A stretch of DNA of 64,000 bases, taken from the NCBI RefSeq assembly GCF_014084105.1, contig NZ_CP048289.1, positions 7,263,922 to 7,327,921 on the forward strand. Direction: 5' to 3'. Source of the stretch: Streptacidiphilus sp. P02-A3a (GTDB taxonomy: Bacteria > Actinomycetota > Actinomycetes > Streptomycetales > Streptomycetaceae). Of this stretch, positions 1 to 64,000 are shown piece by piece. The position numbers were made by a program, and so were the translations under genes. The notes under the pieces are model-generated. The model did no database searches and was not told the DNA's origin. It saw nothing but the letters and a program-made list of their open reading frames with translations. Every line of letters starts with the position of its first letter. Within the stretch, counting starts at the first letter, position 1.

Positions 1-1009
1 AACCGTAGGACTTCGACAGTCCGGAGGCGGTCAGCGGGGTCTTGCCGCAGGGCGCGGGATCCGGGAAACGGAGCTTGGCGACCCGGTCGCTCTGGCGCAC
101 CGCCTCAAGTCCGGAGAGCAATTTCTCGGCGCGGCGCGCCATGTTCTGCGCGGCGACGGTCTTCGTCGCCTTCGCCCGCATCTTGTCGGCCTGCGAGTTC
201 AGCTGCGAAGCCTTCTTCTCGGCGTTGGCGCGCTCGCGCTTCCGGCGCTTCTCGTCCGCCTCGCGCTGCTGCTGGTAAAGCTTCCAGCCCATGTTGTAGA
301 CATCGATGCAGGTACGGTTGGCGTCCAGATAGAACACCTTGTTCACGACCGTCTCAACCAGCTCGATGTCGTGCGAGATGACGATGAAACCACCGCGGTA
401 GGTCTTCAGGTAGTCCCGCAGCCAGACGATGGAGTCGGCGTCCAGGTGGTTGGTCGGCTCGTCCAGCAGCAGCGTGTCGGAGTCCGAGAAGAGGATCCGG
501 GCCAGCTCCACCCGGCGGCGCTGGCCACCGGAGAGGGTGTGCAGCGGCTGGGCCAGGATCCGGTCCGGCAGGCCCAGGCTGGCGGCGATGGTGGCCGCCT
601 CGGCCTCGGCCGCGTAGCCGCCCTTGGTCAGGAACTCGGTCTCCAGACGCGAGTACTTCTTCATCGCGTCGTCGCGGGTGGCGCCCTTGCCGTTGGCCAT
701 CTTCTCCTCGGCGATGCGCATCTTGCGCAGCACCGAGTCGAGTTCGCGGGCGGACAGGATCCGGTCGCTGGCCAGGACGTCCAGGTCGCCGGTGCGCGGG
801 TCCTGCGGCAGGTAGCCGACCTCGCCGCTGATGGTGACCGACCCGGCGGCCGGGGTGCCCTCGCCCGCGAGGACCTTGGTCAGCGTGGTCTTTCCCGCGC
901 CGTTGCGGCCGACGAGGCCGATCCGGTCCCCGGGCGCGACCCGGAAGGTCGCCGACTCGATCAGGATGCGGGCGCCGGCGCGCAGTTCGATGGCGTTGGC
1001 GGCGATCAT
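1..1009 (-). CDS. ABC-F family ATPase, C-terminus cut by window edge
   Basis: The reading frame begins at an ATG and runs off the window, so about 336 residues are visible. Seen: Walker A GRNGAGKTT at residues 34-42, signature LSGGQRRRVELA near residue 159, Walker B LLLDEPTNHLD near residue 180, then a long Lys/Arg/Glu-rich linker (YQQQREADEKRRKRERANAE) near residue 245. A single chain with no membrane segment and a charged linker ahead of a second ATPase half is the ABC-F layout. Family members act on ribosomes as translation factors or antibiotic-protection proteins and are not transporters. Which subgroup this is cannot be told without the second domain. The gene stands next to a hypothetical protein on the same strand, 54 bases away. 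Confidence 0.93.
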   Translation of the reverse strand, partial: MIAANAIELRAGARILIESATFRVAPGDRIGLVGRNGAGKTTLTKVLAGEGTPAAGSVTISGEVGYLPQDPRTGDLDVLASDRILSARELDSVLRKMRIAEEKMANGKGATRDDAMKKYSRLETEFLTKGGYAAEAEAATIAASLGLPDRILAQPLHTLSGGQRRRVELARILFSDSDTLLLDEPTNHLDADSIVWLRDYLKTYRGGFIVISHDIELVETVVNKVFYLDANRTCIDVYNMGWKLYQQQREADEKRRKRERANAEKKASQLNSQADKMRAKATKTVAAQNMARRAEKLLSGLEAVRQSDRVAKLRFPDPAPCGKTPLTASGLSKSYG

Positions 1010-1063
1010 GCTGAAGACACTCCCGGGGCGGCACTGGCGCGGGCCGTCGACACCGGCCCCAGC

Positions 1064-1822
1064 TCAAGATGCCCAGTCTACCGGGGGCGGGCCGGTATCA
1101 GGGCCGGGCGAGCGCCCGGGCGGCGGCGGCACCCGGTCGCTCCCGGTCGAAGCCGCGCCGGTCGGGGCCGGGGCGGCGAACGGGCCGACCAGGATCTGCC
1201 AGCGGCGGCCGTCCCGGCCGAAGCCCTCCACGGCCCCGTGGGCAGCGCAGGGACGGCCCACCACCACCGTGTCGCCGACCAGCTGCGCCCGGACCGGGTC
1301 GTAGGAGCAGCCCGGCGGCGGCAGGGTGTCGGTCCGGATCGCCCCGTCGGCTGTGGTGTACGTCACCACCAGGCCGGGGGTGAGCACCAGGAAGTCCTGG
1401 CCGCCGTCGAGCGGGGCCAGCAGCACCCCCCGGGCCGTCGCGCCGGTCCGGCGCAGCTCGGCCAGCCACCCGGCCAGGCCGGGGACGAACCGGTGCCAGC
1501 GGACGGCGGGCTGGTCCGGGGCCATCCCGGTGAGCATGCCGTCGTCCCAGACCGCGACCGTGGTCCCGGCCGCGCCGACCAGCCGCACCGGCGTCCGTCC
1601 CGGCCTCCGGTAGGACCAGACCGGGTGCCCGTCGCGGCGGTCGTAGGCCTGCACCGAGCGGTCCGCGCCGCGCCGCAGGGCGTCGGCGGAGGCGCTGCCG
1701 ACGGACCTGGAGACCAGGTCGTCGCCGAAGGGCGCGGGGCGGTGGTCGCGGACGGCCGCGCCGAGCAGCGCGGTGCCGAGGAGCGCCAGCGGGGTGAGGA
1801 AGCCGAGCAGGGCGGTGCGCAT
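1064..1822 (-). CDS. Secreted or membrane-anchored protein of unknown function, possibly beta-propeller-like
   Basis: 252 residues. The N-terminus (MRTALLGFLTPLALLGTALL) is a clear hydrophobic signal or anchor segment, so the rest probably lies outside the membrane. The body has short motifs such as DGHPVWSYRRPG and TVAVWDDGMLTG that look like PQQ/WD-type beta-propeller blades, and two Cys (PGCSYDP and GRPCAAHG) that could form a disulfide. The C-terminal 30 residues are Pro/Gly-rich and low complexity. I do not recognise a named family. It is divergent from the GH26 gene, with about 150 bases between them that must carry both promoters. Confidence 0.75.
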   Translation of the reverse strand: MRTALLGFLTPLALLGTALLGAAVRDHRPAPFGDDLVSRSVGSASADALRRGADRSVQAYDRRDGHPVWSYRRPGRTPVRLVGAAGTTVAVWDDGMLTGMAPDQPAVRWHRFVPGLAGWLAELRRTGATARGVLLAPLDGGQDFLVLTPGLVVTYTTADGAIRTDTLPPPGCSYDPVRAQLVGDTVVVGRPCAAHGAVEGFGRDGRRWQILVGPFAAPAPTGAASTGSDRVPPPPGRSPGPDTGPPPVDWAS

Positions 1823-1846
1823 GTGTCGACGTTAGGGGCTTGTCGG

Positions 1847-1857
1847 CGGTATATCCG
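1847..1857 (+). promoter_or_regulatory. CGGTATATCCG element upstream of GH26 gene
   Basis: An AT-rich 11-mer in the gap between two divergent genes, 118 bases before the GH26 start. The identical 11-mer occurs in the same orientation at 57105-57115, about 107 bases before the GT2-polymerase gene of the second glycan locus. It could be a -10-type element or a binding site; neither is shown. A nearby CGGAC-GAT-GTCCG inverted repeat lies at about 1867-1879. Confidence 0.35.
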
Positions 1858-1975
1858 ACTTTGCCGGACGATGTCCGGCTGGTGGCTTCCGCTGCGGGTG
1901 TGTCCTGCGAGGTGGGGGCAGATGCGACGCCTACGGTGGGAGACCGGGCCACGGGCGAGCGAGGGTGGAGGGCCG

Positions 1976-3277
1976 ATGCGGCGGTGGCGGGTACTGCTGA
2001 CAGTGCTGACCGTGCTGTGCACGGCCTGCGGCCTGGTCGCGCTGACCACCGGAACGGCCCCGCTGGTCGGTCCGCCGGGCGCCGCCCCCAGCGGTTCCGC
2101 CGCGCCCTCGGGCTCCGGGGCCGACGGGACCGCGCTGCCGCCGCACGCGGTGCCGTTCGGCCTGTTCCTCGGCTCCGACGAGTCGGACGCCGAGGAGGCC
2201 AGGGTCAGCCAGTGGCTGGGCGGGGCGCCGATCCAGGTCGGGCACACCTACCTGCCCGGCAACAACTGGGACGACATCGAGGGCAGCCCGACGCTGCTGG
2301 GCGGCTGGGCGGTGTGGAAGGCCGAGCAGCCGCAGCGGATGCTGGTGATCGGCACCCCGATGCTGCCCGACAACGAGGGCGGCGTCCCCGCCGACGAGGT
2401 GCGGCAGCTGCTGCGGGAGGGTGCGGACGGCCGCAACGACGGGCACTTCACCACGCTGGCCGAGCGGCTGGTGGCGCTGGGGCTGTCGGACGCGGTGCTG
2501 ACCCTGGGCTGGGAGATGAACGGCACCACCTACACCAGCCGCTGCGGCCCGGACCCGGAGGCGTGGAAGGGGTACTGGCGCCGGATCGTCACCGCGATGC
2601 GCGCGGTGCCCGGGCAGCACCTGCGGTTCGAGTTCGCGCCGACCCGGGGCGCGGATGCCCACCCCTGGCCCGACTGCTACCCCGGCGACGACGTCACCGA
2701 CGTGGTCGGCATGGACAGTTACGACATGGCCGCCGACGACCCGGACGTCACCGCCGACTTCGACAGCTACATCCACGAGCCCTACGGCCTGCTGGCCCAG
2801 GTGCGCTTCGCCAGGCAGCACGGCAAGCCGGTGTCGTACCCGGAGTGGGGGATGTACAACCGGGGCGACGACCCGGCGTACGTGCAGCGGATGCTGGAGT
2901 GGATCGGCACCCACGACACCCTCTACCAGACCGTCACCGACTACTGCCCGCACGGCGTGTGGCGCTGCCCGAGCAACCCCCGGGCCAGCCGGGTCTTCCG
3001 CCGGATGCTGAGCGCCCCGACCCCGACGCCCTCGGCTTCGGTATCCGCCGCGGCTGCGGCTTCCGCTTCCGCGCGGCCGTCGCCGTCGCTCACGCCGGGG
3101 CTCACGCCGGGGCCGGTGCCGCTGCCGGTGCCGAGCCGGGGCCGCCCCTCGGTCGTCGCGGCCGGGGCGGGGACGCCGCGGCCGTCCGGGCCGGTCGGCT
3201 CGGGGCTCCCCCGGCCCGCGCCGACCGCGACCGCCACGCCGCAGGCGGTCCCGGTCCCCTCCGCCACGCACCGCTGA
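1976..3277 (+). CDS. Secreted GH26-family glycoside hydrolase (beta-mannanase-like)
   Basis: 433 residues. The ATG is preceded by a GGTGGAGGG ribosome site and opens a signal peptide (MRRWRVLLTVLTVLCTACG); the long upstream extension of the frame lacks this and is rejected. Seen: GWEMNG with candidate acid/base Glu180 and YPEWG with candidate nucleophile Glu290. The 110-residue spacing is what clan GH-A family GH26 enzymes show. A Ser/Pro/Ala-rich tail of about 100 residues follows and may span the wall. GH26 enzymes cleave beta-1,4-mannans or related glycans. Its place beside an exopolysaccharide operon suggests it trims or releases that polymer rather than feeding on plant mannan (inference). 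A second GH26 gene lies at 60581. Confidence 0.85.
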   Translation: MRRWRVLLTVLTVLCTACGLVALTTGTAPLVGPPGAAPSGSAAPSGSGADGTALPPHAVPFGLFLGSDESDAEEARVSQWLGGAPIQVGHTYLPGNNWDDIEGSPTLLGGWAVWKAEQPQRMLVIGTPMLPDNEGGVPADEVRQLLREGADGRNDGHFTTLAERLVALGLSDAVLTLGWEMNGTTYTSRCGPDPEAWKGYWRRIVTAMRAVPGQHLRFEFAPTRGADAHPWPDCYPGDDVTDVVGMDSYDMAADDPDVTADFDSYIHEPYGLLAQVRFARQHGKPVSYPEWGMYNRGDDPAYVQRMLEWIGTHDTLYQTVTDYCPHGVWRCPSNPRASRVFRRMLSAPTPTPSASVSAAAAASASARPSPSLTPGLTPGPVPLPVPSRGRPSVVAAGAGTPRPSGPVGSGLPRPAPTATATPQAVPVPSATHR

Positions 3278-3281
3278 CGAC

Positions 3282-3327
3282 GTCGGCCCGCCACCCCCGT
3301 GGGGCGGCGGGCCGACGGGGGTGGCGG
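3282..3327. terminator. Bidirectional terminator with two alternative stems
   Basis: Between convergent genes. One stem pairs GTCGGCCCGCC (3282-3292) with 3306-3316. A competing 13-base stem pairs CCGCCACCCCCGT (3288-3300) with 3315-3327. Both are perfect and cannot form together. There is no T-run, as is usual for streptomycete terminators. Confidence 0.65.
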
Positions 3328-3330
3328 GGT

Positions 3331-4464
3331 TCAGCCGCGCAGCGAGCGGAGCCGACCGCGCACGGTGGCGAGCCAGGGCGCGCGGGTCCGCAGCGAGCGC
3401 AGCACCGCCCGGCGCAACCGGGCGCCGCCCGCGCGCAGCGCCACCGCCGGGCCGCCGCCGAGCAGCAGCCGCTGGTTGCGGGCCTGGTCCGGACGCCAGC
3501 GCTGCTTGTACGGCTCGTCCCCGCGCAGCAGGCTGAGTTCGCGCCGTCCGGTGTCGGCGGCGTGGGCCAGGCTCTCGCGGAACAGCATCCCGGCGATGTC
3601 GACCTGTTCCCGGGCCTCGGGGTGGACCCCGTAGAAGTAGATGGCGGCCAGGTCGGGCCCCTGGAGCAGCAGGTCGCTGGCGATCAGTCGGCCGTCCAGC
3701 CGGTACTGGCGGACGGCGGCCCGGTCGGTGGCGGACATCCGCCCGGCGGCGCGGCGCAGGTGCTCGGCGAAGCGGTCGCGCAGGTGCTCGGGGGTGGCCC
3801 CGCGTCCGCGCCACTGGAGTTCGTGCAGCAGCAGCAGTTCGCTGATGGCCTCCGGCACCTCCTCCGGCGGGACCCGCCGGGTCTCCACCCCGGCGGCGGC
3901 GAGCTTGCGCAGCTTGACCTTGGTGCGTTGGGCGGTGCGCCCCGGCAGCCGGGAGAGCAGCTCCTCGACCGGGACGCCGGGCAGGTGCTGGCAGATCGAG
4001 TCCGGCAGCGTCCGGACGGCGCCGGGCCAGTGGGCGACCAGGTGCTGGGCGGCGGAGTCCGGGCGCAGTTCGCGCAGGTCGAGCGCGGCCCACGGGCGGG
4101 CCAGGCCCAGCTCCCGGCCGAGCGTGCGGGCCAGGACGGCCGCCGCCTGGTCGGCGTGCTCGTCGTCGACCAGGACGTCCAGGAAGTCGGTGAGCCCGGC
4201 ACCGACCGGGACCAGCAGCGGCAGCATCCGGCGACGGACCATCAGCGGCGCGGCGGCGACCAGCTGTCCGCCCCGGCGCACCGTCACCAGCCGCAGCCTG
4301 CCCTGACGGCCGTACGACTGCCACCAGGAGCAGAGCCAGCCGTGGCTCTGGAACGGGGTGGCCGGGGAGCAGCGGTCGAGCAGGTCGTCCCACTCGTCGG
4401 CGAGCGCCTCGAAGGCGGCGGTGTCGCGGTGGACCTCGGTGGTCCACAGGGTGGGGGCCGTCAC
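3331..4464 (-). CDS. GNAT-fold acetyltransferase of the BioF2/CelD type
   Basis: 377 residues, cytoplasmic, no membrane segment. The layout resembles the acetyltransferase family often called CelD/BcsL or BioF2-like, found in polysaccharide gene clusters: an N-terminal module with PFQSHGWLCSWWQSYG near residues 38-53, and a C-terminal GNAT module with RLDGRLIASDLLLQG, YFYGVHPEAR and LSLLRGDEPYKQRW. Family members are thought to acylate sugars or carry out FemAB-like transfers; the substrate here is not known. Its start overlaps the stop of the Wzz-like gene by four bases (ATGA), so it is the last gene of a coupled operon and probably decorates the polymer or its precursor. Confidence 0.8.
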   Translation of the reverse strand: MTAPTLWTTEVHRDTAAFEALADEWDDLLDRCSPATPFQSHGWLCSWWQSYGRQGRLRLVTVRRGGQLVAAAPLMVRRRMLPLLVPVGAGLTDFLDVLVDDEHADQAAAVLARTLGRELGLARPWAALDLRELRPDSAAQHLVAHWPGAVRTLPDSICQHLPGVPVEELLSRLPGRTAQRTKVKLRKLAAAGVETRRVPPEEVPEAISELLLLHELQWRGRGATPEHLRDRFAEHLRRAAGRMSATDRAAVRQYRLDGRLIASDLLLQGPDLAAIYFYGVHPEAREQVDIAGMLFRESLAHAADTGRRELSLLRGDEPYKQRWRPDQARNQRLLLGGGPAVALRAGGARLRRAVLRSLRTRAPWLATVRGRLRSLRG

Positions 4465-5348
4465 CTGCGGGCCTTGGCGGCGGGGCGTTCGCGCGCGTCC
4501 TCCCGCGCGGACCCGCCCTCGTCGGTCGCGCCGGTCTCGGCGGTCCCGGCCTCATCGCCGGTCCCGGTCTCGTCGGTCCCGTCGGCCTCGGCCTCACCCT
4601 CGGTCTCGGTCTCGGCGGTCTCGGCGGTCTCGGCGGTCTCGGCGGTCTCGGCGGCGGTCTCCGCCGGGTCCGGGGTGTCGGTCTGCGCCGGTTCCCGCTC
4701 GGGCACCGACTCCCCCTCGGCCAGCGACCGGGGCTGCGGCAGTTCCGCCACCAGCCCCTCGGCCCCCACCAGCTCTACCGGCACCGCGGGCTCGCCCGCC
4801 ACGGCGGGTGCCCGGCGTGCCAGCAGGACCAGGCCGCCGAGCAGTACCCCGGCCGCGGTGCCGACCGCCAGGTCGATGGCACGGGAGGGGGAGCTCGGCG
4901 CGGCCGGGGCCGCGGCGGTGGCGAACGGGAGCAGCCGTACCCCGGTCTGGGCGGTGGTGGCGTTGCCGAAGGCCACCAGCGACTCGGCCACGGTGTTGGC
5001 CTCCTTCGCGGCCAGCCGGGCGCGGTCGGCGGTGCCGCTGATCTGGATCATCGGCGCGTCCGGCGAGGTGACCGCCTCCACCCGGCCGCTGAGCTCGGCC
5101 AGCGGCAGGCCGGTCTTCGCCGCCGGACCGAGCAGGATCTCCGGCTGGCTGATGATCCGACCGTAGGCCTGGGCGAAGTTGACCGCGGTGGCGCTGTCCG
5201 CGCCGCCCCTGGGGACCGCCATCACATAGGCGTTCGCCACGTAGGCGGGTGCGGCGGCGAGCGCGTAGCCGCCCCCGCACAGCGCGCCCAGCGGCACCGC
5301 CGCCAGCATCGGCCACCAGCGGCGCAGGCTGCGGTCAGTGGTCACCAT
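4461..5348 (-). CDS. Wzz-like polysaccharide chain-length/co-polymerase protein with acidic repeat tail
   Basis: 295 residues. Seen: an N-terminal membrane segment (WWPMLAAVPLGALCGGGYAL), an extracytoplasmic loop of about 130 residues, and a second membrane segment (LAVGTAAGVLLGGLVLL) near residues 170-190. A cytoplasmic tail of about 95 residues follows, rich in Glu and Thr and containing an Ala-Glu-Thr repeat. The two-TM hairpin is that of Wzz/PCP proteins that set polymer length. No Walker motifs of a BY-kinase are present, so the kinase half is missing and the acidic tail takes its place. The loop is shorter than in enterobacterial Wzz. The start overlaps the end of the GT4 gene by 14 bases; ATG was chosen because the hydrophobic segment begins directly after it. 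Confidence 0.75.
   Translation of the reverse strand: MVTTDRSLRRWWPMLAAVPLGALCGGGYALAAAPAYVANAYVMAVPRGGADSATAVNFAQAYGRIISQPEILLGPAAKTGLPLAELSGRVEAVTSPDAPMIQISGTADRARLAAKEANTVAESLVAFGNATTAQTGVRLLPFATAAAPAAPSSPSRAIDLAVGTAAGVLLGGLVLLARRAPAVAGEPAVPVELVGAEGLVAELPQPRSLAEGESVPEREPAQTDTPDPAETAAETAETAETAETAETETEGEAEADGTDETGTGDEAGTAETGATDEGGSAREDARERPAAKARR
4609..4653. repeat. Five tandem 9-base units in Wzz-like gene
   Basis: Unit GTCTCGGCG (plus strand) repeated five times without change, encoding repeated Ala-Glu-Thr in the acidic tail. Copy number is likely to vary between strains by slippage. Confidence 0.9.
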
Positions 5349-6639
5349 GGGTCTCCTCCGGTACGGACACGATCGGTCGCGGGCTGGGCCTCGGCGGCGC
5401 GGGCTTCGGCGGGCTGGGCTTCGGCGGGCTGGGCTTCGGCGGGGTCGGTTTGGGCGGCGCGGGCTCGGGCGGGGTGGGGGTCTCGGCGGTGTCGGGCCGC
5501 GGGGCCGCCGGGTGGTCGGCGACCTGCTGGTACAGCTCGGCGACGGCGAGGGCCAGCCGGGCCATGTCGTAGTGCCGGACCGCCTCCGGCTGGGCCGGGG
5601 CGCCCGCCCGGCGCGGGCCGCCGGTCCGCAGCGCCTGTAGCTCGGCCGCGTAGGCCGACGGCCGGGCCAGCGTCCGGCGCGCCCCGGGGGCCGCCCCCTC
5701 CGGCAGTTCGGCCAGCGCCGGTCCGGAGGACCAGCGCACCGGCAGCCCGGCCGCCAGCGCCTCCAGCAGCGCCAGCCCGAAGGTCTCCACCGTCGACGGC
5801 GCGGCCAGCACGTCCATCGCGGTGAGCAGTTCCGGGACGTCGTCGCGCTCCCCGGCGAACACCACCCGGTCGGCCACCCCGGCCGCCCGGGCCCGCTGCT
5901 CCAGCGCCGCGCGCTCGCCGCCGTCGCCGACCAGCAGCAGCCGGACCTCCGGCGCACCCTCGGTCCGCGGCAGCAGGGCGAGCGCGTCCACCAGGATGTC
6001 GAACCGCTTGCCCGGGACCAGGCGGCCCACCCCGCCGAAGACGAAGGCGTCCTGGGGCAGGCCGAGCGCGGCCCGGACCGCCTGCCTGGTCGCCGCCCGG
6101 ACCGGCGCGGGCTGCCGGTAGCGGGCCGCGCCGACGCCGTTCGGGATCACTCGGACCCGGTGCTCGGGCACCCCCCAGTCGGCCAGCCGCTCCGCCACCG
6201 CCCGGGAGACCGCGACCGTGCACCGGCCGAGCCGCTCGGTGGCCAGGTAGAGCGCCCGCACCCCGAAGGTGATCCGGCGGCCCTCGATGGTCTGCGCGAG
6301 CAGCGAGTGCTCGGTGGTGACGATCGCCCGCACCCCGGCCAGCCGGGCGGCGATCCGCCCGTACACCGACGCCCGGTACAGGTGGCAGTGCACCACGTCG
6401 TAGCCCTCGCGGCGGATCAGCCGGGCCAGCCGGGGCAGCGCCGCCAGGTCCCGGTTGCCGCGCATGGCCAGGTCGCCGACCCTGACCCCGTCCGCGCGCA
6501 GCCCGGCGGCGACGATGCCGGGGTTGGTCAGGGCGACCACGTCGCACTGGTACTCCGGGGGCAGATGCCGCAGCAGCAGCCGCAGTTGCTGCTCCGCGCC
6601 GCCCGCGCCGAGCCCGGTGATCACGTGCAGGACCTTCAT
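5335..6639 (-). CDS. GT4-family glycosyltransferase with basic proline-rich tail
   Basis: 434 residues, GT-B fold. Seen: MKVLHVITGLGAGGAEQQLR at the N-terminus (the donor-side glycine loop), VHCHLYRASVYGR, VIPNGVGAARY, GRLVPGKRFDILV near residue 220, and the acceptor/donor motif PSTVETFGLALLEALAAG near residue 310 with the E-x7-E typical of GT4. It would add a sugar to a lipid-linked intermediate in the cytoplasm. The last 60 residues are unusual: repeated Pro-Pro-Lys-Pro-Ser units, basic and probably extended. The start overlaps the deacetylase stop (ATGA). The adjacent Wzz-like protein has an acidic repeat tail. Confidence 0.9.
   Translation of the reverse strand: MKVLHVITGLGAGGAEQQLRLLLRHLPPEYQCDVVALTNPGIVAAGLRADGVRVGDLAMRGNRDLAALPRLARLIRREGYDVVHCHLYRASVYGRIAARLAGVRAIVTTEHSLLAQTIEGRRITFGVRALYLATERLGRCTVAVSRAVAERLADWGVPEHRVRVIPNGVGAARYRQPAPVRAATRQAVRAALGLPQDAFVFGGVGRLVPGKRFDILVDALALLPRTEGAPEVRLLLVGDGGERAALEQRARAAGVADRVVFAGERDDVPELLTAMDVLAAPSTVETFGLALLEALAAGLPVRWSSGPALAELPEGAAPGARRTLARPSAYAAELQALRTGGPRRAGAPAQPEAVRHYDMARLALAVAELYQQVADHPAAPRPDTAETPTPPEPAPPKPTPPKPSPPKPSPPKPAPPRPSPRPIVSVPEETHGDH
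5401..5445. repeat. Three tandem 15-base units in GT4 gene
   Basis: Unit GGGCTTCGGCGGGCT (plus strand), three copies, the last with one changed base. It encodes Ser-Pro-Pro-Lys-Pro in the C-terminal tail. Confidence 0.85.
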
Positions 6640-7472
6640 GCCATGCTCCCTCGGTCGGCCCGTCGCCAGGCTCTGACCCGGTGTCGGGCCCGCTTCGCGC
6701 ACAGCCGCCCGGCGCCGTCGCGTTCGCCGACGTAGCAGCGGGGCAGCGCCCAGCGACCGGTGAGGTCGCAGTGGTCGATGGCGACGGCGTGGCTGTAGCC
6801 GCTGTCCCTGACCGCCGCGACCGCCTGCCGGTCCAGCGCGCCGTACGGGTAGCAGAAGCCGGTGACCGGGCGCTCCAGCAGGTCCTCCAGCAGTTCCCGG
6901 CTGCGGCCGGTCTCCAGCGCCAGCTGCTCCGGTGGCAGGCCGCGCAGCGGGCGGTGGTTGAGGCCGTGCGAGCCGATCTCCAGGCCGCGCCGGGCGACCG
7001 CGCGGACCTGCTCGCGGCTCATCAGCGGCTTGCGCGGGGCGTCCGCGTCCCAGGTGTTGTGGCTGCCCAGGCGTCCGGCGACGACGTAGGCGGTGGCGGT
7101 GAAGCCGTACCGCTCCAGTACCGGCAGGACCTGCCCCGGCAGGTCCGCGTAGCCGTCGTCGAAGGTCAGGCCGACCAGTCCGGCGGCCCGGCCGATGGCG
7201 TGCGCGGCCAGCAGTTCGGCGATCGCCACGCCGCGCAGGCCGCGGCGCTGGAGCCAGGCCATCTGCCGGGCGAAGCGGGCCGGGGTGACCGTCAGCTGGT
7301 ACGGGTCCTCCGGGGCCTCGTCGACCGAGTGGTACATCAGCGTCCACGGCGCCCCGCCCGGACCGATGTCCGGCCACGGCTCCCGGGCCCGCTCCGGCGC
7401 CGCGCCGGTCGCGATCGGCGGACCGGACGCGGTCCGGTCCCGGCTCTCCTGACGGGGCGTATCAGCGGTCAT
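6636..7472 (-). CDS. Polysaccharide deacetylase (NodB-type, CE4)
   Basis: 278 residues. Seen: the MYHSV opening near residue 46, GLTFDDGYAD (catalytic and metal Asp pair) near residue 117, EIGSHGLNHRPL (metal His pair) near residue 186, and GFCYPYGALD near residue 222. These are the CE4 motifs 1-4. Enzymes of this type remove N- or O-acetyl groups from surface glycans. No clear signal peptide is seen, so export is uncertain and it may act on cytoplasmic intermediates. ATGA overlap with the GT4 gene and with the flippase stop shows tight coupling. It is one of three CE4 proteins in the window. Confidence 0.9.
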   Translation of the reverse strand: MTADTPRQESRDRTASGPPIATGAAPERAREPWPDIGPGGAPWTLMYHSVDEAPEDPYQLTVTPARFARQMAWLQRRGLRGVAIAELLAAHAIGRAAGLVGLTFDDGYADLPGQVLPVLERYGFTATAYVVAGRLGSHNTWDADAPRKPLMSREQVRAVARRGLEIGSHGLNHRPLRGLPPEQLALETGRSRELLEDLLERPVTGFCYPYGALDRQAVAAVRDSGYSHAVAIDHCDLTGRWALPRCYVGERDGAGRLCAKRARHRVRAWRRADRGSMA

Positions 7473-9136
7473 GCCCGCTCTCCTTTCCTTGCCCGCCCCG
7501 CGACCGCCGGGGCGTGGGTCCGTAGCCGACCGGTCAGCAGGGCCAGCGCGGCGACGAAGGCGGTGAGACCGGCGGCCGTGCCCAGCGGCACCGCGAGCAG
7601 CGGGTCGGTCCCGGCCCGGCTGGCGGCCCCGTACGCGGCGGCGGTCGCGAGCGCGCCCGCGAGCAGCAGCCGGAGCTGGGTGAGCAGCACCGCCGGGACC
7701 CGGACCGGGACCCCGCGCGCGCGCAGCGCGCCGAGCAGCAGCGCGGCGGTCAGGGTGATCCCGGCGGCGTTGGCGGCGGCCAGTCCGAGCGCGCCGAAGC
7801 GGTGCGCGGTGGCGGCCCCGATCGCGGCGGTGACCAGCAGGCCCAGGGCCATCGCGGCGATCGGGTACCAGTCGCTGCGTTCGCGCCGCAGCGCCGGGCC
7901 GCCCGGGTTCACCGCCGGGCGGACCGAGAAGAACGGCCGCACCAGCGTGCCGACCATCGCCTGGCCGAGCAGGCCGAGGCTGTAGACCCGCATCGCCGCC
8001 GCCGTGGCGGCGGTGTCGGCCGCGGTGAACGCCCCTCGCTGGAACAGCAGTTCGACGATCCAGGGGGCGCAGGCGACGAGTACCGCGGTACCGGCCAGGA
8101 CGACCGCGCCGACCAGCTCCAGATCCCGCTCGACCCGGCGGCGGGCGGCCTCGGTGTCGCCCTCCGCCAGCGCCCGGGCGACCAGCGGGAAGGTGACCGT
8201 GCAGACCATCATGCCCAGGGTCATCGCCATCTGGGCGACCTTCTCGGCGTAGTTCAGGTGCGAGATGGTGCCCGGCGCCAGCGAGGAGGCGAGGAAGCGC
8301 TCGACGAAGACCTGTGCCTGCCGGGTGAGGGTGAACAGGGCCACCGGCAGCAGCGCCAGCGGGCTGATCGCCAGCGGCTGCCGGTGGCCGCCGCGCCGGG
8401 CCGCGGCGAGGCCGCCGCAGTGCCGGGCGAACAGCGGCAGCAGCAGCGCCGTCATCAGCGCGCTGCCGAGGGCGACCCCGGCCGCCGCCGCGCGCACCCC
8501 CAGGCTGCCGTGCAGCAGCAGCATCACGCTGAGGATGCCCGCGTTGTAGACGATGTAGACGGCGCCCGGGCCGGTGAAGCGGTGGTGCGCCCGCAGTCCG
8601 GCGCTGAGGTAGCCGGTGAGGCCGAACGGCAGCACGGTGAGCGCGGTCAGCCGGGTGCAGACCACCGCCAGGCCCGGGTCGGGCAGGCCCGGCGCGAGCA
8701 TCCCGACCAGCAGCGGCGCTCCCAGCGCGGTGGCCGCCGAGAGCCCGGCCAGTAGCAGCGCCAGCGGCGGCAGGGTGGCCGCGACCAGTTCCCGGACCGG
8801 ATCCCGGACCTGGACCAGCGAGCTGCCGGACGGCCGCCGGAGCCGCCCGGCGGGTTCGGCTCGGGCGGCCAGGGCGAGGCTGAAGGCGGGCACCATCAGG
8901 AAGGCCATGGCGTCCTCGATCAGCAGCGGGGCCGCCGTCTCCGGGACGGTCCAGGACACCAGGAAGGCGTCGGTGCCCTGGTCCGCGCCGTAGAGGCGGG
9001 CCAGCAGCAGGTCGCGCAGCAGGCCGAGCAGCGAACCGGCGGCGCTGAGCAGCGCGGTGATGCCGAAGGCGCGGGCCAGGAAGCCGCTCGCGGCACGGGG
9101 GGCGTCCTCGGTGGGGCGGGGGGCGGTGAGCGTCAC
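7469..9136 (-). CDS. MurJ/MviN-like lipid-linked oligosaccharide flippase
   Basis: 555 residues with about 14 hydrophobic segments throughout. Seen: FLARAFGITALLSAAGSLLG at the N-terminus and VFVERFLASSLAPGTISHLN near residue 255, the conserved arginine-bearing region of MviN/MurJ proteins in the MOP superfamily. It most likely flips the undecaprenyl-linked repeat unit of this locus. A housekeeping MurJ would usually sit elsewhere in the genome. The start is GTG, overlapping the ligase stop (GTGA); no ATG fits better. Confidence 0.85.
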   Translation of the reverse strand: MTLTAPRPTEDAPRAASGFLARAFGITALLSAAGSLLGLLRDLLLARLYGADQGTDAFLVSWTVPETAAPLLIEDAMAFLMVPAFSLALAARAEPAGRLRRPSGSSLVQVRDPVRELVAATLPPLALLLAGLSAATALGAPLLVGMLAPGLPDPGLAVVCTRLTALTVLPFGLTGYLSAGLRAHHRFTGPGAVYIVYNAGILSVMLLLHGSLGVRAAAAGVALGSALMTALLLPLFARHCGGLAAARRGGHRQPLAISPLALLPVALFTLTRQAQVFVERFLASSLAPGTISHLNYAEKVAQMAMTLGMMVCTVTFPLVARALAEGDTEAARRRVERDLELVGAVVLAGTAVLVACAPWIVELLFQRGAFTAADTAATAAAMRVYSLGLLGQAMVGTLVRPFFSVRPAVNPGGPALRRERSDWYPIAAMALGLLVTAAIGAATAHRFGALGLAAANAAGITLTAALLLGALRARGVPVRVPAVLLTQLRLLLAGALATAAAYGAASRAGTDPLLAVPLGTAAGLTAFVAALALLTGRLRTHAPAVAGRARKGERA

Positions 9137-10530
9137 AGCGCTTCGGCACCGCCGTCGGGCACGCCGCCACCGAACGCACCGCCACCGAACGCGCCGTACC
9201 CGGCCAGGCCGAGGACGAAGGAGACCAGCACCGTGGCCGGTCCGCCGATGTCGGCGTAGAGGAAGTCGACCAACTGCCAGACCAGCAGCCCGAGCAGGGC
9301 CGCGCCGAGGGCGTCCGGCGCGGCGGCGGCGCGCGATCGCCAGGCCCGCCGCAGCAGGCCGGTGAGCAGGCCGAGGAACAGCGCGGCGAAGGCGGTCAGC
9401 CCGACCAGCCCCTGCTCGCTGAGCACCAGCAGGTACATGTTGTGCGGCGAGAGCAGCGGCTCGCGGCTGAAGCCGGCGCCGGCCCCGGCCGTGTCGCTGC
9501 CGGAGGAGAGCCGCAGCGGCGCGTGGGCGTCCCGGAACTGCGGGAACTCCTTGGGTCCGACGCCGGTCGCCGGGTGCTGCCGCCAGATCGCCCCGGCGGT
9601 GGCCCACAGGTCGTAGCGGTCGCTGACCGAGTGGTCCGGGGCTCCGCCGGTGACCGAGGCGATGGTGCCGAGCCGGGCGACCACGCTGTCCCCGCCCAGG
9701 CCCAGGCCGCCGACCAGGACCACGGCGGCGGCCAGCGCGAACACCGCCCCGCGCAGCAGCAGCCGGACATCGGTGAGCAGCAGCCCGAGGCCGACCGCGC
9801 AGCCGGTGGCGATCCAGCTGCCGCGGCTGAACGACAGCGCCAGCGGCGCCACCAGCAGCAGCGCGGCCAGCCCGAATCCGGCGGCGGCCCGGCGGCGCCC
9901 GGCGGCGCGGGCCTCCAGCGCCAGTCCGAGCGCGGCGATCAGCCCGTAGCTGACCACGGCGGACATCGCCATGATGTCCTGCGCGCCGAAGGTACCGACG
10001 GCGCGGACGGTGCCGCCGTCGTAGGAGGCGCCGGTGCCGGTCAGGTACTGGTTCACCCCGACCGCGCCCTCCACCAGGGCGGCGGCGATCAGCGCGCCCA
10101 GCAGCAGCCGCAGGTCCCGCCGTCGGCGCAGGCTGAGCAGCACCGCCAGCGGCACCAGCACGAACACCTGGACGATCCGGACGAAGCCGGACAGGCTCTG
10201 CGCCGGGTCCTGCGAGGCGGCCGCGGCGACGGCGACGGCCAGCACCACCCCGCCGAACAGCAGCGCCGCCGGGACCGGCAGCAGCCGGGACCGGCCCAGG
10301 CGCAGCTCGGCGGCGGCGCGCAGCCCGCAGACGCCGACCAGGCCGACCGAGACCACGTCGGCCGGGGTGACGTGGACGGCGGCGGTGACGTCCTGGTCGC
10401 CGCCGGTGGGCAGGCAGACCAGCAGCACGGTGGCGGCGGCCAGCGCCGCCGGGAGCCGGTCGGAGGCCAGTACCCGCCGGAGCGCGCGCGGCGGTTCCGG
10501 CCGCGGTGCGGCGGTGGTCAGCAGGGTCAT
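9133..10530 (-). CDS. O-antigen ligase/Wzy-type polymerase membrane protein
   Basis: 465 residues, about 10-12 membrane segments. Seen: LSFSRGSWIATGCAVGLGLL near residue 235, a long periplasmic-type loop with DRYDLWATAGAIWRQHPATG, and HNMYLLVLSEQGLVGLTAF near residue 390. These are typical of the Wzy_C/O-antigen ligase domain (loop His and following E-x-GL-x-G). The role is polymerisation or ligation of lipid-linked units outside the membrane. The C-terminus ends in a small Gly-Gly-Ala-Phe repeat. It lies 5 bases downstream of the sugar transferase. Confidence 0.85.
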   Translation of the reverse strand: MTLLTTAAPRPEPPRALRRVLASDRLPAALAAATVLLVCLPTGGDQDVTAAVHVTPADVVSVGLVGVCGLRAAAELRLGRSRLLPVPAALLFGGVVLAVAVAAAASQDPAQSLSGFVRIVQVFVLVPLAVLLSLRRRRDLRLLLGALIAAALVEGAVGVNQYLTGTGASYDGGTVRAVGTFGAQDIMAMSAVVSYGLIAALGLALEARAAGRRRAAAGFGLAALLLVAPLALSFSRGSWIATGCAVGLGLLLTDVRLLLRGAVFALAAAVVLVGGLGLGGDSVVARLGTIASVTGGAPDHSVSDRYDLWATAGAIWRQHPATGVGPKEFPQFRDAHAPLRLSSGSDTAGAGAGFSREPLLSPHNMYLLVLSEQGLVGLTAFAALFLGLLTGLLRRAWRSRAAAAPDALGAALLGLLVWQLVDFLYADIGGPATVLVSFVLGLAGYGAFGGGAFGGGVPDGGAEAL

Positions 10531-10535
10531 CCGGG

Positions 10536-12113
10536 TCAGCTCCCGCCGGGGCGAAGGACCGAGGCGAGCGTCCGCAGCAGGATCTTGACGTCCTGCCAGA
10601 GGCTCCAGCTCTCGATGTAGTAGTTGTCGAAGCGGGTCCGGTCCTCGATCGAGGTGTCCCCGCGCAGGCCGTGGACCTGGGCGAATCCGGTGATGCCGAC
10701 CGGGACCCGGTGCCGGTCGCCGTAGCTCTGGTAGGCGTGGGTGAACCGGGCGACGAAGTAGGGGCGTTCCGGGCGCGGACCGACCAGGCTCATGTCGCCG
10801 CGCAGCACGTTCCACAGCTGCGGCAGCTCGTCCAGCGAGGTGCGCCGCAGGAAGCGGCCGGTGGGGCCGAGCCGGTGGTCCTGGGAGATGTTCCAGCGGG
10901 TGGCCGACTCGTTCTCGTCGTCGGGGCGCAGGGTACGGAACTTGAGCACGGTGAAGGGCCGGCCGTCGAGGCCGACCCGTTCCTGACGGAAGATCACCCC
11001 GGGGCCGCCGTCCAGGCGTACCGCGAGCGCGCAGCCGGCCAGCACCGGTGCGGCCAGCAGCAGGCCGACGGCCGCCAGCGCGGTGTCCACGCAGCGTTTG
11101 ACCGCCCAGGTGGGGCGGTGCATCGCGGGCTGGCCGAGGCGCAGACAGGGGAACCCCCACAGGTGGTCCACGGCGGCGGCGCGGCGGTTGCCGAACTCGA
11201 AGGCCCCGAAGTCGGGGACGCCGGGGACGAACCACACCTCGCAGCCGTACCGGGTGGCGGTGCGCAGCGTCCGCGCGGCCTGGGGGTCGCCGCTGCCGCC
11301 GAAGGTGATGATCACGTCGGTGACGTCCTGCCCGGCGATCTCCAGGTCCAGTGCCTCGGGGCCGCCGAGCACCGGGACGGCGGCGCTGGCGGCCAGGCCG
11401 GGGGCGAGCGCCGGGGCGGCGGCCAGGACCGCCTCCTCGGCCGGGCCCAGCGGCGGTTCGGAGTCGATGTAGCCGACCGGGCGCAGGCCGTACTCGGGGT
11501 GCTCCAGCAGCGCGGCGGCGACCCGGCGGCCGATCTGCCCGGCCCCGGCGATCAGGGTCGGCCTCGGGTGGCGCCGCCGGGTGCGGCGGAGCACCGCGTA
11601 GACGGCGGCGCGGCCGGGCAGGTCGAGGGCGAGCTGGCAGAGCAGCAGCCCGAGCAGCAGTCGGCCGTCCTCGGGGACGGCGCTCGGCCACAGGCCGTGC
11701 AGGCAGTGGTCGAGGGTGAGCGCGAACGCAGCCGAGGCGACGGCCCGGCCGCTGAGCGCGGGGAACTCGTCCAGGGCGGAGGGGGCGAGCCTGGTCCGGT
11801 AGAGCCCGCCCGCGTTGTTGAACAGCACCAGGACCGGGAACAGCCCGCTGGCCGCCCAGAGCGCGCCGAACAGGTCGCGGTTGCCGGCGGCGGCGACGGC
11901 GGCGAACACGGCCAGGCCGTCGACCACGAGCAGCGCCGTGGGCAGTCCGCCGCCGCGGGGTTCGGCGCGGTCCGTTCCGGTGGCCGGGCGGACCGGCGCG
12001 ACGCGGTCCTGGACGCCGCCGGTCGCGCTGCGGGCGAGGGCGAGCAGCCCGTGGCCCGAGGTGGTGGCCGCGAGGCCCGGGGGCGGCAGTTCATCGTTGT
12101 CGATGGTGGTCAT
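10536..12113 (-). CDS. Undecaprenyl-phosphate sugar phosphotransferase (WbaP-type)
   Basis: 525 residues. Four or five N-terminal membrane segments (residues about 45-160) are followed by a nucleotide-binding-like middle (PTLIAGAGQIGRRVAAALLE). The C-terminal catalytic bacterial sugar transferase domain carries KRCVDTALAAVG, VIFRQERVGLDGRPFTVLKF, RTSLDELPQLWNVLRGDMSL and VGPRPERPYF. It transfers a hexose-1-phosphate to undecaprenyl phosphate, the first committed step of repeat-unit assembly. It is the first gene of the minus-strand operon. GGGGAG precedes the ATG. No conserved KFRSM-type acceptor change is evident, so the sugar (glucose or galactose) cannot be predicted. Confidence 0.92.
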   Translation of the reverse strand: MTTIDNDELPPPGLAATTSGHGLLALARSATGGVQDRVAPVRPATGTDRAEPRGGGLPTALLVVDGLAVFAAVAAAGNRDLFGALWAASGLFPVLVLFNNAGGLYRTRLAPSALDEFPALSGRAVASAAFALTLDHCLHGLWPSAVPEDGRLLLGLLLCQLALDLPGRAAVYAVLRRTRRRHPRPTLIAGAGQIGRRVAAALLEHPEYGLRPVGYIDSEPPLGPAEEAVLAAAPALAPGLAASAAVPVLGGPEALDLEIAGQDVTDVIITFGGSGDPQAARTLRTATRYGCEVWFVPGVPDFGAFEFGNRRAAAVDHLWGFPCLRLGQPAMHRPTWAVKRCVDTALAAVGLLLAAPVLAGCALAVRLDGGPGVIFRQERVGLDGRPFTVLKFRTLRPDDENESATRWNISQDHRLGPTGRFLRRTSLDELPQLWNVLRGDMSLVGPRPERPYFVARFTHAYQSYGDRHRVPVGITGFAQVHGLRGDTSIEDRTRFDNYYIESWSLWQDVKILLRTLASVLRPGGS

Positions 12114-12299
12114 CAGCGCACGTACTCCCCTGCTCTAGGTCCGTGGCGTCAGAGGCCGCCTGCTGCCACGGGCGGGGTCGAGGTAGCACCTGCTGCCGCG
12201 CCCGGCATCCGGCTGGACTCACCGAGAAGAATGTGGCAGGTGAATTGGACATTACCGACATAAGACACATGAATTCAGCGCGAACGCCTGTTGTTCACC
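12114..12299 (-). promoter_or_regulatory. Likely promoter region of the exopolysaccharide operon
   Basis: A 186-base gap that is visibly richer in A and T (12230-12299) than its surroundings, directly ahead of the first operon gene. It holds two direct copies of CCTGCTGCC. A perfect ATGACTA-A-TAGTCAT inverted repeat (12303-12317) lies at the edge, inside the 3' end of the upstream GT4 gene. No clear -35/-10 pair could be fixed. Confidence 0.4.
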
Positions 12300-13478
12300 C
12301 TAATGACTAATAGTCATACCTTTATCGTCATATGTCTGTTCTGCGCCGTTTCGGCGCTCGCTCAGCACGTCCTGGTACACCCGTGCCACCCGCTCCCGGG
12401 TGAGCCGCACATCGCGCCGGTCGAAGACGTCCAGCCAGCCCCGCAGCCCCTCGGCGCGACAGCCCTCGCGGTCGGCCAGCCGAGCGGCCAGGGCCTCCCG
12501 CAGCGCGTCCGGATCGCCCGGCGGTACCGGCCCGGGCGCTCCCGCGGGCAGGCACTCGCGGGACCCGGCCACATCGGTCAGCAGCACCGGCCGGGAGCAG
12601 GCCATGGCCTCCAGCGGGGCCAGCGCCATCCCCTCCCAGCGGGAGGGGAGCACCATCAGGTCGGCCGCCACGTACCAGTCGCGCGGGTCCTCGACCGGAC
12701 CGGCGAAACGGACGCTGTCGGGGTCCGGGAGTTCCGCCGCCAATTCCTCAAGGGCGGCCCGGTCCGGCCCGTCGCCGACCAGGACCAGCCGTGCGCCGGG
12801 GACCCGCGCGGGCACCCCGGCCCAGGCCCGGAGCAGCACGTCCTGGCCCTTTTGCCGACAGAGCCGGCCGACGCAGACGGCGACCGGGGCGGCCGGGTCG
12901 TCGTCCAGACCGAGGATCGCCCGGGCCCGGTCGCGGGTGGGCAGCCGGGCGGAGTCGAAGCGGTCCAGGTCCAGGCCGTTCGGCGCGAGCGCCCACACCC
13001 CGCGCAGCCCGGCCGCCTCGCCCTCGCGGCGCTCCTGCTCGCTGACGCACAGCAGCCGGTCGGTCCAGCGGACCGCCCGGCGCTCCCAGACCCGCGCGGC
13101 CGCGGCCACCGGTCCCGACACCGCCGCGAACGACCAGGCGTGCGGCTGGAAGACGGTCGGCCGGGCGCCCCGGAGGGCCAGCCGTCCGGCCAGTCCGGCC
13201 TTGGCGCTGTGCAGGTGGACCAGCTGCGGGTCGCTCTCGGCGATCACCCGGCGCAACGCGGCCACCTCGCCCGGCAGTCCGGGGCCCGGACCGCGCCCGG
13301 CGGTCCAGGTGCGGACCCGTACCCCGGCGGTGACCGCCATCCCGGCCAGCCGCCCGCCCTCGGGGCAGGCGAGCACCACCCGGTGGCCGTCCGCGACCTG
13401 GCCGCGCGCCAGGTCGGCCACCACCTGGGCGACGCCGCCGTCGACGGGCTGGGACACATGAAGGATCGTCAGGGGCAC
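12300..13478 (-). CDS. GT4-family glycosyltransferase
   Basis: 392 residues from the chosen GTG, which opens directly into the GT-B first strand (LTILHVSQPVDGGVAQVVAD). An in-frame start at 13547 would add 23 residues with no family counterpart. Other motifs: VHLHSAKAGLAGRLAL, LAPNGLDLDRF, VAVCVGRLCRQKGQDVLLRA near residue 215 and LPSRWEGMALAPLEAMA near residue 290 (E-x7-E region). Cytoplasmic sugar transferase, donor unknown. The terminal 12 codons are unusually AT-rich. It is separated from the main operon by a likely promoter, so it may be transcribed on its own or read through. Confidence 0.88.
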   Translation of the reverse strand: MPLTILHVSQPVDGGVAQVVADLARGQVADGHRVVLACPEGGRLAGMAVTAGVRVRTWTAGRGPGPGLPGEVAALRRVIAESDPQLVHLHSAKAGLAGRLALRGARPTVFQPHAWSFAAVSGPVAAAARVWERRAVRWTDRLLCVSEQERREGEAAGLRGVWALAPNGLDLDRFDSARLPTRDRARAILGLDDDPAAPVAVCVGRLCRQKGQDVLLRAWAGVPARVPGARLVLVGDGPDRAALEELAAELPDPDSVRFAGPVEDPRDWYVAADLMVLPSRWEGMALAPLEAMACSRPVLLTDVAGSRECLPAGAPGPVPPGDPDALREALAARLADREGCRAEGLRGWLDVFDRRDVRLTRERVARVYQDVLSERRNGAEQTYDDKGMTISH

Positions 13479-13579
13479 GGCGATCAACCTAGGGCGCGGC
13501 AACCGAACACGAGCGCCGCGCTCACTCAGGTGGCGGACATGATCCACCCGTGCGGGCGATCACCGGTGACCTGCGCGGG

Positions 13580-16057
13580 TCAGTCGTCCAGGCGGTGCGA
13601 GAGGTGCAGGTCGCGCTCGGTGTGGCCGTCCTCGATCCGCAGCGCGGTGGCGACCGGCGGGTAGCCGCTGGCCATCACCGTGTACTCGCCCGGTTCCAGG
13701 TCGGTGAAGCGGAAGTTGCCGTCGGCGCCGGTGGTCACCGCGGCGACCACGGTGCCCGCCGAGTCCAGCAGGGTGACCCGGGCCTCGGCCACGGCGTGGC
13801 CGTTGCTGGTGCGGACGGTGCCGCGGAGCGTGCCGCTGCCCGCCATCGCCACGTCCTGCCGGGTCTCGCCGCTGGCCGCCACCTCCACCGCGAGCGCCGC
13901 CGGCCGGTAGGCGCGGGCGCTGACGGCGAGCGTGTAGCGGCCGCTGACCAGGTCGCGGAAGTGGTACTCGCCGTCGGAGTCGGCGTGCGCGGTGGCGACC
14001 ACCTCGCCGCGGCCGTCGGTCAGCGTGACCGCGGCGTCGGCGACCGGCGCGCCCTCGGCGCTGCGGACCGCGCCGCTGAGTCGGCCGGTGCCGCCGAGGA
14101 CGATGTCCAGCTCCACCGGGCGCCCGCCCACCGCGACCGTGACCGCCTGCGGCTGGTGGCCCGAGGCCGCCGCGATCAGTACGTAGTTGCCGCCCCTGGG
14201 CGCGGCCAGGGCGAACCGGCCGTCCGGACCGCTGCCGGAGCGGGCGACCTGGCGGCCCTCCATGTCGACCAGGGTGAGCACGGCCCGGGGCACCGCGGCC
14301 CGGTCCGGCTCCAGCACCGTGCCGGCCACCGGGATGCCGGGGGCGGGCGGCGGCTGGACCGGCTGCGGCTGCGCGGACTGCTGCTGCGCGGACTGGGTGG
14401 GGACCGCCGTGTCGCTGATCTCGACCGTCAGCAGACCGGCCGCCGCGTCAGGGCCCGGCTCGGGGGCCGCGTGGGTGACCAAGGGTTTCTCCTTGAGCAG
14501 GAAGGCGAGCAGGAAGCCCAGCGCCAGGACCGGCGCCAGGTAGAGGAACACCCGCGGCAGCGCCGCCGCGTAGGAGTCGACGAAGGCCAGCCGCAGCGGC
14601 CCGGGCAGCGTGCGGACCAGCTCCGGGGTGATCGAGTTCACCGGCGGCAGCCCGTTGTGGAGCGGCAGCCGCAGCGCGAGCTGGTGCGTCAGGCGGGAGT
14701 TGAACAGCGTGCCGACCGCCGCCGCGCCGACCGAACCGCCGATCTGCCGCAGGTAGTTGTTGGCGGAGGTGGCCGCGCCCAGGTCGCTCTGGTCCACCGA
14801 GTTCTGCACCACCAGCACCAGCACCGGCAGCACCAGCCCGACACCGAGGCCGAGCACCCCCATCGCCACGCTCTGCCACAGGTAGGAGGTGTCCGCCTGG
14901 AGCCTGCCGAGCAGCACCATGCCGACGGTCGACAGCGCGCCGCCGAGCAGCGGGTACACCCGGTAGCGGCCGGAGCGGCTGATCAGCTGCCCGGCGCCGA
15001 TGGAGGCGACCACGATCCCGCCCATCATCGGCAGCATCCGCAGCCCGGAGCCGGTGGCGCTGGCGCCGTCCACCATCTGCATGAAGCTCGGCAGGTAGCT
15101 GGCCGCGCCGAACAGCGCCACGCCGACCACCACGCCGATCGAACCGGAGACGTTGAACACGCTGTCCCGGAACAGCCGCAGCGGGATCACCGGTTCGGCG
15201 GCGTAGCGCTCGGCCAGCAGGAACAGCGGCAGCGAGGCCACCGCCCCGGCCAGCAGCCCGATGATCACCGGTGAGCCCCAGGCGTACTGGCCGCCGCCCC
15301 AACTGGACGCCAGCACCAGGCAGGTGCCGCAGGCCGCGAGCAGCAGCGAACCGGCGACGTCCAGCCGCGGACGGCGCTGCCCCGGGCCGCGCTCACGGCG
15401 CGGGGACTTCAGCACCAGGCCGGTGACCACCAGCGCGGCGAGGCCCAGCGGCAGGTTGACGTAGAAGCACCAGCGCCAGCCGGGGCCGTCGGTGAACCAG
15501 CCGCCGAGCAGCGGCCCGGCCACCGAGGCGATCCCGAAGACGGCGCTGATCAGGCCCATGTACCGGCCGCGTTCCCGGGGCGGGACCAGGTCCCCGATGA
15601 TCGCCTGGACGCCGATCATCAGCCCGCCGCCGCCGATGCCCTGGAGCGCGCGGAAGGCGATCAGCTCGTTCATGCTGTGCGCCCAGCCGGAGAGGGCGGA
15701 GCCGACCAGGAAGACCACGATGGCGAACTGGAACACCCACTTGCGTCCCCACAGGTCCCCCAGCTTGCCGTAGACCGGCAGTACCACGGTGGAGGCCAGC
15801 AGGTAGGCGGTGACCACCCAGGACATGTGCTCCAGGCCGTCGAGGTCGCCGACGATGCGCGGCAGGGCGGTGGCGACGATGGTCTGGTCGAGCGCGGCGA
15901 GCAGCAGCGCCATCATCAACCCGGCGAACACCAGCCGGGTCTGACGCTTGCTCAGTTCCGCGCGGGCGGGCCCGGCGGGGCCACCGGCCCGGGGGCGCTC
16001 GGGCTGCGTTACCGGAGGTGCTACCGGGGCCGTTCGGGCCGCTTCGATCACCGACAT
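13580..16057 (-). CDS. DHA2-type MFS transporter fused to three carboxypeptidase-regulatory-like domains
   Basis: 825 residues. Residues about 40-520 form a 14-TM EmrB/QacA-type drug/proton antiporter: LDQTIVATALPRIVGDL is the DHA2 motif, followed by GKLGDLWGRKWVF (motif A) and a motif-C-like GIASVAGPLLGGWF. After a Gln/Pro linker come three consecutive beta-sandwich repeats of about 80 residues each. Each contains a block of the type DGxFxFxDLxxGxYxLxxxA, for example DGEYHFRDLVSGRYTLAVSA and DGNFRFTDLEPGEYTVMAS. If the C-terminus is cytoplasmic, as 14 TM segments predict, these domains sit inside the cell, which is odd for a fold usually found outside. Start ATG 16057; GTG 16081 is possible. 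Confidence 0.88.
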   Translation of the reverse strand: MSVIEAARTAPVAPPVTQPERPRAGGPAGPARAELSKRQTRLVFAGLMMALLLAALDQTIVATALPRIVGDLDGLEHMSWVVTAYLLASTVVLPVYGKLGDLWGRKWVFQFAIVVFLVGSALSGWAHSMNELIAFRALQGIGGGGLMIGVQAIIGDLVPPRERGRYMGLISAVFGIASVAGPLLGGWFTDGPGWRWCFYVNLPLGLAALVVTGLVLKSPRRERGPGQRRPRLDVAGSLLLAACGTCLVLASSWGGGQYAWGSPVIIGLLAGAVASLPLFLLAERYAAEPVIPLRLFRDSVFNVSGSIGVVVGVALFGAASYLPSFMQMVDGASATGSGLRMLPMMGGIVVASIGAGQLISRSGRYRVYPLLGGALSTVGMVLLGRLQADTSYLWQSVAMGVLGLGVGLVLPVLVLVVQNSVDQSDLGAATSANNYLRQIGGSVGAAAVGTLFNSRLTHQLALRLPLHNGLPPVNSITPELVRTLPGPLRLAFVDSYAAALPRVFLYLAPVLALGFLLAFLLKEKPLVTHAAPEPGPDAAAGLLTVEISDTAVPTQSAQQQSAQPQPVQPPPAPGIPVAGTVLEPDRAAVPRAVLTLVDMEGRQVARSGSGPDGRFALAAPRGGNYVLIAAASGHQPQAVTVAVGGRPVELDIVLGGTGRLSGAVRSAEGAPVADAAVTLTDGRGEVVATAHADSDGEYHFRDLVSGRYTLAVSARAYRPAALAVEVAASGETRQDVAMAGSGTLRGTVRTSNGHAVAEARVTLLDSAGTVVAAVTTGADGNFRFTDLEPGEYTVMASGYPPVATALRIEDGHTERDLHLSHRLDD

Positions 16058-16303
16058 GGCCCGGATCATCGCAGCGGGCACACATCGTTCTCGAACCGGT
16101 CATATCGTCATCTCAAGCCGGTGCTACGGGTGTTGACACCGCTACGACCAGCCACAACCGAGACGGTATGTCGACTTGGAGGGAAAGTGACCGCGATGGC
16201 GCGGTCGCCAAATTCACTCTCCCGGGGAGTCTGCTCGCACGGCCGTCCAAGCCGTGGTCCGGGCCTCGCACGGACGCCCGGACCCGCTCGGTCCGCCGCT
16301 CGC

Positions 16304-16759
16304 TCAGGCGGCCGGGCCCTGCGCGACGGCCGCCGCCAGCCGCTCCAGCACCTGGTCGTTGATCCGCCCCAGGCCCTTGGGCGCGAAGGTGCGCTCGAAG
16401 AAGCCGCCGATGCCGCCCGCGCCCTCCCAGGTGGTCTCCACCACGGCCTTGGAGCTGCCCTCGCCCGCCGGGGTGACCGTCCAGGTGATCACCATGCTGG
16501 AGTTGGCGTCGGTCTCCACCAGCCGTCCGGGCGACGGCTCGGTGACGGTGAACAGGCAGTCCCGCACCCGCTTCTCGGTCGCCTGGAGCTTCCAGTGCAC
16601 GACCGTCCCGGCGCCCTGGCCGCCCTCGCGCACCTGGTACTCGCTGTACTGCGCCGGGAGCAGCCCCGGACGGGTCTTCTCGTAGTCGGCCAACGCCGCG
16701 AACACCTGCTCCGGCGAGCCGTCCAGCACTCGCTCGCTGACCGCGTAAACCTGGCCCAT
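16304..16759 (-). CDS. SRPBCC-family (polyketide cyclase-like) protein
   Basis: 151 residues. Opens GQVYAVSERVLDGSPEQVFA ALADYEKTR, the first strand-helix unit of the START/Bet v 1 fold, and ends in a long C-terminal helix (NDQVLERLAAAVAQ). The fold binds hydrophobic ligands; no catalytic residues can be assigned. AGGAGGAG precedes the ATG. Divergent from the NUDIX gene. Confidence 0.8.
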   Translation of the reverse strand: MGQVYAVSERVLDGSPEQVFAALADYEKTRPGLLPAQYSEYQVREGGQGAGTVVHWKLQATEKRVRDCLFTVTEPSPGRLVETDANSSMVITWTVTPAGEGSSKAVVETTWEGAGGIGGFFERTFAPKGLGRINDQVLERLAAAVAQGPAA

Positions 16760-16921
16760 GGCCGTACTCCTCCTGCTACCCCTGCGCTCGCACGCGTGGT
16801 CTGCCTGCGTGCGGCAAGCCAACCACCGCCCGCCCCGACGGCCAAACCGGGGTGCTCCGGCCGACGCTGTCGGGCCGTCCGGTGGACTGACAGTGCCACA
16901 GGGGCGTGCTTGGATGTCCCC

Positions 16922-17476
16922 ATGGGCACTCCGGGGGTTCCTCAGCCGCTGAACGAGCCGCTGAACGTGGATGAACTGCTCGACATCGTCGACGCGCAGG
17001 ACCGCGTGGTCGGCCGGGCCACCCGGGGGGAGGCGACCGCCCGGCGGCTCCGGCACCGGTGCGTGTTCGTGCTGGCCCGGGACGAGGACGAGCGGGTCTT
17101 CGTGCACCGGCGGACCCCGCGGAAGCTGGTGTTCCCGTCGATGTACGACATGTTCGTCGGCGGGGTGGTCGGCGCCGGCGAGTCCTACGACGACGCCGCC
17201 AAGCGGGAGGCCGAGGAGGAGCTCGGGGTGAGCGGCCTGGCGCCGACCCCGCTGTTCCGCTTCCTCTACGAGTCGCCGGAGCACACCTGGTGGTCCGCCG
17301 TGTACGAGACCCGGACCCCGGTCGAGGTGGAGCCGCAGCGGGAGGAGGTCGCCTGGCACGGCTTCCTGCCGGAGTCCGAGGTGACCGCCCGGCTCGGCGA
17401 GTGGCCCTGGGTGCCGGACGGCCTGGCGGCCTGGCAGCGGCTGACCCTGTGGCGCTCCGCGCCGAGCCGGGGCTGA
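16922..17476 (+). CDS. NUDIX hydrolase
   Basis: 184 residues. The full Nudix box is present: GVVGAGESYDDAAKREAEEE followed by LGV (residues about 80-102), matching G-x5-E-x7-REUxEExGU. The N-terminal ELLDIVDAQDRVVGRATRGE and RHRCVFVLAR resemble the isopentenyl-diphosphate isomerase/YfcD-like branch of the superfamily. The substrate (nucleoside or prenyl diphosphate) cannot be told. It is followed by a gap with a hairpin and is not clearly part of an operon. Confidence 0.88.
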   Translation: MGTPGVPQPLNEPLNVDELLDIVDAQDRVVGRATRGEATARRLRHRCVFVLARDEDERVFVHRRTPRKLVFPSMYDMFVGGVVGAGESYDDAAKREAEEELGVSGLAPTPLFRFLYESPEHTWWSAVYETRTPVEVEPQREEVAWHGFLPESEVTARLGEWPWVPDGLAAWQRLTLWRSAPSRG

Positions 17477-17807
17477 CGGCGGGTCGACGGCGGGCTTGCG
17501 GGGGGTTGAACGCGAGGGTGCGGAAGTGGGGCGGTCGCTCCACTTCCGGGGCGGGGCGGGTCCGGGTATGGTGTGCTGACCACCACCGTTGGCGTCGGGA
17601 GCCGCAGCAACGGGCGGGTTGGCACTTTTCCGGTCGGACCTCTGGTCGGACTCCTGGTCGGACGGACGGACCGCGCATCGGCGGGCACTCCGGTCCACCG
17701 CACTCCTTTCCCACGGCGACCTCAGTCGCGCCGTGCTCCCCCTCATCTCTTGCCGCGCGAAGCCGGAGCGGACCGGTGGCCGCGGCGCTCCCCGAGGAGT
17801 CACCGTC
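17477..17807 (+). other. Intergenic gap with 9-base inverted repeat
   Basis: A 331-base non-coding stretch. CGGAAGTGG (17521-17529) pairs perfectly with CCACTTCCG (17540-17548) around a 10-base loop, 45 bases after the NUDIX stop. It could be a weak terminator or an operator. The rest must hold the promoter of the dehydrogenase gene; no convincing -35/-10 is visible. GAGGAG lies ahead of the next start. Confidence 0.45.
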
Positions 17808-19595
17808 ATGACTGAGCACACCCCTCAGCTCTTCCCCGTCGTCGCCGTCGTCGGCCTGGGCACCATGGGTGCCGGTATCGCCGAGATCACCGCCCGCAGC
17901 GGGCGCGAGGTGATCGGCATCGAGCTGGACGCCGCCGCCGCTCGGGCCGCGCGGCTGCGGATCGAGGAGTCCACCGCCCATTCGGTCGAACGCGGCCGGA
18001 TGAGCGCGGACGAGCGGTCCGCGCTGCTGGGCCGGATCGGCTTCGGCCACGACCTGGGCGCGGCGGCCCGGGCGGCCCTGGTGGTCGAGGAGATCCCGGA
18101 GCGGCTGGAGCTCAAGCGCGAGCTGTTCGCCGAACTGGACCGGATCTGCCCGCCGGAGACGGTGCTGGCGACCGGGACCACAGCGCTGTCGGTGACCCGG
18201 ATCGCCGCCGCCACCCAGCGCCCGGAGCGGGTGGTCGGCCTGCACTTCTTCAACCCGGCGCCGGTGATGGAGCTGGTCGAGGTGGTCCGCACGGTGCTGA
18301 CCACCGGGGCGGCGGCCGAGTCGGCGGCGGAGTTCGCCCGCTCGCTCGGCAAGTCGCCGGTGTCGGTCGGCGACCGGCCCGGGTTCATCGTCAACGGGCT
18401 GCTGTTCGCGTACCTGAACCAGGCCGCGGCGATGTTCGAGTCCCGTTACGCCACCCGGGAGGACATCGACGCGGCCATGCGGCTCGGCTGCGGCCTGCCG
18501 ATGGGGCCGCTGGCGCTGCTGGACCTGATCGGCATCGACACCGCGCGGACGGTGCTGGAGGCGATGTACGCCCAGTCGCACGACCGGCTGCACGCGCCCG
18601 CGCCGGTGCTGGGCCAGCTGTCGGCGGCGGGGCTGCTGGGCCGCAAGAGCGGGCGCGGGTTCTACACGTACGCCGCGCCCGGCTCCTCCCGGGTGGTGCC
18701 GGACCCGGACCGGGCCGCCGCCGAACGGGTGACCGGGCGCCAGGTGCGCGAGGTCGGCGTGTGCGGCTCGGGCACCATGGCCACCGGCATCGCCGAGGTG
18801 TTCGCCAAGGCCGGGTACCCGGTGCTGCTGGTCGCCCGCAGCCAGGAGAAGGCGGACCGGGCCCGGGCCGCGCTGGCGAAGTCGCTGGACCGGATGGTCG
18901 GCAAGGGCCGGCTCAGCGAGGCGGACCGGGACGCGGCACTGGGACGGGTCAGCGCCTCCGGATCGCTGGAGGACCTGGCCTCGGCCGACCTGGTGCTGGA
19001 GGCCGTGGCCGAGGACCTGGCGGTGAAGCAGGAGCTGTTCGCCTCGCTGGACAAGATCTGCAAGCCCGGCGCGGTGCTCGCGACCACCACCTCCAGCCTG
19101 CCGGTGATCCGCTGCGCGACCGCGACCGGCCGCCCGCGGGACGTGGTCGGCATGCACTTCTTCAACCCGGCCCCGGCGATGAAGCTGGTCGAGGTGGTCA
19201 GCACGGTGCTGACCGCCGAGGACGTCACCGCGACCGTGCTGGAGCTCTGCCAGGCGGTCCGCAAGCACCCGGTGGTCTGCGGCGACCGGGCCGGGTTCAT
19301 CGTGAACGCGCTGCTGTTCCCGTACCTGAACGACGCGGTGCGGATGATCGAGGAGCACTACGCCTCGGTGGACGACGTGGACACCGCGATCCGGCTCGGC
19401 TGCGGCTACCCGATGGGCCCGTTCGCGCTGCTGGACGTCGTCGGCCTGGACGTCTCGCTGACCATCGAGAAGGTGCTGCACGCCGAGTTCCGCGAGCCCG
19501 GACTGGCCCCGGCACCGCTGCTGGAGCACCTGGTGGCGGCCGGCTGCCTGGGCCGGAAGTCCGGCCGGGGCTTCCGCGACCACGCCCGCAGGTGA
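17808..19595 (+). CDS. 3-hydroxyacyl-CoA (3-hydroxybutyryl-CoA) dehydrogenase, tandem duplicated
   Basis: 595 residues made of two complete dehydrogenase halves. Half one has the NAD loop GLGTMG (residues 16-21), HFFNPAPVMELVEVV and GFIVNGLLFAYLN; half two has GSGTMA (320-325), HFFNPAPAMKLVEVV and GFIVNALLFPYLN. Both halves keep the catalytic His and Glu and the substrate Asn, but the second NAD loop has Ala for the last Gly. It oxidises 3-hydroxyacyl-CoA, or in this setting reduces acetoacetyl-CoA to 3-hydroxybutyryl-CoA, supplying crotonyl-CoA to ccr downstream. Single-domain enzymes are about 285 residues. The TetR gene follows after 65 bases. Confidence 0.9.
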   Translation: MTEHTPQLFPVVAVVGLGTMGAGIAEITARSGREVIGIELDAAAARAARLRIEESTAHSVERGRMSADERSALLGRIGFGHDLGAAARAALVVEEIPERLELKRELFAELDRICPPETVLATGTTALSVTRIAAATQRPERVVGLHFFNPAPVMELVEVVRTVLTTGAAAESAAEFARSLGKSPVSVGDRPGFIVNGLLFAYLNQAAAMFESRYATREDIDAAMRLGCGLPMGPLALLDLIGIDTARTVLEAMYAQSHDRLHAPAPVLGQLSAAGLLGRKSGRGFYTYAAPGSSRVVPDPDRAAAERVTGRQVREVGVCGSGTMATGIAEVFAKAGYPVLLVARSQEKADRARAALAKSLDRMVGKGRLSEADRDAALGRVSASGSLEDLASADLVLEAVAEDLAVKQELFASLDKICKPGAVLATTTSSLPVIRCATATGRPRDVVGMHFFNPAPAMKLVEVVSTVLTAEDVTATVLELCQAVRKHPVVCGDRAGFIVNALLFPYLNDAVRMIEEHYASVDDVDTAIRLGCGYPMGPFALLDVVGLDVSLTIEKVLHAEFREPGLAPAPLLEHLVAAGCLGRKSGRGFRDHARR

Positions 19596-19614
19596 GCGGA
19601 CCGGTGAGCGGACC
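19591..19614 (+). repeat. 12-base tandem duplication over the stop codon
   Basis: GGTGAGCGGACC twice in a row, followed by another GGTGA. This puts three TGA stops in the same frame, 12 bases apart. Confidence 0.8.
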
Positions 19615-19660
19615 GGTGACGACTGCTGCGCCCCCGCCCGCGACGTGTACCGTTCGCGGC

Positions 19661-20521
19661 ATGGATGGGGAAGAACCGCAGCAGTCGGGCGTGACCGGCA
19701 CGACCCGCCGGGTGACCGCGCAGCGGCAGCAGATGCGCCAGGACCTCGCGGCGGCGGCGATGGAGCTGTTCGCGAACCAGGGGTACGAGGAGACCACGGT
19801 CGATCAGATCGCGGCGGCGGCCGGGGTGGCCCGGCGGACCTTCTTCCGCTACTTCCGGTCCAAGGAGGAGGCGATCTTCCCGGACCACGACGACACCCTG
19901 GTCCGGGTGGCCGACCTGCTGGCGGGGGCGGACCCGGCGGAGCATCCGCTGGACGTGGTCTGCCGGGGCATCAAGGAGGTGCTGCGGATGTACGCGGCCA
20001 CTCCGGGCGTCTCGGTGGCCCGCTACCGGCTGATCCGGCAGGTGCCGACGCTGCGCGAGCGCGAGATCGCGGTGGTGGCCAGGTACGAGCGGCTGTTCAC
20101 CCGCTACCTGCTGGGCCGCTTCGACACCGCCGGGGAGTCCTCCGGCGGCTGGGAGCGCGGGGTGGGCGACGACGCGATGCTGGCCGAGGTGTCGGCGGCG
20201 GCGGTGGTCGCGGCGCACAACCACGTGCTGCGGCGCTGGCTGCGCTCCGGCGGCCGGGGCGAGGTGGAACCGCAACTCGACCACGCCTTCGAGGTCATCC
20301 GGCGCACCTTCTGGGGCAACGCGGCCAGCGGAGCCCCTGCACGCGGCGTGGCACCGGGTGCCATCAGCGGCACTGCGGCGACCCTGGGCAGCGCGGTGGA
20401 GAGCGCGGTCAGCGCCACCCCGACCGGGGAGGTGCTGATCACCGTCGCCCGCACCGACGCCCCGCTGGACGAGGTGCTGCAGAGCATCCGAGCCGCCCTG
20501 GGCGTACCCAGCGGGATGTAG
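19661..20521 (+). CDS. TetR-family regulator, probably of the ethylmalonyl-CoA genes
   Basis: 286 residues. The N-terminal TetR helix-turn-helix is clear: AAAAMELFANQGYEETTVDQ then IAAAAGVARRTFFRYFRSKE (residues about 30-75). The RTFFRYF recognition helix is typical of a group of actinobacterial TetR proteins. The ligand domain is followed by an extra C-terminal stretch of about 50 residues (VLITVARTDAPLDEVLQSIR). It lies between the dehydrogenase and ccr, both on the same strand. Inverted repeats in the ccr leader are candidate operators. A CoA-thioester ligand would be logical but is not shown. Confidence 0.9.
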   Translation: MDGEEPQQSGVTGTTRRVTAQRQQMRQDLAAAAMELFANQGYEETTVDQIAAAAGVARRTFFRYFRSKEEAIFPDHDDTLVRVADLLAGADPAEHPLDVVCRGIKEVLRMYAATPGVSVARYRLIRQVPTLREREIAVVARYERLFTRYLLGRFDTAGESSGGWERGVGDDAMLAEVSAAAVVAAHNHVLRRWLRSGGRGEVEPQLDHAFEVIRRTFWGNAASGAPARGVAPGAISGTAATLGSAVESAVSATPTGEVLITVARTDAPLDEVLQSIRAALGVPSGM

Positions 20522-20541
20522 CAGCAGGTCAGCGCGGAGCC

Positions 20542-20581
20542 ACGGCGGGCCCCACCCCTCATCGGGGGTGGGGCCCGCCGT
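20542..20581 (+). terminator. Strong hairpin terminator after TetR gene
   Basis: A perfect 17-base stem, 20542-20558 with 20565-20581, around a 6-base loop. It lies 20 bases past the stop and separates the regulator transcript from ccr. Confidence 0.85.
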
Positions 20582-20634
20582 CGTTCGCGGGCACCGCGGG
20601 CGGCTTCCGGGGCGGACGTGGCCTACGGGTTGCA

Positions 20635-20652
20635 ACGTGACTACGGTCACGT
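20635..20652. promoter_or_regulatory. Inverted repeat ACGTGAC-TACG-GTCACGT upstream of ccr
   Basis: A perfect 7-base inverted repeat with a 4-base spacer, 261 bases before the ccr start and preceded by TTGCA. The size and symmetry suit a TetR dimer. Candidate operator only. Confidence 0.5.
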
Positions 20653-20692
20653 ATCGTCAGAGGTAATTGCTGGCACGCAGTGTCTTTACGAG

Positions 20693-20707
20693 TGGCACAG
20701 GGTGCCA
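20693..20707. promoter_or_regulatory. Inverted repeat TGGCAC-AGG-GTGCCA upstream of ccr
   Basis: A perfect 6-base inverted repeat with a 3-base spacer. A further TGGCAC half-site lies at about 20671. It is in the same AT-enriched stretch as the other repeat, 205 bases before ccr, and may be an operator or a leader hairpin. The remaining gap to 20912 shows no gene. Confidence 0.4.
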
Positions 20708-20912
20708 GTACGTTGTTACTCACTGGTCGCGGCGCCGCGGCTCCCCACCTGGCGCGCCCTGCCCGGAGTCCGCACGCCACCCATGTGCGGGGAGCAGCAA
20801 ACAGCCTCATCCTGACGACTGAAGCCCCTCATCCCCCAACCGGTGTCCGCTCCCGGTTACCCCCATCTCGACGCAGCCTGTCCCCTCAACAGGTACGCCG
20901 CCGGAGGCAGCC

Positions 20913-22250
20913 ATGAAGGAAATCCTCGACGCGATCCTCAACGAGGACACCAGCCCGGCCGAGTTCGCCGCGCTGAAGGTCCCCGAGTCCTACCGGGCGG
21001 TGACGCTCCACAAGGACGAGGAGCAGATGTTCGCCGGCCTGGACAGCCGGGACAAGGACCCGCGCCGGTCACTGCACCTGGACGAGGTCGCGGTGCCGGA
21101 ACTCGGCCCGGGCGAGGCCCTGGTCGCGGTCATGGCCAGCGCGGTGAACTACAACACGGTGTGGAGCTCGATCTACGAGCCGGTCTCCACCTTCTCCTTC
21201 CTGGAGCGGTACGGGCGACTGTCCACCGAGACCGCGCGGCACGACCTGCCCTACCACGTGCTCGGCTCCGACCTGGCCGGGGTGGTGCTGCGCACCGGCC
21301 CCGGGGTGCACGCCTGGAAGCCCGGCGACGAGGTGGTGGCGCACTGCCTGAGCGTGGAGCTGGAGAGCGCCGACGGGCACAACGACACCATGCTCGACCC
21401 GGAGCAGCGGATCTGGGGCTTCGAGACCAACTTCGGCGGCCTGGCCGAGGTCGCGCTGGTGAAGTCCAACCAGCTGATGCCCAAGCCGGCCCACCTGACC
21501 TGGGAGGAGGCGGCCTCGCCGGGCCTGGTGAACTCCACCGCCTACCGGCAGCTGGTCAGCCGCAACGGCGCCGGCATGAAGCAGGGCGACAACGTGCTGA
21601 TCTGGGGCGCCAGCGGCGGCCTGGGCTCCTACGCCACCCAGTACGCGCTGGCCGGCGGCGCGACGCCGATCTGCGTGGTCTCCAACGACGCCAAGGCCGA
21701 CATCTGCCGGGCGATGGGCGCGGAGGCGATCATCGACCGCAGCGCCGAGGGCTACCGGTTCTGGAAGGACGAGCACAACCAGGACCCGCGCGAGTGGAAG
21801 CGGCTGGGCGGCCGGATCCGCGAGCTGACCGGCGGCGAGGACGTCGACATCGTCTTCGAGCACCCGGGCCGGGAGACCTTCGGCGCGAGCGTCTACGTCA
21901 CCCGCAAGGGCGGCACGATCGTCACCTGCGCGTCAACCAGTGGGTATATGCATCAGTACGACAACCGCTACCTGTGGATGTCACTCAAGCGGATCGTCGG
22001 CTCGCACTTCGCCAACTACCGCGAGGCCTGGGAGGCGAACCGTTTGATCGCCAAGGGAAAGATCCACCCGACGCTGTCGCGGACCTACACCCTGGAGCAG
22101 ACCGGCCAGGCCGCGCTGGACGTCCACCACAACAAGCACCAGGGCAAGGTCGGCGTGCTCTGCCTCTCCCCGCAGGAGGGCCTGGGCGTCCGCGACCAGG
22201 AGCTGCGCGCCAAGCACCTGCCCGCCATCAATCGATTCCGGGGGGAATGA
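20913..22250 (+). CDS. ccr: Crotonyl-CoA carboxylase/reductase
   Basis: 445 residues of the MDR superfamily. It reductively carboxylates crotonyl-CoA with NADPH and CO2 to (2S)-ethylmalonyl-CoA. The nucleotide loop is WGASGGLGSYA near residue 230. The four residues reported to form the CO2 pocket in the Kitasatospora setae enzyme are found at the same numbers: Asn81 (NYNTV), Phe170-Glu171 (WGFETN) and His365 (GSHFANY). This supports true carboxylation rather than plain enoyl reduction. GGAGGCAGCC precedes the ATG. First gene of the ethylmalonyl-CoA run, 6 bases from ecm. The product also serves as an ethylmalonyl extender unit for polyketides. Confidence 0.97.
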   Translation: MKEILDAILNEDTSPAEFAALKVPESYRAVTLHKDEEQMFAGLDSRDKDPRRSLHLDEVAVPELGPGEALVAVMASAVNYNTVWSSIYEPVSTFSFLERYGRLSTETARHDLPYHVLGSDLAGVVLRTGPGVHAWKPGDEVVAHCLSVELESADGHNDTMLDPEQRIWGFETNFGGLAEVALVKSNQLMPKPAHLTWEEAASPGLVNSTAYRQLVSRNGAGMKQGDNVLIWGASGGLGSYATQYALAGGATPICVVSNDAKADICRAMGAEAIIDRSAEGYRFWKDEHNQDPREWKRLGGRIRELTGGEDVDIVFEHPGRETFGASVYVTRKGGTIVTCASTSGYMHQYDNRYLWMSLKRIVGSHFANYREAWEANRLIAKGKIHPTLSRTYTLEQTGQAALDVHHNKHQGKVGVLCLSPQEGLGVRDQELRAKHLPAINRFRGE

Positions 22251-22256
22251 GGGACC

Positions 22257-24281
<2,025 letters not shown>

Positions 24282-24334
24282 AGTCGCCACCACCGAACGC
24301 AGCGCCACCCTCCCTCACCACACGAAGAGGACAG

Positions 24335-25294
24335 ATGACCGTCAATCGACTGCGCCCCCGCCGCTCCTGCCTGGCCGTGCCGGGATCCAACCCGCGGTTC
24401 CTGGAGAAGGCCCAGGGCCTGCCCGCCGACCAGGTCTTCCTGGACCTGGAGGACGCCTGCGCGCCGCTGGCCAAGGAGGGCGCCCGGCACACCATCGTGG
24501 AGGCGCTCAACCACGGTGACTGGAGCGGCAAGACCCGCGTGGTGCGGGTCAACGACTGGACCACGCACTGGACCTACCGGGACGTGGTGACCGTGGTCGA
24601 GGGCGCCGGGCAGAACCTGGACTGCGTCATGCTTCCGAAGGTGCAGGACGCCCAGCAGATCGTGGCGCTGGACCTGCTGCTCACCCAGATCGAGAAGACC
24701 ATGGGCTTCGAGGTGGGCCGGATCGGCATCGAGGCGCAGATCGAGAACGCCAGGGGCCTGGTCAACGTGGACGCCATCGCCGGGGCCTCGCCCCGGATGG
24801 AGACCATCGTCTTCGGCCCGGCCGACTTCATGGCCTCGATCAACATGAAGTCGCTGGTGGTCGGCGAGCAGCCGCCCGGCTACGACGCGGACGCGTACCA
24901 CTACATCCTGATGCGGATCCTGATGGCCGCCCGGATGCACGACCTGCAGGCGATCGACGGCCCCTACCTGCAGATCCGCAACGTCGACGGCTACCGCGAG
25001 GTGGCCCGGCGCTCGGCCGCGCTGGGCTTCGACGGCAAGTGGGTGCTGCACCCCGGGCAGGTGGACGCCGCCAACGAGGTCTACTCCCCCACCCAGGAGG
25101 ACTACGACCACGCCGAGCTGATCCTGGACGCCTACGACTGGTGCACCTCGGAGGCCGGCGGCAAGAAGGGCTCGGCGATGCTCGGCGACGAGATGATCGA
25201 CGAGGCCAGCCGGAAGATGGCGCTGGTGGTCGCGGGCAAGGGCCGCAACGCGGGGATGCAGCGCACCACCAAGTTCGAGATCCCCGGGGAGTAG
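24335..25294 (+). CDS. mcl: L-malyl-CoA/beta-methylmalyl-CoA lyase
   Basis: 319 residues, CitE-like TIM barrel. Seen: RSCLAVPGSNPRFLEKAQGL, VFLDLEDACAPLAKEGAR (Mg-binding Glu/Asp), VMLPKVQDA, GIEAQIENARGLVNVDAIAG and FGPADFMASI. It splits beta-methylmalyl-CoA into glyoxylate and propionyl-CoA, closing the ethylmalonyl-CoA pathway; homologues also use malyl-CoA. GAAGAGG precedes the ATG. The family is shared with citramalyl-CoA lyases, but the neighbours settle the role. Confidence 0.92.
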   Translation: MTVNRLRPRRSCLAVPGSNPRFLEKAQGLPADQVFLDLEDACAPLAKEGARHTIVEALNHGDWSGKTRVVRVNDWTTHWTYRDVVTVVEGAGQNLDCVMLPKVQDAQQIVALDLLLTQIEKTMGFEVGRIGIEAQIENARGLVNVDAIAGASPRMETIVFGPADFMASINMKSLVVGEQPPGYDADAYHYILMRILMAARMHDLQAIDGPYLQIRNVDGYREVARRSAALGFDGKWVLHPGQVDAANEVYSPTQEDYDHAELILDAYDWCTSEAGGKKGSAMLGDEMIDEASRKMALVVAGKGRNAGMQRTTKFEIPGE

Positions 25295-25298
25295 AGCG

Positions 25299-25802
25299 AT
25301 GCAGTTCGGACGCACTTTCGAGGAGTTCGAGGTCGGCGCGGTCTACAAGCACTGGCCCGGGAAGACCGTCACCGAGTATGACGATCATCTCTTCTGCCTG
25401 CTGACCATGAACCACCACCCGCTGCACCTGGACAGCAACTACGCCGAGCGGACCACCGACTTCGGCAGGAACGTGGTGGTCGGCAACTACGTCTACTCGC
25501 TGCTGCTCGGCATGTCGGTGCCGGACGTCTCCGGGAAGGCCATCGCCAACCTGGAGGTCGAGTCGCTGAGGCACATCGCGCCGACCTTCCACGGCGACAC
25601 CATCTACGGCGAGACCACGGTGCTGGACAAGACGCCGTCGAAGTCGAAGTCGGACCGGGGCATCGTCCACGTCGAGACCAGGGGCTACAAGCAGGACGGC
25701 ACGGTCGTCTGCGTGTTCCGGCGCAAGGTGATGGTGCCGACCGAGCAGTACATCAAGGAGCGGGGCGGCGAGCAGCCGGGCAGGCCGGAGCCGCGGGGCT
25801 GA
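25299..25802 (+). CDS. mch: Mesaconyl-CoA hydratase, short MaoC-type
   Basis: 167 residues, a single hot-dog domain. Seen: FEEFEVGAVYKHWPGKTVTE, DDHLFCLLTMNHHPLHLDSN (hydratase Asp/His region), RNVVVGNYVYSLLLGMSV. It hydrates mesaconyl-C1-CoA to beta-methylmalyl-CoA. Mch of alpha-proteobacteria is about twice as long, so this is the short streptomycete form and may work as a dimer of single domains. It starts 4 bases after the lyase stop, with GGGGAG inside the lyase end. Confidence 0.88.
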   Translation: MQFGRTFEEFEVGAVYKHWPGKTVTEYDDHLFCLLTMNHHPLHLDSNYAERTTDFGRNVVVGNYVYSLLLGMSVPDVSGKAIANLEVESLRHIAPTFHGDTIYGETTVLDKTPSKSKSDRGIVHVETRGYKQDGTVVCVFRRKVMVPTEQYIKERGGEQPGRPEPRG

Positions 25803-25852
25803 CGCCTCGGGGCGCTCCTACCGATCCATCGTTCGCTTCTTCCCCTCGAACC

Positions 25853-25890
25853 AGGTGCCCCGTGGCTACTGCCACGGCCGCGGGGCACCT
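25853..25890 (+). terminator. Hairpin between mch and the dehydrogenase gene
   Basis: Outer stem AGGTGCCCCG (25853-25862) with 25881-25890, inner stem CGTGGC-TACT-GCCACG (25861-25876). It lies 50 bases after mch and 28 before the next start. It could lower read-through into the last pathway gene. It also covers an alternative GTG start at 25862, favouring the ATG at 25919. Confidence 0.55.
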
Positions 25891-25918
25891 TCCACCCTCA
25901 CTCATCCCGGAGCCAGCC

Positions 25919-27130
25919 ATGGGACGCCTTGCCCAGACCGAAGGTCTCACCGAGATCCAGCAGGACATCCTCGCCACCGTGCGGAACTTCGTCGACAAGG
26001 AGATCATCCCGGTCGCGACCGAACTGGAGCACCGGGACGAGTACCCCGCCGCCATCGTCGAGGGCATGAAGGAGATGGGCCTGTTCGGGCTCATGATCCC
26101 GGAGGAGTACGGCGGCCTCGGCGAGTCACTGCTCACCTACGCGCTGGTGGTCGAGGAGATCGCGCGCGGCTGGATGTCGGTGTCCGGGATCGTGAACACC
26201 CACTTCATCGTGGCGTACATGATCGCACAGCACGGCACCCAGGCGCAGAAGGACCACTTCCTGCCGCGGATGGCCACCGGCGAGGTCCGCGGCGCGTTCT
26301 CGATGTCGGAGCCGGGCCTGGGCTCGGACGTCGGCGCGATCCGCACCAAGGGCGTCCGCGAGGGCAACACCTACGTGATCAACGGGCAGAAGATGTGGCT
26401 GACCAACGGCGGCACCTCGACCCTGGTCGCGGTGCTCTGCCGGACCGACGAGGGCCAGCCGGAGGGCGCGGCCCCGCACAAGTCGATGACCACCTTCCTG
26501 ATCGAGAAGACCCCGGGCTTCGGCCCGAACGAGACGGTCCCCGGGCTGACCATCCCCGGCAAGATCGAGAAGATGGGCTACAAGGGCGTCGACACCACCG
26601 AGATGATCCTGGAGGACGTCCGGATCCCGGCGGACATGGTGCTCGGCGGGGCCTCCGGACGCGGTTTCTACCAGATGATGGACGGCGTCGAGGTGGGCAG
26701 GGTGAACGTGGCCGCCCGGGGCTGCGGGGTGGCCCAGCGGGCGTTCGAGCTGGGGATCCGCTACGCGCAGCAGCGGTCGACCTTCGGTAAGAAGATCGCC
26801 GAGCACCAGGCGATCCAGTTCAAGCTGTCGGAGATGGCGACCAAGGTCGAGGCCGCGCACCAGATGATGGTGATGGCGGCCCGCAAGAAGGACTCCGGGC
26901 AGCGCAACGACCTGGAGGCGGGGATGGCGAAGTACCTGGCCTCGGAGTACTGCAAGGAGGTCGTCGAGGACTCCTTCCGGATCCACGGCGGGTACGGCTT
27001 CTCCAAGGAGTACGAGATCGAGCGGCTGTACCGGGAGGCCCCGATGCTGCTGATCGGCGAGGGCACGGCGGAGATCCAGAAGATGATCATTGGCCGGCGG
27101 CTGCTGGAGGACTACCGACTCGCCGAGTAG
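25919..27130 (+). CDS. mcd: Methylsuccinyl-CoA dehydrogenase (acyl-CoA dehydrogenase family)
   Basis: 403 residues. Seen: FGLMIPEEYGGLGESLLTYA, FSMSEPGLGSDVGAIRTKG (FAD and substrate contact), KMWLTNGG, RSTFGKKIAEHQAIQFKLSE and the C-terminal HGGYGFSKEYEIERLYREAP with IGEGTAEIQKMIIGRRL. It oxidises (2S)-methylsuccinyl-CoA to mesaconyl-C1-CoA, passing electrons to ETF. Assignment among acyl-CoA dehydrogenases rests on position in a complete ethylmalonyl-CoA block. The start was set by GGAG 7 bases ahead and by the hairpin that covers the upstream GTG. Confidence 0.9.
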   Translation: MGRLAQTEGLTEIQQDILATVRNFVDKEIIPVATELEHRDEYPAAIVEGMKEMGLFGLMIPEEYGGLGESLLTYALVVEEIARGWMSVSGIVNTHFIVAYMIAQHGTQAQKDHFLPRMATGEVRGAFSMSEPGLGSDVGAIRTKGVREGNTYVINGQKMWLTNGGTSTLVAVLCRTDEGQPEGAAPHKSMTTFLIEKTPGFGPNETVPGLTIPGKIEKMGYKGVDTTEMILEDVRIPADMVLGGASGRGFYQMMDGVEVGRVNVAARGCGVAQRAFELGIRYAQQRSTFGKKIAEHQAIQFKLSEMATKVEAAHQMMVMAARKKDSGQRNDLEAGMAKYLASEYCKEVVEDSFRIHGGYGFSKEYEIERLYREAPMLLIGEGTAEIQKMIIGRRLLEDYRLAE

Positions 27131-27519
27131 CTCGGCACCGGGGGTGAAATTCGGCCGGATCTTGAAAGATCCGGTCGTTTTCGCCATTCTGCCTACGGCG
27201 GCGTTCCAGTGCGGGATAGTAGGGCCCTCGATGTGACGTGTCCCTGTAAGCTTCCAGGTCAACCCTGGGAGACTTGTCACCGTTCGTGCGAAACCCTTGG
27301 CCGAGGCCGGTTGGCGCGTCTACGTTCGATAGCAGGGGCATGTGTACGGGTGGTTCCCCGGCCAGATGAGGGTTGTCCGAGCACTGCCCGCTGCCGATAG
27401 CATCCCCGTGGACAGCTCATGTCCCCGAACCCCTCGATCACGCGGCCCCATCGCGCGGTCATCGCGCCGGAACCCTCCGGCGTCAGCCACGCTCCGGGCC
27501 CCCGCGACAAAGGTCTTCG
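27131..27519 (+). promoter_or_regulatory. Gap with terminator and likely psd promoter region
   Basis: A 389-base gap without a convincing gene. After the terminator at its left end it is relatively AT-rich. Two -35/-10-like pairs are seen: TTGGCC (27297) with TACGTT (27321), spacer 18, and TTGTCC (27373) with TAGCAT (27398), spacer 19. CGATAGCA occurs twice (27327, 27395). A small CCAGG-CCTGG hairpin lies near 27254-27268. Confidence 0.4.
27155..27180 (+). terminator. Terminator of the ethylmalonyl-CoA run
   Basis: CCGGATCTT (27155-27163) pairs with AAGATCCGG (27166-27174) and is followed by TCGTTTT, an intrinsic terminator with a U-rich tail, rare in this GC-rich DNA. Confidence 0.8.
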
Positions 27520-28173
27520 ATGCCCCTCAGCCCGTCCCAACGATCCGCGAACAGTCCCCGTGTCACGCTGGCACGCGGCGCTTCGCCCTGGCTCGTACCC
27601 ACCGTGCTCACCGCCGCCGCCTGTACCGCCCTCACCCGGCGCAGCGGCAAGTGGGCCGTGGCGGCAGTCCCCGCCTCCGCGCTGAGCGCGGGGATGCTGT
27701 GGTTCTTCCGCGACCCCGAGCGCGCCATCGGCGAGGGTCGGGTGATCTCCCCCGCCGACGGTGTGGTGCAGAGCATCGACGCCTGGCCGGACGGGCGCAC
27801 CCGAGTGGCTGTCTTCATGAGCCCGCTCAATGTCCACGTCAACCGCGCGCCGCTGCCCGGCACCGTGACCTCGGTCGAGCACGTCCCCGGTGGGTTCGTT
27901 CCGGCGTTCAACAAGGACAGCGACCGCAACGAGCGGGTCGTGTGGCACTTCGACACCGAGCTCGGCGACCTGGAGATGACCCAGATCGCCGGGGCCGTGG
28001 CACGGCGGATCATCCCCTACGTGCCCTCCGGCACCAAGGTCAAGCAGGGCGAGCGGATCGGGCTGATCCGCTTCGGTTCCCGGGTCGACACCTACCTCCC
28101 GCCCGGCATCGAGCCCGGCGTGGTGGTCGGCCAGCGGACGACGGCTGGGGTGACTCGTCTTGACCGTGACTGA
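27520..28173 (+). CDS. psd: Phosphatidylserine decarboxylase proenzyme, short form
   Basis: 217 residues. An N-terminal hydrophobic region (WLVPTVLTAAACTALTRR) anchors it to the membrane; then FFRDPER, ISPADGVVQSIDAW, VFMSPLNVHVNRAPLPG and IRFGSRVDTYLP. Self-cleavage at Gly-Ser would turn Ser187 into the pyruvoyl group. It converts phosphatidylserine to phosphatidylethanolamine. The ATG was chosen over an in-frame start at 27373 because the family begins near here and AAAGG precedes it. The 3' end overlaps the pssA start by 14 bases, so the two steps of the pathway are coupled. Confidence 0.93.
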   Translation: MPLSPSQRSANSPRVTLARGASPWLVPTVLTAAACTALTRRSGKWAVAAVPASALSAGMLWFFRDPERAIGEGRVISPADGVVQSIDAWPDGRTRVAVFMSPLNVHVNRAPLPGTVTSVEHVPGGFVPAFNKDSDRNERVVWHFDTELGDLEMTQIAGAVARRIIPYVPSGTKVKQGERIGLIRFGSRVDTYLPPGIEPGVVVGQRTTAGVTRLDRD

Positions 28174-29026
28174 TCCGGAGACCCTGCAGGAATCCGAGGA
28201 CGGCGAGCACGTCGCCCGCAGGCTGCGCTGGGCCAGGGAGCGCGAGCTGCGCGCCCCGCGCTCGCCGCAGCACCTGTCCACCGCCGACGTCTTCACCCTC
28301 GGTAACGCGGTGTGCGGCTTCCTGGCGATCTACTTCACCACCACCGGCGTGCTGATCCCGCACCTGACCGGCGAGACGGCGGGCGGCGACCGGCGCAGCG
28401 CGGCGGCGGCGGTGACGCTGCTGCTGATCGGCTCCATGTGCGACCTGGCCGACGGCCTGGTCGCCCGCAAGCTGCGCAGCTCCGCCCTCGGCGCCGAACT
28501 GGACAACCTCGCGGACCTGATCAGCTTCGGTATCGCGCCCGCGTACTTCGTCGTGGTCTGGGGCATGGTCACGCCCGGCGCGAACCAGCGGCTGTCCGCC
28601 GGGATCGCGATCGTGGTGCTGCTGGCGGTGGTGCTGCGGCTGGCCAGGTTCTCCTGCACCACCATGCGGCCCGGGGTGTTCCAGGGCATGCCCTGTCCGA
28701 TGGGCGCGATGACGGTGATCTCGATCGTGCTGCTCAACCCGCCGTTCATCCCGGCGGTGCTGGGCATCGTCGCGGTGGCCGCGCTGATGGTCAGCAAGGT
28801 GGAGTACCCGAAGCCGCACGGGGTGCTGGCGACCGCCACGCTGTGCTGGATCGTGGTCAGCATGGGCTGCCTGACCGCCTGGGCGACCGGTGTGCCCGGC
28901 GGGCACCTGCTGCTCCAGGTGGGGGCCAGCCTCCAGGTCTCGCTGGCGCTGATGGCGCCGCTGATGGTGATCCGCCGCAAGGTCGGCGACGTCCGCGCCC
29001 GGCGCGCGGAGTCGCGCACGCACTGA
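28160..29026 (+). CDS. pssA: CDP-diacylglycerol-serine O-phosphatidyltransferase
   Basis: 288 residues, about 6-8 membrane segments. The CDP-alcohol motif is complete: DGLVARKLRSSALGAELDNL followed by ADLISFG, matching D-G-x2-A-R-x8-G-x3-D-x3-D. It makes phosphatidylserine, the substrate of the decarboxylase encoded just upstream. The start is taken as TTG behind GGGGTG; GTG 28166 is an alternative two codons later. A strong terminator follows. Confidence 0.93.
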   Translation: MTVTDPETLQESEDGEHVARRLRWARERELRAPRSPQHLSTADVFTLGNAVCGFLAIYFTTTGVLIPHLTGETAGGDRRSAAAAVTLLLIGSMCDLADGLVARKLRSSALGAELDNLADLISFGIAPAYFVVVWGMVTPGANQRLSAGIAIVVLLAVVLRLARFSCTTMRPGVFQGMPCPMGAMTVISIVLLNPPFIPAVLGIVAVAALMVSKVEYPKPHGVLATATLCWIVVSMGCLTAWATGVPGGHLLLQVGASLQVSLALMAPLMVIRRKVGDVRARRAESRTH

Positions 29027-29052
29027 GCGCGGCAGCGGCGGCACCGCACGAA

Positions 29053-29096
29053 CGGCGGCGCCCGTGACCGGAACACTCCGGTCACGGGCGCCGCCG
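29053..29096. terminator. Bidirectional terminator between convergent genes
   Basis: A perfect 20-base stem (29053-29072 with 29077-29096) and a 4-base ACAC loop, between pssA and the convergent MFS gene. Confidence 0.88.
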
Positions 29097-29124
29097 TCGG
29101 TCCGGGCCCGTCCGGGCCCCTCGG

Positions 29125-30654
29125 TCAGTGCGCGGCGGCGGTCTCGGCGGGCCGGTCGGTGGCCTGCCACGGCGCCGGGGCGGCGGAACGGCGCACCATC
29201 AGCAGCGTCATCACTCCGGCCGCCAGGCCGATGATCCCGGCCACCAGGTACACCTGGTCCAGGCCCGCCGCGAAGGCGGCGTGCGCCAGCTGCTCGGCGG
29301 CGGCCCGGTGGTCGGCCGGGGTCTGCGCCAGTACCGCCTGGGCCCGGCCGCCGCTGAGCGCGGAGGCGGTGGCCTGCGGGTCGGGGACCTTGCCGTTGGC
29401 GGTCACGTAGCTGGTGATCCGCCGGGCGAAGACGGTGCCGAGCACCGCGATGCCCAGCGCGTAGCCCAGCTGGCGTCCGGTGTTGACCGCGCCGCTGGCC
29501 ATACCGGCCCGCTCGCGCGGCACCGAGGCCATCACCGCGGACATCATCACCGGCATGGCCATGCCCACGCCCAGGCCGCTGATGATCAGGCCGGGCAGCA
29601 CCACCGGCCAGGACGAGCTCGCCGAGACCATGGTCAGCAGCAGCGCGCCGGTGCCGATCAGCAGCAGTCCGATACCGATCGGCCACTGCGGGGACAGCTT
29701 GGCGAACAGCCGACCGCTGTTGGACGCCATCGCGAACGAGGCCAGGGCCACCGGGCAGACCACCAGACCGGCCTGGATCGGGCTGAGGTTCAGCACCGAC
29801 TGGAGCCAGATCGAGGTGTAGGTCAGGTGGGCGAAGGCCGCCGCGTTCAGCAGCAGCGCGGCCAGGCTCAGCCCGGCGAAGCTGCGGTTGCGCATCAGCG
29901 ACAGGTCCAGCAGCGGGTTGCCGGTCCGGCTCTCGACGACGACGAAGACGATCAGCGCCAGCAGCGCCAGGCCCAGCGAGCCGAGCACCGTGCCGCTGCC
30001 CCAGCCGTCGCCGGCGCTCTCGATCAGGCCGTAGGTGAGCGCGCCCGCGAAGACCGTGAAGCAGACGGCTCCGGGGTAGTCCAGCCGGCCGTTGGCCCGG
30101 CCCGGGTCGCTGGTCAGTCGGCGGGCGGTCATCCACAGGGCGGCCGCCGCGATCGGCAGGTTGACGAAGAAGATCGCCCGCCAGTTGATCTCGTCGGTGA
30201 GCAGCCCGCCCAGGACCGGGCCCACGGCGGCGGCGGCGCCGCTGACCGCGCCCCAGACACCGAAGGCGGTGCCCCGGTCGCGGCCCTGGTAGGCGGCGCT
30301 GATCAGGGAGGTGGTGGAGGTCAGCATGGCCGCGCCGCCGATGCCCTGGACCGCGCGGGCGGCGATCAGGGTTCCGGCGTTCGGCGCCAGGCCGCAGGCG
30401 AGCGACGCCAGCGCGAAGACGACCAGACCGGCCAGGTAGAGCCGCCGGTGGCCGAGCCGGTCGCCGAGGGCGCCGACCACCATCAGCAGCGCGGCGAGGA
30501 CCAGGGCGTACATGTCCACGACCCACTGCAGGGAGGTGAACGACGAGTGCAGGTCAGTGGCCATCTGCGGCAGGGCGACGTTCACGATGCTCACGTCGAC
30601 CAGCAGCATGAAGGTGCCCAGACAGATGGAGACCAGAGGTATCCACTTGCGCAT
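29125..30654 (-). CDS. DHA2-type MFS drug efflux transporter, 14 TM
   Basis: 509 residues. Seen: FMLLVDVSIVNVALPQMATD (DHA2 motif D1), GALGDRLGHRRLYLAG (motif A), AVSGAAAAVGPVLGGLL (motif C) and a PRERAGMASGAVNTGRQLGY block. A proton-driven exporter of drugs or metabolites; substrate unknown. ATG with GGAG ahead was chosen; GTG 30687 would add 11 residues without a good ribosome site. Divergent from an AsnC-type regulator, which probably controls it. Unlike the MFS protein at 13580 it has no C-terminal domain. Confidence 0.92.
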   Translation of the reverse strand: MRKWIPLVSICLGTFMLLVDVSIVNVALPQMATDLHSSFTSLQWVVDMYALVLAALLMVVGALGDRLGHRRLYLAGLVVFALASLACGLAPNAGTLIAARAVQGIGGAAMLTSTTSLISAAYQGRDRGTAFGVWGAVSGAAAAVGPVLGGLLTDEINWRAIFFVNLPIAAAALWMTARRLTSDPGRANGRLDYPGAVCFTVFAGALTYGLIESAGDGWGSGTVLGSLGLALLALIVFVVVESRTGNPLLDLSLMRNRSFAGLSLAALLLNAAAFAHLTYTSIWLQSVLNLSPIQAGLVVCPVALASFAMASNSGRLFAKLSPQWPIGIGLLLIGTGALLLTMVSASSSWPVVLPGLIISGLGVGMAMPVMMSAVMASVPRERAGMASGAVNTGRQLGYALGIAVLGTVFARRITSYVTANGKVPDPQATASALSGGRAQAVLAQTPADHRAAAEQLAHAAFAAGLDQVYLVAGIIGLAAGVMTLLMVRRSAAPAPWQATDRPAETAAAH

Positions 30655-30720
30655 GGCGGACTCCGGGAGGGAGGAGGGCGGGTTCACGGGGGATTGCTTC
30701 TTTCGGCTGGATCACGATCT

Positions 30721-30770
30721 GCCCGAGCCGCGTCGGCGGGCAGCTCCTGGCTCGGGCCTTAGCTCGGGCT
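30721..30770. promoter_or_regulatory. Repeated CTCGGGC elements between MFS and AsnC genes
   Basis: GCCCGAGCC (30721-30729) is the exact reverse complement of GGCTCGGGC (30749-30757), and a third copy AGCTCGGGCT follows at 30761-30770. Repeated half-sites in a divergent promoter suit binding by an Lrp/AsnC oligomer. Confidence 0.4.
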
Positions 30771-30858
30771 TACCAACGCGATACTGCCGGTTCCGGGGCG
30801 GTCGGCCCCAGCCAGCCCGGAACATGTGGCGGTTTTCGACATCCCCTACCCTGGGTTG

Positions 30859-31881
30859 ATGGGATCCGACAGCTTCGATGTGATCGACCGGCAGCTGGTA
30901 CACGCCCTGCAACTGGACGCCAGGGCCCCGTTCAGCCGGATCGCGGCGGTGCTCGGCGTGTCCGACCAGACCGTCGCCCGGCGGTACTCCCGGCTGCGGA
31001 CCGAGGGGCTGATCCGGGTCCTCGGGCTGTCCGACCCGGAGGTGCTGGGCGAGGAGCGCTGGCTGGTCCGGGTGCAGTGCACGCCGGACGCCAGTTCCAC
31101 CATCGCCGGGGCGCTGGCCCGGCGCGAGGACACCAGCTGGGTCGGGCTGAACTCCGGCGGCACCGAGATCAGCTGCGTGATCCGGAACCTCACCGCGCAG
31201 GACGAGCACGCGCTGCTGCTGCGGACGCTGCCGCACACGCCCCGGGTGGTCGGGGTCACCGCCTACTGCGTGATGCACACCTTCTTCGGCGGCTCGATGA
31301 GCCTGGTCACCAAGTGGGAGGCACTGGACCCGGCCCAGGTCGCCGAGCTCCAGCTGCCGCCGCCCTCGGTGGTCCCGGAGGGGCCGGTGCGGCTGAGCGA
31401 CGGGGACCAGCGGATGCTGGCGGCGCTGGCCCAGGACGGCCGGGCCGCGCTCAGCGAGCTGGCCGCCGCCACCGACTGGTCGCAGAGCACCGTCCGGCGG
31501 CGGATGGCGGAGCTCCACGACTGCGGCGCGCTCTACTTCGACCTGGACTTCGAGCGGCGGATCTTCGACCTGGAGGCCCGGGCGCTGCTCTGGCTCTCGG
31601 TCGCCCCGGCCGAACTCGACGCGACCGGACGGGCCCTGGCCGGGCACCCGGAGGTCGCCTACGCCTGCGCCACCACCGGGCCGACCAACCTGCACGCGGC
31701 AGTTCTCGCGCCGGACATGGCCTCCCTCTACGACTACCTGACCACCAGGATCGCCTCGCTGCCCGGCATCGGGCAGGTGGAGACGTCGCCGATCCTGCAC
31801 CAGGTCAAGGGCGCCGGGCCGCTACAGCCGCGGCCCCGGCAGCCGCGGCGGGTCAGCCCAACGGCGGCAGCGCGTCGCTGA
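30859..31881 (+). CDS. Double-domain Lrp/AsnC-family regulator
   Basis: 340 residues with two AsnC helix-turn-helix units: DVIDRQLVHALQLDARAPFS then RIAAVLGVSDQTVARRYSRL at residues about 8-45, and DQRMLAALAQDGRAALSELA then AATDWSQSTVRRRMAEL at about 185-220. Each is followed by an AsnC ligand-binding module. Two-fold AsnC proteins are common in streptomycetes. The ATG is preceded by little ribosome-site sequence. It probably regulates the divergent efflux gene. Its 3' end overlaps that of the MarR gene by 29 bases on opposite strands. Confidence 0.88.
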   Translation: MGSDSFDVIDRQLVHALQLDARAPFSRIAAVLGVSDQTVARRYSRLRTEGLIRVLGLSDPEVLGEERWLVRVQCTPDASSTIAGALARREDTSWVGLNSGGTEISCVIRNLTAQDEHALLLRTLPHTPRVVGVTAYCVMHTFFGGSMSLVTKWEALDPAQVAELQLPPPSVVPEGPVRLSDGDQRMLAALAQDGRAALSELAAATDWSQSTVRRRMAELHDCGALYFDLDFERRIFDLEARALLWLSVAPAELDATGRALAGHPEVAYACATTGPTNLHAAVLAPDMASLYDYLTTRIASLPGIGQVETSPILHQVKGAGPLQPRPRQPRRVSPTAAARR

Positions 31882-32344
31882 CGTGGCCGCCGAGCTCGTC
31901 CAGGCCGGAGACCACGGCCGCCAGCCGCTCCGGCGCGAGTACCCCGAAGACGTGCCGGTCGAGCTGGTCGGCGTGCCGCTGGGCGGCCTCGACCAGCTTG
32001 GCCTCGCCGACCGGGGTCAGCGTCACCATCTGCACCCGCTTGTCGCCGCGCGAGCGCTCGCGGGCGACCAGCCCGGCCTCGACCATCCGGTCGACCAGCC
32101 GGGTCGCGCCGCCGCTGGTCAGCACCAGCCGTCGGGACAGCTCCCCCATCGGGACGCCCCCGGGCGTGGCACCGACCAGCAGCAGCACCTCGAACATGGG
32201 GTGGCTGAGGCCGCTGTCCCGCTCCATCGCGGTGCCCAGCAGCCGCTCCAGCAGGCTGGTGGTGGTCAGGATCACGCCGAACGCCTGGATCCGTTCGTCG
32301 GCCACCGCCTCGGCGGCGCTGCCGATCCGCTGACGTCCTGTCAT
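31853..32344 (-). CDS. MarR-family regulator
   Basis: 163 residues. Winged helix seen in MFEVLLLVGATPGGVPMGEL, SRRLVLTSGGATRLVDRMVE and the wing ARERSRGDKRVQMVTLTPVG. GGAG lies just ahead of the ATG. It sits 78 bases after the SDR gene on the same strand, and a palindrome upstream of that gene is a candidate target. The ligand is unknown. Confidence 0.9.
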   Translation of the reverse strand: MTGRQRIGSAAEAVADERIQAFGVILTTTSLLERLLGTAMERDSGLSHPMFEVLLLVGATPGGVPMGELSRRLVLTSGGATRLVDRMVEAGLVARERSRGDKRVQMVTLTPVGEAKLVEAAQRHADQLDRHVFGVLAPERLAAVVSGLDELGGHVSDALPPLG

Positions 32345-32422
32345 CTCCGCTGACCCTCCGCCGCCGCGTACTGCCCCAGCCCTGCCCAGTACCGCTCCAC
32401 ACGTTAGCCCAGCGGCGACCGG

Positions 32423-33079
32423 TCAGCGGGCGACGGTGAAGCGGCGGCCGGTGAACCGCGGGGTCTCGATCTCGTCGACCAGCGCCGCCGCGTAGTCCTC
32501 GGTGGTGATGTAGCTGGCGCCCTCGGCGTCGGTGACCAGTTGCTCGGTGCCGGTGCGGTACCCGCCGGTGCGCTCGCCGGGCTCGATGGTGGCCGCCGGG
32601 CTGAGCACCGTCCAGCGGACGTCGGCGACGGTGTTGTAGTACTCCTGGGCGTCACCGTGGGCGTGCATGGTCCGCAGCAGCCAGTCGGGCAGGCCCGGGG
32701 CGTCCCAGACCCGGACGCCGGGGGCGGTCTCCAGGCTGCCCGCGCCGCCGACCGCGATCAGCCGGGGCGCGGCCCCGCCCAGCGTGCGCAGCCCCTCGAC
32801 CAGGGCGCGGGCGGCCGGCTCGATCAGCGCGGCGTGGCCCTCGCCGTTGCCGCCGCCCCCGCCGACGGCGCTGACCAGGACGTCCTGGCCGGCCGCCACC
32901 CGGGCGACGTCCTCGGGGTCGAGCACGTCCCCGGCGACCACGGTGACGTCCGGGCTCGGCGGGGTGTAGCCGGCCGGGTTCCGGACCACGGCGGTGACCT
33001 GGTGGCCCCTGCTCAGGGCCTCGCTGACGACGCGTCGGCCGATGGTTCCGTTGGCTCCGATGACGGCGATGGTGGCCAT
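32423..33079 (-). CDS. NAD(P)-binding SDR-type oxidoreductase (atypical, NmrA/YwnB-like)
   Basis: 218 residues. N-terminal Rossmann glycine loop VIGANGTIGRRVVSEALSRG, then VVAGDVLDPEDV. No Tyr-x3-Lys catalytic pair is evident, so it belongs to the atypical SDR group that includes NADPH sensors and flavin reductases. CCAGGAGAGG precedes the ATG. A perfect palindrome lies 61 bases upstream. Confidence 0.85.
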   Translation of the reverse strand: MATIAVIGANGTIGRRVVSEALSRGHQVTAVVRNPAGYTPPSPDVTVVAGDVLDPEDVARVAAGQDVLVSAVGGGGGNGEGHAALIEPAARALVEGLRTLGGAAPRLIAVGGAGSLETAPGVRVWDAPGLPDWLLRTMHAHGDAQEYYNTVADVRWTVLSPAATIEPGERTGGYRTGTEQLVTDAEGASYITTEDYAAALVDEIETPRFTGRRFTVAR

Positions 33080-33139
33080 GGGTGGCTGCCTCTCCTGGGT
33101 TCGCGCGCTGCGGCCAGCACGCTGCTGACGGGAAGAACC

Positions 33140-33153
33140 TCTGACTGGTCAGA
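33140..33153. promoter_or_regulatory. Palindrome TCTGAC-TG-GTCAGA upstream of SDR gene
   Basis: A perfect 6-base inverted repeat in an AT-richer stretch, 61 bases before the SDR start and just past the stop of the amidohydrolase. It suits binding by a MarR or HxlR dimer, and the MarR gene is next door. Confidence 0.5.
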
Positions 33154-33154
33154 T

Positions 33155-34300
33155 TTATTTCGCGGTCGGGACCGGCGCCGCGGACGGCGGCAGCCGGTAG
33201 AGCCGCCGGGCGTTCCCGGAGGAGACCTGCCCCGCTATCCGCTCGGCGTCGGCGGCGGAGCAGGCACCCTCGGCGGTCCACTCGGCCAGCACCGAGCCCA
33301 GCGCCCGGCGGTAGGCCGCGGCGCCGGTCAGGTGGAGCTCGGGCAGGCCGAAGGCGTCCGTGGAGAACATGATCCGGCCGAACGGGGCCAGCTCCAGGAA
33401 CTCGCCGAGCACCCGGGCCGCGCCCGCGCCGGTGTACGAGAGGGTCAGCCCGAGGTCGCAGTGGACGTGCGGGAACGCCTGGGCCAGCCAGGCCGCCTGG
33501 CGGTGGTACGGATAGCCGTGCAGCAGCACCAGCGGGACCCCGGTCGGCTCGACCGCCCGGACGAACGGGACCAGCAGCGAGGGATCGGCCCGGTGCAGCT
33601 CCAGGTCGGGGTCGCCGAAGCCGGTGTGCAGCTGGATCGGCAGCCCCAGCTCCACCGCCGTCCACAGCAGCCGCCGCAGCAGCACCGGGTGGGTCAGCCG
33701 GGGGTCCGGCGCGGCCAGCCACAGGGCGGCGGCGTTGGCGGTCTCGGCCGGGCCCGGCCGGGCCGGGTCGAGGTCCAGGCCGTAGCGGTAGGCGGCGACG
33801 GACTTCACCGCGACCGCGTCGGCGGCGGTGAGCGCCAGCGCGGCGGCGAAGTCGGCGGCGAACCCGCCCGCCGTGGTGCTGCCGTGCAGCCGCGCGGCCA
33901 CGTGTTCCAGCCGGACCACCTCGCGCACCCGGACGCCGGACACCCGGGCGAAGCCGGGGAGGTCCAGCAGCGGCGCCCCGGCGGCCTCGGTGAGGCCGGT
34001 GTCCACCAGGCAGGTGTCGAGCCCGGCGGCGCGCAGCAGCGCGCCGGTGGCCGCCTCCGCGCCCAGCTCGCGGCGGCGGGCCAGGTAGGCGGCGGGCGGC
34101 GCGTGCGGCTCAAGACCGAGCGCCGGCGGGCACCAGCGGCGGACCGCCAGCCCGAGCGCGCTGTCCCAGGGGTCGGCGCCGGGCGGGCGCGGCCGGTCGG
34201 ACTCGGTGAGCAGCGAGCCGAAGTCCCGGTCGGAGAGCTCGGCGGTGACCACGCTGTGGCAGTGGTGGTCCAGCAGCGGCGGCGCGGACCGCTCCGGCAT
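33155..34300 (-). CDS. Amidohydrolase, FluG N-terminal type
   Basis: 381 residues. Metal-site motifs of amidohydrolase-2 proteins: LLDHHCHSVV (residues about 10-19), QLHTGFGDPDLEL, VLLHGYPYHRQAAWLA and IMFSTDAFGLPEL (catalytic Asp). It starts one base inside the stop of the GS-like gene (TGATG), so the two are translated together. In fungal FluG and some bacterial proteins these two domains are one chain; here they are separate. It probably hydrolyses a gamma-glutamyl amide or related amide made or handled by the partner (inference). The stop is TAA. Confidence 0.85.
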   Translation of the reverse strand: MPERSAPPLLDHHCHSVVTAELSDRDFGSLLTESDRPRPPGADPWDSALGLAVRRWCPPALGLEPHAPPAAYLARRRELGAEAATGALLRAAGLDTCLVDTGLTEAAGAPLLDLPGFARVSGVRVREVVRLEHVAARLHGSTTAGGFAADFAAALALTAADAVAVKSVAAYRYGLDLDPARPGPAETANAAALWLAAPDPRLTHPVLLRRLLWTAVELGLPIQLHTGFGDPDLELHRADPSLLVPFVRAVEPTGVPLVLLHGYPYHRQAAWLAQAFPHVHCDLGLTLSYTGAGAARVLGEFLELAPFGRIMFSTDAFGLPELHLTGAAAYRRALGSVLAEWTAEGACSAADAERIAGQVSSGNARRLYRLPPSAAPVPTAK

Positions 34301-35682
34301 CAGTAGCGCCAGCGGGTGGCGTCGATCACGGCGGCGGGCTCCAGTCCGTCGAAGGCCGCCGCCTCGGCCCGGCGGACCGCCGCGACGGTGTCGTGCAGCA
34401 CCTCGCCCAGGGCCTCGCGCAGCACCGCCGACCGCTCGAAGGCGGCCAGCGCCTGCGGCAGGCCGGTCGGCAGCCGGGGGATCCCGGTGTCCGCCGCCGG
34501 GTCGCCGCGCACCTCGGGCGGGAGCTCCGCCCCGGCGTCGATCCCGGCCAGCCCGGCGGCGATCACCCCGCCCACCGCCAGGTACGGGTTGGCCGCCCCG
34601 TCGAAGCACTTGACCTCGGCGTTCGCGGTCTCCGGCCGCCCCGGCAGGCCGGGGATCAGCCGCAGCGCGGCCTCCCGGTTCTCCGGCCCCCAGCACTGGT
34701 GGGCCCCGGCCCAGTGCGAGGGGACCAGCCGCAGGTAGCTGGCGGGGCTGGGGGCGCCCAGCGCCAGCAGCGCCGGGAGCTGGTCCAGCACCCCGGCCAG
34801 GAAGGCCTCGCCCTCGGCGGTCAGCCCGTACGGTCCGCCGCCGCCGGTCATCAGGCTGACCGGCTCGGCGTCGGGCGGGCTGCGCCAGAGGCTGAGGTGC
34901 AGGTGGGCGCCGTTGCCGACGCCGCCGGGGGCGAAGGCCGGGGCGAACGAGGCGCGCAGGCCGTGGGCCGCCGAGACGGCCCGCACGGTGTGCCGGACCA
35001 GGACGGTGCTGTCGGCCGCGCCGACCGGGTCCTCGGCCGCCACCGACACCTCGAACTGGCCCGGGGCGTACTCCGGGTGGATCTGCTGCACCGTCAGCTC
35101 CTGCGCCTCCAGGGCGGTCAGCAGGTCCCGCAGGTAGTCGGACAGGTCGGTGAGCCGGTGCATCCCGTAGGCGGGCCCCTCGGTGGGGTAGCCGCCGTCC
35201 TCGCGCTGGACGATCCACTCGACCTCGTAGGCGGCCCGGACCGCCAGGCCGCGCCGAGCGGCCAGGGCGGCCATCCGGGCGGCGAACCGCCGCTGGCAGG
35301 CCGGGTGCGGGGCGCCGTCCTGCTGGTACCGGTCGGCCGGGGCCCAGGCCCAGCCGGGCTGGGCGGCCAGGGTGACCGCCCGGCCCAGGTCGGGGAAGAG
35401 CCGCAGGTCGCCGTCCGGGCCGCCGATCCAGCGGCCCGCCGTGATCGAGTCGTCGACCAGGAAGGCGTCGAAGACCGGGGACATGCCCACGCCCTGCTCG
35501 GCGGCCTCGGCCAGGCGGCTCAGCGGGACCCCCTTGACCCGGGCGATCCCGGCGTTGTCGACCCAGCCCAGGGCCAGGCCGACCGCGCCCTCCGCGCCCA
35601 GCCGGGCGGCGGTGACCCGGGGGTGCTCCGGCGGCGTCCGGGAGGGGCCCCCGGCGGCGGGCGGAACCGTTGGCTGGACCAT
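34300..35682 (-). CDS. Glutamine-synthetase-like gamma-glutamyl ligase
   Basis: 460 residues, GS type I fold. Seen: AAYEVEWIVQRED (metal Glu), PEYAPGQFEVSVA, GVGNGAHLHLSLWR (ATP site), LRLVPSHWAGAHQCWGPENR, KCFDGAANPYLAVGGVIAAG and a C-terminal DATRWRY. The adenylylation-loop Tyr of true GlnA is not evident. Such GlnA-like proteins join glutamate to amines (ethanolamine, polyamines, others). AAGGAGG lies 11 bases ahead of the ATG. Coupled to the amidohydrolase. An FAD oxidase resembling gamma-glutamylputrescine oxidase lies 3 kb away, suggesting amine catabolism through glutamylated intermediates. Confidence 0.88.
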   Translation of the reverse strand: MVQPTVPPAAGGPSRTPPEHPRVTAARLGAEGAVGLALGWVDNAGIARVKGVPLSRLAEAAEQGVGMSPVFDAFLVDDSITAGRWIGGPDGDLRLFPDLGRAVTLAAQPGWAWAPADRYQQDGAPHPACQRRFAARMAALAARRGLAVRAAYEVEWIVQREDGGYPTEGPAYGMHRLTDLSDYLRDLLTALEAQELTVQQIHPEYAPGQFEVSVAAEDPVGAADSTVLVRHTVRAVSAAHGLRASFAPAFAPGGVGNGAHLHLSLWRSPPDAEPVSLMTGGGGPYGLTAEGEAFLAGVLDQLPALLALGAPSPASYLRLVPSHWAGAHQCWGPENREAALRLIPGLPGRPETANAEVKCFDGAANPYLAVGGVIAAGLAGIDAGAELPPEVRGDPAADTGIPRLPTGLPQALAAFERSAVLREALGEVLHDTVAAVRRAEAAAFDGLEPAAVIDATRWRY

Positions 35683-35731
35683 CGGGGCTCGGGCCTCCTT
35701 CGGACGCGGTCGTGGGCCCGCCCGGCCCCGG

Positions 35732-37216
35732 CTAGCGGCCCCCGTCGTGGACGCTGAAGGCGCTGCGCCTGGCGGCGCGGGCCACGCCCGGGTCGGGGTG
35801 GGCGGAGGCAACGGCGGCCAGCACCTGCCCGGCGCGCGGATGGCCCACCCGGCGGGCGAGTGCGAACAGCCGCCCCGGATCGCCGTCCGCCGCGCCCTGG
35901 ACATGGCGGACCAGCATCGCGGTGTCACCGTGTTCGAGCACGGCCGCGCCGGTGTCCACCCAGAGCCAGGCGGCGTCGTCCCGGCCGAGGACGTCGGAGG
36001 GCAGCACGCCCTCGTCGGTCTGCTCGGCGAGCCACAGCAGCGCGTACGGGCGCAGCAGCGGCTCGTCCACGCAGTCTCGCACGGCGGGCTCGGCGGGGTG
36101 CCCAGCGACGCGCAGCGCCTCGAAGGCCAGGCCGCGCAGCAGCGCGTCCTCGCCCCTGGCGACCGCCAGCAGGTCGGCCACCGCGCGGTCGGTCTGCCGG
36201 GCGGCGAGCCAGGCCCGGTACTCGGCCCGGGCCGGGCCCGGGGAGTAGCGGGCGCAGGCGGTGAGCAGTTCCAGCGCGGACTGCTCGATGTGACCGGCGG
36301 CGGTCTGGGCGACCATGCAGATCTCTTCGAGCTTGGCGCGGACCGCCCAGTGGCCGAGCGGGGTGAGCTCGGCGCAGCCGTCGGCGGCCTCCTCGCCGTC
36401 CGGGCCGACGCAGTCGGGGCGGCGGACCAGCGCGCCGACGGCGGCGAAGCCGTCGAGCATCCAGTCGAGCACCCCGGCCACCTCGGCCGGGCCCGGGGTC
36501 AGCGTCAGCGCCAGCGCGCTGTCGCCGCGTACCGCCGACACCGCCCAGGCGGCGTGCGGGACCGGCGCGCCCAGGGCCGGGTGCACGCCCCCGTGCCACT
36601 GCTCCTCCAGGCCGCGCCGGAGCAGCTCCCGCAGCTCGGCGAGCGGCACCGGATCGTCCACCAGGTGCAGGAAGGACAGGAGTTGCGGCGCGTGGTCGAC
36701 GGCCAGGCCGGCCAGCGAGGTGAGCGCCCGGTCGGGGACCGGGACCAGCAGCGTCCAGGCGTCGAACAGCGCGGCCCAGCCGCGCAGCACCGCCTCGTCG
36801 TCGTGCTCCCAGGCGTGCAGCCGCCAGCCGGGGCCCGCTCCGCTGCCGCGCAGCTCGATCAGGCCGGTCAGGCGGGCGCGTTCCCAGGCTTCAGCGGCGG
36901 CGGGCACGGTCAGGGCGAGGGCGAGCCCGGCGGCGTGGGCGTCGGCCTCGTGGAGGTCTCCGCGCCGGTCGACGCTGGGGAGTTCCCCGGCCCAACGGGC
37001 GATCCGTACCGCGTCCGCCAGCAGCCTGCGGGCGAGCGGGGACAGTTGGGCGGGTCCTGGCAGCCCGGCCGGCGGCGTGCGTCGGGCTTGGGTGGAGGAT
37101 CGGGGCGGGGCGCTGCTGCGTGGCTGCGTGGGAAGCACAGCCGTGGGCAGCCTGGTCACCTGAGCGGTGCCACCCACAGGTCGGGCATCACGGTCGCGCG
37201 AGTTCCGGGACGTCAC
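35732..37216 (-). CDS. Conserved hypothetical protein, helical, HEAT-like C-terminus
   Basis: 494 residues, no signal or membrane segment. The first 55 residues are Pro/Thr/Arg-rich and probably disordered. The middle has ELTPLGHWAVRAKLEE. The C-terminal 170 residues are Ala/Leu-rich helices ending in VLAAVASAHPDPGVARAARR, which looks like a HEAT/PBS repeat. Function unknown. GTG start at 37216 with GGGGAAG ten bases ahead; a later GTG (37159) would remove part of the disordered region. Same strand as the GS-like gene, 49 bases apart. Confidence 0.75.
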   Translation of the reverse strand: MTSRNSRDRDARPVGGTAQVTRLPTAVLPTQPRSSAPPRSSTQARRTPPAGLPGPAQLSPLARRLLADAVRIARWAGELPSVDRRGDLHEADAHAAGLALALTVPAAAEAWERARLTGLIELRGSGAGPGWRLHAWEHDDEAVLRGWAALFDAWTLLVPVPDRALTSLAGLAVDHAPQLLSFLHLVDDPVPLAELRELLRRGLEEQWHGGVHPALGAPVPHAAWAVSAVRGDSALALTLTPGPAEVAGVLDWMLDGFAAVGALVRRPDCVGPDGEEAADGCAELTPLGHWAVRAKLEEICMVAQTAAGHIEQSALELLTACARYSPGPARAEYRAWLAARQTDRAVADLLAVARGEDALLRGLAFEALRVAGHPAEPAVRDCVDEPLLRPYALLWLAEQTDEGVLPSDVLGRDDAAWLWVDTGAAVLEHGDTAMLVRHVQGAADGDPGRLFALARRVGHPRAGQVLAAVASAHPDPGVARAARRSAFSVHDGGR

Positions 37217-37303
37217 GCCGTGCAGTCTTCCCCGTTGGCGGGGCAGTTGTCACATCCTCAGCTCCAGCGGCTTCCAACGTGTCCCGGAATGGTGACGGAA
37301 GGG

Positions 37304-38413
37304 TCACAGGAGGGGCGTGAGGAAACGGCGTACGGTGTCCTCGTAGCCGCTCGGATCGGAGTTCCACAGCGCCTCGTGCTCGGCTCCGGGAAACTCCCGG
37401 TACCAGACGAGGTCGTCCCGGAGGGCGGCCAGCCGACGCGCGGGCCCGACCGGGGCGACCGTGTCGTCCGGGCTGTGCATCAGCAGCACCGGGGCGCGCA
37501 GGTCGTCGCCGAGCGCCAGCCGGTCGATGTCCCCCGGGTCCACCCCGGAGCGGCCCTCGGCGGCGCGGGCGCCGAGGACGGCCAGGGCGTCCGGGACGCC
37601 GCGCCGGGCGGCCCGGCGGCGGGCGGTGTCGCGCCAGTCCAGCACCGGGGAGTCCAGCACGATCCCGCGCACGCTGTGCCGCCAGGCGGAGCGGTCGGCG
37701 GTCTGCAGCACCATGGTCGCGCCCAGGCCCCAGCCGTAGAGCAGGATCTGCCCGGCGCCGGAGTCCAGCGCCAGCCGCACGGCCGCGTCGACGTCGCGCC
37801 ACTCGGTCTCGCCGAAGTGCCCGATGCCGTCGGCCGAGGGCGGCGCGTCCGGGTCGTTGCGGTAGCTGACGGCCAGCGCGGGCACCTTGAGCCGGTGCAG
37901 CACCGGCAGCAGCGGCAGCGTCTGCTGCCGGTCGGTGCCGGAGCCGTGCACCGCGACCACCCACAGGTCGCGGACGCCGGGCAGCTGCCAGGCCGGCATC
38001 GGGCCCAGCTCACCGGGCACGGCGACGGTGTCGAACCTCAGGCCCAGCGCGCTGCCGGGGTCGCCGGTGTACACCTGCGGGGTGATCCGCACGGCGGTCC
38101 CGGCGGCCGGTACCGGGCCCGACTCCAGGGCGCGGACCACGGTCTGCGGGCCGGTGCCGAGGACCTCACCGACCACCGCCCGGTTCCGCTCGCCCCACTC
38201 CAGCCCGTAGCGGCCCCGGCGCTGCGTCTCCCAGCCGCGGGTCAGCTCGACCCGGTCCAGTGCCGAGGCGTGCACCCGCAGGCCGCCCGCCTCGGCGTCG
38301 GCGTGCTTGGGCCGGACCGAGAACTCGGACACGGCCCGGCCGGCCGCCAGCGCGACCGCGCCCGCCGCGACGGCGGTGGCGCCGACCGCGGCTGCTGCCA
38401 TTCCCCAACGCAA
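37304..38413 (-). CDS. Alpha/beta hydrolase, membrane-anchored
   Basis: About 369 residues from a TTG preceded by AGGGAG; ATG 38401 and GTG 38419 are alternatives. An Ala/Val-rich N-terminal segment (AAAAVGATAVAAGAVALAAG) looks like a membrane anchor. The hydrolase core has VVAVHGSGTDRQQTLPLL, the acid loop PVLLMHSPDDTVAPVGPARR and the terminal GAEHEALWN with catalytic His. The nucleophile elbow reads LYGWGLGATMVL, with Gly-Trp-Gly-Leu-Gly where Ser is expected, so the usual nucleophile Ser appears to be missing. It may be a non-hydrolytic member or use another residue. Divergent from the FAD oxidase gene. Confidence 0.8.
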   Translation of the reverse strand: MRWGMAAAAVGATAVAAGAVALAAGRAVSEFSVRPKHADAEAGGLRVHASALDRVELTRGWETQRRGRYGLEWGERNRAVVGEVLGTGPQTVVRALESGPVPAAGTAVRITPQVYTGDPGSALGLRFDTVAVPGELGPMPAWQLPGVRDLWVVAVHGSGTDRQQTLPLLPVLHRLKVPALAVSYRNDPDAPPSADGIGHFGETEWRDVDAAVRLALDSGAGQILLYGWGLGATMVLQTADRSAWRHSVRGIVLDSPVLDWRDTARRRAARRGVPDALAVLGARAAEGRSGVDPGDIDRLALGDDLRAPVLLMHSPDDTVAPVGPARRLAALRDDLVWYREFPGAEHEALWNSDPSGYEDTVRRFLTPLL

Positions 38414-38644
38414 TGTCACTCCCTGCGGTCGGTGGTGCCTCGTTCGTTGCCTCTCGGTACCGGTACTCCTGCCCGCCATCCCAGTCCCGACCCGCGCCGG
38501 GCGCCAGCGGGGCGCGTCCGTTCGGGCGGCACCGGCCGACGCTGTGTCGGCATTGCCGCCGCACGCCTGACACTGTGCGCGTTGCCGCCGGCCATGCCGG
38601 TGGATACGGTCCGACAAACCCCCGGCTCGGAAGCAGGTCCACTG

Positions 38645-40060
38645 ATGGGCTCGTCCGCCACCGCCAACGGCGGTGTCTCGTTCTGGTACTCGTCGATCGG
38701 GATCCCGGAGCCGCGCTCGCCGCTCGACGGCTCGGCCGAGGCCGACGTCTGCGTGGTCGGCGGCGGCTACACCGGCCTGTGGACCGCGTACTACCTGAAG
38801 AAGGCTGATCCGAGCCTGCGGGTGACCGTGCTGGAGCAGCGCTTCTGCGGGTACGGCGCCTCCGGCCGCAACGGCGGCTGGCTCTACAACGGCTTCGCCG
38901 GGCGCGGGGTCTTCGCCCGGACCTACGGCAAGGCCGGGGCCGTCGCCATGCAGCGGGCGATGACCCGGGCGGTGGACGAGGTGGTCGAGGTCTGCGCGGC
39001 CGAGGGCATCGACGCGGACGTGGTCAAGGGCGGGGTCCTGGAAGTCGCCCACACCCCGGCCCAGCTGTCCCGGCTGCGCGAGTACGTCGCCGGGGAGCAC
39101 GCCTACGGCGAGACCGACCAGCGGCTGCTCGGCGCGGCCGAGGCGGCGGCGCGGATCGGCGTGGCCGGGGTGCTCGGCGGCAGCTGGACCCCGCACGGCG
39201 CCCGGATCCAGCCCGCGAAGCTGGTCCAGGGGCTGGCCCGGGTGGTCCGGGCGATGGGCGTGACCGTGCACGAGGGCACCGCGGTCCGGGAGATCCTGCC
39301 CGCCGCCGACGGCCGCCCGGCCCGGGCGGTCACCGCGACCGGCACCGTCTCGGCGCGGTTCGTGCTGCGCGCGACCGAGGGCTTCACCTCGGCGCTGCGC
39401 GGGGAGCGGCGCTCCTGGCTGCCGATGAACTCGTCCATGATCGTGACCGACCCGCTGCCCGGGTCCTTCTGGGACTCGGTCGGCTGGGCGGGCCGGGAGA
39501 CCCTGGGCGACATGGCACACGCGTACATGTACGCGCAGCGGACCGCCGACGACCGGATCGCGCTGGGCGGGCGCGGGGTGCCGTACCGCTTCGGCTCGCG
39601 CACCGACAACGACGGGCGGACCCCGCAGCAGACCATCGACCAGCTGCGGGAGATCCTGGTCCGGTTCTTCCCGGCGGCCGGGCGGACCGGGATCGCGCAC
39701 GCCTGGTCCGGGGTGCTCGGGGTGCCCCGCGACTGGTGCTCCACGGTGGAGCTGGACCGGGCGTCCGGCCTGGGCTGGGCGGGCGGCTACGTCGGCAGCG
39801 GCGTGACCACCACCAACCTGGCCGCGCGGACCCTGCGCGACCTGGTGCTGCGGGAGCACGGCTCGCGCGGCGACACCGAGCTCACCGCGCTGCCGTGGGT
39901 CGGCCACCAGGTCCGCCGCTGGGAGCCGGAGCCGCTGCGCTGGATCGGCGTGCACGGCATGTACGCCGCGTACCACGCCGCCGACCGGCAGGAGCTCGCC
40001 GGGCGGGCCACCACCTCGCCGATCGCCCGGGTCGCGGACGTGATCTCCGGGCGGCACTGA
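38645..40060 (+). CDS. FAD-dependent amine oxidoreductase (PuuB/DAO-like)
   Basis: 471 residues. FAD site ADVCVVGGGYTGLWTAYYLK near residue 32, then GYGASGRNGGWLYNGFAG (typical of gamma-glutamylputrescine oxidase and related DAO proteins), GARIQPAKLVQGLARVV and the C-terminal GWAGGYVGSGVTTTNLAART. It oxidises a secondary or primary amine to imine with O2. With the GS-like ligase it would fit a glutamylated-amine route, but gene distance is 3 kb and strands differ. The ATG follows a weak GGAAGCAGG. Confidence 0.85.
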   Translation: MGSSATANGGVSFWYSSIGIPEPRSPLDGSAEADVCVVGGGYTGLWTAYYLKKADPSLRVTVLEQRFCGYGASGRNGGWLYNGFAGRGVFARTYGKAGAVAMQRAMTRAVDEVVEVCAAEGIDADVVKGGVLEVAHTPAQLSRLREYVAGEHAYGETDQRLLGAAEAAARIGVAGVLGGSWTPHGARIQPAKLVQGLARVVRAMGVTVHEGTAVREILPAADGRPARAVTATGTVSARFVLRATEGFTSALRGERRSWLPMNSSMIVTDPLPGSFWDSVGWAGRETLGDMAHAYMYAQRTADDRIALGGRGVPYRFGSRTDNDGRTPQQTIDQLREILVRFFPAAGRTGIAHAWSGVLGVPRDWCSTVELDRASGLGWAGGYVGSGVTTTNLAARTLRDLVLREHGSRGDTELTALPWVGHQVRRWEPEPLRWIGVHGMYAAYHAADRQELAGRATTSPIARVADVISGRH

Positions 40061-40125
40061 GGCCCGGAGCCGGGCGGGCACCGGCGGCGGGCGGGCGGCG
40101 GCGACAGGCAGTGACCGGGCGTGGG

Positions 40126-40157
40126 CGCTCCGAGATGCGGAAACGCCGCTCGGAGCG
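40126..40157 (+). terminator. Hairpin after FAD oxidase gene
   Basis: CGCTCCGAG (40126-40134) pairs perfectly with CTCGGAGCG (40149-40157) around a 14-base loop, 65 bases after the stop and 58 before the next small gene. Confidence 0.55.
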
Positions 40158-40215
40158 GACGCTGGACTCCGGGGGAATCGACCGGACCGCAGCACTCGAC
40201 GACCTTGGGGTGCCC

Positions 40216-40512
40216 ATGTCTGTTCTTGCCTGGCTTCTCATCGCCCCACTGGGGCTGCTCGTCATCCTCGGTCTCGCCTGGTTCGAGGACCGCATGCTGC
40301 GCCCGCCGGCGAGCCCGGCGGAGCAGGTGCTGCAACGCCAGGCCGGAGCGGAGGTCGCGCCCCGGCGGCGCGCCCTGCCGCGGGCGAACGCGGTGGAGCA
40401 GGTCGCCGAGCAGGTCGCGCAGGGCACGGCGGAGCTGCTGAGCCTGGTCAGGCTCCAGCCCCGGCGCACCGCCGAGCAGCCGAAGGCGCGGGGGCGGGAC
40501 AGCGCGGCCTGA
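40216..40512 (+). CDS. Small single-pass membrane protein
   Basis: 98 residues. The N-terminal hydrophobic segment LAWLLIAPLGLLVILGLAWF is followed by a charged, Arg/Gln/Glu-rich cytoplasmic part with NAVEQVAEQVAQGTAELLSL, probably helical. Function unknown. It ends 60 bases before the cobalamin riboswitch and is not part of that transcript. Confidence 0.6.
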   Translation: MSVLAWLLIAPLGLLVILGLAWFEDRMLRPPASPAEQVLQRQAGAEVAPRRRALPRANAVEQVAEQVAQGTAELLSLVRLQPRRTAEQPKARGRDSAA

Positions 40513-40572
40513 GCGCCGCGCCGGTGTGAGAAGAGTCGCGAGGCCGCGTGTTGACGGTCGGTCCGGCGGCGT

Positions 40573-40742
40573 GGTGGGATCGGTGGGCCAAACGGAGGCA
40601 TGGAGAGGAAGCCGGTGCGAATCCGGCGCGGTCCCGCCACTGTCACCGGGGAGCGCTCTCGAACGACGGCCACGGCAGTGGGTTCCACTGCGGGAAGGCC
40701 CGGGAGCGTGTCGATCCGGAAGCCAGGAGACTCTCGCCGCCG
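40573..40742 (+). ncRNA. Cobalamin riboswitch
   Basis: Core elements are easily read: GGAAGCCGGTGCGAATCCGG at about 40607-40626, then GCGGTCCCGCCACTGT, a variable arm, a GCAGTGGGTTCCACTGC hairpin, and the B12 box GAAGCCAGGAGACT ending at 40732. It binds adenosylcobalamin or a relative and lowers expression of the downstream cobalamin genes when B12 is plentiful. Start and end are approximate. Confidence 0.95.
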
Positions 40743-40787
40743 GTTCGTCGATCCAGGGCGCGGACCCTGAGTGAGGACATCCACGCC

Positions 40788-40847
40788 ATGCGCGCTTCGC
40801 CCCAGCCCCCGCACGACGCCCCCGCCCTTCCGCAGCCGCCCCGCTGA
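40788..40847 (+). CDS. Possible 19-residue leader peptide before cobD
   Basis: ATG with GAGGA ten bases ahead, then 18 codons rich in Pro, His and Ala (MRASPQPPHDAPALPQPPR), stop TGA. The cobD GTG follows 5 bases later and has no ribosome site of its own. Translation of the leader could therefore feed cobD by re-initiation and pass the riboswitch signal on. Not proven; it may be non-coding. Confidence 0.4.
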   Translation: MRASPQPPHDAPALPQPPR

Positions 40848-40852
40848 CCGCC

Positions 40853-41890
40853 GTGCGCAGCGCCCTCGCGCTGGGCGTCGCGGCCGGGTACGCCGCCGAC
40901 GCCGCCTTCGGCGACCCCCGGCGCGGACACCCGGTGGCCGGGTTCGGCCGCGCCGCCACCGCTCTGGAGCAGCGGATCTGGCGGGACCACCGGGGCACCG
41001 GCGCGGTCTTCACCGCGCTCTGCGTCGGCACGGTCGCGGTCGGCGCGCTGGGCGCCGAGCGCGCGGTGCGCGGCAGCGGCGCGGGCCGGGCCCTGCTGGC
41101 GGGCGCGGCGACCTGGACGGTACTCGGCGGCGCGTCGCTGGTCCGCGAGGCGCGCACGGTCGGCCGGGCGCTGGAGGCCGGTGACCTGGCCGCCGCCCGG
41201 GAGCGGCTGCCGTACCTGTGCGGCCGCGACCCGCGCGAGCTGACGGAGCAGCAACTCGCCCGCGCGGTGGTCGAGTCGGTCGCCGAGAACACCGCCGACG
41301 CGGTGGTCAACGCGCTGGTCTGGGGCGCGCTGGCGGGTGTGCCCGGGCTGCTGGCGTTCCGCGCGGTGAACACCCTGGACGCCATGGTCGGCCACCGCTC
41401 GCCGCGCTGGCTGCGCTTCGGCTGGGCCTCGGCCCGGCTGGACGACGCCGCGGGCTGGCCCGGCGCCCGGGTGACCGCGCTGCTGACCGTGGCGGCGGCG
41501 GAGCCCGCGCGCCGGGCCGACGCCTGGCGGGTCTGGCGGCGCGACGCCGCCGCGCACCCGAGCCCCAACGCCGGACAGGCGGAGGCGGCCTTCGCGGGCG
41601 CGCTGGGGGTGCGCCTGGGCGGGACGCTGACGTACCCGCACAGCGCGGAGGGCGGCGACTCCGTCGGGGGTGGTCGGGCGGCGGGCGGCCGGACCGAGCA
41701 CCGGGCGGTGCTGGGCGGCGAGGCGCGGCCGGTGGCGGTCGCGGACATCGAACGGGCGTGCGTGCTGTCGCGGCGGGTCGGCCGGCTGGCCGCGGGCGCG
41801 GCGGTCGCCGCCTCACTGCTGGGGGCTTCGGGCCTGCTCAGGTCATCCGGGTTGCCCGGGTTTCGATCGAACCGCAGGGGGCGGCGTTGA
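40853..41890 (+). CDS. cobD: Adenosylcobinamide-phosphate synthase (CobD/CbiB)
   Basis: 345 residues, integral membrane. Seen: [20 protein letters not shown] near the N-terminus, the signature [20 protein letters not shown] near residues 139-158, [20 protein letters not shown] and a [20 protein letters not shown] block. It attaches the aminopropanol arm to adenosylcobyric acid. GTG start without a ribosome site. A Gly-rich insert ([18 protein letters not shown]) near residue 268 is longer than usual. Its stop overlaps the cobQ TTG start (TTGA). Confidence 0.93.
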
Positions 41891-43383
41891 ACGGGGCACT
41901 ACTGGTCGCCGGGACCACCAGCGACGCGGGCAAGAGCGTGGTCACCGCCGGGATCTGCCGCTGGCTGGCCCGGCAGGGCGTCTCGGTGGCGCCGTTCAAG
42001 GCGCAGAACATGTCGCTGAACTCCTTCGTCACCGCCGACGGCGCGGAGATCGGCCGGGCCCAGGCGATGCAGGCCGCCGCCGCCGGGATCGAGCCGCAGG
42101 CGGCGATGAACCCGGTGCTGCTGAAACCGGGCTCGGACAGCCGCAGCCAGGTCGTGGTGCTCGGCCACCCGGTGGCCGAGGTCGGCGCGCTGGACTACCA
42201 CGAGCGCAAGCCCGCGCTGCTGCGGATCGCCCTGGACTGCCTGGCCGACCTGCGCCGCCGGTACGACGTGGTGGTCTGCGAGGGGGCGGGCTCCCCCGCC
42301 GAGATCAACCTGCGCGACCGCGACCTGGCCAACATGGGCCTGGCGACGGCCGCCGCGCTGCCGGTGGTGGTGGTCGGCGACATCGACCGGGGCGGCGTGT
42401 TCGCGTCCATGTTCGGCACCCTGGCGCTGCTGTCCGCCGAGGACCAGGCGCACATCGGCGGCTGGATCGTGAACAAGTTCCGCGGCGACCAGCGGCTGTT
42501 GCAGCCGGGGCTGGACATGCTGCTGAAGCTGACCGGGCGGCCGACGCTGGGCGTGCTGCCGATGCTGTCCGGGCTCTGGCTGGACGCCGAGGACTCGCTG
42601 GACCTGGCCGGACTGGCCGACCGCGCCCCGTCCGAGGCCCCGCACGGGCGGGAGGTGCTGCGGGTGTCGGTGGTGCGGCTGCCCCGGCTGTCCAACTTCA
42701 CCGACGTCGACGCGCTGGCGCAGGAGCCGGGCGTGCTGGTGCGCTGGGCCACCCGGCCGCAGGAGCTGGCCGACGCCGACCTGGTGGTGCTGCCCGGCAG
42801 CCGGGCCACCGTCGCCGACCTGGCCTGGCTGCGCGAGCGCGGCCTGGACACGGCGCTGGCCGAGCGGGCCGCGCTGGGGCTGCCGCTGCTCGGCGTCTGC
42901 GGCGGCTACCAGATGCTCGGGCGGACGCTGGTGGACGAGGTGGAGTCGCGGGCCGGGACCGTTCCGGGGCTCGGGCTGCTGCCGGTCCGGACCTGGTTCG
43001 CCCAGGAGAAGACCCTGGCCCGGCCGGTCGGCGAGGCCTACGGGGAGACCGTCGCCGGATACGAGATCCACCACGGGGTGGTCAGCGTGGAGGGCGGCGA
43101 GCCGTTCCTGGACGGCTGCCGGTCCGGCTCGGTCTGGGGCACCACCTGGCACGGCGCGCTGGAGAACGACGGCTTCCGCCGGGCCTTCCTGCGGGAGGCC
43201 GCCGCACTGGCCGGACGGGCGTTCAGCCCCGCGCCGGACACCTGCTTCGCCGCCGCCCGCGAGCAACGGCTCGACCGGCTGGGCGACCTGATCGCCGAGC
43301 ACGCCGACACCGGGGCGCTGCTGCGGCTGATCGAGGGCGGCGTGCCGCGGGGACTGCCGTTCGTGCCGCCCGGCGCGCCGTGA
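41887..43383 (+). CDS. cobQ: Cobyric acid synthase
   Basis: 498 residues. ATP site [17 protein letters not shown] at the N-terminus, [20 protein letters not shown] and RAQAMQAAA. The C-terminal glutaminase domain has the nucleophile Cys in [15 protein letters not shown] and His in [14 protein letters not shown]. It amidates four side chains of adenosylcobyrinic acid a,c-diamide. Start taken as TTG with AGGGGG ahead, because no ATG or GTG precedes the P-loop in this frame and TTG overlaps the cobD stop. Confidence 0.95.
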
Positions 43384-43446
43384 GCGCCGCCGCCGCCTCT
43401 TCGTGAGTTCAGCGATTCATCTGTCATGACGACAAGGGAGTTCACC

Positions 43447-46400
43447 GTGGCCAGCCAGGCCGAGCAGGACCCGATCCAGCCACCGAGCGGCGCGACCGTC
43501 CTGCTGCTGTCCACCGCCGACACCGACCTGCTGGCGGCCCGCACCGCCGACGCGGGCTACCGCATCGGCAACCCGTCGCGGATCGACCCGGGCACCGAAC
43601 TGCCCGAACTGCTGCGCGGCGCGGACGTGGTGGTGGTCCGGCTGCTCGGCGGGCGGCGCGCCTGGGAGGAGGGCCTCGCGGTGATCACCGCCTCCGGCCT
43701 GCCGACCGTGCTGCTCGGCGGCGAGGCGGTGCCGGACGCCGAGCTGATGGGCATGTCCTCGGTACCGGCCGGCGTGGTCGCCGAGGCGCTGACGTACCTG
43801 GTCGAGGGCGGACCGGCGAACCTCGGTGAGCTGGCCCGGTTCCTGTCCGACACCGTGCTGCTGACCGGCGAGGGCTTCGCCGCGCCGCAGCCGATGCCGC
43901 AGTACGGCGTCAGCGGCGAGCGCGACTGGGTCGAGGGGCGGCCGAGCGTCGCGGTGCTGTTCTACCGCGCGCACGAACTGTCCGGGAACACCCGGTTCGT
44001 GGAGACCCTGTGCGAGGCGGTGGAGGCGAAGGGCGGCAACGCGCTGCCGGTCTTCTGCGGCACGCTGCGCGGCGCCGACCCGGGTCTCTACCAACTGCTC
44101 GGCCGCTGCGACGCGGTGGTGGCCACGGTGCTGGCCTCGGGCGGCACGGTCGCCGCCGACGCCTCGGCCGGGGGCGACGAGGAGAGCTGGGACATGGGCG
44201 CGCTGGCGGAGCTGGACGTGCCGGTGCTCCAGGGCCTGTGCCTGACCTCCAGCCGCGCCGCCTGGGAGGCCTCGGACGCGGCGCTGACGCCGATGGACGC
44301 GGCCATGCAGGTCGCCATCCCGGAGTTCGACGGCCGGATCATCACCGTCCCGTTCTCCTTCAAGGAGCTGGGCACGGACGGCATCCCGGGCTATGTCGCC
44401 GACCCGGAGCGGGCCGCGCGGGTGGCCGGGATCGCGCTGCGGCACGCGGCGCTGCGGCACAAGCCCAACGCCGAGAAGAAGATCGCGGTGGTGTTCACCG
44501 CCTACCCGACCAAGCACTCCCGGGTCGGCAACGCCGTCGGCCTGGACACCCCGGCCTCGGCCGTGCGGCTGCTCGACTCGCTGCGCGAGGCCGGTTACGG
44601 GGTAAGTGGATACCCCTCCAGCGGTGACGAACTGATCCACCGTCTGATCGCGGCCGGGGGCCACGACGTGGAGTGGCTGACCGAGGAGCAGCTGCGGGCC
44701 GCCCCGGCGCGGGTGCCGCTGGCCGACTACCGGGGCTGGTTCGAGGCACTGGAACCGGAGTTGCGGGAGGGGGTGCGCCGCCACTGGGGCGAGGCCCCGG
44801 GCAGCCTGTACGTCGACGGCGACGAGATCGTGCTGGCGTCACTGGAGTTCGGCAACGTGGTGCTGATGATCCAGCCGCCGCGCGGCTTCGGCGAGAACCC
44901 GATCGCCATCTACCACGACCCCGACCTGCCGCCCTCGCACCACTACCTGTCGGCCTACCGCTGGCTGGAGCGGTCCTGGGGCGCGGACGCGATCATCCAC
45001 CTGGGCAAGCACGGCACCATGGAGTGGCTGCCGGGCAAGGGCCTCGGCCTGTCGGCCGGGTGCGCGCCGGACGCGGTACTCGGCGAACTGCCGCTGGTCT
45101 ACCCGTTCATCGTGAACGACCCGGGCGAGGGCACCCAGGCGAAGCGGCGCGGGCACGCCACGGTGGTGGACCACCTGGTGCCGCCGATGGCCCGCGCCGA
45201 CACCTACGGCGACCTGGCCAAGCTGGAGCAACTGCTGGACGAGTACGCCCTGGTGAAGGATCTGGACCCGGCGAAGGCCCCGGCCGTGCGGGCGCAGATC
45301 TGGACCCTGGTGAAGGCCGCCGAGCTGCACCACGACCTGCATGTGGACGACCAGCCGGACGAGGACGCCTTCGACGAGTTCGTCATGCACATCGACGGCT
45401 ACCTGTGCGAGATCAAGGACGTGCAGATCCGGGACGGGCTGCACATCCTCGGCGGCGGCCCGGTCGGCGAGGCGCGGGTGAACCTGGTGCTGGCGGTGCT
45501 GCGCTCGGCGCAGGTGTGGGGCGGCAAGGCGGACGCGCTGCCGGGTCTGCGGGCCTCGCTGGCGCGGGAGTTCGGCGTGGTGGAGAAGGAGCTGCTGGCC
45601 CGGCCCGGTGCCCCCGCTCAGGCAAGTGCCGAGCTTTTGAAGCTGGTTGAGGGACCGTCACGCACCGGCTCGGACGTGGTGGACCTGCTGGAGCAGCTGT
45701 GCCGCCGACTGGCCGAGGGCATGGAGGCGGCCGACTGGGCGCCGACCGCCGCCGGTCCGCTGGTGGTCGAGGTGATGGGACGTCATCTTCCGGACGCGGT
45801 AGCGGTGCTGGAGTTCGCGGCGCACGAGGTGGTGCCCCGGCTGGAGCGGACCACGGACGAGCTGACGCACGTGCTGCGCGCGCTGCGCGGCGGCTACGTC
45901 CCGGCCGGTCCCTCCGGATCGCCGACCCGCGGCCTGGTCAACGTGCTGCCGACCGGGCGCAACTTCTACTCGGTGGACCCGAAGGCCATCCCCTCCCGGC
46001 TGTCCTGGGAGGTCGGCCAGGCCCTGGCCGACTCGCTGGTCGAGCGGTACCTGACCGACAACGGCGAGTACCCGCGCTCGGTGGGCCTGACCGTGTGGGG
46101 CACCTCCTGCATGCGCACCCAGGGCGACGACATCGCCGAGATCCTGGCGCTGCTCGGCTGCCGCCCGCTCTGGGACGACGCCTCGCGCCGGGTGACCGGC
46201 TTCGAGGTCGTCCCGGCGGCCGAACTCGGGCGCCCGCGCATTGATGTGACGGTCCGTATCTCCGGCTTCTTCCGGGACGCCTTCCCGCACGTGGTCGGGC
46301 TGCTGGACGACGCGGTGCGGGCGGTGGCCGAGCTGGACGAGCCGGACCACGTCAACTACGTGCGCGCGCACGTCGAGCAGGACACCGCCGAGCACGGCGA

Positions 46401-47139
46401 CCGGCGCCGGGCCACCGCGCGGATCTTCGGCTCCAAGCCGGGCGCCTACGGCGCGGGGCTGCTGCCGCTGATCGATGCCCGCAACTGGCGTTCCGACGCG
46501 GACCTGGCCGAGGTGTACGCGGTCTGGGGCGGCTACGCCTACGGTCGGGGCCTGGACGGCCGGAACGCGCGCGGGGACATGGAGCAGGCGTTCCGGCGGA
46601 TCTCGGTGGCCGCGAAGAACGTGGACACGCGCGAGCACGATCTGGTGGACGCCGACGACTACTTCCAGTACCACGGCGGCATGGTGGCCATGGTCCGGCA
46701 CCTGACCGGGACGTCGCCCGAGGCGTACGTGGGCGACAGCGCCACGCCGGACCAGGTGCGCACCCGCACCCTGGGCGAGGAGACGCACCGGGTGTTCCGG
46801 GCCCGAGTGGTCAACCCGCGCTGGATGGCGGCGATGCGGCGGCACGGCTACAAGGGCGCGTTCGAGATGGCCGCGACCGTCGACTACCTGTTCGGCTACG
46901 ACGCCACGGCCGGGGTCGTCGACGACTGGATGTACGAGAAGCTGGCCACCGAGTACGTCTTCGACGCGGAGAACCAGGAGTTCATGCGCCAGTCCAACCC
47001 CTGGGCGCTGCGCGGCATCACCGAACGCCTGCTGGAGGCCGCCGACCGGCAGCTGTGGGCGGAGCCGGACCAGGACACCCTGGACCGGCTCCGCGAGGTC
47101 TACCTGGAGCTCGAAGGCGATCTGGAGGGCGGGGAATGA
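43447..47139 (+). CDS. cobN: Aerobic cobaltochelatase subunit CobN
   Basis: 1230 residues, the usual CobN/BchH length. Seen: [60 protein letters not shown], the signature [20 protein letters not shown] near residue 520 and the C-terminal [20 protein letters not shown]. It inserts cobalt into hydrogenobyrinic acid diamide with the help of an AAA chelatase partner encoded next. GTG was chosen because AAGGGAG lies 6 bases ahead; an ATG at 43426 would place that ribosome site inside the gene. Confidence 0.95.
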   Translation: [1230 protein letters not shown]

Positions 47140-47182
47140 CGCGCGTCACGTCCGTACCCAATGTTCGAGGAGGCGCACCCGC

Positions 47183-49258
47183 ATGAGTTCCCGCTATCCC
47201 TTCACCGCGATCGTCGGCATGGAGGACCTGCGGCTCGCGCTGCTGCTGAACGCCGTGAGCCCGGCGGTCGGCGGGGTGCTGGTCCGGGGTGAGAAGGGCA
47301 CCGCCAAGTCGACGGCGGTGCGCGCGCTGGCCGGGCTGCTGCCGCCGCTGGCGGCCGTCCAGGGCTGCCGCTTCGGCTGCGACCCGGCCGCGCCCGACCC
47401 GCAGTGCCCGGACGGGCCGCACGGCCCGGACGCGCCCGCCGCCGAGCGGCCGACCCGGCTGGTGGAGCTGCCGGTCGGGGTCTCCGAGGACCGGATCGTC
47501 GGCTCGCTGGACCTGGAACGCGCCCTGGCCGAGGGCGTGAAGGCGTACGAGCCGGGGCTGCTGGCGGCGGCGCACCGGGGCGTGCTCTACATCGACGAGG
47601 TGAACCTGCTCGGCGACCACCTGGTCGACCTGCTGCTGGACGCCGCCGCGATGGGCCGCTCCTACGTCGAGCGCGAGGGCGTCTCGGTCCGCCACGCGGC
47701 CCGGTTCCTGCTGGTCGGGACGATGAACCCGGAGGAGGGGGAGCTGCGTCCGCAGCTGCTGGACCGGTTCGGGCTGACCGTGGAGATCGCCGCGACCCGC
47801 GACCCCGAGCTGCGCGCCGAGGTGGTCCGGCGGCGGCTGGCGTACGACGCCGACCCGGAGGGCTTCGCCGCGCGCTGGACCGAGGAGGAGCGCGACCTGG
47901 CCGAACGCATCGTCGCCGCGCAGGAGTTGCTGCCACGGGTGCGCCTCGGCGACGGGGCGCTGCGGCAGATCACGGCCACCTGCGCGGCGTTCGAGGTGGA
48001 CGGGCTGCGCGCGGACATCGTGATGGCGCGGACGGCGGTGGCGCTGGCGGCCTGGGCGGGCCGGACCACGGTGCTCGCCGAGGACGTCCGCACCGCGGCG
48101 AAGCTGGCGCTGCCGCACCGGCGCCGCCGGAACCCGTTCGACGCACCGGGGTTGGACGAGGACACACTGGAGCAGGCGCTACAGCAGTCGGCCGGGGAGG
48201 ACCCGGACGGCTCGGACCAGCCGGACGGCCCCGACGGCCCTGACGGCCCTGACGGTCCTGAGGACGACGGACCCGGTGGCGGCGGCGGGGGCGGCGGGCA
48301 GGACGCGCCCTCGGACGGTCCCGCCGCGGCGGACGGTCCCGCCGCGCCGGAGCAGCCCGCCGGGGAGCGGCCCGCGCCGGAGCAGCAGCAGTCCCGGTCC
48401 GGGGAGTCGGCGCCGGCCCCGGCGGCGGCGGCCGCCCCGCCCTACCGGACCCGGCTGTACCAGGTGCCCGGCACCGGCGAGGGCGCCCCCGGGCGCCGCT
48501 CGCGGGCGCGGACCGACACGGGCGGCCACACCGTCCGGGCCGCCCGCCCCAGCGGCGCGCTGCAACGGCTGCACCTGGCCGCCACGATCACCGCCGCCGC
48601 CCCGCACCAGCTGGCGCGCGGGCGCGACGGGCGGGCGCTGAAGCTGCGCCGGGACGACTTCCGGCAGCAGGTCAGGGAGGGCCGCGAGGCCAACCTGGTG
48701 CTGTTCGTGGTGGACGCCTCGGGCTCGATGGCGGCGCGGCAGCGGATGTCCGCCGTCAAGGGCGCGGTGCTGTCGCTGCTGATGGACGCCTACCAGCGGC
48801 GGGACAAAGTCGGCATGATCACCTTCCGGGGCTCGGAGGCGGTGCTGGCGCTGCCGCCGACCTCCTCGGTGGAGGTCGGCGCGGCCCGGCTCGAACAGCT
48901 GCCGACGGGTGGGCGGACGCCGCTGGCGGCGGGCCTGCTGCGGGCCCACGAGACGCTGCGGCTGGAGCGGCTGCGCGACCCGCGCCGCCGGGCGCTGCTG
49001 GTGGTGGTCACCGACGGCCGGGCCACCGGCCGCGCGGGCGGCGGCGCGGCCCCGCTGGTGGAGGCGCGGCGGGCGGCGCGGCTGCTGGCCGCGCAGGGCA
49101 CCGCCGCGATCGTGGTGGACTGCGAGCACGGCCCGGTGCGGCTCGGCCTGGCGGCCGAGCTGGCCGGGCACCTGGCGGGTACCGCCGTCCGCCTGGACGA
49201 GCTGGCCGCCGACAGCATGACCGACCTGGTTCGATCGATCCGAAAGGAGGCGGCGTAA
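47183..49258 (+). CDS. Chelatase AAA/VWA subunit, fused ChlI-ChlD (cobaltochelatase partner)
   Basis: 691 residues. The ChlI-type AAA half has Walker A RGEKGTAKST (residues 36-44), ADGVKAYEPGLLAAAHRGVL-type ChlI motifs and LYIDEVNLLGDHLVDLLLD (Walker B). An acidic Asp-Gly-Pro repeat and Gly/Pro-rich linker (about 340-420) follows. The VWA half has the MIDAS motif VDASGSM at residue 511 and GGRTPLAAG. It powers cobalt insertion by CobN, replacing the separate CobS and CobT of proteobacteria. CGAGGAGG precedes the ATG. Magnesium chelation is unlikely since no chlorophyll genes are seen. Confidence 0.92.
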   Translation: MSSRYPFTAIVGMEDLRLALLLNAVSPAVGGVLVRGEKGTAKSTAVRALAGLLPPLAAVQGCRFGCDPAAPDPQCPDGPHGPDAPAAERPTRLVELPVGVSEDRIVGSLDLERALAEGVKAYEPGLLAAAHRGVLYIDEVNLLGDHLVDLLLDAAAMGRSYVEREGVSVRHAARFLLVGTMNPEEGELRPQLLDRFGLTVEIAATRDPELRAEVVRRRLAYDADPEGFAARWTEEERDLAERIVAAQELLPRVRLGDGALRQITATCAAFEVDGLRADIVMARTAVALAAWAGRTTVLAEDVRTAAKLALPHRRRRNPFDAPGLDEDTLEQALQQSAGEDPDGSDQPDGPDGPDGPDGPEDDGPGGGGGGGGQDAPSDGPAAADGPAAPEQPAGERPAPEQQQSRSGESAPAPAAAAAPPYRTRLYQVPGTGEGAPGRRSRARTDTGGHTVRAARPSGALQRLHLAATITAAAPHQLARGRDGRALKLRRDDFRQQVREGREANLVLFVVDASGSMAARQRMSAVKGAVLSLLMDAYQRRDKVGMITFRGSEAVLALPPTSSVEVGAARLEQLPTGGRTPLAAGLLRAHETLRLERLRDPRRRALLVVVTDGRATGRAGGGAAPLVEARRAARLLAAQGTAAIVVDCEHGPVRLGLAAELAGHLAGTAVRLDELAADSMTDLVRSIRKEAA
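48219..48256. repeat. Short 9-base repeats in chelatase linker
   Basis: GACGGCCCC/GACGGCCCT units in tandem encode Asp-Gly-Pro repeats between the AAA and VWA halves. Confidence 0.7.
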
Positions 49259-49260
49259 CC

Positions 49261-49857
49261 ATGCCGCAGGGACAGCCGAGCACCGTTCCCGACGACGGAC
49301 TGACGACCCGTCAACGACGAAGCCTGCCCGTGCTCGCGGTCCACACCGGACCGGGCAAGGGCAAGTCCACGGCCGCCTTCGGGCTGGCGTTGCGGGCCTG
49401 GAACCAGGGGTGGCCGATCGGGGTGTTCCAGTTCGTCAAGTCGGCGAAGTGGAAGGTCGGCGAGGAGCACGCGCTGCGGGTGCTGGGGGCCAGCGGCGAG
49501 GGCGGGAGTGTGGCCTGGCACAAGATGGGCGAGGGCTGGTCCTGGGTGCAGCGCACCATCGCCGACAGCGAGGAGGCCGCCCGCGAGGGCTGGGCGCAGG
49601 TCCAGCGGGACCTGGCGGCCGAGACCTACCGGCTGTACGTGCTGGACGAGTTCACCTATCCGTTGCACTGGGGCTGGATCGACACCGAGGAGGTGCTGAG
49701 CGTGCTCCGGGACCGCCCGGGCAGCCAGCACGTGGTGATCACCGGCCGCAACGCGCCGCAGCCGCTGCTGGACGCGGCGGACCTCGTGACCGAGATGACC
49801 AAGGTCAAGCACCCGATGGACGCCGGGCGGAAGGGCCAGCCGGGGATCGAGTGGTGA
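49261..49857 (+). CDS. cobO: Cob(I)yrinic acid a,c-diamide adenosyltransferase
   Basis: 198 residues. P-loop AVHTGPGKGKSTAAFGLALR near residue 28, FQFVKSAKWKVGEEHAL, YRLYVLDEFTYPLHWGWID and VVITGRNAPQPLLDAADLVT, all CobA/CobO hallmarks. It transfers the adenosyl group from ATP to cobalt. It begins 2 bases after the chelatase stop with AAAGGAGG inside that gene's end. Confidence 0.95.
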   Translation: MPQGQPSTVPDDGLTTRQRRSLPVLAVHTGPGKGKSTAAFGLALRAWNQGWPIGVFQFVKSAKWKVGEEHALRVLGASGEGGSVAWHKMGEGWSWVQRTIADSEEAAREGWAQVQRDLAAETYRLYVLDEFTYPLHWGWIDTEEVLSVLRDRPGSQHVVITGRNAPQPLLDAADLVTEMTKVKHPMDAGRKGQPGIEW

Positions 49858-49864
49858 CGGATAA

Positions 49865-49979
49865 TCAGCGAATGTAGTCGAGCAGTTCCTCGGTGTTGAG
49901 CGTGATGCCGAGCGGTTTCGGGATCGGGAGCGCGGTACCGAAGGCCGCCAGCCGCCGGTCGGTCGTGCACTGCGGTCAC
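49865..49979 (-). pseudogene. Small frameshifted gene, about 36 codons when repaired
   Basis: Minus strand: an excellent ribosome site (GAAGGAGG) 6 bases ahead of GTG 49979, then five sensible codons. After the tandem GACCGACC near 49960 the frame is lost. Dropping one GACC copy gives MTAVHDRRLAAFGTALPIPK, continuing PLGITLNTEELLDYIR and stop TGA at 49867-49865. As it stands, the good frame has a stop just upstream and no start. No known family recognised. It is either a recent frameshift or a sequencing error. Divergent from cobB. Confidence 0.45.
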
Positions 49980-50077
49980 CGCCTGCCTCCTTCGTCCGGG
50001 ACCCCACGCCGAACACTCAGCGCAGTCGGACGATTACCTGTTCTTCGAGCAGTATCAGCCTACGAAAGGATGGCCGA

Positions 50078-51448
50078 ATGGACATTCCCCGTGTCGTCAT
50101 CGCCGCACCCGCGTCCGGCAGCGGAAAGACGACCGTGGCCACCGGGCTGATGGCCGCGCTGAGCGCGCGCGGGCTCGCGGTGTCGCCGCACAAGGTAGGG
50201 CCCGACTACATCGATCCGGGCTACCACGCGCTGGCCGCCGGGCGTCCCGGGCGGAACCTGGACGCCTTCCTGTCGGGTCCGGAGCGGCTGGCGCCGCTGC
50301 TGCTGCACGGCGCGGCGGGGGCGGACGTGGCGGTGGTCGAGGGGGTGATGGGGATGTTCGACGGGGCGGCCGGGCGCGGCGAGTTCGCCTCGACCGCGCA
50401 CGTCGCCAAGGTGCTGCGGGCGCCGGTGGTGCTGGTGGTGGACGCCTCCTCGCAGAGCCGGTCGGTGGCGGCGCTGGTGCACGGTTTCGCCTCCTGGGAT
50501 CCGCAGGTGCGGCTCGGCGGGGTGATCCTGAACCGGGTGGCCTCGGACCGGCACGAGCAACTGCTGCGGGAGGCGTTGGAGGAGGGCGGCGGGGTTCCGG
50601 TGCTGGGCGCGCTGCGGCGGCGCCCCGAGGTGGCCACCCCCAGCCGCCACCTGGGCCTGGTCCCGGCGGCGGAGCGGGACGCCGAGGCGCTGCGGGCGGT
50701 CCGGGACATGGGCGAACTGGTGCGCGCGGGCGTCGATCTGGACGCGCTGCTGGCGCTGGCCCGGTCCGCTCCCCCGCTGTCCGAGCCGCCGTGGAGCGCG
50801 GCGACGGAGATCGCCGGGCGGGGCGGTCCGGCGGCCGGACGGCCGGTGGTGGCGCTGGCCTCGGGCGCGGCCTTCTCCTTCTCCTACGCCGAGAACGCCG
50901 AACTGCTGGCGGCGGCGGGCGCGGAGGTCGCGCCGTTCGACCCGCTGCGGGACCGGGCGCTGCCGCCGGGGACGGCCGGACTGGTGATCGGCGGCGGCTT
51001 CCCCGAGGTGTACGCGGAGCAGCTGTCGGCCAACGCGCCGCTGCGGGCACAGGTGGCGGCGCTGGCGGCGTCCGGCGCGCCGCTGGCCGCCGAGTGCGCC
51101 GGGCTGCTGTACCTGGGCCGCTCGCTGGACGGGCTGCCGATGTGCGGGGTGCTGGAGGTGGACGCGCGGATGACCGAGCGGCTGACGCTGGGCTACCGGG
51201 AGGCGGTGGCGCTGTCCGACAGCCCGCTGGCGGTGAGCGGTACCCGGGTGCACGGGCACGAGTTCCACCGCACCGTCTGCGAGCCCGCCGCCGGGGCCGC
51301 CGCGGCCTGGGGCTGGCGGGCGGCGGACGGACCCCGTCTGGAGGGGTTCACCGGCCCCTCGGTGCACGCCTCCTACCTGCACCTGCACTGGAGCGGCGCG
51401 CCGGAGCTGCCGCTGCGGCTGGTCCGGCAGGCCGCCCGGCAGCATTGA
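50078..51448 (+). CDS. cobB: Hydrogenobyrinic acid a,c-diamide synthase
   Basis: 456 residues. P-loop VVIAAPASGSGKTTVATGLM at the N-terminus, KVGPDYIDPGYHALAAGRPG, EGVMGMFDG, and the glutaminase half with GLVIGGGFPEVYAEQLSANA, Cys in AAECAGLLYLGRSLDG and a HGHEFHRT/ASYLHLHW end. It amidates the a and c side chains, making the substrate for cobalt insertion by CobN. The 220-base gap before it holds the broken small gene on the other strand. The stop TGA lies in a TGACG-GAT-CGTCA palindrome that also contains the stop of the convergent ATPase gene. Confidence 0.95.
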   Translation: MDIPRVVIAAPASGSGKTTVATGLMAALSARGLAVSPHKVGPDYIDPGYHALAAGRPGRNLDAFLSGPERLAPLLLHGAAGADVAVVEGVMGMFDGAAGRGEFASTAHVAKVLRAPVVLVVDASSQSRSVAALVHGFASWDPQVRLGGVILNRVASDRHEQLLREALEEGGGVPVLGALRRRPEVATPSRHLGLVPAAERDAEALRAVRDMGELVRAGVDLDALLALARSAPPLSEPPWSAATEIAGRGGPAAGRPVVALASGAAFSFSYAENAELLAAAGAEVAPFDPLRDRALPPGTAGLVIGGGFPEVYAEQLSANAPLRAQVAALAASGAPLAAECAGLLYLGRSLDGLPMCGVLEVDARMTERLTLGYREAVALSDSPLAVSGTRVHGHEFHRTVCEPAAGAAAAWGWRAADGPRLEGFTGPSVHASYLHLHWSGAPELPLRLVRQAARQH

Positions 51449-51455
51449 CGGATCG

Positions 51456-52484
51456 TCAGGCCTGCTGCACGCGCAGCCACTCACGCCCGTAGGCGCGCAG
51501 CACCGCCGGGATCCGGCAGCGTCCGAAGCCCGCGTGGTCGGGCACCAGCACCGAGCCGCGCAGCAGTCCGTGCCAGGCGGCGTCCAGTACCGGTCCGGGC
51601 AGGGCCGGGTCGGCGCAGCAGCCGTGGGCCTCGGCCAGGTCGAAGCCGGAGGGCAGCGCGGACAGCCGGGCCCAGAGCAGCATCTCCGGTGCGCCGCACA
51701 GCTCGTGGCTCCACTGGGCGGCGGCGTGCAGGCTCCTGTGCCGGTACGGCCGACCGGGGCCGTCCAGGGCGGTGCCGGACAGCGCCAGCAGTCCGGACGG
51801 CCGGGCGACCTCCGCCGTCAGCCGGTGTGGCGGGACCTCGCGCAGCCGCAGCGCGGCCAGTTCGATCGCCAGCGGGTTGTGGTCGAGCAGGTGGCACAGG
51901 GCGAGGGCGTTCCGCCGCGCGGCCCGGTCCGGTTCCAGCGGGACGCCGTGGCGGTGGGCGCGCTCGGTGAGCAGTTCCAGTGCCGGGTCCTCGGCCAGCG
52001 GCGCCAGCGCCAGCACGTACTCGCCGTCCAGGCCCAGCGCCCGGCGGCCGACCGCGAGCACGGTCAACTCCGGGCAGGCGCCGAGCAGGTACTCGATCGC
52101 GGGCGCGCCCTGGCCCTCGGCGCGTTCGCAGCCGTCGAGCAGCAGCAGCGTCGGCTGCCCGGCCAACCCGTGTGCCAGGGCCGCGAGTTCGGACAGGTCG
52201 GGGCGGTCGGGCAGGTCCAGCGCGCGGGAGAGGGTGCAGCAGAGCAGTTCCGGGGCGAGCAGCCCGCTGAGGTCGGCGGTCAGCAGCAGCCCGTCCGGGC
52301 CGAGCCCGGCGGCGCCGGAGGCGGCCGCGGCGGCGGCCAGCCGGGACTTGCCGATCCCGGCCGAGCCGGTCAGGGTGACCAGTCGCCGCTCGGCCGACTC
52401 GGCGCACAGGACCGCCAGTTCGCGTTCGCGCCCGAGCAGCCCTGGGTCGGTTCCGGGGGCGGGGATACGGGGTGCGCGGGGCAT
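51456..52484 (-). CDS. NB-ARC-type ATPase lacking DNA-binding and TPR domains
   Basis: 342 residues. P-loop LTGSAGIGKSRLAAAAA (residues about 38-54), Walker B TLLLLDGCERAEG, sensor TVLAVGRRALGL, GLPL-like LDHNPLAIELAALRLREV and QWSHELCGAPEMLLWARLSA. These match, in order, the first 350 residues of the neighbouring LuxR ATPase, which continues with TPR and a helix-turn-helix. This protein stops just after the winged-helix stage (VLRAYGREWL). It is a shortened paralogue that cannot bind DNA by itself; it may act as a modulator or be decaying. Start ATG 52484; an in-frame start at 52541 lies inside a hairpin. Confidence 0.8.
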   Translation of the reverse strand: MPRAPRIPAPGTDPGLLGRERELAVLCAESAERRLVTLTGSAGIGKSRLAAAAAASGAAGLGPDGLLLTADLSGLLAPELLCCTLSRALDLPDRPDLSELAALAHGLAGQPTLLLLDGCERAEGQGAPAIEYLLGACPELTVLAVGRRALGLDGEYVLALAPLAEDPALELLTERAHRHGVPLEPDRAARRNALALCHLLDHNPLAIELAALRLREVPPHRLTAEVARPSGLLALSGTALDGPGRPYRHRSLHAAAQWSHELCGAPEMLLWARLSALPSGFDLAEAHGCCADPALPGPVLDAAWHGLLRGSVLVPDHAGFGRCRIPAVLRAYGREWLRVQQA

Positions 52485-52527
52485 GGCGGCGTCCGTCTCG
52501 TGTGGTCTGGGCGGGTACGGGTGGGGG

Positions 52528-52598
52528 CCGCGTCGCGGCACCCTTCTCCTCGGGAACCGGGGGAGCCCCTCAAGGGGTGTCGGAGTGCCGCGACGCGG
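52528..52598. other. Large inverted-repeat structure between the two ATPase genes
   Basis: A perfect 14-base repeat (52528-52541 with 52585-52598) encloses a smaller CCCCT-CA-AGGGG hairpin and a partial CTCC..GGAG stem, giving a possible three-way junction. It lies 44 bases before the short ATPase start and 132 after the LuxR gene stop. Terminator, leader structure or protein site cannot be told apart. Confidence 0.5.
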
Positions 52599-52667
52599 AC
52601 GCCGCTCACGGGCCGGACCCGGAGTGGTGGCGCGCTCACAGCCTTCCGCCCGGGCCGACCGCCGCGC

Positions 52668-52692
52668 ATCGGTATCCGGCGATGATCGGTAT
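52668..52692. promoter_or_regulatory. Direct repeat ATCGGTAT, two copies
   Basis: Copies at 52668-52675 and 52685-52692, 17 bases apart, in the AT-richer part of the same gap. Possible activator site for the short ATPase gene. Confidence 0.3.
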
Positions 52693-52729
52693 ACCTATCT
52701 CCGCCCCGGGTGGCGTACGTATGCCGGGT

Positions 52730-55045
52730 CTACGCCCGGCCGTCGAGCAGCGGGGTGATCTCCGCGCGCGAGGAGACGCCGAGCTTGGCCAGGATGTGCT
52801 CGACGTGGGCGTCGGCGGTGCGCTTGGAGATCACCAGCCGTTCGGCCACCTCGCGGTTGGACAGGCCGGCGGCGACGAGCGCGGCGACCTCGCGTTCGCG
52901 GCGGGTCAGCGGGCCCGGTCCGGGCTCGGGCGGCGGCGCGGCCTGCCGGGGCAGGTCGGCGGGGGTGTCCGCGTCGGCGAGCGCGAGTTCCACCAGTTGG
53001 CTCAGCGGCAGCCGCCGTCCGAGCCCGGCGGCCTGCTCGTAGCGTTCGGCGCCGAGTTCGGCGCGGGCCAGGCGCTCCGACTCGATGCGGTGGCGGAGCA
53101 TCGACTCGACGCCGCTGAGCGGGCGTCCGGACCGCTTCCACTGCTCCTCGGCCGCGCCGAGCAGCCAGGCGCCGCGCTCCGGGCGCCGCTGGGCGACCGC
53201 GCTCCAGGCGAGCAGTTCCAGGCTGTACGCGATGCCGACGGCGTCCTCCAGGTCGCCCTTGACGCACAGCGCCTCGCGGGCGGTGCGGGCGCACTCCTCC
53301 TGCTCGCCGCGCAGCCACAGCGCCATGCCCCGGAAGACCAGCAGGAAGCCCCGGATCCAGCGCTCCCCCGGGGCGTCCGCGATGTCGGCCAGGGCCTGGG
53401 CGGAGAGCCGCGCGGCCCGGTCCGGGCGGTCCCGCAGGATCATGCCGACGGTCTCCAGGTTGGACAGCACGGCCAGCGCGAACCGGTCGCCGGTGGGCTG
53501 GAGCAGCTCCCTGGCCCGCTGGAAGCAGCGTTCGGAGGTCTCCCAGTCGTCGCCGGAGACCGCGTGCAGGCCGCGGTACTGCTCGACATGGCCGAGGAGC
53601 ACCGGGTCGCCGAGGTCCGAGGCGATGGCGTACGCCTCGGCCAGGCACTGGCCGACCTCGTCGTACTGGCCCATCAGCAGGTCGAAGTGGCCGACCGCGG
53701 TGAGCGCCCGGGCCCGGTCGGGTCCGGCTTCCGGCGCGCCCGCCAGCGCCCGCAGCAGCCAGTGCCTTCCCTCGGCCAACTGCCCTGCGCAGGCCCAGTA
53801 GCCGCACAGGTCGACGGTCAACGACAGGGCGGCCCGGGCGCGTTCGGGCCGGTCCAGGGCGTGGTCGAGGGCGGCGCGGAGGTTGGCCTGCTCACCGGCC
53901 AGCGCGCGGAACCGGGCCAGCTGCTCGGAGCTGAGGAAGACCGCCGCGAAGCCGGAGGCCAGCTCCCGGTAGCAGTCGAAGTGCCGGGCCCGCAGCTGCT
54001 CCTCCTCGCCGAGGGTGGCCAGCCATTCGGCGCCGTACTCGCGGATGGTGTCGAGCAGGCGGTAGCGGGTTCCTGACGGGTCGTCGACTCGGAGCACCAC
54101 CGACTTGTCGACCAGGCCGATCAGCTGCTCCAGCACGTCGTCCGGGCCGAGTTCGCCGCCGGAGCAGACCGCCTCGACCGCGAGCAGGTCGAAGCTGCCC
54201 GCGAACACCGAGAGCCGGGCCCACAGCAGCCGCTCCTGCGGCGAGCACAGTTCGTGGCTCCAGCCGATGGTGGTGCGCAGGGTCTGGTGCCTCGGCAGGG
54301 CGGTCCGGCGGCCGCCGGTGAGCAGCCGGAAGCGGTCCTCCAGGCGCAGCGCCAGCTGGTCCAGCGGGATCGCCCGCAGCCGTACCGTGGCCAGTTCGAT
54401 CGCCAGCGGGATGCCGTCCAGGCGGCGGCAGAGGGCCAGTACGTCGGCGGTGTTGGCCTCGGTGAGGGTGAAGCCGGGGACGACCGCGGCGGCGCGCTGG
54501 GCGAACAGCGCGACCGCGCCGTTGGCGTCCTCGGCGCCGGTCTCCACCGGCAGCGGCGGGATGACCAGGGTGTGCTCGCCGGGGACGTCCAGCGGCTGGC
54601 GGCTGGTGGCCAGGATGCTGGTGCCGGGCGAGTCCCTCAGCAGCAGGTCGGTCAGCATCGCGCAGGCGTCGACCAGGTGTTCGCAGGTGTCAAGTACCAG
54701 CAGCGTGGCGCGCCCGGACAGGTACTCGGTGAGCAGGTCGAGCGCGGGGCGGGCGGTCTGCTCGCTGAGCCCGAGCGCGGCGCAGACGGTGCGCGGCAGC
54801 AGTTCCGGGTCGGCCAGCGCGGACAGCTCCACCAGGTAGACGCCGTCCGGGTAGTGCTCGCGCAGCGCGGAAACCGCCCGCAGCGCGACCCGGGTCTTGC
54901 CGACCCCGCCGGGACCGGTCAGGGTCACCATCCGGGAGAGGCCCAGCATCCGCTGCACGGACGCCAGTTCGACACTGCGGCCGATGAAGCCGGTCACCTC
55001 CGCGGGCAGTTCGCCGCCGCGCCTCCCCGGCACCCCGAAGGTCAT
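52730..55045 (-). CDS. LuxR-family transcriptional regulator with NB-ARC ATPase and TPR domains
   Basis: 771 residues. P-loop TLTGPGGVGKTR (residues 41-52), Walker B TLLVLDTCEHLVDACAML, RRLDGIPLAIELATVRLRAI, winged-helix RYRLLDTIREYGAEW, a helical TPR-like middle (about 350-690) and a C-terminal LuxR helix-turn-helix: LTRREREVAALVAAGLSNRE then VAERLVISKRTADAHVEHIL. This is the large ATP-dependent regulator type common in streptomycetes. GAGGCGAGG precedes the ATG. It sits beside the second glycan locus, on the same strand as the deacetylase 51 bases upstream, and may control it. Confidence 0.9.
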   Translation of the reverse strand: MTFGVPGRRGGELPAEVTGFIGRSVELASVQRMLGLSRMVTLTGPGGVGKTRVALRAVSALREHYPDGVYLVELSALADPELLPRTVCAALGLSEQTARPALDLLTEYLSGRATLLVLDTCEHLVDACAMLTDLLLRDSPGTSILATSRQPLDVPGEHTLVIPPLPVETGAEDANGAVALFAQRAAAVVPGFTLTEANTADVLALCRRLDGIPLAIELATVRLRAIPLDQLALRLEDRFRLLTGGRRTALPRHQTLRTTIGWSHELCSPQERLLWARLSVFAGSFDLLAVEAVCSGGELGPDDVLEQLIGLVDKSVVLRVDDPSGTRYRLLDTIREYGAEWLATLGEEEQLRARHFDCYRELASGFAAVFLSSEQLARFRALAGEQANLRAALDHALDRPERARAALSLTVDLCGYWACAGQLAEGRHWLLRALAGAPEAGPDRARALTAVGHFDLLMGQYDEVGQCLAEAYAIASDLGDPVLLGHVEQYRGLHAVSGDDWETSERCFQRARELLQPTGDRFALAVLSNLETVGMILRDRPDRAARLSAQALADIADAPGERWIRGFLLVFRGMALWLRGEQEECARTAREALCVKGDLEDAVGIAYSLELLAWSAVAQRRPERGAWLLGAAEEQWKRSGRPLSGVESMLRHRIESERLARAELGAERYEQAAGLGRRLPLSQLVELALADADTPADLPRQAAPPPEPGPGPLTRREREVAALVAAGLSNREVAERLVISKRTADAHVEHILAKLGVSSRAEITPLLDGRA

Positions 55046-55096
55046 CCTCGCCTCACCCGGATCTCCGACCGACACGGACCCAGGGTACGCGGAACG

Positions 55097-55972
55097 CTAC
55101 CCGCCGTGATGCGGTTGACTGATCTCGGTGCCGGAAGGCGTGTCGGCGGCGGTGGTCCGGACCAGCATCCGGCGACCGCGCCGGGCCACCGCGTAGCCCC
55201 GGGTGAGCAGCCGGTCCCTGCCGTACAGCCGGGCCAGCGAGTGGCCCTGGACCAGCGCGCAGAAGTCCTCCAGGCCGGTGCCGCGGCGCACGGTGAGCCG
55301 GGACAGGGCGTAGGGGCCCTGCCGGGGTTCGGCCATGGCGTTGGCCACCGCGCAGGCCCCGGCGTAGCCGCGGCCGCGCACCGCCCGGCGGACCCTGGCG
55401 TCGGAGTAGCCGAAGGGGTAGCCGAAGGTCTCCAGCGGGCGCTGCAACCGCTGCTCCAGCAAATATTGATTGAGCGTCAGTTCGTGTGCCAGCAGCGCCG
55501 GGGGCAACTGGTCGAGTTGCGGATGGCTGTGGCTGTGCCCGCCGATCTCGACTCCCTCGGCGGCGGCCTCGGCCAGCTGGCCCCAGCTCAGCGACTCCCC
55601 CAGCGGCAGGCCCGCGCTCCAGGACCCGGCGTCGGCGAGCCAGCCGGTGGTGACGTAGAGGCTGGCGGTGGCCCGGTGCTCGGCCAGCAGCGGCAGCACC
55701 GTCCGGTGGAAGTCCGCGTAGCCGTCGTCGAAGGTCAGTACGACCGGCCGGTCCGGCAGCCGGGGCGCCTCCAGTCCGAGCGCCTGCCGGCGCCAGTGCC
55801 GGACCAGGGTGGCCATGGTGACCGCGGTGAAGCCCATGTCGTACAGCACCGCGAGCTGCGCGGCGAAGTCGTCCGGGTGCACCGAGAGCGCCCTGGTCCG
55901 CGGGGCGGGGTCGGCGTGCACCGAGTGGTACATCAGCACCGGCACCCGGTCGTTCATCTGACTTGACGTCAT
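55097..55972 (-). CDS. Polysaccharide deacetylase (CE4)
   Basis: 291 residues. CE4 motifs: LMYHSVHADP near residue 13, VVLTFDDGYADFH near residue 76, EIGGHSHSHPQLDQL near residue 142, FGYPFGYSDARVRR near residue 185. No signal peptide seen. Its ATG overlaps the GT2 stop by four bases (ATGA), so it works on the same glycan. The layout is close to the deacetylase of the left locus. Confidence 0.9.
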   Translation of the reverse strand: MTSSQMNDRVPVLMYHSVHADPAPRTRALSVHPDDFAAQLAVLYDMGFTAVTMATLVRHWRRQALGLEAPRLPDRPVVLTFDDGYADFHRTVLPLLAEHRATASLYVTTGWLADAGSWSAGLPLGESLSWGQLAEAAAEGVEIGGHSHSHPQLDQLPPALLAHELTLNQYLLEQRLQRPLETFGYPFGYSDARVRRAVRGRGYAGACAVANAMAEPRQGPYALSRLTVRRGTGLEDFCALVQGHSLARLYGRDRLLTRGYAVARRGRRMLVRTTAADTPSGTEISQPHHGG

Positions 55973-56952
55973 CTATGGTTCCCTCGGTCACTGTTGGCAC
56001 GTAGTTGCCACGATCCCAGGACGTATCCGACGGCAGTGATCAGCCCGCCGGAGGTGATGGCGGCGGCCCGGGCCAGCCCTGCGACATCGCCGCGCAGGGT
56101 CTCCGCCAGGCCGCGCAGGATGCCCGCCGGGAGCGTCCTGGAGGCGTAGTAGCGCTCGCTGGACAGGCCGTCGCCGGCCCCGACCCGGCCCGCCACCTGG
56201 GCCTTGGACAACCCCTCGGCCCAGCAGCGGGTGCGGAAGTAGCCGAAGCGCTGGCGCTCGATCGGGACCCGGTGGTGGATCACCGAGCGGTCGTCGAAGA
56301 GGAACACCGAACCGGGGCGCTCCTGGTGGATCCGGATGCACAGCTCGGTCTCCTCGCCGCCCAGCGGGCGCACCGGCCTGCCGTCGCCGCCCGCGTCGGC
56401 GCCCCGGCCGATCCCGGCGCTGAAGCCGCCGACCGACTCGAAGACGCCGCGCCGGAACGAGGCGTTGCCACCGAGCACGTTGCGGACCCGGGCCCGGCCG
56501 GTGGGCATGCCCCGGTAGGTGGCGCCGTGCACCCAGTCGAACTCCTGCGGGTACCAGCCGGGTCGGCGCCCGGAGTCCCAGACCGGCAGGGTCAGCCCGC
56601 CGACGCCCATCACCTCCGGATCGGCGAAGCCGTCGGCGAACCAGCGCAGCCAGTCCCGCTCGGCGACCGCGTCGTCGTCCAGGAACGCCACGATCCCGCC
56701 GCGGGCGGCGGCGACCCCGGTGTTCCGGCCGCCGGACAGGCCCCGGGCATGGCTGTTGGCGATCACCTGGACCGGTTCGGTGCCCACCAGCCGGGCCCGC
56801 AGCCGGGTCAGCAGCCGCGGGTTGTGGTCGACCACGACCAGCACCTCCAGCGGCGGCAGGCTCTGCTTCAGGGCGGAGTCCACCGCCGCCAGCAGGTCGT
56901 CCCACCGGTCCTCGGTGTACCCGCAGATGATCACTGACACGTCGTCCGGCAT
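55969..56952 (-). CDS. GT2-family glycosyltransferase
   Basis: 327 residues, GT-A fold. Seen: VSVIICGYTEDRWDDLLAAV, VVVDHNPRLL, GLSGGRNTGVAAARGGIVAF, the metal-binding FLDDDA near residue 92, VLGGNASFRRGVFESVGGFS, the catalytic-base region GEETELCIRIHQE near residue 200. A weak C-terminal hydrophobic segment (GLARAAAITSGGLITAVGYV) may anchor it. Clearly paralogous to the GT2 part of the divergent 977-residue protein. GGGGGG lies ahead of the ATG. Confidence 0.9.
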   Translation of the reverse strand: MPDDVSVIICGYTEDRWDDLLAAVDSALKQSLPPLEVLVVVDHNPRLLTRLRARLVGTEPVQVIANSHARGLSGGRNTGVAAARGGIVAFLDDDAVAERDWLRWFADGFADPEVMGVGGLTLPVWDSGRRPGWYPQEFDWVHGATYRGMPTGRARVRNVLGGNASFRRGVFESVGGFSAGIGRGADAGGDGRPVRPLGGEETELCIRIHQERPGSVFLFDDRSVIHHRVPIERQRFGYFRTRCWAEGLSKAQVAGRVGAGDGLSSERYYASRTLPAGILRGLAETLRGDVAGLARAAAITSGGLITAVGYVLGSWQLRANSDRGNHR

Positions 56953-57104
56953 CCCAGCCCCCCAGTACCGTCCGGACGTTGCGACCGCCCGGACACCGTT
57001 CTGCCGCGCACCCCGTAGCCGCCGGGGCAGCGGACCCCCCGCAGCAGAAGGTGCCCGCTGCTCGGGACGTTAACCGGCAGCGGCCGGTTCGTCTCCCGCT
57101 TCGC

Positions 57105-57115
57105 CGGTATATCCG
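57105..57115 (+). promoter_or_regulatory. CGGTATATCCG element upstream of GT2-polymerase gene
   Basis: Identical to 1847-1857 in sequence and orientation and at a similar distance (about 107 bases) from the next plus-strand start. It lies in a 270-base divergent gap between two GT2 genes that otherwise shows no coding sign. Confidence 0.35.
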
Positions 57116-57222
57116 GGGAGGACTCGGCCGCGCGGTTGATTCACGGCCAACATTGAGCATGGATCAGGGTCGCGCCGCCATTCCGCTCCGTATGCTGTCC
57201 GGAGGGCTGGGAAGCGCTGCCT

Positions 57223-60156
57223 ATGGGGGGACGACGCATAGTGCAAGAGATCATTTCCGGGACACCCGAACGGTCCCCGCTACCACCCGAACCCGCTGAC
57301 CCGCTGAACCGGCTGACCTTGACCGTGATCGTCTGTGCGTACACGCTCGACCGCTGGGACGATATCGTCCGCGCCGTCCAGTCCCTGCGTGACCAGGAAA
57401 GACATCCGGACCAGATCATCCTGGTGACCGACCACAACCCGGAGCTCCAGCAACGCGCCGCCGCCCGCTTCGCGGACCTGGAGGTGATCCCCAACAACGA
57501 GGGCCCGGGCCTGTCCGGCGCCCGCAACACCGGCATCGCCGCCGCCCGCGAGGACGTCGTCGCCTTCCTCGACGACGACGCCGCCGCCGCGCCCGACTGG
57601 GCGGCCACCCTGCTCTCCGGCTACCGGGACCCGAGGGTGATCGGCGTCGGCGGGTGGATCGAACCGGACTGGGAGGCCGGGCGCCCCGGCTGGTTCCCGG
57701 CCGAGTTCGACTGGGTCGTCGGCTGCGCCTACACCGGGCTGCCGGAGGCCCCGGTGCCGATCCGGAACATGATCGGCGCCAACATGTCGCTGCGCCGGGA
57801 GGTCTTCGGCGCCATCGGCGGCTTCAGCCAGGACCTGGGCCGCACCGGCGCGCTGCCGCTCGGCTGCGAGGAGACCGAGCTGTGCATCCGCGCCGGACGC
57901 CACTACCGGGACGGCGTCATCCTCTACCTGCCCGAGGCCGTGGTCCGGCACCACGTCGGCGCCCGGCGCGGCACCTGGCGCTACTTCCTGGACCGCTGCC
58001 TGAGGGAGGGCCTGTCCAAGGCCGCGGTGAGCCGGATGGCGGGCCCCAGCGCCGCGCTGGCGTCCGAACGCGCGTACCTGTGCCGGACCATACCGCGGGC
58101 GCTGGGCCGGACCCTGCTCCCCGGCGCCGGACGCTACCCGCTGGCCAACCTCCCGGCGCTGCTGCTCGGGGTGGCGCTGACCGCCCTCGGCTACCTCGGC
58201 GGCCGGACCCGCCAGCTGTTCCTGCCCACCCCCGACAGCGCGCCGGCCACCGGCGGCCCCGCCCCCGCCGTCCGCCCCGGCCGGACCGCGCTGGGGCTGC
58301 TGCCGCCGCTCGCCGCCGCGCTCGGACTGTGGGCCTGGTCCATCCGGCACGTGGACGTCAGCGACCTCGGCGGCTTCGGGCTGCCCGCGCGCCTGCCCTG
58401 GAGCTACTGGGCCTCGGTGGCGCTGCTGCTGCTCGGCTTCGTCGGCGCGATGCGGCGGCGCGGACGGCACCCGCTGTGGCCGGCCGCGTACACGGTGGCG
58501 CTGCTGGTGGTGCAGCGGGCCACCTCGGCGCTGGTCTACCACACCCTGCTGTACGCCTGGACCTGGAAGCACATCGACATCATCGACCGGCTGCTGGCCA
58601 ACGGCGGCCATGTCGAACTGGGCGACCAGCTGGGCGCGATGGCCCCGTACGACCAGTGGGTCGGCTTCTTCGCCGGCAACGCCGCGCTGATCCGGCTGCT
58701 CGGCCTCAACACCGCGCTCTCCTACGCCGCCTGGGCACCACTGGTCTCCAGCCTGGTGCTGGTCGTGCCGCTGTACCTGATCTTCCGCTGCTTCAGCCGG
58801 GACCAGCGGCTGGTCTGGACCGCCGTGTGGATCTTCTTCCTGGGCAACTGGGTCGGCCAGGACTACTTCTCCCCGCAGGCCTTCGCGCTCTTCCTGTACC
58901 TGGGCGTGCTGGCGGTGGTGCTCCGGCAGTTCGCCCGCGAGGGCCGCCCCGGGCTGCTCGCCGTGCTGGACGCCGGATACCCCCTCGGCGCCCGACCCCG
59001 GCGACCGCTGGACCGCCGCCGCCGGACGCTGTGGACGCTGCTGCTGGTCCCGGTCATCACCGCCATCGCCGCCGCGCACCAACTCACGCCGGTGATGCTG
59101 GCGGTGGGACTGGCCGCGCTCTGCCTCACCCGCCGCTACCGCAACCTCTGGCTGGCGGCGCTGGCCTGCGCCATCCCCGCCGCCTGGGACCTCAGCTCCG
59201 CGCTGGCCTTCTTCAAGCTGCAACTCCCGCAGATGGCACAGTCCTTCGGCGACCTGCTGGCCAACTCCGAGGCCGGGGGCGGCACCACGCCCACCGGCCT
59301 GGGCCCGGTCACCATCTCCTACCTGGACCGGGGGCTGTCCGCCGGGGTGGCGCTGCTGGCCGTGGCCGGGCTGCTGCGGCATCCGCCGCTGCGCCGGGCC
59401 GGACTGCCGCTGCTGCTGCTCGGGATCTCGCCGATGCCGATGGCGGTGGCCAACAACTACGGCGGCGAGATGATCTTCCGGGTCTACCTGTTCGCGCTGC
59501 CCGGCCTGGCCTTCTTCGCCGCCGCCGCGCTCCAGCCCGGCCCGGCCACGCGCCGCACCGTCTCCTGGGGGCGGCGGACGGCCACCGCGCCGCTGCAACG
59601 GCCGCGCACCGCGCTGCTGAACGTCGCCGTGCTGGCACTGCTGGCCGGGGCCTTCTTCCCCAGCTACTACGGCAAGGACCGGGTCAACTACTTCCCGACC
59701 GGCGAGATCCAACTGGTGGACCGGCTGTACACGATCGCGCCGCCCGGCTCGCAGATCATCGCGGCCACGCCCAACTTCCCGGACGCCTACCGCAACTACG
59801 ACGAGTACACGCTGTGGTGGCTCTCCGACGACGACCAGGCCAGCAACAGAGCGCTGCTGGCGGACCCGGCGGGCTACCTCACCGGGCAGCGGCAGACCGG
59901 CTGGATCCACCAGCAGGACCCGAAGGCCTACTCGTACGTGATCCTCACCCGGGCGCAGTACGCGGACGTCGCCATGGACGGCCTGCTGCCGCCCGGCTCG
60001 GTCCAGCGGATCCAGGCGTCCCTGGCCGCCTCGCCCCGGTTCCGGGTGGTGCTGCGGAACGCCGACGGCATCGTCTACCAGGTCCTGCCGCCCGACCCCG
60101 GCGCCGGTGCCACCGACAGCGCCGGGGTCACCGAGAGCACCGGGAGCGCCCCATGA
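57223..60156 (+). CDS. GT2 glycosyltransferase fused to a polytopic membrane (polymerase-like) domain
   Basis: 977 residues. Residues about 30-300 form a GT2 domain: LTVIVCAYTLDRWDDIVRAV, GLSGARNTGIAAAREDVVAF, FLDDDAAAAPDW, MIGANMSLRREVFGAIGGFS, GCEETELCIRAG. Residues about 300-870 have some dozen hydrophobic segments with VAALLLLGF-type helices, NWVGQDYFSPQAFALFLYLG, AAHQLTPVMLAVGLAALCLT and NNYGGEMIFRVYLFALPGLA, resembling GT-C/Wzy-like membrane proteins. A soluble C-terminal part of about 120 residues follows. One chain could add a sugar inside and polymerise or transfer outside. ATG 57223 has a weak ribosome site; GTG 57241 is possible. It overlaps the next gene by four bases. Confidence 0.85.
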   Translation: MGGRRIVQEIISGTPERSPLPPEPADPLNRLTLTVIVCAYTLDRWDDIVRAVQSLRDQERHPDQIILVTDHNPELQQRAAARFADLEVIPNNEGPGLSGARNTGIAAAREDVVAFLDDDAAAAPDWAATLLSGYRDPRVIGVGGWIEPDWEAGRPGWFPAEFDWVVGCAYTGLPEAPVPIRNMIGANMSLRREVFGAIGGFSQDLGRTGALPLGCEETELCIRAGRHYRDGVILYLPEAVVRHHVGARRGTWRYFLDRCLREGLSKAAVSRMAGPSAALASERAYLCRTIPRALGRTLLPGAGRYPLANLPALLLGVALTALGYLGGRTRQLFLPTPDSAPATGGPAPAVRPGRTALGLLPPLAAALGLWAWSIRHVDVSDLGGFGLPARLPWSYWASVALLLLGFVGAMRRRGRHPLWPAAYTVALLVVQRATSALVYHTLLYAWTWKHIDIIDRLLANGGHVELGDQLGAMAPYDQWVGFFAGNAALIRLLGLNTALSYAAWAPLVSSLVLVVPLYLIFRCFSRDQRLVWTAVWIFFLGNWVGQDYFSPQAFALFLYLGVLAVVLRQFAREGRPGLLAVLDAGYPLGARPRRPLDRRRRTLWTLLLVPVITAIAAAHQLTPVMLAVGLAALCLTRRYRNLWLAALACAIPAAWDLSSALAFFKLQLPQMAQSFGDLLANSEAGGGTTPTGLGPVTISYLDRGLSAGVALLAVAGLLRHPPLRRAGLPLLLLGISPMPMAVANNYGGEMIFRVYLFALPGLAFFAAAALQPGPATRRTVSWGRRTATAPLQRPRTALLNVAVLALLAGAFFPSYYGKDRVNYFPTGEIQLVDRLYTIAPPGSQIIAATPNFPDAYRNYDEYTLWWLSDDDQASNRALLADPAGYLTGQRQTGWIHQQDPKAYSYVILTRAQYADVAMDGLLPPGSVQRIQASLAASPRFRVVLRNADGIVYQVLPPDPGAGATDSAGVTESTGSAP

Positions 60157-60584
60157 CCCTCGTCGCCCGGTTCACCCCGGCCGCCACCGGCTGGCTCGCG
60201 CTGCTGCTGGTCGACGGGCTCCCGGCCGCCGCGCCGCTGCGGATGGCCGCGGTCACGGTGTTCCTGCTCTGCTGCCCCGGGCTGGCGCTGCTGCGCCCGC
60301 TGCGCCCGGCGCTGCTCGGCCCCGCCACCGACCGGGCCCAGGACGAGGCCCAGGACGAGGGCGACCGGGACGGCCGGGGGGCGGTGACCGCGCAGAACCT
60401 GCTGCTGGTGCTGATGCTGAGCCTGTCCGCGCTGGTCCTCGCCGCCACCGCGCTGATGCTGGCCGGGGCGTTCAGCGGCAGCGGCACCCTGGTCGTGCTG
60501 GCCGCGCTCACCAGCGCCGCCGCCCTCTGCCCGGCGCCACGGGCCGAACGGCGGCCGGGGACGCCCCCGGCGGCTGCCGGGTGA
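60153..60584 (+). CDS. Small membrane protein of the second glycan locus
   Basis: 143 residues. Membrane segments at about 12-50 (GWLALLLVDGLPAAAPLRMA, VTVFLLCCPGLALL) and 85-125 (NLLLVLMLSLSALVLAATAL), separated by an acidic Asp/Glu/Gln repeat (RAQDEAQDEGDRDGRG). Family unknown. Coupled by ATGA to the GT2-polymerase and by GTGA to the GH26 gene, so it is likely an accessory subunit of the polymerising machine. Confidence 0.75.
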   Translation: MTLVARFTPAATGWLALLLVDGLPAAAPLRMAAVTVFLLCCPGLALLRPLRPALLGPATDRAQDEAQDEGDRDGRGAVTAQNLLLVLMLSLSALVLAATALMLAGAFSGSGTLVVLAALTSAAALCPAPRAERRPGTPPAAAG

Positions 60585-61663
60585 CCGGGTCCCGGCACCG
60601 ACCGCGGCGGGCCGCGGCGCTCCGCCGGCGGACGCTGCTGGCGGCCGGAGCCGGACTGGCGCTGCTGCTGGGCCTGCTGCTGTACCTGCCGCCGCCTGCC
60701 CAGGGCCACCGCGCTCCGGCCGCCGCCCGGTGCGCGGCCGGTCCCTCGCTGGCGCCGCCCTGCGGCGCCTGGTGGGGCGCCTACGTGCCGACCGGACCGG
60801 ACGGCCTGGTGGCCTCGGTCACCGCGCTGGAGCAGCGGATCGGGCGGCGGCTGGACCTGGTGTACACGTACCACGACATGGGCTCCGGCACCGACGGCCA
60901 GCTGCTCGACCCGGCCGAGCAGCGGTTGGGCACCGACCACCTGCTGATGCTGTCCTGGGAGTCGGACGTCTGGTCGGACACCGCCCCTGGCGGCAGCACA
61001 CCGCTGGGCTGGGCGAGGATCGCCGCCGGGGACTACGACGCGTCGGTGATCGATCCGCAGGCGGAGCGGGTCAAGGCGTACGGCCGGACGGTGCTGATCG
61101 CCTTCGACCAGGAGATGGACTCGCGCACCCCGGTCGACGGCACCCCGGCCCAGTTCGTCGCCGCCTACCGGCATGTGGTGGACCGCTTCCGGCAGTTGGG
61201 CGTGACCAACGTCCGCTGGGTGTGGACCGTCACCGGCTACCTGCCGCACACCCAGCTGTTCAGCGAGATGTACCCGGGCGACTCCTACGTCGACTGGATC
61301 GCCTTCGACCAGTACAACTACTACGGCTGCAAGGGAAATCCGGACTGGCTGTCGTTCGCGCAGACCGAACTGCCCAGCTACACCTGGATCCGGACGCACA
61401 TCTCGGCGACCAAGCCGCTGATGCTCGCGGAGTTCAGCACCGCCGTCGACCATGCCCACCCGGACGCCCAACAGCAGTGGTACCAGCAGGTTCCGCAGGT
61501 GCTGGAGCGGCAACTGCCGGGCGTCCGCGCGGTGGTGCAGTGGGACTCCTCGGTCCCGGGGCCGGACTGCGACCTGTCGCTGGACACCGGGCCCGCCCTC
61601 AGCGGCTTCACCGGCGCCGGACACAGCCCCTACCTGAACCAGCCACTGCCCGGCGGGAGTTGA
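60581..61663 (+). CDS. Membrane-anchored or secreted GH26-family glycoside hydrolase
   Basis: 360 residues. Twin-Arg-like basic start followed by a hydrophobic segment (TLLAAGAGLALLLGLLLYLP), so it is exported. Catalytic candidates: Glu178 in AFDQEMDS and Glu284 in MLAEFSTA, 106 apart, matching GH26 spacing. WTVTGYLPHT and DWIAFDQYNYYGCKG are also GH26-like. Cys pairs may form disulfides. The GTG overlaps the previous stop. Encoded in the polymerase transcript, it probably edits or releases the polymer. It resembles the enzyme at 1976 in layout but lacks its Ser/Pro tail. Confidence 0.83.
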   Translation: MTGSRHRPRRAAALRRRTLLAAGAGLALLLGLLLYLPPPAQGHRAPAAARCAAGPSLAPPCGAWWGAYVPTGPDGLVASVTALEQRIGRRLDLVYTYHDMGSGTDGQLLDPAEQRLGTDHLLMLSWESDVWSDTAPGGSTPLGWARIAAGDYDASVIDPQAERVKAYGRTVLIAFDQEMDSRTPVDGTPAQFVAAYRHVVDRFRQLGVTNVRWVWTVTGYLPHTQLFSEMYPGDSYVDWIAFDQYNYYGCKGNPDWLSFAQTELPSYTWIRTHISATKPLMLAEFSTAVDHAHPDAQQQWYQQVPQVLERQLPGVRAVVQWDSSVPGPDCDLSLDTGPALSGFTGAGHSPYLNQPLPGGS

Positions 61664-61672
61664 CCGCCGGGC

Positions 61673-62497
61673 TCAGCCCGCGAAGCGGGGACCGCTGACG
61701 GCGGCCCGGGCCCGGCGGTAGACCCGCCAGCCGACGGTGCGCGGCCGGTCCGGAAAGGGAGCCACCGGGGCGCCCGATCCGGCCAGCCAGGAGGCGAGTT
61801 CGGCAGTGGTGTCGGTGCTCCTCAGCATCAGCCGGGCGATCCGGTACGGGTCGTCCCGGGTGGAGCTGAGGGCGTCGCGCACCGCCGCGGCCGAGCTGTA
61901 CCCGGCCTCCCGCACCAACCTCCGCACGGCCGGGCTGTTGTAGCCGTGCGGGTAGGCGAAGGCCGGTACCGGGACGCCCAGGGCGTCCTCCAGCACCTCT
62001 TTGGGCACCCGCAGTTCCCGCCGGACGGCGGCGGCGGGCAGGGTGTCCAGCTGCGGGTGGGTGACCGTGTGCGCGCCGACCTCCAGACCGCAGTCGGTGA
62101 CCTCCTTGAGCTGACCTAGCGTCATCATCGGTGCCGGTGGCAGCAGGCAGCGCGGGTCCGCGCCGCCGAGCGCGCCGGTGGTGAGGTACGCGGTGGCGGT
62201 CAGTCCGCGCGCGGCCAGCGCGGGCGCGGTGAAGCCGGGCAGGTCGGCGAAGCCGTCGTCGATGGTGATCACCACCGGACGTGCGGGCAGCGGCGCCCGT
62301 CCGGCCAGCGCCTCGGTCAGTCCGGTCGCGGTCAGCGGGGTCCGGCCGCTGTCCCGGACGGCGTCCAGTTGCGCGGCGAACTCCCCCGGCCGGACCGTGA
62401 ACTGGGCGATCCAGGCGGGCGGGTCCTCCATCACCGCGTGGTAGAGCAGCACCGGTATCCGCGCGCCCACCGGTATCCGTTCCCTCGTCCCGGCCAT
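61673..62497 (-). CDS. Polysaccharide deacetylase (CE4)
   Basis: 274 residues. Motifs: VLLYHAVMEDPPAWIAQFTV near residue 17, VITIDDGFADLPG near residue 75, EVGAHTVTHPQLDTL near residue 139, FAYPHGYNSPAVRRLV near residue 175. Convergent with the GH26 gene, 9 bases apart; a CGGGC-TCA-GCCCG hairpin (61668-61680) spans the stop. Third CE4 protein of the window. 54 bases downstream of the flippase on the same strand. Confidence 0.9.
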   Translation of the reverse strand: MAGTRERIPVGARIPVLLYHAVMEDPPAWIAQFTVRPGEFAAQLDAVRDSGRTPLTATGLTEALAGRAPLPARPVVITIDDGFADLPGFTAPALAARGLTATAYLTTGALGGADPRCLLPPAPMMTLGQLKEVTDCGLEVGAHTVTHPQLDTLPAAAVRRELRVPKEVLEDALGVPVPAFAYPHGYNSPAVRRLVREAGYSSAAAVRDALSSTRDDPYRIARLMLRSTDTTAELASWLAGSGAPVAPFPDRPRTVGWRVYRRARAAVSGPRFAG

Positions 62498-62551
62498 CGC
62501 CGCCCCCCGACCACTCGCCCGTCCCCGGCGCTCCCCGGGTCACGCCCACGC

Positions 62552-63982
62552 TCAGTGTTCCTCCTCCGCCGGGGTCCGATCCCGTTGCTGCGGAATCGTC
62601 ATCCGCGGCAGCGGTGGCGGTGCCGGGGTCCGTGGCGGGCGCGGCAGCCAGGAGTCCCGGAACACCAGCAGCGCCGCGGCCACCAGTACTTGGGTGACCA
62701 GCCAGGCCAGGCCCATACCGGCCAGGCCGAACCTCGGCACGAGGACCTGGAACAGGCCGAACACCAGGGCGCAGGTGGCTCCGTAGACCACCACCACCAT
62801 CACCGCCCGGCGGCGCACCCGGTAGGCGGCCAGCGCGGTGGCGATGATCAGGTTGGGCAGCGAGGAGAGCGCCAGCAGCCGCAGCAGGGCGGTGGCGTGG
62901 CCCGGGTAGTCCGAGCCGAACAGCCGCAGCACCAGCGGCGCGGCGGCGATCAGCGCGGCGGCCCCGCCCAGCAGCAGCGCCCCGGTGCCGCGCAGTACCG
63001 TCCGCACCGCCTTCGCCAGCCGCTTCGGGTCGCCCGCGGACTCGACCACGATCGACGAGCCCATGTTGATGCTGATCACGTACAGCATGGTGGTGATCAC
63101 CCAGCTGATGGAGAAGTAGGCGCTGTCCCTGGCTCCGAGCGTGTCCAGGATCAGCACCTGCGGCAGGGTGGAGGCGGCCAGCCAGAACAGTCCGCCGACG
63201 TAGGTGGCGGCGGTGAAGCGGACCAGTCCGGCGGTGGACTCGGCCGGGATCAGGTGCAGCCCGGTGACGTCGCCCGGCTGGGCGTCCCGGGCCCAGGAGG
63301 GTCGCCGCTCCATCCGGCTGACCTCGCGTTCCCGGGCCGGGATGGCGAAGCCGAAGAGGTAGGTGTTGACGTAGAGCAGGGCCAGCAGCAGCGCCACCGT
63401 CCAGGACAGCAGGATGCCGGAGTCGCGCACGGACAGCGCGAACAGGGCGACCGCCACCAGCTTGGAGAGGGAGAAGAGCAGCTGCTCGCCGAGTACCCAG
63501 CTGGGTCGGCGCAGGCCGGTCAGTACGCCGTCCTGGAGGATGAAGATGCCGTAGGCGACCACCGCGACCACGAACACCGTGCCGGTCAGCGGGGTGTGCA
63601 GGAAGCCCAGCCCGGGTGAGACCCAGGGGACCAGCAGCACGAAGCCGACCCCGACCAGCAGCGCCAGCGCGATCGAGGCCAGGTAGGCGCGGGTGACGAT
63701 GCGCCGGGTAGCGCTGCCCGCCGAGGGCGCGAAGCGCACCATCACGTCCGCGAGGTTCAGTTGGGACACCCCGCCGAGGAACATCACCATGGAGACGGCG
63801 GAGTAGTTCCGGCCCACGGTGCTGGTGGAGTAGTGCAGTCCGGGCCCGACCACGGACCAGTAGGCGGCGCCGAGCACCGAGGAGGCCAGCGAGGCCAGGG
63901 TCAGCACCACGCCGTTGCGCAGCAGCGGGTCGCCGCCGAGGAACCGCCCCAGCAGCGGCAGCCCGGCCAGCCGCTGGGCCAC
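62552..63982 (-). CDS. Wzx-like polysaccharide flippase (MOP superfamily)
   Basis: At least 476 residues with about 12-14 membrane segments: NGVVLTLASLASSVLGAAYW at the start, YSAVSMVMFLGGVSQLNLAD, LYVISINMGSSIVVESAGDP and FGLAGMGLAWLVTQVLVAAA near the end. It matches the polysaccharide biosynthesis/Wzx branch and would move lipid-linked units across the membrane. The C-terminal tail is Pro-rich. The GTG at 63982 lies 18 bases from the window end and the frame stays open, so the true start may be further upstream. Confidence 0.85.
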   Translation of the reverse strand: MAQRLAGLPLLGRFLGGDPLLRNGVVLTLASLASSVLGAAYWSVVGPGLHYSTSTVGRNYSAVSMVMFLGGVSQLNLADVMVRFAPSAGSATRRIVTRAYLASIALALLVGVGFVLLVPWVSPGLGFLHTPLTGTVFVVAVVAYGIFILQDGVLTGLRRPSWVLGEQLLFSLSKLVAVALFALSVRDSGILLSWTVALLLALLYVNTYLFGFAIPAREREVSRMERRPSWARDAQPGDVTGLHLIPAESTAGLVRFTAATYVGGLFWLAASTLPQVLILDTLGARDSAYFSISWVITTMLYVISINMGSSIVVESAGDPKRLAKAVRTVLRGTGALLLGGAAALIAAAPLVLRLFGSDYPGHATALLRLLALSSLPNLIIATALAAYRVRRRAVMVVVVYGATCALVFGLFQVLVPRFGLAGMGLAWLVTQVLVAAALLVFRDSWLPRPPRTPAPPPLPRMTIPQQRDRTPAEEEH

Positions 63983-64000
63983 CGTGCTGGTGCGCCGCCT

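Follow-up and report, generated by a model that had tools for sequence, protein, structure and literature searches.

A candidate glycan-assembly locus in Streptacidiphilus sp. P02-A3a with a GT-C-like membrane enzyme and alternating hydrolases in related loci

We identified a compact group of genes in Streptacidiphilus sp. P02-A3a, a relative of Streptomyces from soil, that, on balance, we believe makes one surface or exported heteropolysaccharide. More tentatively, the group may represent an undescribed class of glycan assembly. Here a WzxE-like flippase would hand its substrate to a new GT-C_A family acting as Wzy, deacetylation would precede export, the hydrolase slot would be refilled from the unrelated GH26, GH16 and GH39-like families as the polymer changes, and the GH26 branch would have a new specificity without the HE motif. 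The gene association is more than chance, because the order of POLc (the membrane portion of a GT2 fusion protein) and GH26 is kept in every one of the 18 other genomes that have a close GH26, counting the matches listed from a search of 200 family genomes, our own included. Linkage in relatives, on which the first-pass annotation had made its reading depend, therefore holds.

Gene content and extent of the locus

The window, that is, the whole 64,000-nucleotide stretch of contig NZ_CP048289.1 that was analysed, holds the genes of Table 1. Pfam matches, together with a WzxE/MATE/MurJ-like predicted model for FLIP (which has no Pfam match at 0.01), bear out the initial description of a GH26 enzyme, two CE4 deacetylases, a GT2-membrane-enzyme fusion and a flippase in one locus, and the overlap coupling described with it is seen as 4-bp overlaps at three junctions (DAC1/GT2a, fusion/small gene and small gene/GH26). 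The GH26 gene likely starts at the GTG at 60581, and an alternative FLIP start 13 codons upstream, just past the window edge, would give a protein of 489 aa. The claim that nearly all genes for one surface polymer lie here stands as to a single surface-glycan locus and is incomplete as to extent: the run goes on for at least three genes outside 55097..63982, and the sequence past base 64000 carries a gene of 402 aa that matches no family, GT2b and GT2c, and a divergent ATP-grasp-type gene. The ATPase/LuxR-type regulator next to DAC1 possibly belongs to the unit, with a match in three of the seven window-type loci (L003, L114 and L115) within the stretches read.

Table 1. Genes of the locus and the neighbouring regulator (window coordinates).
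Gene	Position	Strand	Product and evidence
ATPase/LuxR-type regulator	52730..55075	-	GerE 3.1e-16; 21 bp from DAC1
DAC1	55097..55972	-	CE4 polysaccharide deacetylase, 291 aa; Pfam PF01522 2.9e-23; motifs TFDDG, HSHSH
GT2a	55969..56952	-	Soluble GT2, AglG-like, 327 aa; PF00535 1.3e-21; no TM
Fusion GT2n-POLc	57223..60156	+	977 aa; PF00535 1e-20 (N-terminus)
Small membrane protein	60153..60584	+	143 aa; 3 predicted TM segments; weakly DUF1616-like
GH26 glycoside hydrolase	60581..61663	+	360 aa; PF02156 8.9e-7; one N-terminal membrane segment
DAC2	61673..62497	-	Second CE4 deacetylase, 274 aa; PF01522 1.1e-17; motifs TIDDG, HTVTH
FLIP	62552..63982	-	MOP-superfamily, Wzx-type flippase, 476 aa

Both deacetylases carry the CE4 metal motifs, DDG and His-x-x-x-His, and neither has a TM or signal-like segment as judged by hydropathy; DAC1 is probably cytoplasmic. 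GT2a scores 195 bits on the AglG model NF041394, below its cut-off of 440, and GT2c would, from its family matches, be of the polyprenyl-phosphate-sugar synthase type. The small membrane protein has weak matches to DUF1616 (PF07760; 0.0078, 15.8 bits against a cut-off of 31.6) and DUF7524 and none to GtrA at E up to 1. The small GtrA flippase of three-part GtrA-type glycosylation was thus not found, the flippase here being of the MOP type.

As first proposed, the locus is set apart from familiar synthase systems. The scan of locus genes lists no BcsA-type model, and PNAG (pga/ica) was rejected with scores far under the cut-offs for PgaC (at most 45.7 bits, for GT2b, against 422) and PgaB (at most 71.2 bits against 321.9) among the locus proteins scanned. 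Nor did our searches of open-licence papers turn up a characterised streptomycete equivalent.

The membrane enzyme and a proposed pathway

In the fusion protein, GT2n covers approximately residues 1-340, followed at approximately 346-977 by POLc, which has multiple TM segments and a soluble C-terminal part. Even at E up to 1, POLc matches no Pfam family. Its predicted structure, a model of middling confidence (pLDDT 69.7, pTM 0.68), has the GT-C_A fold of OST/PglB (GT66), ArnT (GT83) and AftA/Emb (GT53), whereas the PDB profile search gave no sequence match apart from a DARPin artefact. Only three Foldseek matches to the model reach 0.001, identities with its structural matches are about 9-14%, and the highest Z (19.2) belongs to OST. 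The model makes POLc look more like an OST/ArnT-type GT-C glycosyltransferase than like any recognisable Wzy; of the GT2-polymerase fusion described earlier, the fusion is upheld and the polymerase-like part is recast. Two conserved acidic residues, D202 and E404, are candidates only for the Asp/Glu of the first outer loop of GT-C_A enzymes, and the motifs QDYxxPQ and HQLTP also mark the protein.

In the pathway we propose, the GT2 enzymes would assemble a short glycan at the cytoplasmic side, attached to a polyprenyl carrier, and the two signal-less CE4 enzymes, each probably paired with its own GT2, may deacetylate amino sugars of this lipid-linked intermediate inside the cell. The WzxE-like MOP flippase, as its predicted fold suggests, would turn the intermediate outward, where POLc may join the flipped units or move them onto a growing chain, perhaps assisted by the small membrane protein. 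Block transfer of the OST type is slightly favoured over transfer of single sugars. The membrane-anchored GH26 could then cut or trim the polymer outside, a role suggested by its position and by the precedents of ExoK, PslG and BcsZ.

The most serious competitor, though an unlikely one, is that POLc transfers single sugars, as ArnT and AftA do, and decorates an existing wall polymer rather than joining repeat units, using a polyprenyl-phosphate-sugar made by GT2c, modified by one of the deacetylases and then flipped. The flippase is instead WzxE-like, and the substrate of WzxE is a lipid-PP-trisaccharide; OST, the best structural match by Z, likewise acts on a lipid-PP-oligosaccharide. In addition, a GT2c match is present in none of the 14 Streptomyces-type GH26 loci within the stretches read, and a dedicated glycan hydrolase fits a polymer more naturally. 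It is less probable still that the products of the locus attach glycans to exported proteins, POLc then being an en bloc transferase like OST, since 76 of the 81 POLc loci read carry a GH26, GH16 or GH39-like hydrolase, which points to a polymer, and the GH16 examined is closest to an endo-1,3-beta-glucanase.

Glycosyltransferases, a Wzx-like flippase of the MOP type that a Wzx/Wzy pathway uses, a membrane enzyme and a hydrolase are the content of a classical Wzx/Wzy cluster, but we give little credence to POLc being a diverged Wzy. It has no Wzy_C match at E up to 1, whereas the same Pfam library detects Wzy_C (3.3e-16) in a gene of the window's second cluster. Its listed fold matches are other GT-C classes, which does not of itself exclude Wzy, WaaL or SEDS. 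No Wzz family was found among the locus genes scanned (the 402-aa gene is PRT-like and without any family), and an initiating Bac_transf gene is missing from the locus as well. A genome-wide search for initiating enzymes, covering the Bac_transf family PF02397, found two, one 45 kb off within the window and one 0.7 Mb off, that could act in trans.

Relatives and the exchange of hydrolases

The 81 loci come from at least 77 of the 200 family genomes, our own included (a lower bound), with two loci each in G058, G050, G157 and G041; across the phylum, a search with one POLc sequence gave matches in 11 of 246 genomes, again counting our own. Of at least 66 POLc places outside our genome in the family search, all were read except six (G038, G031:C58, G066, G049, G092 and the second G181). 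The 133 aligned POLc rows exclude L127, which is fragmented in its source, and the four named loci that lack POLc, and the POLc tree uses 96 of the 133. The three hydrolase families named above were sought in all 81 loci; five lack them, one of which (L159) stops at a contig end. A search of the 48 named GH26 loci for GH16 found none. The hydrolase appears to go with the polymer, as GH16 or GH39-like enzymes take the place of GH26 in sister loci. One locus of G050 (L114) retains the set without GH26, and the hydrolase is therefore dispensable there. The examined sister-locus GH16, whose nearest PDB match is the endo-1,3-beta-glucanase mentioned above, matches EglC, BglS and ExoK on NCBIfam, all below cut-off (EglC, 99.9 bits against 700). 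A presumed identity of the GH39-type loci with the S. coelicolor cwg cluster (SCO6179-6190) was considered and dropped, as excerpts of PMC5839063 give other functions.

The GH26 match itself (29 bits against a cut-off of 20.2) and a TM segment at 18-36 in a hydropathy-type scan describe an enzyme that is probably exported and membrane-anchored. By sequence (3.3e-16), its nearest solved structure is the Clostridium thermocellum lichenase Lic26A (Endoglucanase H), matched over nearly the full domain. The first-pass annotation took GH26 to suggest a backbone of beta-mannan or one containing mannose, for which GH26 would be the beta-mannanase, and the Pfam assignment agrees with this, GH26 enzymes being primarily endo-beta-1,4-mannanases according to excerpts of PMC13390465. 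We nevertheless regard this as the least probable of the readings, and the inference did not survive: the profile favours Lic26A (2.3e-29, nearly the whole domain) over named mannanases (5.2e-7 or weaker), and GH16 replaces GH26 in sister loci. The catalytic Glu pair, E181 and E287 in the numbering used here, is invariant in 67 of 67 GH26 rows. At fixed offsets from the acid/base Glu, the HE-motif His, -1 Arg and +1 Trp, which the accessible text of PMC6556568 describes as conserved in mannanase branches, are each found in 0 of 67. A mixed-linkage beta-glucan is suggested by the likeness of GH26 to lichenase and of the sister GH16 to endo-1,3-beta-glucanase; it is not claimed, because the Arg, His and Trp that flank the acid/base Glu of Lic26A in the alignments are all missing from the GH26 rows of the locus, and because the GH39-like protein has no PDB match at 0.01.

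Comparison with known systems and implications

ExoK, PslG and BcsZ are biosynthetic hydrolases of Wzy or synthase systems. As with ExoK/EglC (GH16), PslG (GH39) and BcsZ, one dedicated hydrolase lies inside an exopolysaccharide gene set, but here three hydrolase families alternate on one GT-C-type machinery. HfsK carries a PF13480 domain, and the polymerase and export parts of the Caulobacter holdfast (hfs) system are unlike those of the locus. Holdfast synthesis includes the CE4 deacetylase HfsH and the acetyltransferase HfsK (excerpts of PMC8449245); the likeness lies in the CE4 enzymes and in a PF13480 acetyltransferase present in the Streptomyces-type GH26 loci, whereas the HfsH model (cut-off 400) gives the locus CE4s no more than 24-28 bits. 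That acetyltransferase has no match at 0.001 in the P02-A3a genome, an empty result that is no proof of absence. Another PF13480 gene lies in the window at 3331-4464. The wps-1 cluster of Actinoplanes missouriensis is, like our locus, actinobacterial and combines a flippase, GT2 and GH26 (WpsE), and its authors knew of no previously characterised Wzx/Wzy cluster with GH26 (excerpts of PMC13390465). As described in the same excerpts, wps-1 lacks CE4 and includes an O-antigen-ligase-type Wzy, Wzz, GT26 and sulfotransferases, in contrast to the GT-C-type enzyme fused to GT2, the two CE4s and the lack of Wzz here.

The POLc machinery is not rare in the family, given the number of loci and genomes that carry it. 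The pattern of one hydrolase per locus opens the way to a direct assay, in which a recombinant hydrolase would be expected to attack the polymer made by the locus it comes from, and the swapped hydrolases offer a handle on polymers yet to be isolated. To our knowledge, streptomycete surface glycans are little known apart from teichoic-type polymers, the CslA/GlxA glucan and PNAG-like polymers. If POLc does polymerise, it would be a polymerase class beyond the known Wzy families.

Extent and layout of the locus

The glycan locus lies on a 9.33-Mb single contig, and its gene families can be read directly from the sequence. They include two CE4 deacetylases (DAC1, DAC2), three GT2 enzymes (GT2a to GT2c), a Wzx-type flippase (FLIP), a 143-aa membrane protein and a 977-aa fusion of a GT2 enzyme (GT2n) to a multi-TM domain without a Pfam family (POLc). 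Neighboring genes overlap by 4 bp at DAC1/GT2a, fusion/small gene, small gene/GH26 and GT2b/GT2c, and by 11 bp at PRT/GT2b, an arrangement compatible with translational coupling. The gene set recognized in the first-pass annotation is real, but its interval was too narrow, as PRT, GT2b, GT2c and an ATP-grasp-type gene lie past base 64000. PRT (L003:11982-13190; window frame about 64060-65268), for which "PRT-like" is a by-eye label, gave no Pfam or NCBIfam match at 0.01 and has relatives in all five window-type GH26 loci. Neither Bac_transf nor Wzz was found among the genes of the locus. A second, classical-looking exopolysaccharide cluster occupies 2300-13547 of the window.

Features of the locus and of the second cluster, in window coordinates
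Feature	Position	Strand	Remark
DAC1, GT2a	left end of locus	minus	
GT2n-POLc fusion, small membrane gene, GH26	270 bp after GT2a	plus	
DAC2, FLIP	right of GH26	minus	
PRT (402 aa), GT2b, GT2c	beyond base 64000	minus	continuing the minus-strand run
ATP-grasp-type gene	after GT2c	divergent	
cobI	after ATP-grasp-type gene		by-eye label
Second cluster: GH26 match	2549-2737	plus	24.3 bits; Pfam scan took another frame
PF13480 acetyltransferase	3331-4464	minus	
CE4	within 6636-9185	minus	
Wzy_C	9133-10527	minus	
Bac_transf	10536-12113	minus	
GT4	12300-13547	minus	

One machinery with alternating hydrolases

We searched 200 Streptomycetaceae genomes, the organism's own included, with the fusion and, separately, with GH26. 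POLc lay upstream of GH26 on the same strand in all 18 other genomes with a GH26 match at E < 1e-100 (distance 416-1122 bp, window included), bearing out the conserved gene order that the first-pass annotation had proposed looking for. Among the weaker GH26 matches listed, none was nearer POLc than about 68 kb by eye. The 48 named loci L004-L051, a set biased to GH26 because it was picked by GH26, contained POLc in 44, DAC2 and GT2b in 45 each and FLIP in 43; three of the four POLc-less loci are on contigs under 9 kb, and L048 is not. Outside the family, Streptosporangium canum (L049) has GT2c, GT2a, DAC1, FLIP, an acetyltransferase, DegT, GH26 and GT2-POLc together, and a P450-looking gene at 5107-6345 (by eye only).

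POLc was found at no fewer than 66 places outside its own genome, 60 of which were fetched. The first 61 loci, window included, carried GH26 (19), GH16 (36), a GH39-like gene (1) or none of the three (5), and 20 further loci, picked because the flippase match sat in a long frame, had a GH39-like gene in 20/20. Two of these three families, the ones sought, never occurred together in the 81 loci at a threshold of 50 bits. GT2n, POLc, DAC2, FLIP, PRT, GT2b, GT2c and ATP-grasp are present in 5/5 window-type loci with GH26, and DAC1 and GT2a in 4/5; all 14 Streptomyces-type loci with GH26 have a DegT aminotransferase, FLIP, POLc, DAC2, GT2b and a PF13480 acetyltransferase. The 36 GH16-type loci all keep FLIP and GT2b, with DAC2, GT2n and GT2c in 34 each and ATP-grasp in 27, and the 20 GH39-type loci all keep GT2c, GT2a, DAC1, FLIP and POLc.

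The GH16 identity comes from PF00722 (1.9e-20), and the one GH16 tested against solved structures was nearest to an endo-1,3-beta-glucanase (2.7e-18). The GH39 assignment comes from a single protein (L169), at 25.5 bits just below the Pfam cut-off of 26. In the stretches read of the GH16-type loci (L116, L117, L119 and others), a PAS-GGDEF-EAL (c-di-GMP) gene was matched in 23/36 and an FAD oxidoreductase in 26/36. In the same-genus genome G050 (L114), the window-type genes are retained, with identities of 72-83% (56% for the small gene), but the genome has no GH26 match; L115 had no GH26, GH16 or GH39-like hydrolase in the stretch read. In L183 and L184, flippase and POLc matches lie within or adjoin one long frame, truncated by the locus ends at 1170 and 1162 aa, as if they formed a single protein; L187-L206 belong to the same type.

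A quick tree built from 96 POLc rows grouped 26 Streptomycetaceae GH26 rows with two hydrolase-less rows (99), and 36 GH16 rows with three hydrolase-less rows and the GH39-like L169 (87, not starred). The three hydrolase states require three changes, one above the least possible, and thus one independent hydrolase exchange is likely, with the caveat that the tree was built quickly and its branches are long. L169 (G157) is a hybrid with a GH16-group POLc, a flippase-GT2 fusion (PF00535, weak PF01943), an acetyltransferase, a DAC1 match and the GH39-like gene, which has a lipobox by eye.

The hydrolase and the deacetylases

The GH26 has a single N-terminal membrane segment and both catalytic glutamates, E181 and E287, invariant in 67/67 GH26 rows from the loci. 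Against solved structures, the single sequence matched Clostridium thermocellum lichenase Lic26A (3.3e-16) ahead of a GH26 entry not further specified (3.7e-5) and of mannanases (3.3e-4). A profile of 22 relatives matched Lic26A over nearly the whole domain (2.3e-29), followed by a beta-1,3-xylanase at 2.5e-11 and a GH26 entry of no stated specificity at 1.7e-9, with named mannanases reaching 5.2e-7 at best. At fixed offsets from the acid/base glutamate, the preceding residue is Leu (34), Gln (30) or Gly (3) and never His, position -4 is Ser (59), Ala (5) or Gly (3) and never Arg, and position +5 is never Trp (each 0/67). These three residues, the HE-motif His among them, are conserved in mannanase branches (PMC6556568). 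By this signature the enzyme is not a mannanase, and with Lic26A outscoring the mannanases, the beta-mannan or mannose-containing backbone first suggested from the GH26 was dropped. DAC1 and DAC2 retain the DDG and H-x-x-x-H motifs, and a hydropathy scan found no TM segments in either.

Proposed lipid-linked glycan assembly

Searches of the open-licence literature turned up no description of loci of this type. The closest description found is the wps-1 cluster of Actinoplanes missouriensis, whose gene set is unlike that of the locus here; wps-1 is required for normal sporangia, and to its authors' knowledge a GH26-bearing Wzx/Wzy-dependent cluster had never been characterized before (PMC13390465). 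L052 (Micromonospora mirobrigensis), which by eye has GH26 near Wzz-, polymerase/O-antigen ligase-, flippase- and sulfotransferase-looking genes, resembles the wps-1 type. Caulobacter holdfast HfsH and HfsK are a useful comparison (PMC8449245).

In the scheme that we favor, with carrier, donor, step order, polymer and biological role all inferred, the GT2 enzymes would elongate a polyprenyl-linked chain, the CE4s would deacetylate its amino sugars intracellularly, and the flippase, predicted to be WzxE-like in fold, would export it. POLc, with its predicted GT-C fold, may then act in assembly outside the cell, where the anchored GH26 might trim the polymer. Counting against this scheme are the absence of Bac_transf and Wzz genes from the locus and the loci L114 and L115, in which no hydrolase of the three families was matched in the stretches read. 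The locus is probably one of lipid-linked glycan assembly, and its novelty is an unclassified GT-C-type enzyme together with an exchangeable hydrolase.
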